Positions 1 through 64,000 of a stretch of DNA of 64,000 bases are shown here, piece after piece. A program made the position numbers and the translations under genes. The DNA is from Gordius sp. MW1 (taxonomy: Eukaryota > Nematomorpha > Gordioida > Gordea > Gordiidae). Location of the stretch: NCBI GenBank assembly GCA_964036665.1, contig OZ038531.1:1116001-1180000 (forward strand). Direction: 5' to 3'. Below the pieces are notes generated by a model. That model saw only the letters and a program-made list of their open reading frames with translations. It was not told the DNA's origin and did not search any database. Position 1 is the stretch's first letter. The number at the start of each line of letters is the position of its first letter.

Positions 1-857
1 GGCTAGGTTGAGCGAGAAATCGTGTAGGTGTGGCAAGGGGTAACGATCCGGTATCGTTAGAACGTTAAGAGCTCGGTAATCTTTACACGGTCTCCAACAC
101 CTGGAGTTTTTTTCGAAACATGTGCAGTGGAGAACTCCAGGGGCTTTCTAAGGGTGGAATTATGCCGAGTTCGAGCATGTGTGCAAACTCTTGTTTGGCA
201 ATCTTTAGCTTGACAGGGTCTAAGCGTCTAGGTCTGGCATAAACGGGTGGTCCTTGTGTACGTATGTGGTGGACTAATTGGTGGCTTACGCCTGTAATTT
301 GGAGAAACATTTACATCGGGGATCTCTTTCAACACATTTTAAAAAACTGTGGATCTTTATTGCGAGTTGTAAATTATACAAGTTCGAGTCAATATATCGC
401 CCATAAGACTTTAAAGTAGTTTTAGGGTCTACATTTACGCCGTATATCAACGAGAAGGTTATAATGATTTAAAAAATCAGACCCGATGATAGGTATCTTA
501 ACGTCTGCTATTGTAAAAACCCATTGAAAACTTCTACGTAAGCTAAGGTCCAGTTCCATTGATTTCTGGCCATAGGTCAGTATGGAACCGTTATTTGCAG
601 CTTGGAGGAGGATGTGCGAGGGGGTGAGACGGTGGTTACGCGGGGGTGGTATGACACTGAGTTCCGCGCCGGTATTCATTAAAAAACGAAATTTGGTTGA
701 TTTATCCTAAATAAAAAATAAGCGACTGATGTTATGGCCTGAACCAGGTGTCGCGGATTCTGGCAGGCCTATGGGTTTGACGAGGAAGGCGAATAGTTGC
801 AATGCTGATGACATTTCGTGGCCTTTTCCTTATATCTTTGGTGATACCAACACCAAT
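1..857 (-). pseudogene. Ty3/gypsy retrotransposon, pol part (minus strand, broken)
   Basis: Reading the minus strand from 857 down, the sequence gives a gag zinc-knuckle remnant of the CWYH type (just below 857), an aspartic-protease stretch (679-422; the core reads NTGAELSVI, close to the usual DTGA) and the start of a reverse transcriptase (310 to 1, with the YRALN and PDRYPLPH blocks). This is the gag-PR-RT order of a Ty3/gypsy element. The reverse transcriptase runs off the left window edge. Stops and frameshifts separate the blocks, so it is not functional as seen. The same element resumes at 6804 on the far side of the inserted LTR element. Confidence 0.85.
853..857. repeat. Target-site duplication CCAAT, left copy
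   Basis: CCAAT lies directly before the 5' LTR and is repeated at 6799-6803 directly after the 3' LTR. A 5-bp duplication is standard for Ty3/gypsy integrase and fixes the borders of the insertion. Confidence 0.85.
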
Positions 858-1288
858 TGTCGTGTCCTCCTCAAATCCCCCCACCCCCCACCGCACTGCT
901 ATGCACACGCGTTTGTAATACCGTACTTATTCGATCAAACCCCTCCCCCGTACTTATATTCACAAAGGTTGTAAAACTGCCTATCTCATACCCCCCCCCC
1001 CCCCTTCTTCCTATATACATTAATTGCAAGTTCGTATCTTACTTGTGTAGGATACCCCTTTTGATCTTCGTAGAATATATATATATAACATCTGTGGTAT
1101 TACTTGAACTGATTTTAATAGTATTTTGTCTACACAATCTCCCCTCCCTGGCCTTACAACTTCATATGTGGTACTTTTACTTTCCACTTTTGATTTCAAG
1201 TATTATGTTTTTACTCACTCTCGAATTCTTGTTACCTTTCTAAAATATGAAGAAATAAACTACAAATTGCGTTAAACTCAACATAACA
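858..1288 (+). repeat. 5' LTR of the plus-strand Ty3/gypsy element
   Basis: This 431-bp sequence starts TGTCGTGTCC and ends AACATAACA, so it has the usual TG...CA borders. It is nearly identical to 6367-6798, with only scattered substitutions and small length changes in the poly-C tract. High similarity between the LTRs implies a fairly recent insertion, yet the internal genes already carry stops. Confidence 0.9.
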
Positions 1289-1289
1289 A

Positions 1290-1301
1290 TGGTGTCAGAG
1301 A
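1290..1301 (+). other. Primer-binding site of the LTR element
   Basis: TGGTGTCAGAGA starts one base after the 5' LTR. A TGG start immediately after the LTR is the normal place for the site complementary to a tRNA 3' end. The tRNA species was not determined. Confidence 0.65.
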
Positions 1302-4300
1302 AGATAAATATCCCACTCCTACCCTCGGTAAAATCGTTTAAAAAATAATTTGGACCAAATCGCGTCCCCAACCCCCCTCTCATCGGAATAGAATAAATCA
1401 TATTCTTAAAATAAAATGCTAGTTGTTTGAAAAATAATATGGAACAGATCTTTCCCCCTTCCTGCAGAATAGAATAAATAATATTCTTGAGATTAAATTA
1501 TCACTGGAGAGGAACAACAAGCTTAAAATGCGATTACTTTCACTAATCGTAATAATTATTTTGTTAGTATTCTATATTAGCTTAACATTTCAAAGTTTCC
1601 GTATTTTCTTAATCAAAATTTTATTAGCGACTATATAAATATATTATATTCATTAAAATGTTTAATCGCAATCCATCAATATTTATTCATTTTTATAATT
1701 GTTTACTTAACGATAAGGTTTTTATTATACTGTTTATCGTATTAGCAATTTTATTGTGTATAATGATTTATTTAAAGTTAAGGTTGAGAAAATATTTTTA
1801 GTTTAAAATACCCCCTCATTACCCACTTGTTTTTTCTGTTATAAAACGGGTCATGTAAAAAAAATTGTTTTTTATTAAAGGGAAAGGGATTTAATAATAA
1901 CAGATTTAATAATAACAATAATTATACCAACCCATTTAATAGGGGACCCCGCACCCCCTACACCCCTTACAATTTTAATTTTAATGATAATTGGCCCGCG
2001 CGTGCGCAGAGGGAATGGCCAGGCAATAGGAAGTGTTGTTTAAGCAATACTACAAATAAAGAGGAAACTAAGGCTGACATATGTTCAGGTTGTAGGACCA
2101 GTCTGCCTCAGGTCAGTCATAGTTCAATGGGTCAATGTGGTGGCCAACATTGTTCTGATTGACGGTTAGCGAAGGCTGGTACTAGTATCTCAAATGTAAA
2201 TTTAATTAATATTTTTAACGCGCGTTCGCCTTATGTTACATTAAATATCGATAATAATTATATAACATTTTTAGCCGATATGGGCTCTACAATTTCGCTG
2301 ATTTTGCAAATAAATTTTAAAAAATATTGGCCCGAAAAATTATTAAAAAAAGCTAGCATTTTAGCAAAACAATTAAATGGCTGTCCGATTAACATCTTAG
2401 GTTATACGAAAGTGAATGTGAACGCCGCGGGGCAGAGTTTAAAATTTGATATTATATTGTTGATGAAAATATTGAGAATATAATGGGATGGACATGGATA
2501 AGAAAAATTGGTCCCTTAGTTAATTATTGGGGAATATGTAAATATAATAAAATTAATTTTGTTCACTGCAATAAGGATAATATTGGTGATAATAAAGCTT
2601 TAGATAAAGTCGGGTCTGAGCCTACGACCATGATTGGTAAGGCAGCAGGAGTCTCCTTATTTTCAGACGAGGGCAAGGTTTCAAATAATGAGACTAGTTC
2701 CTCGTGTATGGAGGTAAAGGCATATAAAAATGCCGAGAATTCCTCATTTAAAATGGATCGTAGGGATGTTCGGAACGATAATGATCTATGGCGCGATAAA
2801 ATTGACAAAATTAAAGCAGAGTTTGAAGAAATTTTTGCGAACGAATTAGGATGTCTAAATGATAACATATTTTCAATTAAGATTAAAGATCAAAGCGCTC
2901 CACGTTTTTGCCCAGCCCGGCGCATTCCATTAATATGGAAAGACCATGTTGAACATGTTATTAATACTTGGTTAAAAGATGATGTAATCGAGCCGGTTGA
3001 TTATTCAGATTGGGCAACACCCTTAGTTCCGGTTAAAAAACCAGATGGAACGATAAGGGTTTGTGCCGATTACCGAATAACAATCAATAAATGTGTTGTG
3101 GATTTGAAATACCCCCTCCCCAGAATTGAGATGGTGTTAGCAAATTTAAAAGGCGCAAATTTTTTTCAAAAATTGATTTGGCTAATGCCTATCTGCAATT
3201 GCGCGTAACTGGTGAATCCGCTAAATTATTGACCATTAATACAGAAAAGGGTTTATTTGCGTTTAAACGTTTACCTTTTGGGTTAAGTGTGTCAGCGGCG
3301 ATCTTTCAAAGAACATTGGCTTCGATTTTTTTGAATTTAGAAGGCATAAATTTTTATTTGGACGATATCTTGATCACTGGTTCCACTAGGGACGAACATG
3401 ACAAGCGTCTAATAACTGTGTTAAAATTAATTAAAGCAAAAGGGTTACGTGTTGCTGAAAAGAGATGCGTTTTTGCTGTAGAAAAGGTTATGTATTTAGG
3501 ACATATATTAGGAGACGGTTGTGTTAGACCAAATCTGACTAAGATATATGCTATCCAAAATGCGAGAATACCTCTTAATAAAAAAGAACTGTCGTCATTT
3601 TTAGGATAAATGACTTATTATAACAGGTTTATCAGTGATTATAGTAAATATGCAGCCCCATTGTATGATTTGACTGGCTTAAATAGCATATATAATTGGA
3701 CTGATGAGCATGAAACATGTTATCATTATTTAAAACAAGTTCTTTTAAAGCAACCTATATTAAAATGTTTTCATCCGGAAGGCGAAAACGTTTTAAGGGT
3801 TGATGCATCTAATAAGGGAATTGGTGGCGCATTATGCCAATTAGAAGGCAGCGTAGAACACCCTGTAATTTATTTTTCCCGTAAATTAACTAAACCTGAA
3901 TTAAATTATTCGGTAATAGAGAAAGAGGCGTTAGCAATGGTTTATGGCCTGAAACGATGTAGAGAATATTTAATCGGAAAATCGTTCATCGTTTATACAG
4001 ATCACAAACCATTGGTCTCTTTGTTTATTAAAACTAACACCGATTTTTTAATGTCACCCAGGTTGCAAAGATGGCTATTAACTTTAGGTAATTTCACTTT
4101 AACCTTAAAATATCGTAAAGGAGATGAAAACCATTTGGCCGACGTAATGTCGCGTTTGGGCGCAGACTCAACGGAAGTTATGGATACATCTTTGAGTTGC
4201 GATATTGTTGGTGGACATGTAGTTAATAGTATAAACATAATTGATTTTTAGCAAATTGTAGAATCCGTCAACGACGATCCCGATTTAAGTTTAATTAAAA

Positions 4301-5239
4301 ATATTTTATGATCGGACGAATTCGCACCGATTCCTATACCTTTTAAGCACGTGTTTAATGAACTTTATGTTGATGAAGGTGTGATTAAAAGGCAAGGAAA
4401 ATTGGTCATACCAATTGGGCTTAGGAAACAAGTATTAGAACTGTTGCATGCAAGCCATTTTGGAATTGTTAAAATGAAACAAATTGCACGAGATTACGTA
4501 TGGTGGCCTAAAATTACAAAGGATATTAATGCTTTGGTTAGACTTTGCGAATTGTGTAAAGTTAACGCAGCTATGCCGCGAAAAGATAAAGGCGCGACTT
4601 GGCCACGTCCAAAAGGACCGTGGAGTCGTATTCATATAGACTTTTTCGAGTTTGATAAAAAGCGTTTTATTTTGATCGTTGACGCCTTTTCAGGGTGGAC
4701 GGAATTTAAAAATGTTTCTCAAATAACGAGTAAAGTGACCATAAATATTTTGCAATAATTAATAGGCGCATATGGTTTTCCCGAAATTATCGTTACCGAT
4801 AATGGCAAGGCTTTCGTAAGCGTAGAATTTAAACAGTTTTGTTTGAAATATAAAATAAATCATCCCATATTATCCTAGCTCAAATGGGCAGGTAGAAAGG
4901 TATGTAGGAATCGTAAAGAAATGGTTAAATTTAGCTCAAGCGACGAAGGAAGGAACATGGTTATATAAACTTTATCACAACATGTCTCCAAGATATCCTG
5001 ATCGTCCTGCAGTTAGCTACGAATTTTTAAGTCCTAAATTAAGATACCCACCAGATTTTTTAAATGTTGATGATCACCAACAATTGCCAATGGTAGGTAA
5101 ACCAAAGTTTCAGCTTAACCAAAAGGTTTGGTATAGAAACTATTTGGGTAAACCTAAATGCTTTTGGGTGAGATTGTACAACAGGTTGGTTCTAAAATTT
5201 TTAAAATTAAAGATGGACAAAGTGATAAGAATGAAATAA
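1290..5239 (+). pseudogene. Ty3/gypsy gag-pol, inactivated
   Basis: The blocks in order are: a weak gag tail with a Cys-rich stretch (about 2030-2160); an aspartic protease whose core is DMGS instead of DTGS (2274-2290); reverse transcriptase (2483-3609) with catalytic FYLDDILITG at 3351-3380; RNase H with VDASNKGIGG (about 3798-3827); and integrase with an HHCC-like zinc region (HASHFG...WWPK...CELC, 4450-4560), catalytic-core IDFFEF and TDNGKAF, and the third acidic residue in GQVERY. A frameshift falls near 3170 inside the RT, an in-frame TAA at 3607-3609, further stops near 4249, 4308 and 4756, and a frameshift at about 4855-4868. About 1.1 kb between 5240 and the 3' LTR holds no conserved coding. 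Confidence 0.9.
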
Positions 5240-6353
5240 GACACACGGAGCAATTAAAATTGTGTGAGCCCTAATACGTTTGTATGTTAAAGGCACACGA
5301 ACAATTGAGATTGTGTGAGTACTATTTTAATTATTATTTTAACTTTGTATTTGGTACATCGAAACTCATACCTTTTCGAAAACTTGACAAAATTCAAATC
5401 ACGTGACGATTGCGAGTGCAACCAAGATTGCCAAGCCAGTACTAAATTGTAATTCAGATCGTTCAACACCTCACATTATGACAACGAATAAAAAGATGAA
5501 TTTTGGCGATGAAAATGAAACAATGACAATATCTTGGCTCTTCACCTCCGAACATATGAAAAGATAATATCAATAAAACCCCCCCCCCCCAATTGTTTTT
5601 GAAGTTGGCTCGCATCAAGAAACCCTAGTTGACAAAAACGCTTTATCTCTTCATATAAACCACAGATTAATTTAATCCTTAGAACTAGCTTCCACGAAAC
5701 CCAATTTGATACATCCTTACTCTCAAAACCTTCTATATCTTTCAAACTGAAATTTTCCACCCCACCTCGCCTGTACAGCTAGCCCAACAAGCTTCTCACC
5801 TATGATTACATAACAAATTTGGGATTAACAATTGCAATAATAATTGGAGAATACACATGGTTGATAAACCACATAAAATTATACTATTACAAAATCAGAT
5901 GGAGTCCTGAATAGTTTAACTTTTATTTGTCTAACATTTTCTGCATATTATATTATTGCAATAATTATATGTTAATGTTGATTTCATTATATCACTTATT
6001 CTATTGTCTACATATATCCTACCCCTGGCCCTATTCTTTAATACCATATTCATTATTAATATATTTATAAACCGATTTCAATAAATTGAAAAAAAAACCA
6101 TTAAATCCATAAAATTCAGACACAAAGTCAGAAAATATACAGAAAGTCTCAACATGAACTGTGACTTAGCCTTGAAGTAAAACATATAGAAATCAAGACT
6201 TTAGCCCAGAAATCTTTTAGTATCTTATCTATGCGTTGCCCAGAGCAAGCGCCCCTCTCAACCCAAACCTAGGGATGGTCACAAAATCTGTCAACCATCC
6301 CACATCCAGTATGAAACAAGATCACTTTCCAGACTACAACAGATATTTTTTTT

Positions 6354-6366
6354 GAAAAAGGGAAGG
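6354..6366 (+). other. Polypurine tract of the LTR element
   Basis: GAAAAAGGGAAGG abuts the 3' LTR, the expected position for the plus-strand primer of reverse transcription. Confidence 0.75.
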
Positions 6367-6798
6367 TGTCGTGTCCTCCTATACAAATCCCCCCACCACC
6401 CACCGCACTGCTATGCACACGCGTTTGTAATACCGTACTTATTCGATCAAACCCCTCCCCCGTATTTATATTCACAAAGGTTGTAAAACTGCCTATCTCA
6501 TACCCCCCCCCCCCTTCTTTTTATATACATTAATTGCAAGTTCGTATCTTAATTGTGTCGGATACCCCTTTTGATCTTCGTAGAATATATATATATAACA
6601 TCTGTGGTATTACTTGTACTGATTTTAATAGTATTTTGTCTACACAATCTCCCCTCCCTGGCCTTACAACTTCATATGTGGTACTTTTACTTTCCACTTT
6701 TGATTTCAAGTAGTATGTTTTTACTCACTCTCGAATTCTTGTAATCTATCTGAAATATGAAGAAATAAACTACAAATTGCGTTAAACTCAACAAAACA
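6367..6798 (+). repeat. 3' LTR of the plus-strand Ty3/gypsy element
   Basis: This 432-bp partner of 858-1288 starts TGTCGTGTCC and ends AACAAAACA, followed at once by the right CCAAT duplication (6799-6803). The ORFs visible within the LTRs in other frames are not genes. Confidence 0.9.
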
Positions 6799-6803
6799 CC
6801 AAT

Positions 6804-7526
6804 CTTGGGGAACGTCTGCGCGGGGTTGAAAAGGGGATTGAAATCGCCTTGATGTAGACCTACTTCTCGACTGAAAACGATCTTTTTGACTGACCTCTTG
6901 CCGCAATGTCTTGATGCTCACGCTCAGTTTATTGATCATGTTTCTGAGCGTCTCAATATCATTGTTTGATCTCTGTGTGGCAGGGGCGACGTTGGATATT
7001 TGAGCGAATGGTATGTTTCTGCGATTTTATCAGCTGTTTCACAGCTTGACTTAAGTCTGGTAACTTGCACAGATTGCCAAGATGCTGGCCATGTTGTTGT
7101 CCAGTTTTTCCAACCACAATTGTTTTAAGATGACGTGGTCCATTTTGGCGGTACCCAGGAGGTTTTTCATGTGTCTATAAAGTTGTGATGGTGTACGATC
7201 AACCAATTGCACGTTGGAGAGTAAGTCGTAGAATTGTGCTGAGTCCAACTTTGTCGTGCGGTCGATGATAGCTGTCCGGATGGTGGTGTACGGAGCCTCA
7301 AACGGTAGATTTTCCAAATAATCTTGGATTTTGTTTGTTACTTCCTGGGGGAGGCATTCAATCACGTATCCAAGTTTGCTAGACTCAGATGTTATCCGGT
7401 GTATCGTCAAAAGGGCCTCTATTTGGACAAACCATAGGCGGGGATTTATAAGATTAAAGGGGGGCAATTTAAAAACATAGCGTTTTCCGAGTTAATTTGG
7501 GCGTCATCAAATTGGTTGGTATCCAT
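6804..7526 (-). pseudogene. Ty3/gypsy gag (minus strand), start and middle
   Basis: Reading down from the ATG at 7526-7524, the peptide begins MDTNQFDDAQ and, after a one-base shift near 7470, continues with PPFNLINPRLWF, the conserved start of gypsy-type gag in many invertebrate elements. The capsid-like region runs to about 7075. A Ser/Arg-rich tail ends in PQDW at 6804. Joined across the inserted element it continues into CWYHQRYKEK... below 857, the typical gag C-terminus. The 5 kb in between are therefore a later insertion into this gene. Confidence 0.85.
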
Positions 7527-7546
7527 TTACAAGGTTGCGTATAACA

Positions 7547-7820
7547 CAGGCGCGTAGTTAGGATTTTCTTAAGGGGGAAGAAAAATTCAAAAAATTCTCG
7601 ACACTTTTATTTATAATGTAACAAATGTAAACTTCGCGTACAATATATGCGAAACTTCGAGGCGCTATATAACCAGCTTTGGAAAAATCTCTTCTCTTCA
7701 TTAATTAGAGCATTTACTATTGATTTTATACCTTAAAGACATGGACCTTCAAAAAAAATTTCAAATTTTGGTCAAGGGGGTAGAAAAGTCCAGTTTTCTG
7801 CCCCCTTGGCTACGCGCCTG
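7547..7820. mobile_element. hAT-type MITE, 274 bp
   Basis: The perfect inverted ends CAGGCGCGTAG and CTACGCGCCTG enclose 274 bp. An exact 8-bp duplication, GTATAACA, flanks them (7539-7546 and 7821-7828). Eight-base duplications and CAGGGGCGTAG-like ends are typical of hAT elements. No transposase is present. It lies between gag and the primer-binding site of the minus-strand gypsy element. Confidence 0.88.
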
Positions 7821-7828
7821 GTATAACA

Positions 7829-8290
7829 AGGGTTGGGTAAGGGTTGGTTTGAAGGGTGCGTATAACAAGGATGGGTCACCAATATCGGGAGGTAATTACC
7901 AAATTTTAAAGTAATAAATACTTTATTAAATATCAATGAAAGTCAATCGTTTGCGGGAAAAGTAAGTGGTAAAGAAGTGCTTTACACGTCTTTATATAAT
8001 CGCGAATTAATTGAAATACATTAAAACAATTAACATTTAGTGGTGAATCCGCGAGCTATATGTGGTTGGTCAATTAACGTCGCGAAGTAGTAAGGTAATG
8101 TAAATAAGTCAATTAAGTCAAGTAGACATAAGTAATATGCCACGAGCAAAATAGTAATGTATGCAACATACTAGACACTTGCTCTATAATTATTAGCTGT
8201 TATTTAGTTTATAGTATTTCGTCTTTGCCCATAGATAGAAAGGCAATGTAAGTTGTATATAAACGATTTGTATCATATTGACAAAATCAT
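7829..8290 (-). repeat. Primer-binding site and probable 5' LTR of the minus-strand gypsy element
   Basis: On the minus strand TTGGTGACCC (complement of about 7876-7885) is a primer-binding motif seen in many invertebrate gypsy elements. It lies upstream of gag, so the sequence above 7886 should be the 5' LTR. The outer border is not clear, because the partner LTR is outside the window. The same stretch holds TATATAAA at 8256-8263 on the plus strand, about 95 bp before the ATAD3 start, which could act as its TATA box. Confidence 0.4.
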
Positions 8291-8355
8291 GGAGCTAACC
8301 AAATAACCAGCGTTTTTTAATTTTTTAAATCTCATACATATCCGCTAGTTTAAAT

Positions 8356-11300
8356 ATGTCTTGGCTTTTCGGCTTTTCTAATCCTAATCAAAATGCTCCT
8401 CCTCCACCTCCTCATATTTCAGAAAATACCGGAATTGATACTGAAAAAATTGGAAAGCATATGGAATCCTATCGATTTGATTCAGCAGCTTTAGAAAGAG
8501 CCGCCAAAGCAGCAAAGGAACTTGAAAAGTCAAGTAATTGCTAAATTTACATTTGTGTTAATAAGTATTAAACATTAGAAAATGCTAAAGAAGCTCTTGA
8601 TCTTGCAAAGACGCAGGAAATTACCAGGCAGATGGAATTTCAAACAAGAACAAAGGTTTTTATGCTTGTAGATTTTTAAATTTTTTAGGAATATGAGGCC
8701 AATATTGAACAAATGAAAGTAGAACAACAAAAAATACATTACGAGGAGAAAAGAAAATTGCTCAATGAAGAAACTAAACAAAATCAACAGGTAATTTAAT
8801 TGTATATAAATTTTTATAATAAAAAAAAGCGTGCTCAATATCAGGATCAGTTGGCTAGGAAGCGCTATGATGATCAGATTTCACAACAAGTAAAATTAAT
8901 GTTATAGCTTAAAATATTAATTCTAGCAAAAACTCAATGAAGAAAGTTTGAGAAAACAAGAGGAATCTGTCCAAAAACAGGAAGCCATGAGAAGATGTAG
9001 GTTAATTATAGAATAAGTATCATTATTGAATTTTTTTTTTAATTTGATTGTCAAAAAACGTAAACCTATTTTATTTATTTGCTATTATTACTTTTGTTAT
9101 ATCTTGAAAGTAATCAATTTTAAATTTTCTAAATTAATCAACTTAATAAAAATGGGTTAGCTCATGTTATAGCAAACTTGACAATGAATGTAGTATTACT
9201 TTTAAGGATTTATTATGTACATATTTATCATAATTTCCAAGGCAAGTCTATTTTATCTATCAGTTTGTTTGGTGGACAATTGTTAAATTTTGAATACCTG
9301 ATTTACTTTTGTGCCTGATATATTAAACTCTAAATTATAATGCATTTTATAGAAAAAAATTTTGCATTGTTTTTTGCTCAGTTTCGCCTAATATGTATAT
9401 ATAATACTTTTATAATCAACATTTTACAGCGATTTTTGTAATAAATTATTTCGCAACTATAAATTATATAATTTTACGCTTTTTTATAACAAATTCATGT
9501 TGCTCAATCATTTCAAAACTCTGTATTGATTGTGTTAAAACAAATTTTTATAAAAATTATACAATTAGCTACAATTGACTATGAAATTGAGAAAAAGCAC
9601 AAAAAAGAGGTTGAGAGATTAGAAGCTGAGCTTAGGGCACGGGCTAAAGTTGAAAGAGAAAATCGTGATTTAACCCTGGAAGAAATAAGACTGAAAGCTC
9701 AAGAACAACGTCAAACCACTTTGGAATCAATTAAGTAAACTAAACCCAAATAAATTTTAATTTGTCCAGATTAATGATAATAAATTATCAAAGCTAATTA
9801 ATATATACTATCTTATCCATTTTATTAAGCTTGTAAAATGCTAAAATTAAATTATATTCATGATTATTCCCCTCACAACTTTACTTTTTCATACCCTTAT
9901 ATGTCTTTCTATTTTCCATCAGATCCGTTACTTCAATTTTAGGTACGGGCTTCAATTCCTTTATTTCAGACTGGAACAAAATTTTGGCTGCGGTAATATA
10001 TATAGATTTAAACTAACTTTAAATAGTTTTTGCAAATTATTTTACCCCTTTTATAAAGCTTTTTTACACCTTCTTATTGTTTTATCCCCAAAAACTATAA
10101 TTTTTTCTAATTTGATATGGTTTATAAAGGAATATTATAAAATTTAAAATTAATCAAGGCTGGAGGCATATCCTTGTTAGCTTTAGGTGCATACTCAGCT
10201 AAAAGCTCCACACAAGTTATTGCCAAATACGTAACTGATCGTATGGGCAAACCTTCTTTGGTACGGGACACCTCGAGGCTTACCATAGCTGAGGCCCTCA
10301 AACATCCTATTAAAGTGATTTTTTATTAATGACCACTTTTTATGAAATTGTTGATTTTTTGGCAAATTTATAGGATTTTTAAATTAGCAAAGATTATCAG
10401 TTTTTTAGAACAATAATTATATTTTTAAACTCATTAATGTGATGACAATCATATAAATCTTAACCTTTAACTCAATCCAAAGCTTCAATTAAATTATGTA
10501 TACATTTTCGAATTATGCTTTGCTATTTATGGTCTTGAAGTCTTGCATAAAATGTTATCAAAGTGTTTACTTTTACGAAATAATTTAAGCCTAAACTTTA
10601 GTAGTTTTTATTTTAAATTATGTAAAAAAAGAAGTCTAAAATTGTTTCGTTATTACAGGGGATTTTAAATATTGGACATAAATTATCGGTGTCAAACTAA
10701 TTTTTAAAAGTTTAACATCCAATAGGTGGGTATTAATAAAAGTTCTCATTTTAGAAATTTTATTTAAATATCTTTTTTATTGCATTTAACTATACATTTT
10801 AAGATGTGAATATTCATAGATCAACTTTGACATTATATATTTATTTTGTTTGTTTGCATAAAAGACTACCAAACGATTAATTTCAAAGCCGGAGGGAGCT
10901 TTGAGTGGTGTTATCTTGAGTGTAAGTTAATTGATCATATTAAAGCTGATAATTACTAACTAAATTTTGTTTTATTAACTATTTTATAATTTAATAATTT
11001 TATTAAAAATTAAATAATAATATTGTTTTTTCTCTTTATTAGTGACTAGTTTCGAAATCTTTAATTAATTACATGGTAATTAAATTAATAAAGGGGGGGG
11101 GGGAATTCTTTAAAAAAAATAGAAACCTTAATACATTGAATAAGGATGGAGAAATCCTTTTTAAATAAAAAAAAAGTACAAAATTTAAAAAAATAAAATT
11201 TTAAGAAAAATAAGTTAAGTGCAAAGGATAGGTTTGAATTTATAAATTATATTGAATAACAAAAATTCATATTTCTTTCATGTGATAGTGAAGATATAAA

Positions 11301-14300
11301 ATAAAACTAGAGTGAACTGATTTAAAACAACTAATGTTTACTATTCCCTTTGTTGGTTTTCTGCAATTCTTCATATAATTCGGTAATAAAACTTAAGACC
11401 TAGATATGGTATCTAGGTAAATCATATTATATGTAAAACTAAGTTTTATGTTTTTTGTTGTTTTAAATATATTAGGAGACATCTAGTTTATATTTTATTT
11501 TATTATTACAGCCTCAGTTAGAATCACGATTGCGGGAAATAGCTATAGCCACTCGGCAAACCAAATCTAACGATGGCCTATACAGGAATCTCCTATTCTA
11601 TGGTCCACCCGGGACTGGTAAAACTATGTTTGCAAAAGTAATTATAACCATTTTCAATCCTCTTTTTAGGTTTATTCTAATGCTTAAATGTTAGAAAAAT
11701 TAGTGCATTTTGTTATTTCACTATGTATGCTGGGGTTAGCTTTCTAGAAGTTTGTGGGAAAAGTTGATTACTAAACTTGAGGCTCTTTAAATTTTTTTCC
11801 AACCAGCAGGCCGGGCTTGCCTTTGCAGATCTCTAATAAAGTCTATCCTAAGAAAATGAAGCTTTCCCAATTTTCCTGGTTTACATTTTTTTGTTGGAAG
11901 TGCATATAATACACACCCTCTTACTTGTATTTTATTAATTTATATAGAGTTTAGCTACGCATTCAGGCATGGACTACGCCATAATGACGGGTGGTGACGT
12001 ATCCCCCATGGGACCTCAAGGCGTTTCGGCCATCCATAAATTATTCGATTGGGCTTTAACTAGTCGAAGGGGGTAATTCAAGCCCTCTTTGCCCCCAGAC
12101 ATATTTTATTTTATAAATTTACACTCCCCATGCATATTTTGCAGAGAGATTTACACTTACACTCGTTAATTTAAATAATGGCAATAAAGAATCTAGATAG
12201 TATTATAGATTGATAATAGTAAACTGGTGAGCAGCTGACTTTTGCGTTGACATACATTTATAAAGTAACCGAGACTGACATTTTAAGACAGTTTTTAGCA
12301 ATTTGTGCGAAGTCAAATTGCGAAAGTTTGGAAGAAAGGATAATGTTTAAGATTAAATTATTTGACAAGATGAATAGCGTTTTGATTTGTTAATATATAT
12401 ACCTCGCCCACGCCTTGGCTGAAATATCAGCTGTTGCCTAAGGGTACTATGTAGAGAGCTTAAAATTTTTAACTCTCAGAACCTGATAAATGCTTTTTAA
12501 TCTAAAATAAACGACGCGTCTATAATTTTTGTTAACCCTGATCGTTTACAGTTTGCTGCTATTCGTGGACGAAGCCGACGCCTTCCTCAAAAAGCGATCT
12601 AGAGTACGTTGAAATTCATATTGAAATTTTTGCAAAATCAATTGTTTGTATGTTATTTTTAAAAATTAACGCTTTCGTTTTTATACCTCGTACAGGAATA
12701 CATTAGTGAAGACCTTAGGAGCTCGCTCAATGCTTTCCTATACCGCACGGGTGAACAGTCGAATAAGTAATTGGAAAAGGGTGGATTTTTTGGTTTTTCC
12801 ATTTTCGCAATATTATTAATATTGTCACAAGTAATTAGAACCTAAAGTAGTGTTGTAAAAGCGGCTGAGTTTCGCTTGGTCCACCTTTGGTTTTAGTCGA
12901 CTAAACCTAAACAGACCAACCGGTTTTTGGTCTGTTTTTCTTAGTCGCATAAAGAGACCAAATGTTTTTACAAAACAAAACCCAGCCGCTTTTACAACAT
13001 TACCCTAAAGTTTGGTTCTCGCTTTTTAACAAACGCGACTACTAACTGAACCGGAGGTCTGCAAAACGATGTTTATATGCCCAGAATCTGCCCCGACCCG
13101 AAATTGTTTAAATTTTGTTGCTTTAAATAAAAAAAAATTCCCCAAATTCTTGAAGTTAGACAAAAGCATTTGCGTCTCTTTAAAATTAAACCTAAAAAAT
13201 ATCGTTTTTTTGAACCTACGAAGAATAAGTTATCTACAGCTCCCGGAGGACTAACTAGCACCTTTTTCGGGCTTAATTTGGTAAACTGGTCGATCTAAAA
13301 CGACCAATGTTAAGTTTCCACTTGTCTTCGATTTTTTTGTAAGCTCTCCGTGCAGGTATCTAGATTTTAAAAATTGTCGCCAAAAGGTTTCTAAAATACG
13401 GCATCGCCATCTTTGTAATTTACTATAAAATCATGCACAGAATATTTATAAAAAAAATTAAAATGATATTTATTATTAAAACAGCAAATATATTTTTCAC
13501 ATCATAAACTCTCTCGGAGATGACCCAAATTCTAGCATATATGTCCTATCGAAACGTATTAATTATTATTTATCTGATATAGAACTAAGCCAAAGCAACG
13601 CTTGGCCGGGCACAGCTAGTTATTTCAAAACTAAAATTAAACTGTTTAACCGGTTAGATTTATGTTGGTATTGGCGAGCAATACGCCCGAGCAATTCGAT
13701 TTCGCCATTAACGATCGGCTAGATGAATTGCTCGAATTTCGGCCCCCAGGAATAGAAGAGAGACAACGCATGGTTTTGCTTTACTTCGACAAATACATTT
13801 TGCAAATTTGTATGGACGGACGTGGTAAGCGAAGGTAAACTCAATGTAAAATCTCGCTTAAATCATCGACTGTTTTTGGAAAATTTAGGATTATTCGATA
13901 AGTTTTCGCCTCAATCTTAGAAAATTTGTTGTGGTGGCTTTCTTATGGTTTTGTTATGTTTGTAGGAAATTTGGGAATTTTTCTTTAGGTTTTGTCTCAA
14001 TCTTATAAAAGTTATGGTGGTTTTTTATAATCTCGATTATATTACAGTTTATACAATATATACTGTATATGGAGGTTATGTTAAGTTTTTGTGGAATCTA
14101 GAGTGCTATGGGCTAGTAGTGTCGTAAAAACGGCAGGTCTGTTTAGTCGACCTTTGTGGTGTAACTAAGACTAACGGTCGACTCTGGGCTGTTTTTCAAT
14201 TTTGACTAAGCCTAGAGGTCGACCAAGAAAAATAGACCAAAGCACCCGTTTTTACACAACTATGGGCTCTTACATTAAATGGCTTCGTTTTCAGCCCCCC

Positions 14301-17300
14301 GATGGCTGATTCCGCGTTAAGACATTATACATTTTAAACATGAAGATTTACACTTCAACACATCTCTCCATTAATATTCAACATATATAACCAGCTTCAA
14401 AAAACTTCAAGATTTATTCAATCCTATATAACCAATACAAGTTTATTTTTCATCAAATGATGTTGATAATATAAACTAAATTATGTATACTTAAAAGGCT
14501 CTGCACAATTTAGCCATTGAACAACTAAAATTACTTTATTTTTGCATTAATATAAAAGAATAATATGCTCTAAATAACTTTTCAATATTTCCCAATTAAT
14601 TTACATCACATTTATTTCTTCATCCTTATTCCTTAGCAAGACTATTATAGTAGTATATTTAATTACAACATTTCTATACCAATTATATCTCATTAAATCC
14701 CAATAAAACTTATAGGAAAACATCTGCTATTCAGGCAATACCCAATTATATATTCATACCAATAAACCCTGATCTTTACTGGATAAATGGTTTAATCTTT
14801 TTAAAACAGATTATCAAAATTTGAGATAAATATAATTTTATGTTTCATATTATCTTTCATTTATGCAATATAAAATTTGACTGTGCTCATTTACGTACTC
14901 CCTGATCTCACCTTAAAGGGTTAAATTTAATTGCTAACAACCTACTTTTGCTGTATACCACTTAAATATGAGAATAAACAAACTTGTGTTATTACATAAA
15001 GGCATAATAACAATATAACACATACCCTGTGAATTTCAACCTTGCACGTTTGAAATTCTTATTAATCTTTATTTATCACCTTACACCCATGGTAGCACTT
15101 AAATCTCTATGCCCTACATGTAAGAGGAACATTTGTTTAAACAAAAAAATTTGTTTTGTCCCCCATGGCCCATTATCAGCTAAATGCCCTTCATCTGGTA
15201 AGCTGGCCCCTCCAAATATAATTAGAAATTGAATCTAATAATAATATTGACATTATACCTAACTCTAGTACATTCTCAGCTACCCCTAATAATGTTTATT
15301 ACAGTGATGAGCCTCCTGATTCAACATGGAGTAAAGTCCTTTTGGCACATGGCTTCACCCCCACAATTTCAAGAATTCCAAGAGGAGCACGACCTTGTTT
15401 GCAACAATTTTTAATAAACTTGCTAAATACTATCATAAGTGACCCACACAACATTGTTGCATGGGAAAAATTAATCAAATTCTCTTCTCACATTTTGGCC
15501 CCACCCAAATCTAAGGAAACAAACCTATCACAAAAAATTAAATTTTGAATTTTGACATTAATAATACACTTGCAGATTATACACCTGATGAACGAAAATT
15601 AATATCATCAACTCCAAAACAAACAGCAACTAGGATATCCAGGAAAATTCACTCTTTTAATATAAAAGGAGCCATGAGACTTTTAGAGGAGAACAATCCA
15701 ATTGTAACCCCTAGCCAGGAATCATATGAACACCTCCTTGCCAAACACCCAAAACATTTGTCTCAGGATTGCTTCCCCCTTGTGCCATCCAACTTAACCC
15801 TAGAATCCTCAGAAATTAGTGAAGCTATCCATTCCTTTCCAATTGACTCTGCTGCAGGTTTGGATGGTATCAAACTAATTTATCTTCAAGATCTTATTAA
15901 AATTGAAAATATCAATTCTTCAATTCTGCTCGTTGCACTAACTAAATTTTGCAATTTAATTATTAATGGCAACATTCCTCAAGAAGTACGACCAATAATT
16001 TTCGGGGCCAAGTTACTTGCTATTCAAAAACAGAACAAAACTCTAAGACCGATCGCCATCGGCGGAGTCTTCCGGAGAATCATATCTAAAGTTATATGCA
16101 AATCAATCAAGCATAATTTATCCCCATCTCTAATGCCTCATCAGCTAGGATTCGGTGTTAAAGGGGGTTGTGAAATAGCTACGCATGCTGCTAGATTGAC
16201 CCTTGAAAATTTACCGCCTAGCGAGTCTTTTATAAAATTAGACTTTCAAAATGCCTTTAACAACCATAGAAATTCCTTTATTAACACTTTCATCGATGCT
16301 TTTCCCCAATATGCCAACTATATTCTTTTAAGTTATGGCACCCCGTCTATTTTAAAATTTGGACAATTTTTCATTGATTCAGCTGAGGGCATTCAACAGG
16401 GGGACCCCCTTGGCCCCCCCTTATTTTGTATGGCCATCAAACCATTAATAGATGAAATCAACGACAAATGCAATTTGAGGTTAAACGTATGGTATCTCGA
16501 CGATGCCACCCTATCAGGCACCACGGAAGAGCTAATCAAAGCTCTTAACATCATTAATGAATACTACATAAAACTTAACCTATCATTAAACGCGACAAAA
16601 TGCGAAATTTATTCTGACAGCACAACAGACATTCACCCATCCTTTGCATCTTTTCTACGCCTCGAGAAGGACGAGGTATTTTTACTAGGTTCTCCAATAG
16701 GCGGTCCTGAATGCTTAAGAAGTTATCTCGACAATAACCTTAAAAATTTAAAATGTAAAAATGAAATTTTTAAGCTTATGCCCGCCCATCACGCATTTTA
16801 CATATTGAAAAACTACTTTAATATAGCCAAAATATTATTTTGCTTCCGATCAACAAGCGCATTTTTGCATACACATATTTTACATAATGCGAAACCCACA
16901 TAAAATCTGTCATCGAATCCACTCTGAACTTATCATTCGATACTAACACCTGGCTACAAGCCACATTACCAACAAAATCTGGGGGTCTGGGAATTCGTTC
17001 ACCAAGCTCTTTATCCTTGGCCTCATTTATATCATCCCACTTATCCTCAAAATCCATCGTCGCCAAACTAATTTCATACCCCCTTGATGAAACATTTATA
17101 CAGGCCCTATCCCTTTGGAATTTAAATGTTCTACCAGAAAGCTCACCACCAAAAACACCAAATCAAAAGGATTGGGATGCATGTTTGGTTTCGCGCTCCG
17201 TTGCTTATCTCCTTTCGAGCTGCGATACCAAACAACATTACAACCTTAGATCTTTGGTGTTTGATAAATCTGGACTTGAATGGCTAGAGGCTTTTCCTAG

Positions 17301-18597
17301 CAGGTCTTCCAATATGATGTTAGAGGATTGCGAGCTATCCTACAATGTAGCACTACGCCTTGGAATAAAATACACAAAGGCATATGCCTGTAAAAATTGC
17401 AACCTGCCTGTGGATGAAGAAGCACGCCATCCGTTACACTGCAGACTTAATAAATTTAGACACTTGCGACACTCTAAAATTAATTCTATTATCCAGTCAG
17501 CTTTAGAAAGGCCCAAATCCCATCCATACTTGAACCTTCAGATCCTGCCCTTGAAGGTCGAATGCGTCCTAACGGTTCATCGCTAGTCCCATGGGAAAAT
17601 GGTCTCCTTTTAAAGTGGGATTTTACATGCATAGACCTATTTGCCCCCTCTAATCTTAATTATGACCCCATGGCCCTCGCCGAAGAACGCAAGCTCCAAA
17701 AATACAAGGCCCTTTTGGACTCTAGTATTTTTATCCCAATAGTTTCCTCCTGTTCAGGATCCTATGGAAAAATGGCGTTGGCTTTATTCAAAGAAATAGG
17801 CAGGCGATCCCCTCCCTCCAAATATTCCCCCGCATTTTTATTAAAACAATCAATAGCCATCTTAATTGCAAAATTTAATTTCAAATCTTTTTTGGATTCC
17901 TGGCCTCTTCTAAAAGAGGAAGATGAAAACATATTACTCATATAATGTTTTTTTAATATCATTATTATATATTTGTACTTAATATTATGTTTAAATATAT
18001 ATCAATAAACAAATTTAATCTCAAAAAAAAAAAATTATAAAAGCCGTCTTATAACATGAACAATTTGAGCATGTCCTACAAGACACTTATTTAATATAAA
18101 TTGAAGTGGAATTAAGCACTCTACCGCATAAACAGACACTTTTTTGCAATTTTATTTTTTGCCTGTATCTTGGTCAAAAAATTTAGATTTTTTATAATCA
18201 TCTCAAAAACTGGAAGTTACTTTTATATATTAAGAGTTTTTTTGTTAATATGATAGGAAGTTGAAACTAGGTGATTTCGATTACGTCAAAAAATGCTCGG
18301 AAATTGCTGCTATAACGGAAGGGCTATCGGGACGAGAAATTTCTAAATTAATCGTATCTCTTCAGGTAAGAAGCATTTAGATAAATGTTATGTGTTTCTT
18401 TATCATTTTATGTTATTATTTTAATATGTGCAAAAAAAAATATTTTAAAATGTACATAGGCTAGTTTGTTTGCATCTCTGGATGGAATCTTGACGGAAAA
18501 AATGATAGACGAAAGAGTAGTTAGCGTGATGGAACAACACGCTAAAAAAGTTAACTGGGACTCGGGAAATCCCAAAAGCAGCAATGCTCAATCATGA
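8356..18597 (+). CDS. ATAD3: ATAD3, mitochondrial AAA+ ATPase (16 exons)
   Basis: ATAD3 spans the mitochondrial inner membrane and supports nucleoid and membrane organisation. Exons: 8356-8533, 8579-8655, 8689-8790, 8830-8889, 8927-8996, 9569-9734, 9923-9992, 10159-10314, 10865-10921, 11512-11637, 11948-12072, 12552-12603, 12696-12766, 13658-13834, 18257-18365, 18460-18597. All junctions have GT-AG ends and matching phases, giving 577 residues (human ATAD3A is 586). Visible parts: Pro-rich N-terminus; coiled coil at about 40-225; a membrane segment near 242-256 ([14 protein letters not shown]); Walker A GPPGTGKT at 343-350; Walker [11 protein letters not shown] at about 397-406; then the conserved SNTPEQFD block and C-terminal AAA lid. 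The first introns are 33-45 bp. Intron 14 (13835-18256) carries a MITE and a LINE. The start is set by the conserved MSWLFGF peptide. It appears intact. Confidence 0.96.
12850..13000. mobile_element. TA-flanked MITE, family 'GTGTTGTAAAA', copy 1
   Basis: It starts GTGTTGTAAAAGCGGCTG and ends CAGCCGCTTTTACAACAT, with TA at 12848-12849 and 13001-13002. The interior is rich in GGTCGAC/GTCGACTAA and in repeated GGTCTGTTTTT. It sits in an ATAD3 intron. The same ends recur at several places in ATAD3 and septin introns. Confidence 0.8.
13589..13619 (+). mobile_element. Helitron-type 3' terminus
   Basis: A short hairpin (GCCAA at 13589-13593, TTGGC at 13602-13606) is followed by CTAG at 13616-13619 and then T. 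A hairpin about ten bases before CTRR with T outside is the Helitron 3' signature. It parallels the end at 63971-63998. No matching 5' TC terminus was found upstream, so this is probably a truncated copy. Confidence 0.6.
14119..14260. mobile_element. TA-flanked MITE, family 'GTGTTGTAAAA', copy 2
   Basis: It starts GTGTCGTAAAAACGGC and ends GGGTGCTTT-like sequence with CCCGTTTTTACACAAC, with TA on both sides (14117-14118, 14261-14262). It is in ATAD3 intron 14. Confidence 0.7.
15029..18034 (+). mobile_element. LINE with restriction-like endonuclease, in ATAD3 intron 14
   Basis: Non-LTR retrotransposon in the sense orientation of the host gene. Order: Cys-rich zinc-finger-like start (CPTCKRNIC, about 15110); a conserved N-terminal block (RIPRGARPC, 15373-15399); reverse transcriptase 15545-16903 with [10 protein letters not shown] and catalytic WYLDD; a Cys/His knuckle ([18 protein letters not shown], about 17389-17442); and a C-terminal domain of the PD-(D/E)XK type ([14 protein letters not shown], then [13 protein letters not shown]). 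An A-rich tail ends it at 18023-18034. Frameshifts near 15545, 16900 and 17560 break the reading frame. The endonuclease motif reads RPNG here but RPDG in the related copy at 52.3 kb. RLE-bearing LINEs include R2, R4, NeSL and CRE types; I do not assign a clade. The 5' end is uncertain. Confidence 0.82.
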
Positions 18598-18699
18598 ATT
18601 AGAAACGCGAACTTTTTTTTGTAAATCGTGAAATTGTTGCATTATTATTATTATACACTTTTGTTATTTGTTGAATTTTATAATTTTTAAATTTTCTAA

Positions 18700-18705
18700 A
18701 ATAAA
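18700..18705 (+). promoter_or_regulatory. Polyadenylation hexamer of ATAD3
   Basis: AATAAA lies about 100 bp after the ATAD3 stop codon, the likely cleavage signal. Confidence 0.5.
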
Positions 18706-18899
18706 AATCAAACTGTTGGGGTTTATCCATTCTTGCCACACCCCATGTAAAATTTTTGGTAGAATTTTTGTTCGAAAATAAAATAAATTCTATAAACTGG
18801 TCACAAATGCTTTGAGAGAGTTCTGTATTAAACACAAATAAAAGAATTTAAGTGGATTATTTTGAAATTACTCCTTAAAAACCATGAAAACGGTTGCAG

Positions 18900-20530
18900 A
18901 ATGACGAACATCAGAATGCAAATGATTTGTCGAATAACGTAGCTAAACCGGTAGCAAAGTGTATTTTAGGGGTGGCAAACAAACGGGACCATAAAGGAGG
19001 CGATGGCTTATGTACAAATTGGCCAAGATAAGGAGGAAGAAAAGTCGCGATATCGGAATCCTTAAAATAGTCAAAAACGGGAAGGGTCAAACTTATTCAA
19101 GCCCGTAGGAAGTGATTGAAAAGTGGAAAGGATATTTTAAGAAACTTATGAATATTGCAAATGATAAAGATTCCCTTCCCTATTTGAAGCATTGCTCGGA
19201 TGCCGTTAAGAAGGATTTACGACCATGACGAACCTTCTTAACAAGATATTGGTAAAAGAGCGAATTCCTAATCAATAGAAAGCAGGCACGATTATACCTT
19301 TTAAGGCAAAGGAGACGCTCAGGACTGTGGCAATTACAGAGGTATCAAGCTAACTTGCCACTTCTTAAAGCTTATGGAAAGGATCTTAGGGTGAAAAAGA
19401 AGGTCGAGATATAGGCTAACCAATTCGGATTTGTGGCCGGCAAATCCATAATCGACCCAATCTTCGCACTAAGACAAATGATGTATTAGATAGTGAAATG
19501 AGAAGACCTAATACATAGGGTCTTTATCGACTTAGACAAAGCTTATGATGACACGGTCCCCCGCAATTAATATAGTGGTGCCTGAGAAAACAAAAATTTC
19601 CTGACGCATATATACGGCCTATGAAAAGAATTTATGATGTCTCAAATTTTTGCATTAAGACGACAGTTGGAGACTAAACTTTTTCAAGTTGAAACTGGAT
19701 TACATCAAGGATCTGCTTCAAGTCTTTTTATCAATATAATTATAGACGCGATAACGAAAGACATTCAAAAGCCATTGCCATGGTGTAAGCCATATGCCGA
19801 TGATATAATACTATGCGAAAAAACAAAGGTAAAAAGCGCTTAGCAGAATATTGTTTAACGGTCAACGATTAAATACGGTAGACATTTAAATGTACGTTAC
19901 AGGCAGCCCATCGCAGGATGACCATCTAAAGTACCCAAAAGTGGACAGGTTTACATACGGCTCGATCATATAGAGAGGTTGCGCAAAGCAATGCACGGAT
20001 CTAAAAAGAATGGTTTGATGGCGAAGTATATCGGTGTAATGTGCGACTGCCAATATGGTTGAAGAGCAAAGCTTACAAATCCATCGTAAGACCGGTGTTA
20101 CTCTATGGAAGTGAAACATGGGCATTAAACACCACGGAAGGTAAGCTATTACAAGCCACAGAGATGAGAGGGATACGGTGGAGCTTGGGGTATACTAAGC
20201 TCGACCATATGACGAATGACCTGCTCATGATAAAAATGGGTATTCAATCTATGACGGACATGATTAACGAAATTCGGCTAAGGTGGTATGGGCATATACT
20301 AAGAAGGTACATGAATGACGTAAATCAAAAAGTACTGGGCATGGAGGTACCGGGAAAGAGAGAAAAACGATGACCCCGTATCACTTAAAAAGGGTAAGTA
20401 CATAAAGTTATGAGAACAAAAGAGATTTGTCAAGATGTGGCACTCACCCGGTCAAGATGGAAGAAACTTATTAAAACAAACCCCACAGCTGTGGAACCAA
20501 ATAACTGATAAACGAGAAGAAGAAGAATTA
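18900..20530 (+). pseudogene. RTE-type LINE remnant, copy 1
   Basis: Translated pieces in several frames give GNYRGIKLTCH, NQFGFVAGKS, FIDLDKAYD, ETGLHQGSA and KPYADDIIL, in the order of an RTE-type reverse transcriptase. The conserved C-terminal block LLYGSETWALNTTEGK...WSLGYTKLDH is at 20098-20200. Many stops and frameshifts show it is dead. It ends in a GAA-rich run near 20514-20527, like the short-repeat 3' ends of RTE elements. Confidence 0.8.
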
Positions 20531-21387
20531 TAAGGAAAAATAATTAACAAATAATTTGTGTGCATATTATGTCCTCAAGAAAAATGTGAGCCCTCTAATA
20601 TCACACCTATTTAGCTCTTAAAATTATTGAATTTTGTAATTTTTTGCTATGTTTTTTTAAATATTTTCATTCAAAACTTTGTACATAAAATGTACAAGTA
20701 TATACCCAAAATAATTATTTTTAATTTTTATAACTTCGTTGAATAAATTGATCATGAGCAATCTTATCTCTAATATGTATGAATCATTTTCAATTAACTT
20801 TAGAATGGCAAAAAACTAAAAGTTTTGTTTGTAAACTTCTAGATTTTCTTCTAATATAAGTTTGCTAATACTTTCTGCTCTTTCGAATGCCAATTTTAAT
20901 TCCAAAACATCTTTGTCACTACCATCTCTTTAAAAATATCATTGGTCACCAAATAATGGACTTATTGAATCCGGCGTGTTTGCAGTTCTGGTAGAGTTTT
21001 TGACGGTGAACACAAATATATTTTTAGTTTCTTGCCTATAAGTCGTTTTGAAATATTTGCTGTCATAATTGCTTAATACAGCGATTTGGGCGTTATTTAT
21101 ACGTTAATAACTTGCAAATTATTCGGGATAATCCTAATTTGATAAATTTGATTTAAAATAAAGGGAAGAGGAATCCATTGAAGTGACTTTTACCCTAGCT
21201 CTATTTGACATAATACTTATCTCTATCTTTTTACATCAACAAATTGCCCCAGACTTAAGGTCGCCCTCCCTTCCCTTTAATACAAAGAATTTTGTCTATT
21301 CTATACGCAAGGTCCACTAAAAGCCAGTTACAAAATCAATTGGATTTTTATTTATGTTTTATAAAGTATAAATAACGGTTTGTTTTT
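20531..21387. other. AT-rich intergenic stretch with one dispersed repeat
   Basis: No gene is seen. About 20960-21080 resembles 57050-57140 and the reverse complement of about 25040-25110 (the shared core is a TTTGCAG-TTCTGGT-GAGTTTTT string and then GTGAACAC). These form a dispersed repeat family. Confidence 0.5.
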
Positions 21388-22852
21388 TAATTGCTATGCA
21401 ATTTATGGGCTCGTTTTTTGGTTGTCCGTCTGTTGTCCGTTGTCTACCCTCCCTATCTATTTGCATTGGGTATATTAGGTTATCGATTTTTTAAATTAAT
21501 GCATGAGAAAGAGGTGCCCCACCCCTCATCTCTATCTCCCTCGGTGTGTTATATATAAGATTTGTTAAATTATCTATTATTTCAAAAACATAAATAAAAG
21601 TTGTTTACTTTTAATTGCTATGCAATTTAACTAGTTATATAATAAACATAAATAAAAGCTGTTTACTTTTAATTGCTATGCAATTTAACTAGTTTTTTAG
21701 TTAGAATCCCGGAGTTTTTTTTGACTCTTATGATTGTTCTTGTTACTATCATTAATAATAAGAATTTTTGGCCGTCCGCTGGCTCCTGACCGATGGAAAA
21801 TGACCATTGGCCAAAATGTGAATCGAAATTATTTTTTTCGTTTTTTTTACTATTATGATTGTTCCTGTTCCTACCATTGCTGTTATGACTTTTAGCCGTC
21901 CGCTGGCTGCTGACCAATGTTATATAATAAACATAAATAAAAGTTGTTTACTTTTAATTGCTATGCAATTTAACTAGTTTTTGGGTTAGAATCCCGGAGT
22001 TTTTTTTGACTCTTATGATTGTTCTTGTTACTATCATTGATAATAAGAATTTTTGGCCGTCCGCTGGCTCTTGACCGATGGAAAAAATGACCATTGGCCA
22101 AAATGTGATTTGAAAATTTTTTTTCGTTTTTTTTTGACTATTATGATTGTTCCTGTTCCTACCATTGCTATTATGACTATTTGGCCGTCCGCTGGCTGCT
22201 GACCAATGGAATAAAATGACCATTGGCCAAAATGTGACTCGAAAATTTTTTTTTCGTTTTTTTTGACTATTATGAATTTATATCCTCTTTTACCGTGTCC
22301 TGGCTGCTGACCAATGGAAAAAAATGACCATTGGCCAAAATGTGCATCAAATTTTTTTTTCCTTTTTTTTGGCTATCATTGACTTATAGAGTATCTGTTG
22401 GTACTGACCAATGGAGAAAAAATGACCATTGGCTAAATTTTTGATTTTTTAATTAAAAATTGTTCAAATTCAACAAAAAATTTCTCCCAACAATTCTGCA
22501 AATTCTTAACATTGTGATGTTTTATAATATAATGTTTGTTAGACCCATAATCACTAAAGGCCATAAAAACTAATGTAATACGCAACTAGATGCAAACACT
22601 AAATCTAACCCTTGCCTATATTACATTTTGCCTATAATTTTGCCTATAAATGGAAAATTTGTATAAATAATTAATTAATCATTAGGCATTTAATACCCTC
22701 CTATAGGCATTCTCGCCCCTTCCCACCTTTCTCGCCCATAAATTGCATAGCAAATATGATACATTTATACGAAGTACAGATGAGTCGTCCCCCCTTCCCT
22801 TCCCCTCTTCCCCTTCCCTTCTCCCCCTTCCCACGAGGGCCGAAGGCCCGAG
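21388..22852. repeat. Composite tandem-rich element, copy A
   Basis: The left edge is TTAATTGCTATGCAATTTAT followed by GGGCTCG. The body is an array of diverged units of about 120-140 bp, each with TGGCCGTCCGCTGG and TGACCATTGGCCAAAATGTG. The right edge is a hairpin, CGAGGGCCGAAGGCCCGAG. The left motif TTGCTATGCAATTTATGGGC recurs inverted near the right end (about 22732-22751), so the copy has subterminal inverted repeats. Long ORFs here are made only of the tandem units and are not genes. Confidence 0.75.
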
Positions 22853-22950
22853 TTTTAATATGTTCCAATTGATCGTTAAATCCAACACGATTTCCATACA
22901 CGGATCAATGCCATCCGTTTAGTTATAGCGCGTTTATATATATTTTTTTT
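22853..22950 (+). mobile_element. 3' tail of an RLE-type LINE between two composite repeats
   Basis: About 22873-22932 matches 52606-52665, the 3' end of the LINE fragment at 52.3 kb (CGTTAAATCCAACACGATTT, then CCATACACGGATCAATGCC). Only the tail is present. Confidence 0.6.
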
Positions 22951-22970
22951 TCAAGTAAACATAAAAATTA

Positions 22971-24867
22971 TTAATTGCTATGCAATTTATGGGCTCGTTT
23001 TTTGGTTGTCCGTCCGTTGTCCGTTGTCTACCCTCCCTATCTATTTGCATTGGGTATATTAGGTTATCGATTTATTAAATTAATGCATGAGAAAGAGGTG
23101 CCCCACCCCTCATCTCTATCTCCCTAGCTGTGTTATTTTTTAAATTAATGCATAAGTGGTGCCCCATCCCTCATCTCTATCTCCCTCGCTTTTGGGCGGG
23201 GTCGGGTTCTAATTGCTACGTTAAATTAATGCATAAGTATATCTATTCGTTTTTGAATTGGGTAACATTGATATTAATTGCTATAATTACCCTATGCCCT
23301 CCACTACAAGGGTTTGGGTTAGAATCTCGGAGTTTTTTTAGACTCTTATGATTGTTCTTGTTACTACCATTGATAATAAGACTTTTTGGCCGTCTGCTGG
23401 CTGCTGACCAATGAAAAAAAATGACCATTGGCCAAAATGTGAATCCAAGTTTCTTTTTTCTTTTTTTTTGACTATTATGATTGTTCCTGTTACTACCATT
23501 GCTAATACGACTTTTCGGCCGTCCACTGGCTGCTGACCAAAGAAAAAATGACCATTGGCCAAAATGTGAATCCAAGTTTATTTTTTCGTTTTTTTTGACT
23601 ATTATGATTGTTCCTGTTACTACCATTGCTATTATGACTTTTTGGCCGTCTGCTGGCTGCTGACCAATGAAAAAAATGACCATTGGCCAAAATGTGAATC
23701 CAAGTATTTTTTTTCGTTTTTTTTTGATTATTATGATTGTTCCTGTTACTACCATTGCTTCTATGACTTTTTGGCCGTCCGCTGGCTGCTGACCGATGGA
23801 AAAAATGACCATTGGCCAAAATGTGATTCCAAGTTTTTTTTTCGTTTTAGTTTTGACTATTACGATTGTTCTTGTTACTATCATTGATACTAAGACTTTT
23901 TGGCCGTCCGCTGGCTGCTGACCAATGAAAAAAATGACCATTGGCCAAAATGTGAATCCGAGTTTTTTTTTTCGTTTTTTTTGACTATTATGATTATTCC
24001 TGTTACTACCATTGCTATTATGACTTTTTGGCCGTCCGCTGGCTCCTGACCGATGGAAAAAATGACCATTGGCCAAAAGGTGAATCGAAATTATTTTTTT
24101 CGTTTTTTTTTACTATTATGATTGTTCCTGTTCCTACCATTGCTATTATGACTTTTTGGCCGTCCGCTGGCTGCTGACCAATGGAATAAAATGACCATTG
24201 GCCAAAATGTGATTCGAAAATTTTTTTTTCGTTTTTTTTACTCTTATGAATTTATATCCATTTTTACCGTGTGCTGGCTGCTGACCGATGGAAAAAAATG
24301 ACCATTGGCCAAAGTGAGCATCAAATTTTTTTTTCCGTTTTTTTGGCTATCATTGACTTATAGAGTGTCTGTTGGTACTGACCAATGGAGAAAAAATGAC
24401 CATTCGCCAAATTTTTGATTTTTTTAATTAAAAATTGTTCAAATTCAACAAAAATTTCTCTCAACAATTCTGCAAATTCTTAACATTGTGATGTTTTATA
24501 ATATAATGTTTGTTAGACCCATATTCACTAAAGGCCGTAAAAACTAATGTAATACGCAACTAGATGCAAACACTAAATCTAACCCTAACCCTTGCCTATA
24601 TTACATTTTGCCTATATTACATTTTGCCTATATTACATTTTGCCTATAAATGGAAAATTTGTCTAAATAATTAATTAATCATTAGGCATTTAATACCCCC
24701 CTATAGGCATTCTCGCCCCTTCCCACCTTTCTCGCCCATAAATTGCATAGCAAATATGATACATTTATACGAAGTAAAGATGAGCCGTCCCCCCTTCCCT
24801 TCCCCCCTTCCCCCCTTCTCCCCTCCCCTTCTCCCCTCCCCCTTCCCACGAGGGCCGAAGGCCCGAG
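22971..24867. repeat. Composite tandem-rich element, copy B
   Basis: It has the same left edge, the same CCCTCATCTCTATCTCCCT leader, more than ten diverged units of TGGCCGTCCGCTGGCTGCTG plus TGACCATTGGCCAAAATGTG, the same C-rich segment, and the same CGAGGGCCGAAGGCCCGAG hairpin at the right. Apparent ORFs of 70-277 codons on both strands arise because the unit happens to stay open; they carry no independent support. Confidence 0.78.
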
Positions 24868-26042
24868 TTTAATTATATTTGATATTTATTAAATTAATAA
24901 GGATTTAATGCCTTTATTTATAAATCCAATCTCTTATATTAAAATTTTACCGAATAATTTGCAAGTTAATGACGTTTGAAAAGGCCAAATTCGCTGTTTT
25001 TAGCAACTTTCACAGAAAATATTTTTAAAAACTGACGTATAGGGAAAAATTAAGAATATATTCGTGTTCAACGCGAAAAACTCTAACAGAATCTGCAAAC
25101 ATTTTGCTGGTCGCATGTTGAACCGTGTAATTATTTGTTTAGTATATAGTTTTAGATCATATTGTTAAAAGATATATTTTGAATAACATCCAAAAAACAA
25201 AGTATTAATAATTCAAGAGCAAATAAATATGGTTAAATGTTTTCAAACATGAATCTAAGTGTAGTTTAATTTAAATTGAGGTGTGTAAACTATATGGATA
25301 TTTAATATGAAAGTTAGAGGCTGAAAAAAACAAATATAATATTTACCACAAGGTATAATAAAATCTTTTGCATCTAAATTATGTATAAAAATTTAATTTG
25401 TTAATTAAGAGCACAAATTATTTAAGGATGTTTATCTAGAAAAAAACAATTTTTCGGACGAAGCTCGCCGTGCCATTTCCAGCTTCATTCTAATTATCCC
25501 TAATATTTCTTAAGTTTTTTACCAAGAAATTTTTTTTATATATTAACTAAAGATCATATTTTTTTTCGGCTAACACCAAAGGTTGACTAAACAAAACCCA
25601 GATCTTTTTACCACACAACCTTATAGATGGAAGAAAAATAATTATAGAATTTTGCTTAACAATAATTTATTTGGTATCCCTTTTGGTTTAACGTGGCGTA
25701 AAATTGAAATTAAAAAAACATTTTATAGGTTTAAGTCTAATTTTCTACAAATTCTAGCCACATCGTTGCTATACGCTTCAATCCATATCTCATTGTGACG
25801 ATCGAATAGTTTAGCCGGTCTAAAAGAATGATAGTTATAAAAGTATCAAGTATTACAAAAAAGTTTAAATTTCTCATATCAGATCCGATAGATCTAATAT
25901 CTAAAACAATTACAATTATGACTATATATATTTTTTTTCATTAAAAGTAGTTGAATATTATGAAATTTTCAAAAAAGTGTAAATCGAAATTAAAATTTAT
26001 CTTTTAATTTTTATAAATAATTGTTGATTAAATAGTATGTAC
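24868..26042. other. AT-rich region beyond the last detected HEBP exon
   Basis: No gene is recognised. About 25560-25622 has the right half of the 'GTGTTGTAAAA' MITE type (GACTAAACAAAACCCAG, then TTTTTACCACA). About 25040-25130 carries the dispersed TTTGCAG-GTGAACAC repeat in reverse. Confidence 0.45.
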
Positions 26043-29000
26043 CTGTCATAACCAGCAACAAAATACTCTTTCGATGAAATAACTACACCCCTGTCTTCCA
26101 AAATTTGCTTTATTCTTTCATATTTGTTGATATTGTAATATATGGTCCATAAATATCCCGTGTATATGTAAATGTAATACGTTTTTTCTGGTTCCTTCAA
26201 TATTTTAACCTATTACAGAGTGAAATATTACATTTTTTTACTGAGTCAATTTCGTTCTGAATTTATTTATTAACATTTTTGTTTAAATATAAAACATGGT
26301 TTTTTTGAAAAAAAAATCCGTTTTTTAGAATTGTCATTGAACGCTAGAGTTATATATAAAAAAATTTTATATACTAAAATAATAAAAACCATGAGGAAGG
26401 ATTGAGGTTTAAAAAGCTTATATTTAATTTAAAAAGAGTGGCAAATTGTAAAAAATGTTGACACTTATTAAATTGTTTAATTTAAATCAGCTCAAGCTCG
26501 TTCCGGCCCGACCCGATAGGCTTTAAGGCCGGACTCAAACTAATTGGGCCTCGACCACTCTAACCTCTCGACCCTGCCGATAATTTTTTATATAAAAATT
26601 ATTATCATTTTTTTATGTTTTAATGTCTATTTATAAATAAATATATATTTTAGTTAATAAAACTCTCTAAAAAATGTAAAAGTACAATTCAAAAAGCTTA
26701 TTTATTTTAAAATCGCTTAATGTTAATTTGCAATTTAAGGTTGATTATCATTTTAAAACTTTAGTTCAGCATACTAATTAATGTGATAAACTACTGATTT
26801 TAGCAATCAATTTTAATAATATAAGATATCCTTAAAATGGTTAGAATAATTTCGGGTCGGGCAAAAAAATAAGGCACGGGTCGGGCTTGGAAAATTTCAA
26901 AATAAGAATATCAATCCGGGTTGGGTCCGGTAAAAGTCACCTTTAATATTATCATATATAGGTTATTTTTCGAAATTTCTACATTAGAAATATGTTTAAA
27001 ATGCGTAAAGTTTATCTTTTTACATCTGAATTCAAGGGTTTAGGTGGGTTGGTTGCATAAGCATCTTGTAAGTAAAATAGGACTCTAAAAGTCCGAAGGC
27101 TCCAGGCCCTACTCACTGCTTGTAGGTTTTTATCATAGCATGGTGAAATGTTTGGTAACGTTTCTTTTATTAACACCGGTACACTCATGGGTATCGTAAT
27201 GTCTAAAAAAATATAAAATTATATTTATTACTTATTTACAAATGATTATAAAACTTTTTACTTCATAAAATTTAGGATTTAAAAATTATTTGCCCAAAGG
27301 AAAAAAATATACGCGTAAAAAGTGAAAAAATCATTTGAAAAATATAGCCTCATTATTCAAAAATTTTAAATAAAACTATATAGTTTAAATCATATTTAAA
27401 CGCCTGTTATCTGTTCTAGTTTTTTAAATTTGCGTATTTCCAATAAAAAGGCAAATATAAAAAAAATATGCAATTTTTGTAAAAATTAATCTTAAAATGT
27501 GTTTTAACTTTTATCATTCTCGCCCGATATATAACGGAATACACGTTTAAAAGCTGTATTTATAGCCATCATTTTGCTGATAGATTGAACTTCGCTATAA
27601 GCCCATGTTGTAGGCCCATATGATCGCACTTCAAAATCGGTTCCATTACATAATGTCCAATACTTAGGACAATCATAAACAGTACAAAATGCTGGACGAT
27701 CCCTAAGACAAAAAAATTAATAAAAAATATGTCACTGAAACAGCTATTAGAATTTTTAAAGTTATTAGAAAAGTGTAACATGGGCTTTAAGCACCACGGA
27801 AGGAAAGCTTTTACAAGCCACAGAGAAACAAAAAGTAGACCGGTTTACATCCCCCGGCTCGATGCTACATCAAGAGGGAGTTTGCGCAACAGAAGTCAAT
27901 GCCCGGATCCAAAAAGGATGGCTTAAATGGCGAAGTATATCCGGTGTAATGTGCGACAAGAAAATGCCAATAAGGTTGAAGAACAAAGCTTACAAATCCA
28001 TCTTAAGACCGCTGTTTCTATATGGAAGTGAAACATGGGCATTAAACACCACGGAAGGGAAGCTATTGCAAGCCATAGAGTTGAGAATGATACGATGGAG
28101 CTTGGGGTATACTAAGCTCGACCATATGACGAATGACCTGCTCATGACAAAATTGGGTATTCAACTATGGCTGACATGATTAACGAAATTGGCTAAGGTT
28201 GTATGGGCATATAATAGATACAAATGACGTAAATTGAAAAGTACTGGACACTGAGGTACCGGGGAAGAAAGGAAGAGGACGACCCCGTGTCACGTGGAAA
28301 GGGCAAGTCGATAAAGTTATGAAAACAAAAGAGATTAGTCAAGACATGGCACTTTGGCTGTCAAGATGGAAGAAACTCATTATAACAAACCCCACAACTG
28401 TCGGACCAAATAATGATAAAGAGGATGTATTTAACAGATATGATTTAATTCAGTCGTTGGCTGCGCCCATGTGAATGTGAATTAAGTTTATGTCTTCTGT
28501 AACATATATATCTGGCAGTTATTGACTTTTTTTATTTATTTTTTTTAATTGAAAATTATTTGTTTTGTAAATCTCAAATTTTTTATTTATAAATTAAACT
28601 TGTAGTGTACCCTCACGGATATCTTAAGTTAGTAAGCTAGGTGTTCCGGATAAAAAATACAGCTCTGTGGTTACACTAAAATGTTCAAAATACAAGCAAA
28701 ACTGCATTGAGAAATTATTGACAGGAAAATTAGTTATAAAATCATAAAGTCAATTAGTTATATAAAAATACATTTAAGATTAGATCTATCCGACTTGTTA
28801 ATTTATCTAGGAAAGTCGGTAGGTATAATTGATGATTAAAGTTTGGACTAATTTAATTAAATAATTTCATTTAAAATTAGTATCCATTAAAATATATCCA
28901 AATGATATATATAAAATTTTAATTAATATAAAATTATATATTTAAGGTGAAATTCAATGAATATCATTATTTTTTTATAAATCAAAATATTTTTCAAAAA

Positions 29001-29973
29001 TAAGTTTTAATTTAATGAGTATATCATATTAATAGCATTATCATAAAAGCTGTTTTGTAATTATATATTTAATTTATAAATTGATTTTTTCATTTAAAAT
29101 TCATAGTAGTTCTTCGCGTTATTAAGTTTATAAAAGGAATGTCATACTACGAAGACCGCGACCCAGATTTTAACATTATGTGACTAATTTACTAATTAAC
29201 TCATAGTCGCCAAAATCCTAACTTCTTGTACAAAAGGAAAAAAAATGTGAGCTGTATTTTTAAGCATATTTTCCGTATCTACGTCGTATAATTTAAAAAA
29301 CTTTCATTACATATAATATAATTTAATATTTGATTCTATTAATCTTGAAATTTGTTTTACAAAACCACAATATCCAAAGCAGGGGCTTAGCCAAAGTGTT
29401 AGGGTGGGGGCAACTAGATGCATCCCCCCCCCTCTTCTCCCAAAATAAAAATAAAAGTTTTCATATTAGTGAATTTGAGGTCCAAATTTTAACAAATATC
29501 GGGCACAAAATATTAATAGATATTGGGCCGGGCGAGGTCGAAAAAATTAAAGCCAACGAGCGGTCATTAGCTAGTCTATATGCGAGCAAAGTCTTTTACA
29601 TAAGCATAATCCACAGCCATAAAAATTTCTCATAAGTTTCCACAGCCATTATTAGATAGCCAACTTGGACAGGACGGACGAACAGACAGGACGGACAACC
29701 AAAATGGTGCCCATTTGCATAGCGATTAATTTTATAAAAGGAAATATCTTACTTTGATTTGGGTGGATTTTTATAGGCGTTAGCGTGGTAGTGTTCGTTC
29801 CACTTTAAAAACCATTCTTTAAAAACGTGATATTGATTCATTACACCTTCTTCGCTTCCATATGTAGGAGGTGAATCCGCGTGGTCAGTCAAGCCAAATG
29901 ATGATAGCGTTACTATCAACAACAATGAGACTATGTGAATGGGATGAATCATAGACAAATTGGTGATTGCCAC
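26043..29973 (-). CDS. HEBP: SOUL/HEBP heme-binding protein with signal peptide (last exon missing)
   Basis: Minus-strand exons: 29973-29753, 27702-27509, 27202-27024, 26209-26043; phases agree at all three junctions. Exon 1 starts MAITNLSMIHPIHIVSLLLI, a signal peptide, so the protein should enter the secretory pathway. Exon 2 gives CPKYWT...DFEVRSYGPTTW, exon 3 ITIPMSVPVL then FYLQDAYATNPPKP, and exon 4 a block ending KEYFVAGYD. These follow the HEBP1/HEBP2 order, including the IPM-PV strand and the GYD near the C-terminus. Family members bind heme or porphyrins. The closing exon (NRxNEVW in relatives) was not found between 26042 and the composite repeat; it may be distant or lost. Intron 1 holds an RTE remnant. 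Confidence 0.82.
26470..26960. other. HEBP intron 3 with GGGTCGGGC-like GC patches
   Basis: An AT-rich intron interrupted by GC-rich patches (TTCCGGCCCGACCCG at about 26501, TCGGGTCGGGC at about 26851, CCGGGTTGGGTCCGG at about 26917). Similar patches occur near 41270-41340 and 58820-58880. I see no coding or known element. Confidence 0.35.
27738..28430 (+). pseudogene. RTE-type LINE remnant, copy 2 (3' part)
   Basis: It matches the 3' part of 18900-20530, with LKNKAYKSILRPLFLYGSET, WALNTTEGKLLQ and WSLGYTKLDHMTNDLL. It begins only about 35 bp from HEBP exon 2, within intron 1 and opposite to the HEBP direction. Stops and gaps make it non-functional. Confidence 0.78.
29640..29730 (-). repeat. 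Fragment of the composite element's left end, inverted
   Basis: Read on the minus strand from about 29730: TTAATCGCTATGCAAATGGG, then TTGGTTGTCCGTCC. This is the left edge of composite copies A-C in a diverged form. It overlaps HEBP intron 1 next to exon 1. Confidence 0.5.
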
Positions 29974-31280
29974 TATTCAATAATCAATAAATAAGCGATT
30001 GGTGGATGAATTAAAAAAGGTTTAGCCAGATGGGGCACACCCAAAATTAGGCATCAAGAGTAAAATATTATTCCTTTATTTTTAGCTGTCCAAAAGTTTA
30101 AAGTTTAAAAGAGAGAAGACACTGAGGTAGGTGGTATGGTTGTCCAACTTATTATTTATTCAATGGAGAAGGTCCGAAGTTTTAGTTATATGCACCGAGG
30201 GCCTGAAACAACCAAAAAGGAGCTTTTTCGCGTTTAAATTTTAAATGTGTGTGAGCAAGTTTAAATTAGGTACCGAGTTGCATGTATGGACCATTAGGAT
30301 TTCTTTTAGATATGGGTCAGTCCATTTCAAGGACGACAAGGTCCAACATTGAAAGCCAAATTAATTTGCCATTGTGGGTTAATGAAGACGAATGATAATA
30401 ATTTATTATATCTATTTTTTTAGGCTATGTATAGACGATGGGCGTAGCCAGGAAAGTTAGGAGGGGTAGGGGCAAAATGATCTTTTAAAATTTTGATATT
30501 ATTTAAAATACCATGTCTCCTCGATATTGGAGTTAATTTCAACTATTATTTAAGCTAATAAGTTTATATTCGTGACAATAACTTCATTATATTATATCTA
30601 TCTATCCCTGCCATTTGTTATCTTTATCTGTCGTTCTTTTTAAAGAGCGTGCATTAATGCTGATAAATTGCTAACCCTTCGTTGGTTTTAAATGTCAATA
30701 TGATCTGAATATATTTAAAAGTATCATAAATGTCAAATTCCAATTTGAACCCAACTTAAGCGCAAAACATAAATGAAATAAGATAAAAGAAAATAAAACA
30801 AAATAAATAACTGTAAATATTTAATCTTGAAATTTAATTCATGATTGATGTTAGAACCGATTATAGAATAAACGGAAGCCATAACCGGACCATGGGCGTA
30901 GCCAGGGCCGCCCCCCCCCGCTTCATATCCAAAAAATCCTTTAAAATTTCATACAAGTTTCAGAATGATTCTTTTGCCCCTCTCTAAATCAATATCGCCC
31001 CCCCCTCTCTAATTCAAACTGGCTACGCCCATGACCGGTACTGAGATTCTTCATTAAAAAAGAGTTTGAATCCCAGAAATTTTAAGGAACACCACCCCCC
31101 CCCCCCCTAAAGACTTTTTGAATTTATAGTTGGAAAACCGGCCTTCCCTGCCTCCCCCCTGGCTACAACCATTTTAAGGAGTTAATGAGTTTTAAATGAA
31201 ATAATACAATTATCACAAATTGCAAATTATTATTGCTCTAAAGTCTAATTTCTCTTGTTTTACTTAACTCCAATAATATA
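29974..31280. other. Intergenic region upstream of HEBP with hAT-type MITEs
   Basis: No gene is seen. 30891-31033 is a MITE with ends CATGGGCGTAGCCAGG and CTGGCTACGCCCATG and an imperfect ACCGG-containing flank repeat. A one-sided relative (GGGCGTAGCCAGG) is at about 30440-30455. The HEBP promoter should lie just above 29973, but no clear motif stands out. Confidence 0.5.
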
Positions 31281-32946
31281 TTAATTTCTATGCAATTTAT
31301 GGGCTCGTTTTTTGTTGTCCGTCCGTCCGTCCATCCCTATCTATTTGCATTGAATATATTAGGTTATCGATTTTTTAAATTAATGCATGAGAAAGAGGTG
31401 CCCCACCCCTCATCTCTATCTCCCTCGCTGTGTTATTTTTTAAATTAATGCATAAGAGGTGCCCCACCCCTCATCTCTATCTCCCTCGGTGTGTTATATA
31501 TAAGATTTGTTAAATTATCTATTATATAATAAACATAAATAAAAGTTGTTTACTTTTAATTGCTACTTTTAACATTTTAACTAGTTATATAATAAACATA
31601 AATAAAAGTTGTTTACTTTTAATTGCTACTTTTAATTGCTATGCAATTTAACTAGTTATATAATAAACATAAATAAAAGTTGTTTACATTTAATTGCTAT
31701 GCAATTTAACTAGTTTTTGTTATATAATAAACATAGATAAAAGTTGTTTACTTTTAATGCTATGCAATTTAACTAGTTATACAATAAACATAAATAAAAG
31801 TTGTTTACTTTTTAATTGCTATGCAATTTAACTAGTTTTGGGGTTAGAATCCCGGAGTTTTTTTTGACTCTTATGATTGTTCTTGTTACTATTATTGATA
31901 ATAAGACTTTTTGGCCGTCCGCTGGCTGCTGACCAATGAAAAAAATGACCATTGGCCAAAATGTGAATCCGAGTTTATTTTTTCGTTTTTTTTTGACTAT
32001 TATGATTGTTCCTGTTACTACCATTGCTATTATGACTTTTTGGCCGTCCGCTGGCTCCTGACCGATTGAAAAAATGACCATTGGCCAAAATGTGAATCGA
32101 AATTATTTTTTACGTTTTTTTTGACTATTATGATTGTTCCTGTTCCTACCATTTCTATTATGACTTTTTGGCCGTCCGCTGGCTGCTGACGAATGGAATA
32201 AAATGACCATTGGCCAAAATGTGATTCAAAAACTTTTTTTTCGTTTTTTTTTTGACTATTATGAATTTATATCCACTTTTACCGTGTCCTGGCTGCTGAC
32301 CAATGGAAAAAAATGACCATTGGCCAAAATGTGATTCTTTTTCGTTTTTTTTACTCTTATGAATTTATATCCACTTTTACCGTGTGCTGGCTGCTGACCA
32401 ATGGAAAAAAATGACCATTGGCCAAAGTGAGCATCAAAATTTTTTTTTCCGTTTTTTTGGCTATCATTGACTTATTGAGTATCTGTTGGTACTGATCAAT
32501 AGAGAAAAAGTGACCATTGGCCAAATTTTTGATTTTTTTAATTAAAAATTGTTCAAATTCAACAAAAAATTTCTCCCAACAATTCTGCAAATTCTTAACA
32601 TTTGTTGTTTTATAATATAATGTTTGTTAGACCCATAATCACTAAAGGCCATAAAAACTAATGTAATACGCAACTAGATGCAAACACTAAATCTAACCCT
32701 AACCCTTGCCTATATTACATTTTGCCTTATTACATTTTGCCTATAATGGAAAATTTGTATAAATAATTAATTAATCATTAGGCATTTAATACCCCCTATA
32801 GGCATTCTCGCCCCTTCCCACCTTTCTCGCCCATAAATTGCATAGCAAATATGATACATTTATACGAAGTACAGATGAGTCGTCCCCCCTTCCCTTCCCC
32901 TCTTCCCTTCCCTTCTCCCCCTTCCCACGAGGGCCGAAGGCCCGAG
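31281..32946. repeat. Composite tandem-rich element, copy C
   Basis: It has the same left edge and the same right hairpin as copies A and B. It adds a second array at about 31500-31840: six units of roughly 50-60 bp, each with TATATAATAAACATAAATAA then AAGTTGTTTACTTTTAATTG. Then come the TGGCCGTCCGCTGGCTGCTG units. Copy C shows that the internal arrays vary in number while the edges stay fixed. Confidence 0.75.
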
Positions 32947-33334
32947 TATTAGTCTTATTTTATATTTATAATTCATAAATCCATAGGGCATCCTTCAAAG
33001 AGTGTGGACTCTTCTAACTCATTGAAACCCGTAGGCCTAAGCTCAAGGGAGAGACCCGACGGGGGATATTATCATACCATGGGCTCGTGGCCTAAACACC
33101 TGTCGGACCTCATCCCATTTATCACCACTACTCTTGTAACCTAGAGGCATTTTCCCTAAAAAAAGAATTCCAAGTCAATTACCGAACAATCATTTGGAAC
33201 CCTAAAGTTTTTTTTACCTTAAGTAGAAATTAACTGTGGAGATTGTTGAATCTAACACAGTCACGATCTATAAATCTATGCCTGCTCATTATTTTAATAT
33301 ATTTTCATAGTTCATATATGTATGACTTCTTCAT

Positions 33335-33504
33335 ATGCGCAGCCAGGGGGTGGCAGAAAGGGGCGACTGCCCCCTTTAAATCCAGAAATCTTAATTTTTT
33401 TTAAATATAATTATGATTAAAATACATAAAACATCATTTTGCCCCTCCACTAAATCATTATCGCCCCCCCCCTCCCCTCTAAATTCAACCTTGGCTACGC
33501 CCAT
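33335..33504. mobile_element. hAT-type MITE, degenerate
   Basis: The left end is TGCGCAGCCAGGGGG, the right end CTTGGCTACGCCCATG, with a C-rich right arm as in 30891-31033. No clear target duplication. Confidence 0.5.
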
Positions 33505-34100
33505 GAACCTCTTAGTTCCGTACCTTTTGTCTAAGCTAGTTAAGAATAATTATAATTTATTTACTAAGTATCATTAATATGTGCTAACATATATTGAATA
33601 AATAGGCAGGCATAAGGCCATGTCGATGCATTGGATTTTACAATTTGCAAACTGATTTTCAGCTTAATAGTAAAAAATTCTTTGAGGACGTGTGTAAATT
33701 TTGATAATTGTTTAAGAAATTGGCTACTCTTGGGTTCTAAGTTATCGAGTCGTGGCCACTCTATACAAAAATGAGACTTTTTCATTTACAATTTAGAGTT
33801 CTCTTTTATTTAAGGCTTTTTTCGGCAGAATTTCCGTTTTGAAATTGAAATGTGTTCGTTTTTAGTAAATTTTTTAATTAAATTGAATAAATTTATTAGT
33901 TTTAACTACTATAAAACCATTTATGTTATATTTATATTTTATATAATTGTAATTCTATCCCACAATCAGGCCGCTAATTGTGATAGAAAATTTTGCGCTG
34001 AATAATAGTGTGTTTTTAGTTTTTTCCCCAAAACCTCCAGTTTTTTTAGATAAACGAGGTTGAAGATGCAAAAAATTATCATTTTAATCCTTTTAGCGGG

Positions 34101-34418
34101 GACCAATGTTACATGATCCAAATTCTTGCACTGTATAAGCGATCTTACATTCCATTTTCTTATTCGATCCAAAAAATAAAGAAGCGCCGATTTGTGTTTT
34201 TCGCATTCGGAAAAACACAAATCGTAAGAAATAAACAAAATTTCTTACTCACGTTTTTATATTGTGATTTCGGTCTCGCAAGGGCAGGTTTTGTAAAGTT
34301 AGGGTTAGGGTTAAGTCATTTTAGGTTCAAGATACATGATTACTTTTTGGATCGAATAAGAAAATGGAATGTCAGATCGCTTATACAGTACAAGAATTTG
34401 GATCGTGTAACATTGGCC
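34101..34418. mobile_element. MULE-type MITE, 318 bp, 9-bp duplication
   Basis: Long inverted repeats of about 70 bp begin GACCAATGTTACATGATCC on the left and, on the complement, GGCCAATGTTACACGATCC on the right. A perfect 9-bp duplication TTTAGCGGG flanks it (34092-34100, 34419-34427). Nine-base duplications with long inverted repeats fit Mutator-like elements. Within it, 34189-34223 is a near-perfect hairpin (GATTTGTGTTTTTC, loop, GAAAAACACAAATC). Confidence 0.88.
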
Positions 34419-34774
34419 TTTAGCGGGTGTAATGCCACGGCATTATGAATTTATACTGAAAAATATTAATTTACTCTTGTAGATACGGTTCATCTATAGG
34501 TCCTTTATTTTATATATTTGTATAACCTCTATATCAAAATTTATTTGCGTTTAGGTGACCACTTCCCCTTAGCCATCGTCCCATTTTGTCTGAACAATGG
34601 AGTACATTACATTATATCCACCACACGCAATGTTTAATAACACATCAATCTCTCCCTTTCTCCTTCTCTTCCACTCCCGCCCCCATATCTAGCCAAGCAT
34701 ACATGAAAGTATTATAAAATTATAAATATTTTTATGCAATAAAAGCATAAAAGACATAAAAGGAGTAATTTCAT

Positions 34775-34999
34775 TTATTTGTTATTAAACAATTCCAAGA
34801 TAATTTCATCTAAATCGAGAGGTAAACTCATATTGTGTGTGCTACGATATCGTAAATCTTCTATGATTTTTTGAACAATTATTTTAATATTATCCCATTT
34901 GTCTGCACCAATAGATGATTCCAGTTTTAGACTTTGATCAATCACAGCAAAAATTTGCTTGCATAATTTCTTGTAATGTTGATAATTTCCGTTACATTT
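34775..34999 (-). CDS. Terminal exon of an unrecognised gene
   Basis: On the minus strand an acceptor (TTTTTAATAG) at 35000-35001 is followed by 74 codons and TAA at 34777-34775. The peptide starts KCNGNYQHYKKLCKQIF, looks helical and has a typical soluble composition (DQSLKLESS, ADKWDNIKIIVQKI, LPLDLDEIILELF). Composition and the clean acceptor argue for a real exon. I do not recognise the family and found no convincing upstream exon between 35000 and 39900. Confidence 0.45.
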   Translation of the reverse strand, partial: KCNGNYQHYKKLCKQIFAVIDQSLKLESSIGADKWDNIKIIVQKIIEDLRYRSTHNMSLPLDLDEIILELFNNK

Positions 35000-35001
35000 C
35001 T

Positions 35002-37920
35002 ATTAAAAAGAAAATCTCTATAATTTAATTTCAAAATGTAAATTTTCAAATCAATTTTTAAGTCCTTAGTGCTATTGCATTTTAAATTATATTCTTACTG
35101 TAGTTTCCATTTACACTAAGAATAAATATTAATATAAAACTTTTTGGAATTTAAAGTGGTATGATTTTTTGATTGTTGCTTTATGTAAAAATTGACTTTG
35201 AATAAAATAAATTTGATTATATATTAATGAGTTAATAAATACATTATTTTTTTTTAAATTTACATTTTTCTATATTTTGTAATTAAAATAAATGAACATT
35301 AATTTTCTTAACAAAGTCGATGCGAAATTGTAGACGCGCTGGAATTTTTTATTTCGGCTAAAATTGTATTTAATATTTTTAAAGAAAAATAGACTTCTTT
35401 AAAAGCTTTTAGATATTATAGGTAAATGTTATACAATTTCAGGTTTATTTTCGAATCTGTTCTTGTATATTATACTATTAATTCTAAAAAAATTGTTATT
35501 CTTTAATTTTAATTTATTAATAATATGATAATATAGTTTACATCTTATGAAATAAAATATGATGGATTTTAACGATTTTAATGTCAAGCTATTGAAAAAT
35601 AAAAGAGTTGAAATTTATAGTTTTCATGGGTTTAGATTTATTTTTGTTATAGAAAAGGTTCAAACAATTGCGAAGAAGTTTTTTTAACTCCATAAATGTA
35701 TGTGAGTAATAATTTTTACAAAGGGGAATTAATTTAATAACGAAAAATTGCTTGTTTGGCTATAAAATAAAAAATAATTTAAAAAAAAAGTAATTTAATC
35801 AGGCGGAAACTAAATAATAAAGTTACACTAATCAATGTAAAAAATTTGAATTTTAATATTGAAAACAGCCTTCCTTTTTGTATAAAATTGAGAATGTAAA
35901 ATTATCCTTATTTAATCGGCAACTAAAATTCCTTAAACACCTTCGTTGTGTCAGTGGTAAACTTGTGTATTTGCCATTTTCCAAGTCGGGAGTTAGACTG
36001 TACTAGCATATTTCTATGTTAGTTTTTTGTTGAAAATTGTCATTATAGATTCAATTTGTACAGCTAAATCTCTACGTGACGCCAACCGTCTACTTCTTGT
36101 CCAGATTGGGGCCATCCTTAGTAGTGGTTATTACCCTTTTGTATTTAGACAATAAAATTGAATAACAATCATCAAAAGTAAGTTTTTATTATTAAATTAT
36201 ATTATAGAATTATTGAATATCCCTCAATATCAATTAATATATAAATTAAATCAAAATTTGCCCATAGAAAAATATGAAAGTAGAAAATCGATAATATTTG
36301 AACTCCAATGTTTTTTCTTGTTTATTATTTATTTTATACAAATTTCCTTTATCTATTGCTTCAACTTTGTGGTTTAAAGAATTTATCACATTTTATTATA
36401 CAAAGCACAAAAATAATGGTAATAACCTGCAGCTTTTTATATAACAAACTTTATAATTAAAGACAAAATTAATTTAAGAATTTCACTCTAACAAACGCCT
36501 ATAGGATATATTTGTACATATTTATATCTGAATTATAAGTTTTTTACACTTAAAGACGATCAGTATTAGATCATATGGACCTATGTATAACGACCTTTTC
36601 CCGACAATGAAGTCTACCGATAAAGGTTATAAATTCGAAAGATGGTTACATTCCTAAGACTACAGCTAAATTTTTTCTATCATAGGTGTAGCCAGGATTG
36701 CCTCATGGGGGGGGGCGAGGTTTCCAAAAAAAATTTCTGTGACTATTAAACAAAAATTTATTAAGCTTATATACAGTAGTGAAGGAGGTAGGACTATCTA
36801 ATTAAGGGGAGGGGGATAAATTTTGTGTCAAAGAATTTGGAATAAACAAAACTTATTAAAATTCTATAAATTTAATATTTACGATGGGTTTTTGGTCAAA
36901 AATGCATTAATAATATCTTCAGAGACGCAAATTGCGAAGAGCTCTTTCCATTTTTTTTGTTTGCGCTAATCAGGGCCATAGTTTAAACTAAACACTTGCA
37001 TTGGCCTTTTAGGTTTAAAATTCCCACCAGAACCAGTAATTGTCTCGCCCGGGACCGTTTAAATGAAATTATAAGCCCAAGTTCGCCCCCCTGCTAAACT
37101 TTGGCTTGTATTAGCATCTTCCTCGTTTAATTTAGAGGTTGATATAATTTTTTAGAAAGAATTAAATAACTTCTTATTAGATAACACGCACTCATAACAT
37201 AAATTTTTTGTATAAATAATGTTATAATTATTATATTTCATCTAAAATGAAATATCAAACTAATTAAGATAATATATTATTTATATATGTACAACACACA
37301 CAAGACTCCTATTAATTTTTTTCCGTATAATTCAAAAAAAAATAATTTTTTTTGTCAAGACCCCCCCATACTGTTTTCTATTGTTTTTTTAAATTTTCTT
37401 TATACTACAATAAAAAGTCGAGTGAATGAGAACGCCATCAATTTTTTGTTATTTTAATTTACATTTATTTACTAACCCTTAAATTTCTGTCCACCAACAT
37501 TTGTCTATCTCCTCGTACATACATAATTATTTATATTCACATCTCCGAATTCACTTGTGCACAGTTACAGCTTAACTGTAGGTTATTTTCTACAAAATTT
37601 ATATATTGTTAAAATACAATGCCCTTTCAAACATAATGTACAATTTTTATGAACTATAAATTTTTTTGGCAAACGATAGGACTTGAAGGGTGATTTTAAA
37701 AAATTGGTCATTAAAAATCAAAACTTGAATTTGGATCAATCCAATAAATTTAGAATGGTTGAACTAATTAATGGATTAATTAAATAAATCATTTGACTAT
37801 ATCACAATCACTCTTATAACAAGAATAGTTATGATTTGCCATTCTATATAAAAATCGGTTGTATGATTACGATGTGCCGTCAGGGATAAAACTGCTGTTT
37901 ACATATAATTTTTTTTGCCT
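35002..37920. other. AT-rich intergenic stretch
   Basis: No gene or RNA is recognised. Around 36683-36720 is a one-sided hAT-type MITE end (GGTGTAGCCAGG) followed by a poly-G run. Elsewhere it is AT-rich sequence without coding bias. Confidence 0.4.
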
Positions 37921-37925
37921 TGGGT

Positions 37926-38164
37926 TCAAAATGTCACAGTCCAAAATGTCACACGAATATCACGAAAAATTAAATCTCAAATGGGGAGGGAATTTGATGT
38001 ACATCTAATCCTAACCCAACCCCTAACCTAAAACGCTGACCTAAAACACTACACAATGGAAATTATGCGCTTGCGCAATGAGTAATTGCGAATCTCACGA
38101 TCGTGAGATTCGCGAATCTCACGATGTGGCTTTGTTACATTTTGGACTGTGACATTTTGAAACG
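37926..38164. mobile_element. MITE with TTCAAAATGTCACAGTCC ends
   Basis: The left end TTCAAAATGTCACAGTCC-AAAATGT is repeated inverted at the right (ACATTTTGGACTGTGACATT, then TTGAA). The interior (about 37966-38055) matches, inverted, the interior of the MITE at 57159-57413. Near the right end are two nested ATCTCACGATCGTGAGAT-type palindromes. No target duplication was found. Confidence 0.7.
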
Positions 38165-39921
38165 ATACCATTTTTTTTTTCATTATGACAATCTCGGGGA
38201 AAAAGAATGTAAGTATTTTATTGTACATATTTGCTATATTTCAAATAAATTTGTTTAATTTTTCCAAAAAAGTGTGTTTTATGCTTTAGGTTATATATTT
38301 ATTATTTGATCTGTTTTATATTTTATGAATTTTATTTAGCTATTCTTTTAATAATTATTTATTATCTAAGTAAGTAGTGAATGATCCCTTTATAATTATA
38401 TAAGACAATTTTCTTTTTTTTATTGTCATACTAATAAAATAACCATATTTCTTTTACAATTTTAAAATATAAAGTTAAAAATGAAGTAATTATTTTTGCA
38501 TTAGCTACTTATTTGTTTAAACCTTATTACTTTGTTATGATATGGCCTGTTTTATTAATTCATATATAATATTTTTTAGGCAGCAGTTTTAAATTTTATT
38601 CTTTAGTAATATATAACAAAAAAAGTTTATGCTTTTTGGCTATGTTAAACTATATTAATTGGCCAACACACTAATTAATTGCTATGCAATTTATGGTAAT
38701 TTTATTGTTTTTAGAACAATTTGCTTTAAACAAAATTTTTTAATTAATATATAAAAAGTGTAATTTACTTTCATATAAAATATAGGTTTTATTCAAAAAT
38801 TTGTCTTAAATTTGCATATAAAGATCACACTCGTACATTATTACCCAAATATACATTCATAATTTAGTATTGATTCTCACTATAAATTTAAACATAGAAA
38901 ATTTCTTAGCAAAATTTGTGAAATATTCATTACATTCCACACATTCCATAATTTATTAATCATCTTTAAATTTCAATAATGCAAACCTTACATTAAATTA
39001 TTGTATTAAAATATGTAAAAGGGTGTGCCCTTTTAACAATAGTTAAAGTGCTTTTAAGGATAATTAAGCAATCAGAGCTTTTAACTATTACTACGAGCTG
39101 TGCTATTACAATGCACAGAACTATGTACACATAATATGGTTAAATAAACATTGTTTTATTTACATGATGCTTCTAAAAAATTTATTTTCTCTTAAAACCT
39201 TTTCTATTTTTTGTGAATAATTAACTGATCATTTAGTTTTTTATTATATAAATTAAATTAAATCTGTCACTTCGAACTTTAACAAATCTAATTACAAAAG
39301 TTTTCTTATCTGCATTAGCCTAGTTATGATGCTTAGTGTGAAAGTAAAGGTGATAATAATAATATAATTGTCGAACTTTCTCCGTTGAAAAACAAGTTTT
39401 AATTGTGCTTTAGCTAGCGATAGTTTTCTAATTTTTTTGACCCTCATTAAGTTGTCAAAGTATTTTGTTTGACACGCACCATTATCAACACGAAAGTTTA
39501 TTTAGGTGAACTTATTGAAGATTAAAATATAGAATTTTTATTCGCTTTTTTTCTAGCCATTTATCGGAATTCCTTATACTTAATACATGCGCCTTAAAGT
39601 CAGTAACACCTTATAAATTTTTTTTAATATTAACCTAAAAGAGCCTTTTTATCTTACTTAGTTAATTAATTTACTATAAAATTATCATCACTTTATTCTT
39701 TATCACTTGTTAATTTTTTACGATGTTATGTTTGTTTTAAAAATCTATCCCGTTATATATGATTTTATCAAGGTAGTACTTGACTTGAAATATTTATTAT
39801 AAATTTGGGTAAACTATTCCATAAATGGTATCAATAGCTAAGGATTCACTCGAAGAAATTTATTGATTGATTATCGATTATCAAACGTGATTTTTTGATT
39901 GATTTTACCCACGTGGTTTAG
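38165..39921. other. AT-rich region upstream of the septin
   Basis: No coding is seen. 38671-38696 is a short fragment of the composite element's left edge. If the septin has a separate first exon it should be here, but none could be supported. Confidence 0.4.
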
Positions 39922-39936
39922 GATCAACCTGCCGCT

Positions 39937-42900
39937 ATGAGAACCCTCAAACTGAATGGGCACGTGGGATTCGATACTCTGCCCGAGCAATTAGTTAGCA
40001 AATCCGTTCGCCAAGGCTTCATATTCAACGTCCTATGCATAGGTTAGACTCGTTCAAAATGACATATATTCTAGTGTAATAAAAGAGGTTGGGGTTTTCT
40101 TTGGTCAACCTCTAGGCTTAGTCGAAATTTGAAAAACATACCAGAGCCCACCGCTAGTCTTAGTTAAACTAGAGGTAGACCAAACTAAACCCAGCCGTTT
40201 TTACAACACTAACGCAACGCATGCACACACATCAATTTCGCGTAAAAATCGTATATTAAGGTGGTTTTTTGCTTCTATTTCTACGCTTTTGATCTAAATA
40301 ATACCGTGTTTCTTGTTTTTTTTTGTGCAAGGTAACGACCTACATTTTAATATTTCTAAGTTCTATTACCGCTTACTCATACCACAGCTCAGGGGGCTGC
40401 AGATGGTATATGATGCCTTGCAAGGATTTTTAATTGATTTCCTCTTAGGTATTGAGGGGGAGGGGGAGCTAGTGTTAGTTATTCAATGAGAATTCAATAA
40501 TTATATGTGTATGTAAAAGTGTATGTTGTATTGTATGTGTGTGTGTGTAAAGAGTTTTGCGGCAGGATAAGTTTCCTTAACCCACTTGCAAACACGAGCC
40601 CGCGATCGCTACACGGTTATTTATAATTAATGTAAGCCTCCCCGGGGGACTTTGAGCGCCATCTTGAAATGTACTTTCAGTGATCAGTTAGGAGTGATTG
40701 AAATTTGGAAAAATAAATTCTAAGATAAGTCCTTAAATTAGTTTATAAAGCATTATTGGAAAAAGATGCTCGTAGCCTAATAGTAGTGTTTTAAAAGCGG
40801 CTGGGTTTTGTTTGGTCGACCTTTTGTTTCTGTCGACTAAACCTAAACGGACCAAAAAAATTTTGGTCTTTTTTTTTAGTGGACCACTAGGCTTAGTCGA
40901 AATTTGAAAAACAGACCAGAATCGACCCCAAACAAAATACAGCCGCGTTTTTACAACACTAGCCTATAGATAGTATTCCATGAAAATACGGCGCAAAAAT
41001 GTATCTTTATCATATCATAAAATGAAAATCTCTCTTTTTGCGCTCACAGGCGAAACGGGTCTGGGTAAGTCAACTCTGATGGATTCCCTCTTTAATACTT
41101 CCTTCGATTCTAGCCCGAGCCCTCACAATTTGCCCAACGTCTCCCTGCAATCCAAAACTTACGAATTACGCGAGGGCAATGTTAGCCTCAAACTTACCAT
41201 AGTGGATACCATAGGATACGGCGATCAAATCAACAAGGACGATAGGTTAGTCACGTGCCATTAAAGCTTAGCCGGCCCGGCCGGCTGCTCAGCCCAGGGG
41301 TTGGGTTTGGGTTTTTGGGCCGGACCCGGGCGGCTGGCATGTTTACAAGATTCCGGCCCATTTAGATATTTTATCATATAGTGGTGTATTATTTGTGCTC
41401 GCCTATTGCTTTGGGGTGATATAATATCTATTGAGTTCTTAAATCCTAAAAAAAGATCGAGAATTGAAGTTATAATTTTTGAAAATTATAACGAAGTTAC
41501 TGATAAAAATTTGAAAAATAATCATTTCTTGTCTGGCACCTATAATGATTTAGGTATGACTGGGCCTGGTTCGGGCAGAAAAATTTAAACAAAGCTTCTG
41601 AGGTAAGTGTCTGATCTATTTGAGTGAGACGTGAGGTTAATGATGCGATAGTAAGGCAACATAGGTATAAAAGATGCCTAGGCGTATCCAGGAGGTGGCA
41701 AGGAGGGGCGGCTGCCCCCCCCCCCCAAATCAAAAAATAGTCTTCAAACGTTAATATAATTTTGGCTAAAATTTTAAAAATATCATTTTGCCCCTCCCTA
41801 AATCATTATTACCCCCCCCCCCCCCTTGCTACCATTTTCTAAATTATAACACAACATTCCTACACGCGCTGCGAGTCGACCAGTCGAACCTAAGGTCTAT
41901 TCAACAAACTTAGCCGTTTTTAAAACACTAGCTGTGATTTAAATTAATTTGCTAACTCCACTCACTAAGAAAAATATCCGTTCCGTTTTGTCCTGTTTTG
42001 TCCTGTTGGTTTTTCTAAAGGTGCAATAGTATATTTATTTTTAATTTATAAAACATTTTTGTAAATAATATGTTACTAATCATTTATTATTTTTATGAAA
42101 TACATATTTTGCAAAGATGTGATAAATAAGATTTATATGTTACGAACCTACGTTTCTGGTGCCATAATTAATTGCCTAAAAATAAATGTAATCGAAAAAG
42201 CAACAAAGATAATTCCCGCTGTTTCAATTTTTATTAATTGATAATGTGTGTTTTTTATCGTTTAAAACGCAGCTGGAAACCGATCATAGAGTACATAGAC
42301 GATCAGTTCGAAAGTTATTTGCAGGAGGAACTGAAGATTAAAAGATCCCTGCATAACTACCACGATTCCAGAATCCATTGCTGCCTCTATTTCATCTCAC
42401 CCACCGGTCATTCGTAAGTTTTCCCATTTTTTCGAAGGCTTTTTGTTTCGCTTACTCTTCCCCGCCGGCGGCCATCTTGAATTGTACAAAAGGGCTTAAG
42501 CTATAATGCATTACCAAGATGAAGGGGGGGACTTTTGCTAATGATTGGCGACCGTTATTTTATTACATTGGTACGTACTAGTGTCGTAAAAAGACCTGGG
42601 TTTTGTTAACTCGACCTTTATTTCAACTAATACTAATGGCCGATTCACAAAAACGGAGCGAAACCTTCTGGTCTGTTTTTCAAATTTGGACTAACCCTAA
42701 AATCGATTAAGAATAACAGCTCTCAAAAATCGTTGGTCTGTTTTTGTTTAGTCGACCTCTAGGCCTAGTCGAAATATGAAAAACAGACCACAGTCGGCCC
42801 TTAGTCCTATTTGAACTAAAAGTCTACTAAACAAAACCCGGGTGTTTTTACAACACTACAGTCAAAACCGTTTAATTGCAAAGCCTTGGGCCTGAAAAAA

Positions 42901-45900
42901 TTCGCGATTAACCGATATTTCACGATTAAACGATGGAAATAAACGTATATGTACATTATATTAAATATTCATTTCTTACGCTTCGCAATAGAACGATATT
43001 TTATATAATTATCTGGTTGATTTAAGGACTCGATAACGTTTGTGAATATCCGATATTGTACTATTAAGCGATTTGTCAATAAACGATGTTTTTGTTCATA
43101 TTATCGTTTAAAAAAAACAAAATGGCGGTTAACTTCGCGATTAAAAGATTTTCGCGATAATCCGATTTGCGATTAAGTCGACTGTAGTACAAACTTTTTT
43201 AAAAATTAGCTCTAAACAAAGTTTAAAATCAAATCAAAAAGCGTGTTTTAACCAATAATTTCCCAATTTTTAACAACTACTACAGGTTGAAAACGTTAGA
43301 TTTGGTGGTTATGAGAAAGCTGGACTGCAAAGTGAACATAATACCCATCATATCCAAGGCTGATACAATATCTCGAACGGAGCTAAGCAAATTTAAGGCC
43401 CAAATAATGGGTGAATTAAAAGCGGCTGGGGTTCAAATTTACCAATTCCCCATAGATGACGAACAAATTGCGGAAACCAACGTGGAAATGAATGTAAATT
43501 TATTTTATTATAAATCAATTTATCCCCTTCTTTAAGGAAAAAATGAGAATTTAGTACAATTAGGCAAATGGTAAGATATTGTAAAGTAGATTTAACATGA
43601 TCATATACATTACATTGCTATCAAATAAGATAAATTAGAGTTTTTTTGTCGTGCTCGTGAATGTAATTATACCGTATAATAAGTTTATATTTTCTTTTTA
43701 CGTAAAAATATAGAAATTCAACAGTAAAAAAGATAAATATAATAAATAAATCATATATGTTGTTGTTTTCTTTGTTGTCTAATATTGACAAATGAATTGG
43801 TATTAAATTGACTTATGTCCTATTATTCCACATGTATTTGTACAATTATATTGATACAGATGCATTAAAAAATATAAACAATAAATCACAACTAGAAATA
43901 TAAACCTAACGAGATGTAAAATTTGGTAATTTAGCATATAGGGCCATTCCATGCCGTTTCGATCAAAAAAAGACGATTTTCGGCCCACGATCTCAGATCG
44001 AGCTGATATTTTCTGAGAATTTAGACCCTATAGGAAATAGTAATTTCTGAAAATTTTAGCCATTTTGGGCCAATATTTTTTAAGTTATGGACGCTAAAAT
44101 GGCCAAGCTCGAGTGCGTTTTACAAATTTTACTATTATTGCCATAATTTCAAAAGTATTGGTGCTAGCTTCATAATTTTTAGTGCATTTTAATCCATATA
44201 AAATTCTCTACCAGAAAAATGTAACCGAAAACCTCAAACTTTTGTGGTTAAAGTTTTGTGGTCAAATTTGTGAAAAACCAAAAAAACCTACTTTGCGACC
44301 AGCTATAATCACCAAATTCACCATGGGGATTCCCCTATGCCCAAATATCAAATTTCTAAAATAAAAAGTTTGGGGACGGCTATGGGGCGGTCAGGAAATC
44401 AAAAAAACACTAATAAATTAAATTAATTTATAGGTGGCGCTATAAACAACTATTACGAATCAAATATTTTAACTATACTTTATTACTAAAGGGCCACATC
44501 AAGATATATCTGATAAAATATAATTTTATGGAAAATTTTTAAATATCGACTGAATTTAAAACAACAATTTAAGAGAATTTGATATTACATTCTGACTTTT
44601 TAACCTAATTTTACAGGGTTAGATTACAATTGCTTGGCTTTTTATTGCCTTAAATGATATAAAATGGCAGCTGGCAGATCATCCTAGCTTTCTACAATTA
44701 AATGGTTAAAACCATATGTGCAACAACGCTATTAATTAAAACACAAAATCGATATCATATTAATTTTATTTGTTTCAACTGGCTATAATTTTATTAAAAT
44801 ACTTTAATTTCGTGTCAATTAATTTCTATGCCTAAAACCACTTATTGTTGTAATGCATTTAAGACCCATAAAGGTAAAATCAAAGGAATAAGAATTTTTT
44901 CTAAATGGATGACCTTTTTAGATCCCAATGCGAAATTATGTGACACATGTCGCAAATTAACTTATCAACGCCGGGATATTCCAAATATTAATCCGTCTGT
45001 TGATCCTTCTTTCTCCCCACCCCCAATAAATGAAATTATAGACAAAGCAGGACCATCTATTCAAGCCCTTAATACCTCATTATCTATGATTGCCGAATCC
45101 CCGATTAAAATGAAGAGATTCGTTGAAAAAAAATATCCATCAAGACAATTAGAAAAAATTAAAAAAAGCCTTGCCACAACCTTGGAAATCGTCGAGGAAA
45201 ACAAGCAATTATCGGTCGATTCTGAATTACTAGATAGTATGAAATCTAGTTTTCATACATTAAACAAAAGTAATAAATATCGGATTCTAACACTACTCCC
45301 CGATAGTTGGACGGCACAAAAAATCAAGACAATTTTTAATGTTTCATACTATATGGCAAAACGGGCTAAAAAATTGAAATTAGAAAAAGGAATTTTATCT
45401 ACCCCAAATCTGCAGCCAGGTAAAACATTAAGCAGTTTTGAGATAGAATTAGTCTAGCAATTTTATTTATCAGATGATTTCTCCCGAGTAATGGCAGGAA
45501 AGAAAGATTTTATTTCTATGCTTGTTAATACGAGGAAGACTAAAGTGCAAAAACGATTAGGTTTATTAAATCTGAAAGAACTTTATTTACAATTTAAAGA
45601 AGCGAATCCCAGTGTTCAACTTGGCTTTTCAAAGTTTGCAGAGTTAAGGCCCAAAAATTGCATTTTAGCTGGAGTAAGTGGCAGTCACAATGTCTGTGTT
45701 TGCCAATACCATCAGAATGTCAAATTAATGATGATCGGAGCAAATTTTAATAAATTAACTAGCACTGACATGTACCCTCTCAAAACATATAAGGAGGATA
45801 TATTAGCAAAAATTGTAATCCGCCTCTACCACTTTGTTATTTAGGAAAGTGTTTACATTGTCCAGGTGTCATTCATATTAAACAACGAATATCAGAAATA

Positions 45901-48900
45901 TTTAAATCGTCAGATATAGAATACATAAAATATAAACAATGGCTAAGTGTAGATAGGACAACCCTAGAAAATTTAAATAAACATAGTGAAGATTTTCTAG
46001 AGGATTTTTGCGAGAAAATTGGTCATTTATTATATCATTCCTTCATAGCCGAACAACAAGCAATGTTTTTAAAAAATTTGAAACTTAACTTAAATTGCTC
46101 TGAAGTAATAATTTTGAATGATTTTGCGGAAAACTATAGTTTTGTGGTGCAAGACTCGGTTCAGGCCTATCATTGGACCAATGTCCAGGCCACAATACAT
46201 CCCTTTGTTGCTTACTATAAAAAGGGCGATGAATTGAAATGTGCAACATTCATTATGATATCCGAATGTCTGCAGCATAATACTGCCAGCTATAGCGCAT
46301 TTCAAAAGCGTTTTATAAATTTTTTATTGCAAGAGCTCGATTTTCAACCAAAATTTTTTTACTATTTTTCAGATGGATCGGCCGCTCAATATAAAAATAG
46401 AAAGAATACAATTAATTTATGTCATCACATTGCTGATTATGGGATCAAGGCAGAATGGCATTTTTTTGCAACTTCTCATGGCAAAAGTCCTTGCGATGGT
46501 GCTGCCGGTACTTTAAAACGTTTGGCTTATAAGGCTAGTTTGCAAAGACCATTCGAAAATCAAATAACACAGCCTTTCGAATTGTTTGAATGGGCGAAAA
46601 GTAGTTTTGCTATAATAAGTTTTGGTTATATGACGAATGAGGAGTTTAAACAAGAGGAATTGAAACTTACCTCTCGATTCAATCGAGCAAAACCTATTTC
46701 TGGGATGCAAAAGCTACATGCTTTAATACATATTGACAGAAAGATAATTAAAACAAAGACGTATTCTAATTCAAGTGAATATTTTGAGGAAGAAATTCAA
46801 ATAGCGAATGAAATTGATTTTGAAAATCTAAATGGTTACGTGGCATGTAGATACCAGAATAAATGGTGGTTAGCCTTAATTGTAGACAAGGATCTAATAA
46901 ACGAATATATTGTCGCTCATCTTTTACATCCTAATGGTCCGGCAATATCTTTTTTTTTCCCTTCAAAATTAAATAAAATAAACATTAAAAAATCGGATGT
47001 TATAATGACAATGTCTCCGTACACAATCACTGGACGTAGTTACACACTTTCTGCACAAGAAATGGATTTGGCTACTACGCAACTACATAAAATCTAACTT
47101 GAGAAGACATTTATATTTATTATAATAAAGTATATTTATACAATTTTTATTGAACATGAATTAGATAATAAAAATTATTTATTACGGTATATCTTTAACG
47201 AATGCTCGAAGACAAAGTTTACCCTAACCCTGTATAATTTAGATAAAAAGTCATAATGTAATATCAATTTCCTTTAATTTGTTTTTAATTAAGTCAATAT
47301 TTAAGAATTTTTCATAAAATATTCCAACTTTGTTTATTTATCAAATATATCTTGATGTGGCCCTTTAGTAATAAAGTATAGTTAAAATATATGATTCGTA
47401 ATAGTTGTTTATAGCGCCACCTATAAATTAATTTAATTTTGTTTTTTGATTTCCTGACCACCCCATAGCCGTCCCCAAACTTTTTATTTTAGAAATTTGA
47501 TATTTGGGCATAGGGGAATCCCCATGGTGAATTTGGTGATTATAGCTGGTCGCGAAGTAGGTTTTTTTGGTTTTTCACAAATTTGACCACAAAACTTTAA
47601 CCACAAAAGTTTGAGGTTTTCGGTTACATTTTTCTGGTAGAGAATTTTATAAGGATTAAAATGCACTAAAAATTACGAAGCTAGCACAAATACTTTTCAA
47701 ATTATGGCAATAATAGTAAAATTTGTAAAACTCACTCGAGCGTGATTTTGGCCATTTTAGCGTCCATAACTTAAAATGTATTGGCCCACAATGGCTAAAA
47801 TTTTCAGAAATTACTATTTCCTATAGGGTCTAAATTCTCACAAAAAATCAGCTCGATCTGAGATGGTGGGCCGAAACCGTTTTGATATGTCATGGAATGG
47901 CCCTATAAAAGTTGCGGGATTTTAGACTTGTTTCTTGGTATTTCTAAAATTCATTAATTAATTTGATTAAAATTGTTTTTGGTGTTTTGAATGTAATTCA
48001 CAGAGTCTTCTTCCCTTTGCCGTAGTTGGTAGTACGGATTTCATTAAAGTTGGCAACAAGATGGTCAGAGCTCGACAATATCCGTGGGGAATAGTACAAG
48101 GCACGTCATTTCTATTAATCCATAATACTTAGCAAAAACGCAGAAAAACTTGGCAAATAATTGGTTCTGACTTTTCTGTTTTAGAGATCCATATATTTAT
48201 GCTGAAAATTTGAAAAATCGGTTCTAATCGGGTGGTTTGAAAAATAATTTTTTTAATTTTTTTATCTGACGGAATTTTTTTAAAATTGATTAAAGAACTT
48301 TTTAAAAATATTTTATCTTCCATGTATTTTTATTTTTTTTCCAATTCAAACTTCCAACAAAAAAATACACGTTTTTATTTTAAATTGTATATATTTTTGG
48401 GCGGGGAAAATATTAGTTGAAAATGAAAGTCATTGCGATTTCGTAAAATTGCGGGAAATGTTAATCCGCACCAATATGGAGGACATGTTGGAAAAGACTC
48501 ACACCAGTCATTATCATGTATATCGAGTGAAAAGGCTAGAAGCCATGGGATTCGTCGATTCGGGTCCCGACAAAGCGCCAATCACGTTGCAGGTAATCGT
48601 AATTCTAGCGCCCCATTAATCCCTTCAAATTACCCTCACTTTTTTGAATGTTCAAATTATTGCATTAGAACTCTAGATTTTGGATTGAAATAACTTCAAC
48701 TTATTGTTTTGTTTTTAGCAAAATATTGGTAAAAATTTTATTAAATTTATGTTTAACAAGATGCCCCAATAAATTATTTAACAGATTAATCTTTTTTGTT
48801 ATGTTTTTTTTTCACTTTTTTTTCTAAAGTTTTCTTATAAAAAAAATTTTAAAAATGGATATTTTTGAAATATTTTTTTTCTTACAGGAGAGTTATCAGC

Positions 48901-49642
48901 ATAAAAGACAAGAAATGATGGCCGAAATGAAGAAACGGGAAGAAGAGTTGAGGAAAAGTTTTGTGCAAAGAGTCAAAGATAAAGAACAAGAACTGAAAGA
49001 ATCTGAAAAAGAAGTGATTTTTTATTTCATTGCATTATTTAACTTTTTAACGTAAAAAAAGTTTTTAAACATTAGAATTTTATTTAAAATGTAAAAATCA
49101 TAGTTTAAATATAAATTTCAACGGCCTAAATAAAACGCTGGTCTTACATATCTATTAAAATGCCGATAAGTTAAGGTTGGGTCATATTAACCCCTTATCT
49201 TATGTCCCTCTTAGCTAAAAAATGTATATCAATCAAGGGTTGTGAAATTTGTTTTTTTACTTTATAGTGTAATATATTATTTTTGGACGAGTAAGTAGTA
49301 AAATTTAATATACACCTCTCAAAAAGTGGTTTTAGAGTTAGTGTTTTAAAGAACTTTTAAAAAATTGGTTTTTGTAGCAAAATATTTTTTGAAAAATTAC
49401 TTTTGGATGATCTAATGATTGTGAATTTTTGATTTTGTTTCCAAAAGTTGTACAGCAAATTTGAAAATTTGAAGAAAGTACATAACGATGATAAGCGAAA
49501 ATTGGAGGAAAAACGAAAAATGTTAGAACAAGATGTGGATGCATTAACTAGACGAAAACAACAGGCACAAACAGCTACGATGAAGAAAAAAAAGTGCCAG
49601 CATTTTAAAAAACATAATTATAGGAAAATTTTAAATAATTAA
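39937..49642 (+). CDS. SEPTIN6: Septin, SEPT6/8/11 group (8 exons found)
   Basis: GTP-binding filament protein of the cell cortex. Exons: 39937-40042 (an acceptor-like AG at 39920-39921 allows a separate upstream first exon), 41050-41245, 42273-42413, 43286-43493, 48004-48100, 48417-48592, 48888-49013, 49448-49642. All phases agree; the product from the first ATG is 414 residues (family about 430). It shows [12 protein letters not shown], the P-loop GETGLGKST (36-44), [12 protein letters not shown] (G3), ISKAD (G4) and ARQYPWG of the septin unique element. A C-terminal coiled coil spans about 309-400. The sequence resembles the SEPT6 group much more than SEPT2, 7 or 9. The intron after 48100 starts GC, not GT. 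Several introns hold transposons. Confidence 0.94.
40074..40209. mobile_element. TA-flanked MITE, family 'GTGTTGTAAAA', copy 3
   Basis: It starts GTGTAATAAAAGAGG and ends CCCAGCCGTTTTTACAACAC, with TA on both sides (40072-40073, 40210-40211). It lies 30 bp into the first septin intron found. Confidence 0.65.
40786..40960. mobile_element. TA-flanked MITE, family 'GTGTTGTAAAA', copy 4
   Basis: It starts GTGTTTTAAAAGCGGCTGGG and ends CAGCCGCGTTTTTACAACAC, with TA at 40784-40785 and 40961-40962. It is in a septin intron. Confidence 0.78.
41246..42272. other. Septin intron 2 with MITE fragments
   Basis: It contains a GC-rich patch (GCCGGCCCGGCCGGC at about 41270), a degenerate hAT-type MITE at about 41680-41840 (GCGTATCCAGGAGG on the left, long poly-C tracts) and the right half of a 'GTGTTGTAAAA' MITE ending at about 41928 (GCCGTTTTTAAAACACTA). 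Short ORFs here lack support. Confidence 0.5.
42581..42856. mobile_element. TA-flanked MITE, family 'GTGTTGTAAAA', copy 6
   Basis: It starts GTGTCGTAAAAAGACCTGGG and ends CCCGGGTGTTTTTACAACAC; TA flanks it at 42579-42580 and 42857-42858. Longer than other copies because its interior blocks (GGTCTGTTTTT, GTCGACC) are repeated. Confidence 0.75.
42859..43184. mobile_element. pogo/Tigger-like MITE
   Basis: The ends are CAGTC...GACTG with TA at 42857-42858 and 43185-43186. The interior repeats GCGATTAA and CGATTAAACGAT motifs. CAGTC ends with TA duplications fit pogo-type elements. It directly abuts the preceding MITE and shares its TA. Confidence 0.7.
43941..47903 (+). mobile_element. DNA transposon with inverted repeats of about 570 bp, inside septin intron 4
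   Basis: The left end GGGCCATTCCATG (43941) is mirrored by CATGGAATGGCCC (ending 47903); TATA lies outside both ends. The inverted match continues to about 44515 and from about 47338. The arms include a short ORF that appears in both orientations because it is part of the repeat. The element lies wholly within the septin intron 43494-48003 and encodes a transposase-like gene between the arms. Confidence 0.88.
44828..47097 (+). pseudogene. Transposase-like gene of the 4-kb transposon (broken)
   Basis: It starts MPKTTYCC with a Cys pattern (CC...CDTCRK), suggesting an N-terminal zinc-binding region. The C-terminal part (46063-47097) has [25 protein letters not shown] and [20 protein letters not shown], whose acidic residues could form a DDE/D site. 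Proteins with this core are widespread in invertebrate genomes, often unnamed; I do not assign a superfamily. An in-frame TAG at 45455-45457 and a frameshift between about 45844 and 46063 break it. The segment between the ORFs still encodes a related CLHCPG block, so the original protein was probably about 750 residues. Confidence 0.75.
48101..48102 (+). other. GC splice donor of a septin intron
   Basis: Exon 5 ends GTACAAG and the intron begins GCACGT. The phase-1 G joins TT at 48417 to give Val of the conserved VENESHCDF block. The nearest GT would cause a stop just after the junction. The acceptor is a normal AG. Confidence 0.75.
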
Positions 49643-52245
49643 TTGATTTTTTTGCAATTTTTAATAGTAGTTTTGAGAACTTATTTTAGTCCTTCTGGAG
49701 ATTTTAAAAATGAAATGATTTCTATTGTAGTTATTGTGTTTGAACAATTTATAATACTAATAGATAAACCACTTAATTAGCTTTAATTTTTATTTAGACA
49801 CATTTTTAAGGCTTTTTTTTAAATTAACGATAATATATCAAGAGTAATAAAAGTTATTTTAATTTAATGTATCTTGAGAAAATTTATATATAGAAGTTAT
49901 ATATATCTCAAAATATTATTCATAACTTTGTGGCTTTTTCTTTAGATCTTTCATGTGAAGACATCAATCACGGCCCTATCGTAACCAGTGTAGCATTTAA
50001 ATCGTGCAAAACAGACCTTATATTTTATACTATTTTATTATAAACTGCGAATGTAATTGAATTCAATACTAATTTTTATACTTAGTTTTATAGACATGAT
50101 TTATATACTTTTGTAAAAGTTTACTACAAATCTAAACACCACCACCTTTTTAACACTTAAATTTTAGATATTATATACGTTTCTTATCTAATAAAATTTG
50201 GAAAAGTACTGTATCAAATTTTTGCTTGTAGAATCTTCACTGTGTATTTAACTTTTTATAGTTTTAGTTTGGTTTAACCTGTAAAAAACAAATTGTCTAT
50301 ATATAATTTGTTTTAGTTAAAACAATTTTATGTGAAATAGATTTTAATATGGGATTTAACAGAATTTGATGCTCAGTTTTAATAATGAACACACATAATC
50401 ACTTGTAAGATATAAATAGTGGAAACTGGGTTAGGTTTGAGCCTGTGGCATTATATATCTTAACGTGCCATTTTTAACATCTAGGTTATTTTTATATAAG
50501 TATGATTTTAATACATAAATAACTCATTTAATTATTATATAGTATATAAAATTTATCAAACCAAAATTAGTTAACCAGAATTGAAAATAATTTGAAATGT
50601 AATATCGAATCTTCATTTTTCCGCCATTATGAAATGTGCACAAATATAGGAAGGACATGTAATTTATAGTAAATTTGGTTAAAGTGTTTTTAAAACTTTA
50701 TAATAATAACTATTGAACTAGTTAAAAGTTAAAAGCAGAATTAGAAAATATGTGTATATCAATTATACAATTTCATAAAAATAAAAAATAAATTGTTAAA
50801 ACGATTTAATGCCATCTGCATTAAACTAAATAATCATTTATTAACATTCGTTGCTTTTATTAATCGATGAGGAAGGTACATTTACTTTTATGTTTGATCC
50901 TTGGAAGGAAACTGCAGAAAAACATAGGAGATTGCCAAATTCATAATGGTGGATTGGATTTAACGATACAGGCTTTACCATATAAAACGTTTTACATGAA
51001 TTCCTTCCTTGAAACTTTCCAATTTTTTACTCAAATATAATCGGCCATTGCCATCGTTAGCCAAAATGTAAAAATAAAAATGTAAAAATTTGGTTTAAAA
51101 AGGCTTGTATTTTATAAAAAGATTAAAGAGACAAAGCTCTCTTTTTTGCATCCATCTACCCTTTTTTATACTGATAAAAAATTACACTGTTGGTGCCTTT
51201 TAGAGCTTATGTGCCCAGATAATTTTAATGTCTTACCATTTTAAAATTTAAAATCATGTGCATATCTAATGTATGGCACATTTTGTAAACTGTTAAACCG
51301 AATAAAAATTTAAATCCTTACATACAATACCTAATTTTGATTTTTATATCAGGTCCTATGATATCCAAAAATTAAAAAAACGTAAAGAATTTCATTAGTC
51401 GCTATAAAATATAACGATGTCTCCAAATTAAACAAAATAAAATTTAAAAAATGAGTAAAAATGCCCAATCTAATATACCATTGATAGGAACATGATAATT
51501 TATTTTTTGTTTGATATTTTAAATATTTTTAGACTTTAAAATTAAAAATAAATTCTTAATAAATAACTTACATTATTAACAATGTAACTATCATAATCAG
51601 GGTGATTAACTCATTTAAGAATGCGTGCAAATTAAAATCCATTAAAATATAAATAATTTCATTAAATTAATGTAAGAAGTATAACACAAACAAGGATTTG
51701 TTTAATATAATTCATAAATCAAAAAAATTAAAATATAAACAAATAGGTGTATTAAATTGGTGGATAATATAGGTTTTTATGCGATTTTAAATATATTTAA
51801 CATCAAATAAATCTATTAGATTATAAAATAAAAAACATAAAAATAATTAATTATATAAATAGTACAACGTAAATTATTGCTATTTCTCGCCCTCAAAACA
51901 TCGTAATTTTATATACTTATAAAACATAACTTGCTAACTATGAAATTCTATTATACACAATTTTTATAAGATCAAAATTTTTCAATTTCTCATATATTAC
52001 CTTGTGTTGCATGTTTATAAATAGATATATCTATTTTGTTTAAATAATATTCTAAATAAAAAAACTACTTTAATATGTTAAGGGTAGGAAAAGAATTTAT
52101 ATGAGATTATTTTTTTAAAATATTAACTAACCAACCCTTTTTATCAATGTTCATATTAAAATTACATAATTTTAAAAGCTTTAGGCTTTAATTTTAAATT
52201 ATATTTTTGATCTAACTTTAAAATCATTTAGTATTCATAGGAAGG
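49643..52245. other. AT-rich intergenic stretch after the septin
   Basis: No gene, RNA or recognised element. Very AT-rich with no coding bias. Confidence 0.45.
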
Positions 52246-52680
52246 CTGGCTACCCAAACACCTTGGAGCCCGTCTGCCTTAGCACTACCGATTGGAAAAG
52301 ACCTGACGGGGTCACACTCATCCCATGGTCCCGTGGACTGAATCTCACCTGGGACTTTACCACGGTCGACATATTTGCCCCATCCAACTCCTCTCCCGAC
52401 CTTATAGTCAGTGCAGAGAATAGGAAGACAGCCAAATATTCTTCCCTCGCGGACACAATATTCATTCCCGTAATGGCAACCACAATTAAAAATTTAGGCG
52501 TTGAAGCTCTCGCTCTCCTGAAACAAATTGGAAAAGCGATCTCCAGCGTCTCTTTAGATTTGAAAGAGTACTTTTTTATTAGGCAAAAGACCACATCAAT
52601 GGAAATCGTTAAATCCAACACGATTTCCATACACGGATCAATGCCATCCGTTTAGTTATAACGCGTTTTTATATTTTTTA
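52246..52680 (+). mobile_element. RLE-type LINE, 3' fragment
   Basis: The open frame 52263-52655 encodes the C-terminal endonuclease-like domain: RPDGVTLIPW, LTWDFTTVDIFAPSN, then AENRKTAKYSSL and IFIPVMATT. It matches the C-terminus of the LINE at 15-18 kb, with RPD intact. The 3' end has a hairpin (GGAAATCG at 52601-52608, CGATTTCC at 52621-52628), and about 52606-52665 recurs at 22873-22932. The element is 5'-truncated, as is common for LINE insertions. Confidence 0.8.
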
Positions 52681-53344
52681 GTCACGTATGTAATTCTTTT
52701 TTATACCAATTTCACATAAAAATAACTAAATATTTACGTATTTAAATTTAATTTAAACATTTAATATTAGTTTTGATAACATATCAACCCCTATCTATAC
52801 TAATCTTTAAAATAGATGAACATCTATGGCTTTTAGATCGTCTTTAATAAAATTATTGTAGAAATTTATTTCCATTTTTGAAAGGTTTTTTTTTAAAATG
52901 GGCAAAAGATTATGAAAAACTAGATGATTTGCACTACAAATAAAATAATTCAGCTGCAGCAGCTGAAGAGTTTGCACTTGCATTAACAGAATTCACTAAT
53001 TAAAAATTTGTATTTATTTCTTGTATTTAATACTTATAAAATTAATATTTTTTAGCGAAAAAATAAGAAATGGAACGATTTAAAATAGGATGTTATTTAA
53101 ATACACAGTAATAAATTAAAAAATGCTCAGTAAAATATACTCAATATTTTATTTTAGTGCCCAGTTAAAAATTCAAAATTTCTACATAAATTAACTTTAC
53201 AATGCTCAACTTTAAATTAATAATGCTCAGTATTTTTGCTAAAATGCTCAGTAATATAAATTCATAATCTGTGATATTGATTTGTTTTGCACTTATATTT
53301 TATAAATAATATTTTTTTTGGTATACAATTTTTTTTAAATAAAT

Positions 53345-53945
53345 TAAGATTTGCCCTCCTCCCTTTTATTGTCGCGGGTTTCCCCTCCCCCTCTTATTTT
53401 TTACCCTCACCAGGGGGGGGGGGTGATTTGCCCACCTTTTTTTTACCCTCTTTCTCACCCTGGGGGGGAGGGGATAAATTGCCCCGCCCCTCCCCACTTT
53501 TTTAACCTTCTTTCTCACCCGGGTGGGAGGGTGATTTGGGCCCCCCCCTTTTCACCCGGGGTGGGGGCCCTCCGGGGTAGAAAGAGGGCAGATAATAAAA
53601 TATAAGGGGAGAGGTGAAAAAAATCGGGGGGGGGGGGGGGGGGGGGTAGCAAATCAACCCCCGGATAAAAAATAGGGCAAAAAATAAGAGGGGGGGGCAA
53701 ATCAACCCTCCCCCCCCCCCTCCGGATGAGAAAGAGGGTAAAAAATAAGGGGAGGGGTAAAAAAAGAGGGGGGGGGGAAGCAAATTACCTTCCCCCCCCC
53801 TGGAGAGAAAGAGGGTAAAAAATAGGGGGGGGGGCAAATCACCCCCCTCCCCCCTGGTGAGAAAGAGGGTAAAAATTAAGGGGGAGGGGGGAAACCAACG
53901 GGACAAAAAAAGGGAGGGGGGGGGCAAAGTTCTTAATTTATATAT
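53345..53945. repeat. GC-rich array of pyrimidine/purine units in head-to-head orientation
   Basis: The left half repeats a unit like TTTTACCCTCTTTCTCACCC plus a poly-G block; the right half repeats its reverse complement (GGTGAGAAAGAGGGTAAAAA). The centre is near 53570-53640, with a G run of over 15. ORFs rich in Pro/Ser/Phe on both strands are products of the repeat. Confidence 0.75.
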
Positions 53946-54882
53946 GATATATCTAGCCAATTTTTATTTAAAGAATTTATTTAGCTCTACAAACGATAAT
54001 TTTGACAACTGTCACCAAAACAGACAAAAATAAATTTTACCCTTTTTCTTAGTCGAACTTTTAAGGTCGACTAAACAAAACCCATGTCTTTTTACCACAT
54101 AGATAACACATAGGATATCTATGAATTGACATTGCTGGTTCAAATCTCGCTTAAACATTAATTTTATTTTATTAAATTTCAGTTACTGAGCAAAAATTTA
54201 CTGAGCAACATAGAAATAATAACAGAACAAATAAATTAATTACTGAGCAAATAATCAAATTACTGAACATTAAATTATCTGAGCATTTGAAAATTTTACT
54301 GAACATTTAATTATTCTATTGAGCAATTGATTATTCTACTGAGCAAAAATTAAATTCTAGGCACAACAATTTGTTCTCTTTAAAATATTGAAAAATACAA
54401 GTATTTAGTCTAAAGAGGCGCTGTCTATAAACATTTATTTTCCTTATTGTTAATTTCATAATTTCTCCATTTTTTAAAGATTCCTTGGCGATAATTTTTT
54501 ATTTTCTATAATAAAACAATGTTATTATTGAATGTGCTGACATCTAGAAAGTGAATATAAAAATAATTCAGGATACATTCTTTAAACAAACAGGATAAAA
54601 AATAAAAGAAATTATTTACGTTAAAATTACGTAATACAAAAATAAATAATTAAAAGGGTTATAATTTTATTTTCTAGAAAGTCGCCAAAAGATTCTTGGG
54701 GATATAATAACTTTTTAAATACAGGAATTTTTAATTAATAATTATAAAAGGTCATTTGATAGATTTTATATAATGTTTAACAAAATATAATCAATAATTT
54801 AAAATTTTGGGGTATAAGCTAATTTTAAATTTCATATTTTAATACAATTTTTTTAATATTATTTTTTTTTAATTTTCTAAAG
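53946..54882. other. AT-rich stretch before the micro-exon gene
   Basis: About 54040-54100 is a partial 'GTGTTGTAAAA' MITE (GGTCGACTAAACAAAACCC, then TTTTTACCACA). About 54185-54345 repeats TACTGAGCAA-like words. The first exon(s) and promoter of the micro-exon gene should be here or further left, but no start could be supported. Confidence 0.4.
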
Positions 54883-57800
54883 GTATTGCCAGAGCTCTGC
54901 ATGAGGAAACAATACTTAATGGAGTTGAGGGTGTGTTTTATACATGAATTATACAATTATAACATTCTGAAATTTAAATATTAAACCAAATTTAATATTT
55001 ACAATAAAAATAATTTTATAAAAAATTTAAATATATATTAATATCAATTATTTAAAATTATTTTGTTTAAGATTAAAATATCTTTTAGTAAATTTATAAT
55101 GGGTTTTATAAGGGATGAACACAAAGACTATCACACAGCTTTACAATGAAATCTTTAAAGAAGCTGAATTTCAAAGCAAGAATAAATTTTGAGATAATTT
55201 TATTCAAAATAAAAACAATATTTTATATTTAAAATTCTTAAAATAATATCTCATAACTTATAATTTAATTACAAAAATTAAATCTATACAAATATTTTTT
55301 TGTATGAAACACAAAATCTAGCGAAAGAAGAAAATATAAACTTTTTAGATACAGAAACATCTGAACATGAATTATCGGACGGTAAGAATTTTTAAACTTA
55401 AGATTATTATTAAAGAATTAGTTTGGGGTACATCTGACCCCAGCGCACCAATTTTCTACACCGTGATTTGTTCACTTTCTTTTTGATCGTCATATTAAAC
55501 AGATTCTTCCGACAGTGAAACGGAGAATGAGATTTCTGATAGTATAGGTAGTAAATGTTTAAAATAAATTTAAGTTAATAAAAAACACACAAAATTTGTG
55601 GCTCTAATCAAATAAATAATTTATTAAAAAATAAATTATATATGAAAGAAGATAATATAATTAAATACTTATTTTGTATTAATTATTAGAAATTTAATTT
55701 ATTTTATTTTAATTGGTATCTGATCTTCTTTATATAGCAAGCTCTGACAGTGAAAGTGTAGAATCTGATAGCATCAAAAGTTCTAAATTTTTAAATTTCT
55801 TAAAATTTATTTTTATTTAAATTCAATTAAATTCAAATAAATTTTGGTTTACCAGGTGAATTATCAGATGGAGAAGAGATGAATGGGGCACCAGAAAGTG
55901 AAAATGAAAGTAAATTATTATTTAATTTATACTAAAATTTTCAATAAATTTCTTAAATTTTTTTATTTTCATTTTCATTTTAAGATGAGGGGGTTGTTGA
56001 AGAAGAAATTGCTGGCTTAAATTTATAGCACCATATTTAAATTTAGGTATTTGAATATTTTTAAACTTTTTAGATAAATTTTGTTAAAAAGAATTTTTAT
56101 TATTATCTTAATTGAAATTTTAAAGAAATAGAGGGAGTGAATCCATTTTCCTTAATGCAAAGTATGAACACTAAAATTAAATACTTATGATTTTTTCTAT
56201 GAATCATTATTTACATTCAATTTAATTTAATATATTTTAATAAATTAGCTACTAATGGAATATTGAGAAGTATTTTATATCAAACTAATCCTGATAAATT
56301 ATAAATTTTAATTTCCAAATGTTTCGATTTCTAGGGCTATTCGGATGTGCTTCAAGTTAATAAATTGCCCACAAATTCATATTTAAATTATATTTACAGG
56401 ACTTGAAAGCTTATTCAGCGGTATAATATTATCTATTCCATTTATTTGTATTTTTAAGATATTTCTAATCTTAGATTAGGTAAAAATTTATTAATTCTCT
56501 TTACCCATTTATTGAAATTAAAATTAAATTTTTTATTCTTTGCATTCAGATTATCAATGGGCTTTAAATGGTAAAATTTAGTTTTCCAATTTATATAATA
56601 ATTCTCCCCCCCCCTATTAGTTCTCAATGAAGATGGTAAGATAATAATTCAATATTACGTTGGAGAGCAAAACTATTTTAAAAATATTTTTTATCTAAAA
56701 ATTATAAATTTTAATTTGAGTATTAAACCCTTAGGTGTAGTAAATTTAGCTGAAGGTATCCAACATATTTTAACTAATAAACTTATAGAATTTGCGAAAA
56801 AAATTACATTGAAAAAACAAAATTTTCATTCAGTTTTAGGACGTTCGATATTCTATGCATACTATTTTTACAAGAATACTAGCATTGCTGTGTAATTTGT
56901 TAAACGCAGATTTTAATCAAGGTACGTATCATTTAATAGCAACTTTTTCAAGCCTTAATTTTTTATTGAAACTAAAACAGTTCAAGAAATACTTTTAAAT
57001 AGTAAGTTAAATTAAATTACAATATGGAGGATTTGTTAATCAACCGGTAAACTTTTGCAGATTCTGGTGGAGTTTTTCGTTGTGAACACGAATATATATT
57101 TTATTATTTTGCTATACGTCTTTCTGAAATATTTACTGTTGAAGTTGCTACTACAAACGGGACCGGGTCAAAATAGCAGAAAAAAAACAGCAGAATTGGT
57201 CAGAACTGGTCAGATCAAGATTGGTCAGGAGGGTTAAGGTTTGGGTTAGTGTTTTAGGTCAGCGTTTTAGGTTAAAGTCAGGGTTAGGATTAGATGCACA
57301 TCAAATTCCCTCCCCATTTGAGATTTAATTCTAATATATTGATTATCTAAAATCTTGTTCTGACCAGTTCTGACGAATTCTGCTGTTTTTTTCTGGTATT
57401 TTGACCCCGATTCCTACAAACAGTTTGCCGGTTGATTTTTCTTGTTGAACCGTGTTATCTAAATTTTCAAAAAAAATTTTCAATCTTTTAGGTTTGAGAG
57501 TCAGAATAAAAAGTAATAATATTAAACTAAATATTACAAAACAAATATTTAATAAGATTACATTAAAATTTTAATTAATTTTACGAAGGATTAATGCCAG
57601 ATATTAAAGGTATTGTCCATTTTTGTCCGAATTCATAGAAAATATTAACCCTGATTTTCATAATATGATTTTTGAATATAATACATTTGTGTATTTTTAA
57701 GGAGTCTTTAATTCTATAACAGGTAAATGTTATGAATATTCATAGAGGCATGCCTAGCCATTTGATTAAATAAATAGCTTTTAAAAAATTTTATATCTTT

Positions 57801-58201
57801 ATTTAAACAATTAAAAATTATTTATAGTGAAATGTATGCTAGTTACATTCAGATTTATGAAATTAAAAACTTCTCATGAAACCTTAAAATAATTGTTTTC
57901 CTGAGTATATTAAATGATATTTTTAATGTTCACGGAATTGGCAATCTTATGGATGGTATAAAATTTCTATTCATAGCATACTTTGTTTTTCATAAAATAT
58001 TCTTAAATTTACTTTAGAATTAAAAAAAATTAACCCGAACCTTTGGGATAAAAAACTTAAGCAAAAATTATATTTTTTAGATCCAGCATTAAAAGCAGGT
58101 ATTAAATTTCAAATCTATAGACAATTTAAAACCTAAAATTATTATCGAAATGTTTTTATAATTTAACGCTCATTTTAGTTGAACAAAATCGTTTTATATA
58201 A
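54883..58201 (+). CDS. Micro-exon gene: about 22 symmetric phase-1 exons
   Basis: Exons: 54883-54930, 55113-55175, 55322-55381, 55503-55547, 55738-55779, 55856-55909, 55985-56028 (cassette with stop), 56126-56161, 56249-56269, 56335-56355, 56400-56420, 56459-56479, 56550-56570, 56621-56635, 56735-56755, 56910-56921, 56981-57001, 57492-57512, 57589-57609, 57702-57722, 58018-58098, 58179-58201 (TAA). Apart from the two stop-bearing exons, every one is a multiple of three, starts two bases into a codon and ends after base one. Ten are exactly 21 nt. Donors are GT except GC after 55175. The first block is acidic (ELSDG, SSDSETENE, SSDSESVES); the second is short mixed modules (RLESLFS, DYQWALN, VQEILLN). 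The shared phase and open frame across so many sites are unlikely by chance. The start exon was not found. The design recalls schistosome MEGs; no protein family is recognised. Confidence 0.72.
57039..57437. mobile_element. Repeat with ATCAACCGG ends, carrying a nested MITE
   Basis: ATCAACCGGTAAACT on the left pairs with AGTTTGCCGGTTGAT on the right. The interior holds the dispersed TTTGCAG-GTGAACAC repeat found near 20.97 and 25.05 kb. It lies in the intron 57002-57491 of the micro-exon gene. Confidence 0.55.
57159..57413. mobile_element. MITE, 255 bp, 8-bp duplication CTACAAAC
   Basis: The ends GGGACCGGGTCAAAATA and, on the complement, GGAATCGGGGTCAAAATA begin inverted repeats of about 55 bp containing CAGCAGAATT and GTCAGAACTGGTCAGA. 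CTACAAAC flanks it exactly (57151-57158, 57414-57421). The interior, TTAGGTCAGCGTTTTAGGTT to TCCCCATTTGAGATTTAAT, matches the interior of 37926-38164 in reverse. Confidence 0.82.
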
Positions 58202-59816
58202 ATAACTACTTTTTATAAAATTTTATCATTATTGCTGCCAATCGTTATTTCCTAACTTTTATATCTTTCAAGCCATGTTAATAGCGATTTAAAAATTTTA
58301 ATTGGATGTAAAAGCGTTAGTAGAACTTGTGCCGATTGTATTAGTACAATAAAAGTTTAAACATATTAGATTAAGCTAAAATTTAAAATGTTTTTATAAG
58401 GTCCGCAATATTTTTCGAAAAGATAATGTAGAATAAAAGGCAGATTTTGGCTAAAATCCTTCTAACAAGTCATAAATTGAAATTATTGTTTATGTCTTAA
58501 AAGTCGGATTTGCTTAAATTTTTCTTCTGCCCGAGTCCGCCCAAACGCTTTAAGTGTCCGCCAGGTCATGCCAAATCATTTTAGCTCCTCGAAGTATCTC
58601 GTCCCAAATGATAATATCTTTCATTTTTAGCGATAATTTTGTTATACATTGCAGAAACCGTAAATTTTGTTCTTTTGGATTAGAACGACGATTAATAAAT
58701 ATTATACAATTATAGGAAAAGTGACAAAATATTACACTAGAGCAAAGTCTCACTTAGCCCGAATTCCCCTATCTTGTTATGGTGCCCGCCCTAGCCCGCC
58801 AAAAAATCTAAATTAAAGTCGATCGGCCTGTTTGGCAATTGGGCCGAGCGGGCAATTTTGAGCAGCGGGCTGGGCCAGTCTTTCATGGTTTCTGATATGA
58901 CTAACCTTGCTCATAAGAGATAAGATTGGATCATTAAAATTAGTAGAGGTAAATGGAATTTGATATTTAGGACTGCAGAAGGCCATCTTCAGGGAAAAAG
59001 TTAAGATATCGCCCCCCCCCAAAAAAAATAAAAACTTTTGATTAATTAACAGTAAATAATAATAGTATAAACTGTTTTGATTTATGGGTCATTACAATAA
59101 TTCAATGGCTTATCCAACACATAAGCATCCCTCATTATATTTAAAATTTAATAAGGGTCTATGCTGCAAGGTTACTAATAAAATCTAATCAACATATTTG
59201 GAGCTTTTAAATAAACTCTTTATCAAACCCTTGTTCATTAAACGCACATAGCACGTTTTTAGAGCACAACTTTGATTCGACATTAAGGGCCAACGTGTTA
59301 ATTTTATGCTATAACCATCTTCTGATTTAAACCTAGATATATTAAATGTGTGATACCTCTCTTACTAATATTATATTTTAGGAGGTTATAATGGTGGTTT
59401 GTTGCGAGAGTAAAGAGAAATGCTACTAGAATATAGAATAAATGATTATATTTATGATGAATTATATTCTAAATAGCAGGTAAATTTTTTTGAATAATAA
59501 AGACAATTGACCTTAGACATTATCAAGCTACCATCAAAATCATTCAAATGTATTATTATACTCACTCTAAAATATACATACACTTATAACAATCAATAAG
59601 TAATAGAAAATTCAAATTTACTATAGGAGCATAGAGTGGCTATATCTATTACGAATGACTACAAATTATAATTAAGGAGTCTAAGGTTGTAAGTTATACC
59701 TATTTATTAGTGAAGAACACTTAATTAATTTATAACAATTTTTTGTACACTCTCAGTATCATATACGCATGTAACGTATTACACTTTTTCTAACATCACC
59801 ACTGTAAAGCGCAAGA
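58202..59816. other. Intergenic stretch between the micro-exon gene and UQCRQ
   Basis: No gene is recognised. A GC-rich patch of the GGGCCGAGCGGGC type lies at about 58820-58880. The UQCRQ promoter should be just left of 59817; no clear TATA box. Confidence 0.4.
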
Positions 59817-60269
59817 ATGGGTCACGAATTTGGGAATTTGGCTAAAGTTAAAGGTGTAACGACGTATTCATTATCACCTTATGAGCAACGGGCATTTGCT
59901 GGATACTTTTCTAAGGGTATACCTAGAAACCTATCCTTACTTGCCCATAGGATTCAATATTTAGCACGTAATCAAAACTTATATTGATTTTATAAATATG
60001 CTATATTAATTTCAATATTTAAGCAGCTTAAGGTATAAAGCATGTTTACTTTTATTACTCAATTACTTAATAATTTTGTTTGCTTTGTTACTGTACATAC
60101 AAACTTTTATATAATATTTTAAAATGGATTATTGTACTACAACAATATTTTTTGTTGAATAGCATTCATTTTTACCTACTTCATTATTGATTGGTCAAAA
60201 AAGCAATATGAACGCAACATAAGGAAAGATCCCAAGTTATACGAAGAAGTTGACAAGGATTTTGAATAA
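59817..60269 (+). CDS. UQCRQ: UQCRQ, cytochrome bc1 complex subunit 8
   Basis: Small subunit of respiratory complex III in the mitochondrial inner membrane. Two exons, 59817-59967 and 60163-60269, join in phase 1 to give 85 residues (human 82). The start MGHEFGNLAKVKGV, the block YSLSPYEQRAF...KGIP, the single membrane helix (PFIFTYFIIDW) and the tail KQYERNIRKDPKLYE all align with the QCR8/UQCRQ family. The stop codon is inside AATAAA (60265-60270), which may double as the poly(A) signal. WBP4 converges from the other strand, with stops only 64 bp apart. Confidence 0.93.
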
Positions 60270-60333
60270 ATTATTTTAATGCACAGTTGATTCAAAATTA
60301 TAGAGATATTTACAATGTATTTTAACATATAAA

Positions 60334-61582
60334 TCAATCTTCTTGTGAAACTCTTATGCTTTTATTAATTTTTTTCTTCTTAATAAATGTGTTTGCAGCT
60401 GGATTAGATTCTTGTGGTAACACTTCTTCATTAAATGTTTTTTCCTTAAATACTATTTCTTGGTCTAATTTCACATTGACTTCATATGCCTCGTTAGAAA
60501 CATTAGTAGGTGTTTTGTACGTTTTTTGATTTTGTGAAACAATCGGCAATTGTAAGTCAACGGGAGTGTTGTAAACAATTTCTGTGTTTTTTCTAGATTA
60601 TTGATATATATTAATATGCATTCAAAGCAATAAAGTGATCAAAGCAAATTTGGTTTAAATGTTTAAAAATATGCCATTTAGAATGCTAACTTAAAAAATA
60701 ATGTCATTAAGTACAAACAATCACAATATTATAGTATATATCAAAGTAACGTCAAAAATTAATATGTAATTAAATATTCCCTCTTAATAAAATTAATATA
60801 TTTTAAAGGATTTATAAATTAGTTCCCAAAATAGGTATGCCCTAAATATTAAAAAGTGTATGTTATTTTTAAAAATGTCTGTATAGGCTTTAGGGGTTTA
60901 AATAAGAAATTACCAATTTTAATTGGAGGGTAAAGGACTATTAAATATGAAAATATTTATTAAATATATAATTTTTTATAGATGTTATAATTCAACCTAA
61001 ACAATTTATATGAGTATATACTTTTCAACTGCTATCCATTTGCCAATTGCTGGAGTATGAACTATTTCTTTATCTCTTTTGGTTGGAATTTTATTATTAC
61101 CCTTTTTAACTTTTTTATTTGATGTCTGAGGTTTGTCATCATCTAATTCTAGATTTCACAATTTAGGGTATACAAAAACAATGTGCAACCTCGTTTAGAA
61201 TTTGTGTCTTCATCCTCTACTAAATCTTCTTCAACATCTTTTTTATGAGATTTGAGAGCAGCCTAGATTGTAAGAACAAATTCATAAATTATACTTGTTC
61301 AATTTGGAGCATACATTTTTCGTAATCTTTCAATTGTTTGTCCTTCATTATATTAGCTTTGCCTATTTGACAAATTTTCATCTTCACATTGTCTTGATGA
61401 TTTTTGCCTTTCTCATGAATTTGTACACTCTAAACAACATTCACTAAGCAAATTTAAAGTTTACATTTATGTTATCTGAGAACCAACATTTGCACAATTC
61501 ACAAAACCTTTTTGGTTGTGATTTCCAAACTGTAGTCCTTAATAAGATGCTAAAGTTTTATAATAAATTAAAAAACTTACAT
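60334..61582 (-). CDS. WBP4: WBP4 (FBP21) homologue with degenerate WW region
   Basis: Spliceosome-associated protein. Minus-strand exons: 61582-61581 (coding part AT), 61537-61465, 61429-61295, 61262-61190, 61148-61022, 60592-60334; all junctions agree in phase, giving 222 residues. The start codon is split AT|G by a 43-bp intron. Residues 5-25 (WKSQPKRFCELCKCWFSDN) and SVQIHEKGKNHQDNV form the U1-like zinc finger of WBP4, followed by a helix and an acidic linker. The C-terminus VFKEKTFNEE resembles the VFKEKT block of human WBP4. Human WBP4 has two WW domains; here only GKWIAVEKKNTEIVYNT hints at one, and the second Trp is absent. Introns 2 and 3 are 35 and 32 bp. Confidence 0.85.
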
Positions 61583-62300
61583 CGTTTGAAGTTTTCAGCT
61601 GAGTTTAGCACAAGATGTCAGTCATGAAAATACATATTTTCTAAATTGTTAATATTTACATTGTCAATTTAAGATTTCTTGTGATTTTTCATATTAATTA
61701 TGGCAATGATAAAGTGAGAATTTGGTAGTTTGGTTTATGGAATAACTTTCATGATAGAGTAAATTGGCGCAAATATTGATTGCATTTCTGCTCTAAGTTT
61801 CAGATAAAAAACCATTAAATCTTATGATTCATAAAATCCAAGTCAAATCCCGATCTTGTCTCAAAAATCGAGACGAGACGAGAATTTGAAAAATTTAGGG
61901 GAGATAGAGAGGAAAATTTTTATTTGTTATTTAGATTGTCATGTATTAAGATAGAAATACAGAAGTGAGCAGATAAAACAAAAGCTAGTGAGGGCAGGGT
62001 AAAAAAATAGAAGTGTTTTAAGACCATATGCAAAATAAAATTAATGAATCCTCTGCGTTTTATAATCACTTAGCCTGTTATTGTAAGAAAGAAAGTAATA
62101 AATCATCTACGTTATAGTCGCGTGACTTTTTATTTATAAAAAGGCAACAACCTGACGAGACAATTGGGGATTTTTTCAGAAAGATCTCGGATTAAAAATT
62201 TCTTTATTGACCATCATAATATAGTAAATTTTGTTATGTAAATTTTTATTTGTAATTCACATTTAGGATGTTAAATATTAATTTAATTGTAATACCTTTA
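61583..62300 (-). other. WBP4 5' leader and upstream region
   Basis: Sequence just above 61582 is the WBP4 5' exon and promoter side. Otherwise no gene is recognised. Confidence 0.35.
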
Positions 62301-62317
62301 ATATTGGTTTGTGGCTG

Positions 62318-62385
62318 GCCATGCGCAGTCTCCTATGCGCATGCTCCTATGCGCAGCCTATCATGCGCAGTCTCCTATGCGCAGC
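62318..62385. repeat. Short tandem repeats with TGCGCA motifs
   Basis: About five copies of CATGCGCAGTCTCCT-like words, including the palindromic TATGCGCATGC. Similar words recur at 62700-62740 (CCACGCGCATTCCTATGCGC). TGCGCANGCGCA is the NRF1 site type, so these could be regulatory, but the tandem pattern alone explains them. The overlapping 67-codon ORF is a product of the repeat. Confidence 0.5.
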
Positions 62386-63184
62386 GAGTATCCTGAACCC
62401 AACGACGCTCAGATACACGTGGTCAATCGTTAGCCATCGATGTGACGTTACATTACAACAACCTCCCCTAGCAAGCTCGATGGGGAAGGACGATCAAATT
62501 TTGGGTGAATAAAATCAAATTGAGAAGACCAATTGAAAGACCAAGCCAGAAAACGATAAAACGTCAATACAATTCAATACGTACGCCCGAACAAGGGACT
62601 ATAGAAAATTGTATGCGGTCATAAACTCAGGTCCGACGACCGTGCTCAGAGAGGTCAACACTCGGGTCGGAGGAAGTTATGTTGAAGGGTATGGTGTCGT
62701 CCTATACGCAGCCTACCACGCGCATTCCTATGCGCGTCTTCCCCCTCTCCCCCTCGCTTTGTAAAACGCGTGTTAATGCCAGCTGCGCTGGCAAATCAAG
62801 CGTGCATTCATAAGATCATTGTACTTGAACACAATTGATTTTTGCCCATATATGAAAACTTTTTTCGCAATATAAATTGTTCAGGTTTATTAGCGCGCGA
62901 TTCATGTGTGGAGTTATTCGGATAAAATATATTGAAATATTCGGATTTAATAAAATTGAATAAAATAAGGTAAGAATAAAATTATTTGTTTCGATTAATA
63001 AGATTGATTAAATATTGAACGTTTTATTTTCTTTAATATTTAATTTTAATTGGGTAATTTACACAAGTAGCCGCTTAAAACTCAAATTTAATTTTTTTAT
63101 TTTGTTGATAAACTATAGGTGACCCTCAAAGCATGTATATAATATTTTGAAATATTTATCGCATTTTTTTATCCTTGATATTAA
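62386..63184. other. Unassigned stretch
   Basis: No gene or element could be supported. It is less AT-rich than its surroundings between about 62400 and 62800, with no family recognised in any frame. Confidence 0.35.
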
Positions 63185-63998
63185 TCTATATATATAAAGT
63201 AAAGTCTATGTATGTGTGTATGTATGTGGATAAGGGCTAAATTCTTAAACTACCCACCCGATTCGCGCGAAAATTTAGCCATAGATGCCCAGGACGGCCA
63301 GGGGTAAAATAGCTTTTTCAGAATCCTGAAATTCCTTTTAGTTTTAAAAATATCGGACATAACGTTTTAAAAAAGGGCTAAACTCTGAAACTACCGGCCC
63401 GATTCGCGCGAAAATTTAGCCATAGATGCCCAGGGCGGCCAGGGGTAAAATAGCTTTTTCAGAATCCTAAAATTCCTTTTAGTTTTAAAAATAGCGGACA
63501 TTTCCCGGCCAGTTTCATTTATAGCATCATATACAATAATGACGTCATACATACAAGGCTGAATTAGATATTTAAAAGTATAATAAAAATGTTATGTATG
63601 TAAGGGCTGAAATCTGAAACTACCGGCCCGATTCGCGCGAAAATTTAGCCGTAGATGCCCAGGGCGGCCAGGGGTAAAATAGCTTTTTCAGAATCCTAAA
63701 ATTCCTTTTAGTTTTAAAAATATCGGACATTACGTTTTAAAAAGGGCTAAACTCTGAAACTACCGGCCCGGATCGCGCGAAAATTTAGCCATAGATGCCC
63801 AGGGCGGCCAGGGGTAAAATAGCTCTTTCAGAATCCTAAAATTTCTTTTAGTTTTAAAAATATCGGACATTTTCCGGCCAGTTACATTTATAGCATCTTA
63901 TACAATAATGACGTCATACATACAGGTTGAAGTTTTCTCGAATTTTATTATATTAAAGAAAGTATTTTTAGCAAAACAACGTTTGCCGGGTCAGCTAG
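63185..63998 (+). mobile_element. Non-autonomous Helitron, 814 bp
   Basis: The 5' end is TCTATATATATAAAGT, preceded by A; the 3' end is GCAAA-loop-TTTGC (63971-63986), then CTAG at 63995-63998, followed by T. TC...CTAG between A and T with a 3' hairpin is the Helitron pattern. Inside are four copies of a unit of about 125-130 bp beginning GGGCTAAACTCTGAAACTAC and including CCCAGGGCGGCCAGGGGTAA; two are followed by a spacer with ATAATGACGTCATACATACA. No Rep/helicase is encoded. Confidence 0.88.
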
Positions 63999-64000
63999 TA

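Follow-up and report, generated by a model that had tools for sequence, protein, structure and literature searches.

A chain of phase-1 symmetric micro-exons that may encode a bicycle-type secreted effector

We describe a phase-1 symmetric micro-exon gene at positions 54883−58201 on the (+) strand of the window, the whole 64,000-nt stretch of DNA that was analyzed here. The gene call is well supported, and the locus is almost certainly a real micro-exon gene: a chain of exons, the frame that runs through it, one pair of similar exons, and a helix-like periodicity of the encoded residues were all observed. Because its architecture matches the bicycle class, whose salivary effectors evolve rapidly in aphids, phylloxerans, and scale insects, a secreted effector appears to be the most likely role of the product, and the prediction of a bicycle-type secreted effector gene has, in our estimate, an even chance of being correct. 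Gene finders and sequence searches have difficulty with the micro-exon layout, and the known genes that share it encode candidate effectors in sap-sucking insects and secreted proteins in schistosomes.

Exon model and gene ends

Read from the sequence, the model consists of 20 symmetric exons followed by a stop exon. All 20 have a length divisible by three, begin with the second base of a codon and end with the first base of one, and carry an open frame that ends at TAA (58201) in the terminal 23-nt exon (58179−58201). This result confirmed the proposal of an earlier note, made from the same DNA, of AG...GT intervals of uniform phase, lengths divisible by three and a continuous frame, which here became 20 intervals of 12−63 nt; its estimate of about 22 exons came out as 20 symmetric exons plus the stop exon, with a possible 21st symmetric exon at 56459−56479. 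The symmetric exons measure 12, 15, 18, 21 (ten exons), 36, 42, 45, 48, 54, 60, and 63 nt, and the modelled introns 44−410 nt, with a GC content of 34% in exons vs 21% in introns. The modelled coding sequence amounts to 626 nt, of which 291 nt lie in internal exons of ≤36 nt. All modelled junctions are GT-AG with the exception of one GC-AG junction (exon 55113−55175), and weak donors follow exons 55738−55779 and 57061−57081.

An unsupervised, splice-scored chain of 18 intervals supplied most of the model, all on the (+) strand. Eleven intervals entered it unchanged: exon 1 (54883−54930, 48 nt, phase 1-1), the Ser/Asp/Glu-rich exon 4 (55503−55547, 45 nt), the acidic exon 6 (55856−55909, 54 nt), exon 10 (56400−56420, 21 nt), exon 11 (56550−56570, 21 nt, with the Tyr located between both Cys), exon 12 (56621−56635, 15 nt), exon 13 (56735−56755, 21 nt), exon 14 (56910−56921, 12 nt), and exons 17 (57492−57512), 18 (57589−57609), and 19 (57702−57722), each of 21 nt. 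Four others had one edge shifted: the acidic exon 3 (55322−55381, 60 nt; chain start 55355), exon 5 (55738−55779, 42 nt, Ser/Asp/Glu-rich and resembling exon 4; chain end 55749), exon 9 (56335−56355, 21 nt, with the first Cys; chain end 56346), and exon 20 (58081−58098, 18 nt; chain start 58087). Exons 3, 9, and 20 were also returned by a scan with retrained matrices. The remaining five of the 20 exons were absent from the chain and placed by reading: exon 2 (55113−55175, 63 nt), a weak exon that requires the GC donor and occurs in the model only; exons 7 (56126−56161, 36 nt), 8 (56249−56269, 21 nt), and 15 (56981−57001, 21 nt), also found in the scan, whose matrices had been trained on these very exons; and exon 16 (57061−57081, 21 nt), a model-only exon with a weak donor, whose last base opens the second Cys codon. 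Since these five exons were added by hand, the chance statistics, which apply to the chain as a whole, do not vouch for each of them.

Three chain intervals were omitted from the model. Two of them, 57180−57257 and 57368−57430, lie inside or across an inverted-repeat transposon copy (57159−57413, 255 bp, unstranded, 8-bp flanking direct repeat) located in the intron between exons 16 and 17, which leaves the modelled frame uninterrupted; the third was 56029−56046. The possible extra exon at 56459−56479 ((+) strand, 21 nt, phase-1 open) was chosen by the retrained scan over exon 56400−56420, from which it is separated by an intron of 38 nt, below the 40-nt minimum intron of the scan, so that both intervals may be exons.

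At the 5′ end, the best of 12 candidates running from an ATG to a phase-1 donor in 49580−54900 was 50867−50948 (+), a low-confidence first exon with an ATG, a signal-like hydrophobic stretch, and a weak phase-1 GT donor. A signal-like candidate as good was found in 9.5% of 200 shuffles, at thresholds set post hoc, and a start at 50867 would imply a 3.9-kb first intron containing retroelement remains (52185−52652). Exon 2 includes an ATG that is also a possible start. At the 3′ end, a possible poly(A) signal AATAAA lies at 58348−58353 (+), a weak assignment among the 173 AATAAA on the (+) strand of the window. Scans for tRNA genes and Rfam families were empty, and the retrained matrices returned no further micro-exon chain upstream (49580−54900, phase-1 score 2.2) or downstream (58200−62000, score 0.2).

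Chance tests and frame-blind support

The earlier note held that similar phase-1 chains arising often in simulated AT-rich sequence would speak against the gene. With the bare intervals from which that note had started (AG...GT, length divisible by three, open; 3450 nt), chaining joined 24 intervals vs 17.1±3.0, and at most 22, in 40 dinucleotide shuffles. The count stood above the shuffles, but shuffled sequence nearly matched it, which makes this criterion unconvincing alone, and we rejected the bare interval count as evidence because it is too permissive. Weighting by splice sites gave a far clearer separation: the phase-1 chain scored 63.5 vs a mean of 5.6 and a maximum of 29.5 in 1000 dinucleotide shuffles, using generic splice-site matrices that were not trained on the window and were kept unchanged across the chance and frame-blind tests, but were composed after the region had been read by eye and run with a penalty lowered after the frame-agnostic runs described below. 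A similar result was obtained with 500 sequences from an order-4 Markov model built on 46 AT-rich blocks of the window (mean 5.0, maximum 21.0). At penalties of 0, 2, and 4, the phase-1 chain scored 63.5, 35.5, and 17.0, respectively, whereas the best of 60 shuffles at each penalty reached 15.5, 10.1, and 7.7. Among 212 tiles covering both strands of the window, the top six all overlapped the locus and the next tile scored 29.8.

The signal was specific to length class and frame. Chains built from 3n+1 and 3n+2 intervals in the same sequence and frame scored 7.5 and 3.2 vs 63.5, and 3n chains in the other two frames at the locus reached 34.8 and 19.6. The highest off-locus value among the 25 tiles listed, 38.2, came from a 3n+1 control chain in a retroelement on the minus strand (13976−18000), indicating that genuine DNA can exceed shuffles. 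Frame-agnostic chaining did not recover the gene, either at the initial penalties (0 to 3 exons) or with lowered penalties and a window-wide background (2 to 12 exons); in the six chains obtained with lowered penalties, 6/12, 5/9, 5/9, 3/5, 1/3, and 0/2 exons were divisible by three.

Counting without reference to frame pointed to the same organization. A combined splice score ≥0 was reached by 61 AG...GT pairs. Of these, 34 had a length divisible by three (binomial p 0.0006), and 8 were exactly 21 nt long compared to a mean of 0.77 at other lengths (Poisson p 1.5e-6, with pairs taken as independent even where they have a site in common). Under the most stringent threshold, 2 of 13 pairs were 21 nt (p 0.011). 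The phase-1 frame was open in 28 of the 34 pairs divisible by three, and each other frame in 11. The 21-nt class was also overrepresented in the unsupervised chain, where it accounted for 6 of 18 intervals vs 7% of the 2505 intervals from 1000 shuffles, with no shuffle containing more than two.

A generous reading of AT-rich noncoding DNA would fit the modestly high bare count, the failure of frame-agnostic chains to find the gene, and the off-locus 3n+1 chain. The splice-weighted, length-class, and frame-specific tests all go against it, and chance is in our view a very improbable origin of the locus. That a splice- and frame-aware test on raw sequence can give this separation suggests that micro-exon genes can be hunted without RNA.

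Encoded protein and neighboring septin

The modelled part of the protein comprises 207 residues that fall into two dissimilar halves. The first 103 residues contain 30 Asp/Glu, 16 Ser, and 5 Lys/Arg and no Cys, and their helical hydrophobic moment was not above that of shuffles (p 0.32). The last 104 residues contain both Cys of the modelled part and the single Tyr of this half, which lies between them (Y at C+11 and the second C at Y+36, by hand count with the possible extra exon excluded), an arrangement that could be due to chance. Here the hydrophobic moment exceeded shuffles at 100 degrees (p 0.008) and not at 160 degrees (p 0.45). Five exon pairs scored high enough to be tested for similarity, and exons 4 and 5 were the sole strong case (z 6.9; 0 of 300 shuffles as good). 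In their aligned stretch, inspected by eye, two Ser codons are synonymous (TCC/TCT and AGT/AGC) and other codons differ in sense; the synonymous pairs are a hint that protein sequence may have been kept.

The 21-nt exons place hydrophobic residues at position 2 and positions 5−6 of each seven. Over the ten modelled exons this register was significant with all six whole codons (p 0.00025) and marginal once the last codon, which is shaped by the donor consensus, was removed (p 0.033); adding the possible extra exon gave p 0.0019, or p 0.047 with the last codon excluded. Each 21-nt exon might act as a helix cassette of seven residues, or two turns, whose hydrophobic places, fixed with respect to the splice junction, would preserve both frame and helix face when exons are gained, lost, or skipped, a reading that we consider doubtful. 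The 21-nt excess and the in-register hydrophobic residues provide a testable hypothesis for why fast-evolving helical proteins should be well served by symmetric micro-exons.

The peptide had struck the earlier note as new, and the searches bore this out: PDB, Pfam, and NCBIfam returned no relative of the spliced peptide that passed the cut-off. The hits to Tubulin_2 in Pfam (E 0.045) and to NF005525 in NCBIfam (E 0.055) fell far short of the curated thresholds, and three PDB matches (E 0.78−1.1) were taken as due to chance, including per os infectivity factor 5 (E 0.86), which was locally tempting but lacked a matching Pfam family. The second half, searched separately, had no match in Pfam or PHROGs. 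The same note had proposed that the exons can be skipped in any combination. The reading frame is indeed kept, but it does not always stay open: of 19 single skips, 18 remained open and 1 created a stop at a new junction, and of 2000 random subsets, 1625 remained open and 375 created such a stop. "Any combination" is thus too strong, since some new junction codons are stops.

Upstream on the same (+) strand, at ~41.0−49.6 kb, lies a SEPT6/Sep2-type septin gene. Over its first 257 residues the best solved relative was Drosophila Sep2 (441.8 bits; human SEPT11, 428.7). Human SEPT6 had the top score overall (533 bits), its chain being longer than the truncated Drosophila chain, and also led for one C-terminal exon queried by itself. 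Over the 257 residues, a six-sequence tree placed the septin together with Drosophila Sep2 in all 100 resamplings, on a long branch; with one flatworm included, this tree supports only a position nearer to Drosophila than to human, Ciona, and Schistosoma. Identities were 77% to Drosophila, 70−73% to human and Ciona, and 62% to Schistosoma. The host is thus probably an arthropod and unlikely to be a schistosome; scans of repeat patterns and transposon proteins returned nothing that would separate an aphid relative from other AT-rich arthropods. The CpG ratio was 0.92, barely depleted, and the GC content of 2-kb blocks in the window ranged from 22 to 40%. Excerpts of PMC7376646 give 27.2−30.1% for aphids and phylloxera; low GC is common to these insects and the window, yet other animals are AT-rich too.

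Proposed role, alternatives, and comparison with known micro-exon genes

If the gene is of the bicycle type, about 20 phase-1 symmetric exons would be joined by ordinary splicing into an mRNA with roughly 0.7 kb of coding sequence, yielding a short protein (≥207 residues). Its acidic Ser/Asp/Glu-rich half would be flexible, and its amphipathic-helix half, derived largely from 7-residue (21-nt) exons, would form a stable scaffold, perhaps closed by a Cys-Cys bond. The product would be secreted in saliva as an effector, and the host would be a bicycle-bearing insect. The uniform phase would make exon gain, loss, copying, and skipping neutral to the frame, so exons could come and go without frameshift and the gene could change fast.

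The structural classifier for bicycle genes, applied with the published coefficients and the threshold of 0.72 given in the excerpted PMC9168663, scored four exon-model versions at P > 0.99999, a value conditional on an exon model chosen in that phase. Two controls stayed below threshold, namely these exons when their phase was counted as 1 and the septin, whose exon edges were approximate. As the classifier was built within Hormaphis and has been used on sap-sucking insects, P may not carry over elsewhere. A start at codon position 2, shared by 20 of 20 internal exons, follows from construction of the model and has frame-blind backing in the 28/34 vs 11/34 open frames. The absence of sequence similarity would also be expected of divergent bicycle genes.

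Three other readings take the locus as a real gene. It may have arisen independently, as a micro-exon gene of another, perhaps parasitic, arthropod with no ancestry shared with bicycle genes or MEGs (micro-exon genes of schistosomes). The septin, no more than Drosophila-like and on a long branch, would fit such a host, as would the lack of a family match, the abundance of 21-nt exons, and the acidic half, but the bicycle classifier was passed, the phase is identical, and the GC content is as low as in aphids and phylloxera (PMC7376646, as excerpted), though not unique to them; we hold this origin as a tentative possibility. If the host lies outside aphids, phylloxerans, and scale insects, the cassette reading would amount to a separate arthropod invention of micro-exon effectors. 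Among the matches listed from the open-license literature, none described micro-exon effector genes in arthropods beyond the aphid/phylloxera/coccid group.

An alternative in which the gene is intact, its acidic product is not secreted, and its phase-1 micro-exons derive from tandem exon duplication only would be in line with the 30 Asp/Glu in the first 103 residues, with a start at the exon 2 ATG, and with a signal-peptide candidate that 9.5% of shuffles equal. This reading is unlikely, as bicycle proteins and MEGs, which share the layout, are described as secreted or membrane-exposed in the excerpted PMC13041983, PMC5825161, and PMC4350168, and only one clear similar exon pair speaks for duplication. 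Quite unlikely is a flatworm-type MEG that would produce many secreted variants by exon skipping. Symmetric micro-exons, exon subsets that mostly remain open, and the amphipathic helix also predicted for MEG-26 (PMC5825161, in part) are consistent with it, but the septin joined Drosophila in every resampling and is least like Schistosoma, 46% of coding sequence lies in exons of ≤36 nt vs ~80% in MEGs (excerpt of PMC5825161), and the introns are shorter (excerpt of PMC10526429).

The schistosome MEGs, the precedent named in the earlier note, are for the same reasons not the closest one, and as the adjoining septin groups with Drosophila and not with Schistosoma, they are an analogy at best. According to the excerpted sources, MEGs consist of small symmetric exons, mostly of 15 bp, with introns of 0.1−5 kb (PMC10526429), have ~80% of coding sequence in exons of 6−36 bp (PMC5825161), and were apparently restricted to platyhelminths as of 2015 (PMC4350168). 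The gene described here resembles them in its small symmetric exons, in its short novel protein, and, for at least one MEG family, in the amphipathic helix. It differs from these descriptions in a modal exon of 21 nt compared to 15 nt, in introns of 44−410 nt, in the lower micro-exon share of coding sequence (46%, or 50% with the last exon, the first exon being left out), and in a neighboring septin that is not schistosome-like.

Closer in organization are the bicycle genes, reported from aphids, phylloxerids, and coccids (Stern and Han 2022, PMC9168663), which in the excerpted text average ~17 exons in Hormaphis, with internal exons that nearly all begin at the second base of a codon. Their proteins are described in part of PMC13041983 as helical and saposin-like, some of them without Cys, with a conserved Cys bridge from helix 1 to helix 4′. 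The gene at 54883−58201 shares with this class the many micro-exons, the phase, the exon number, a predicted helical character, the lack of a match to known domains, and possibly the C...Y...C arrangement. Unlike bicycle genes, it has only one C...Y...C and a signal peptide that is only putative, and its acidic low-complexity half is not among the bicycle features described in those excerpts. The megacycle genes of aphids, classed with bicycle genes by structure in the excerpted PMC9168663, likewise combine many micro-exons with internal repetition, but they are larger, with >100 exons and ~2000 residues compared to the ~20 exons found here.

Surroundings of the micro-exon gene

The predicted spliced peptide of the later micro-exons (56550–58201) showed a local likeness to the baculovirus per os infectivity factor 5 with an E-value of 0.86, which was taken as chance. 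Upstream of the micro-exons, a repeat rich in G-runs and C-runs and carrying inverted repeats occupies 53340–53930. Downstream, a gene for the cytochrome b-c1 subunit UcrQ was identified by Pfam at 59817–60266, where the first exon matched at 1e-13 and the match of the last exon (0.0044) was below the cut-off; a middle exon of this gene was sought by eye and not found.

Retroelements and tandem arrays

Reverse transcriptase and integrase zinc-binding domains, spread over several frames, mark a retroelement at 1845–5236, which we take to be Gypsy-like. The minus strand at 7054–7491 encodes a DUF7041 domain (4.5e-19), a domain common in gag proteins of retroelements. Another reverse transcriptase, recognized by a domain match at 15222–17942, is presumably non-LTR-like, and the open frame at 52185–52652, located between the septin gene and the micro-exons, appeared by eye similar to its C-terminal part. 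Tandem arrays of a 128–129-bp unit were found in three places (21999–24249 and 31858–32264).

The septin gene and the open frames in its intron

The neighboring septin gene (41049–49570) is of the SEPT6/Drosophila Sep2 type, and its longest introns reach ~4.5 kb. Large transposon-like open frames at 44798–47094 sit within one septin intron. A Pfam search with these frames returned zero matches, and no relatives of the larger one were found in viral contigs. We presume that the frames resemble proteins repeated in the aphid and Hydra genomes.
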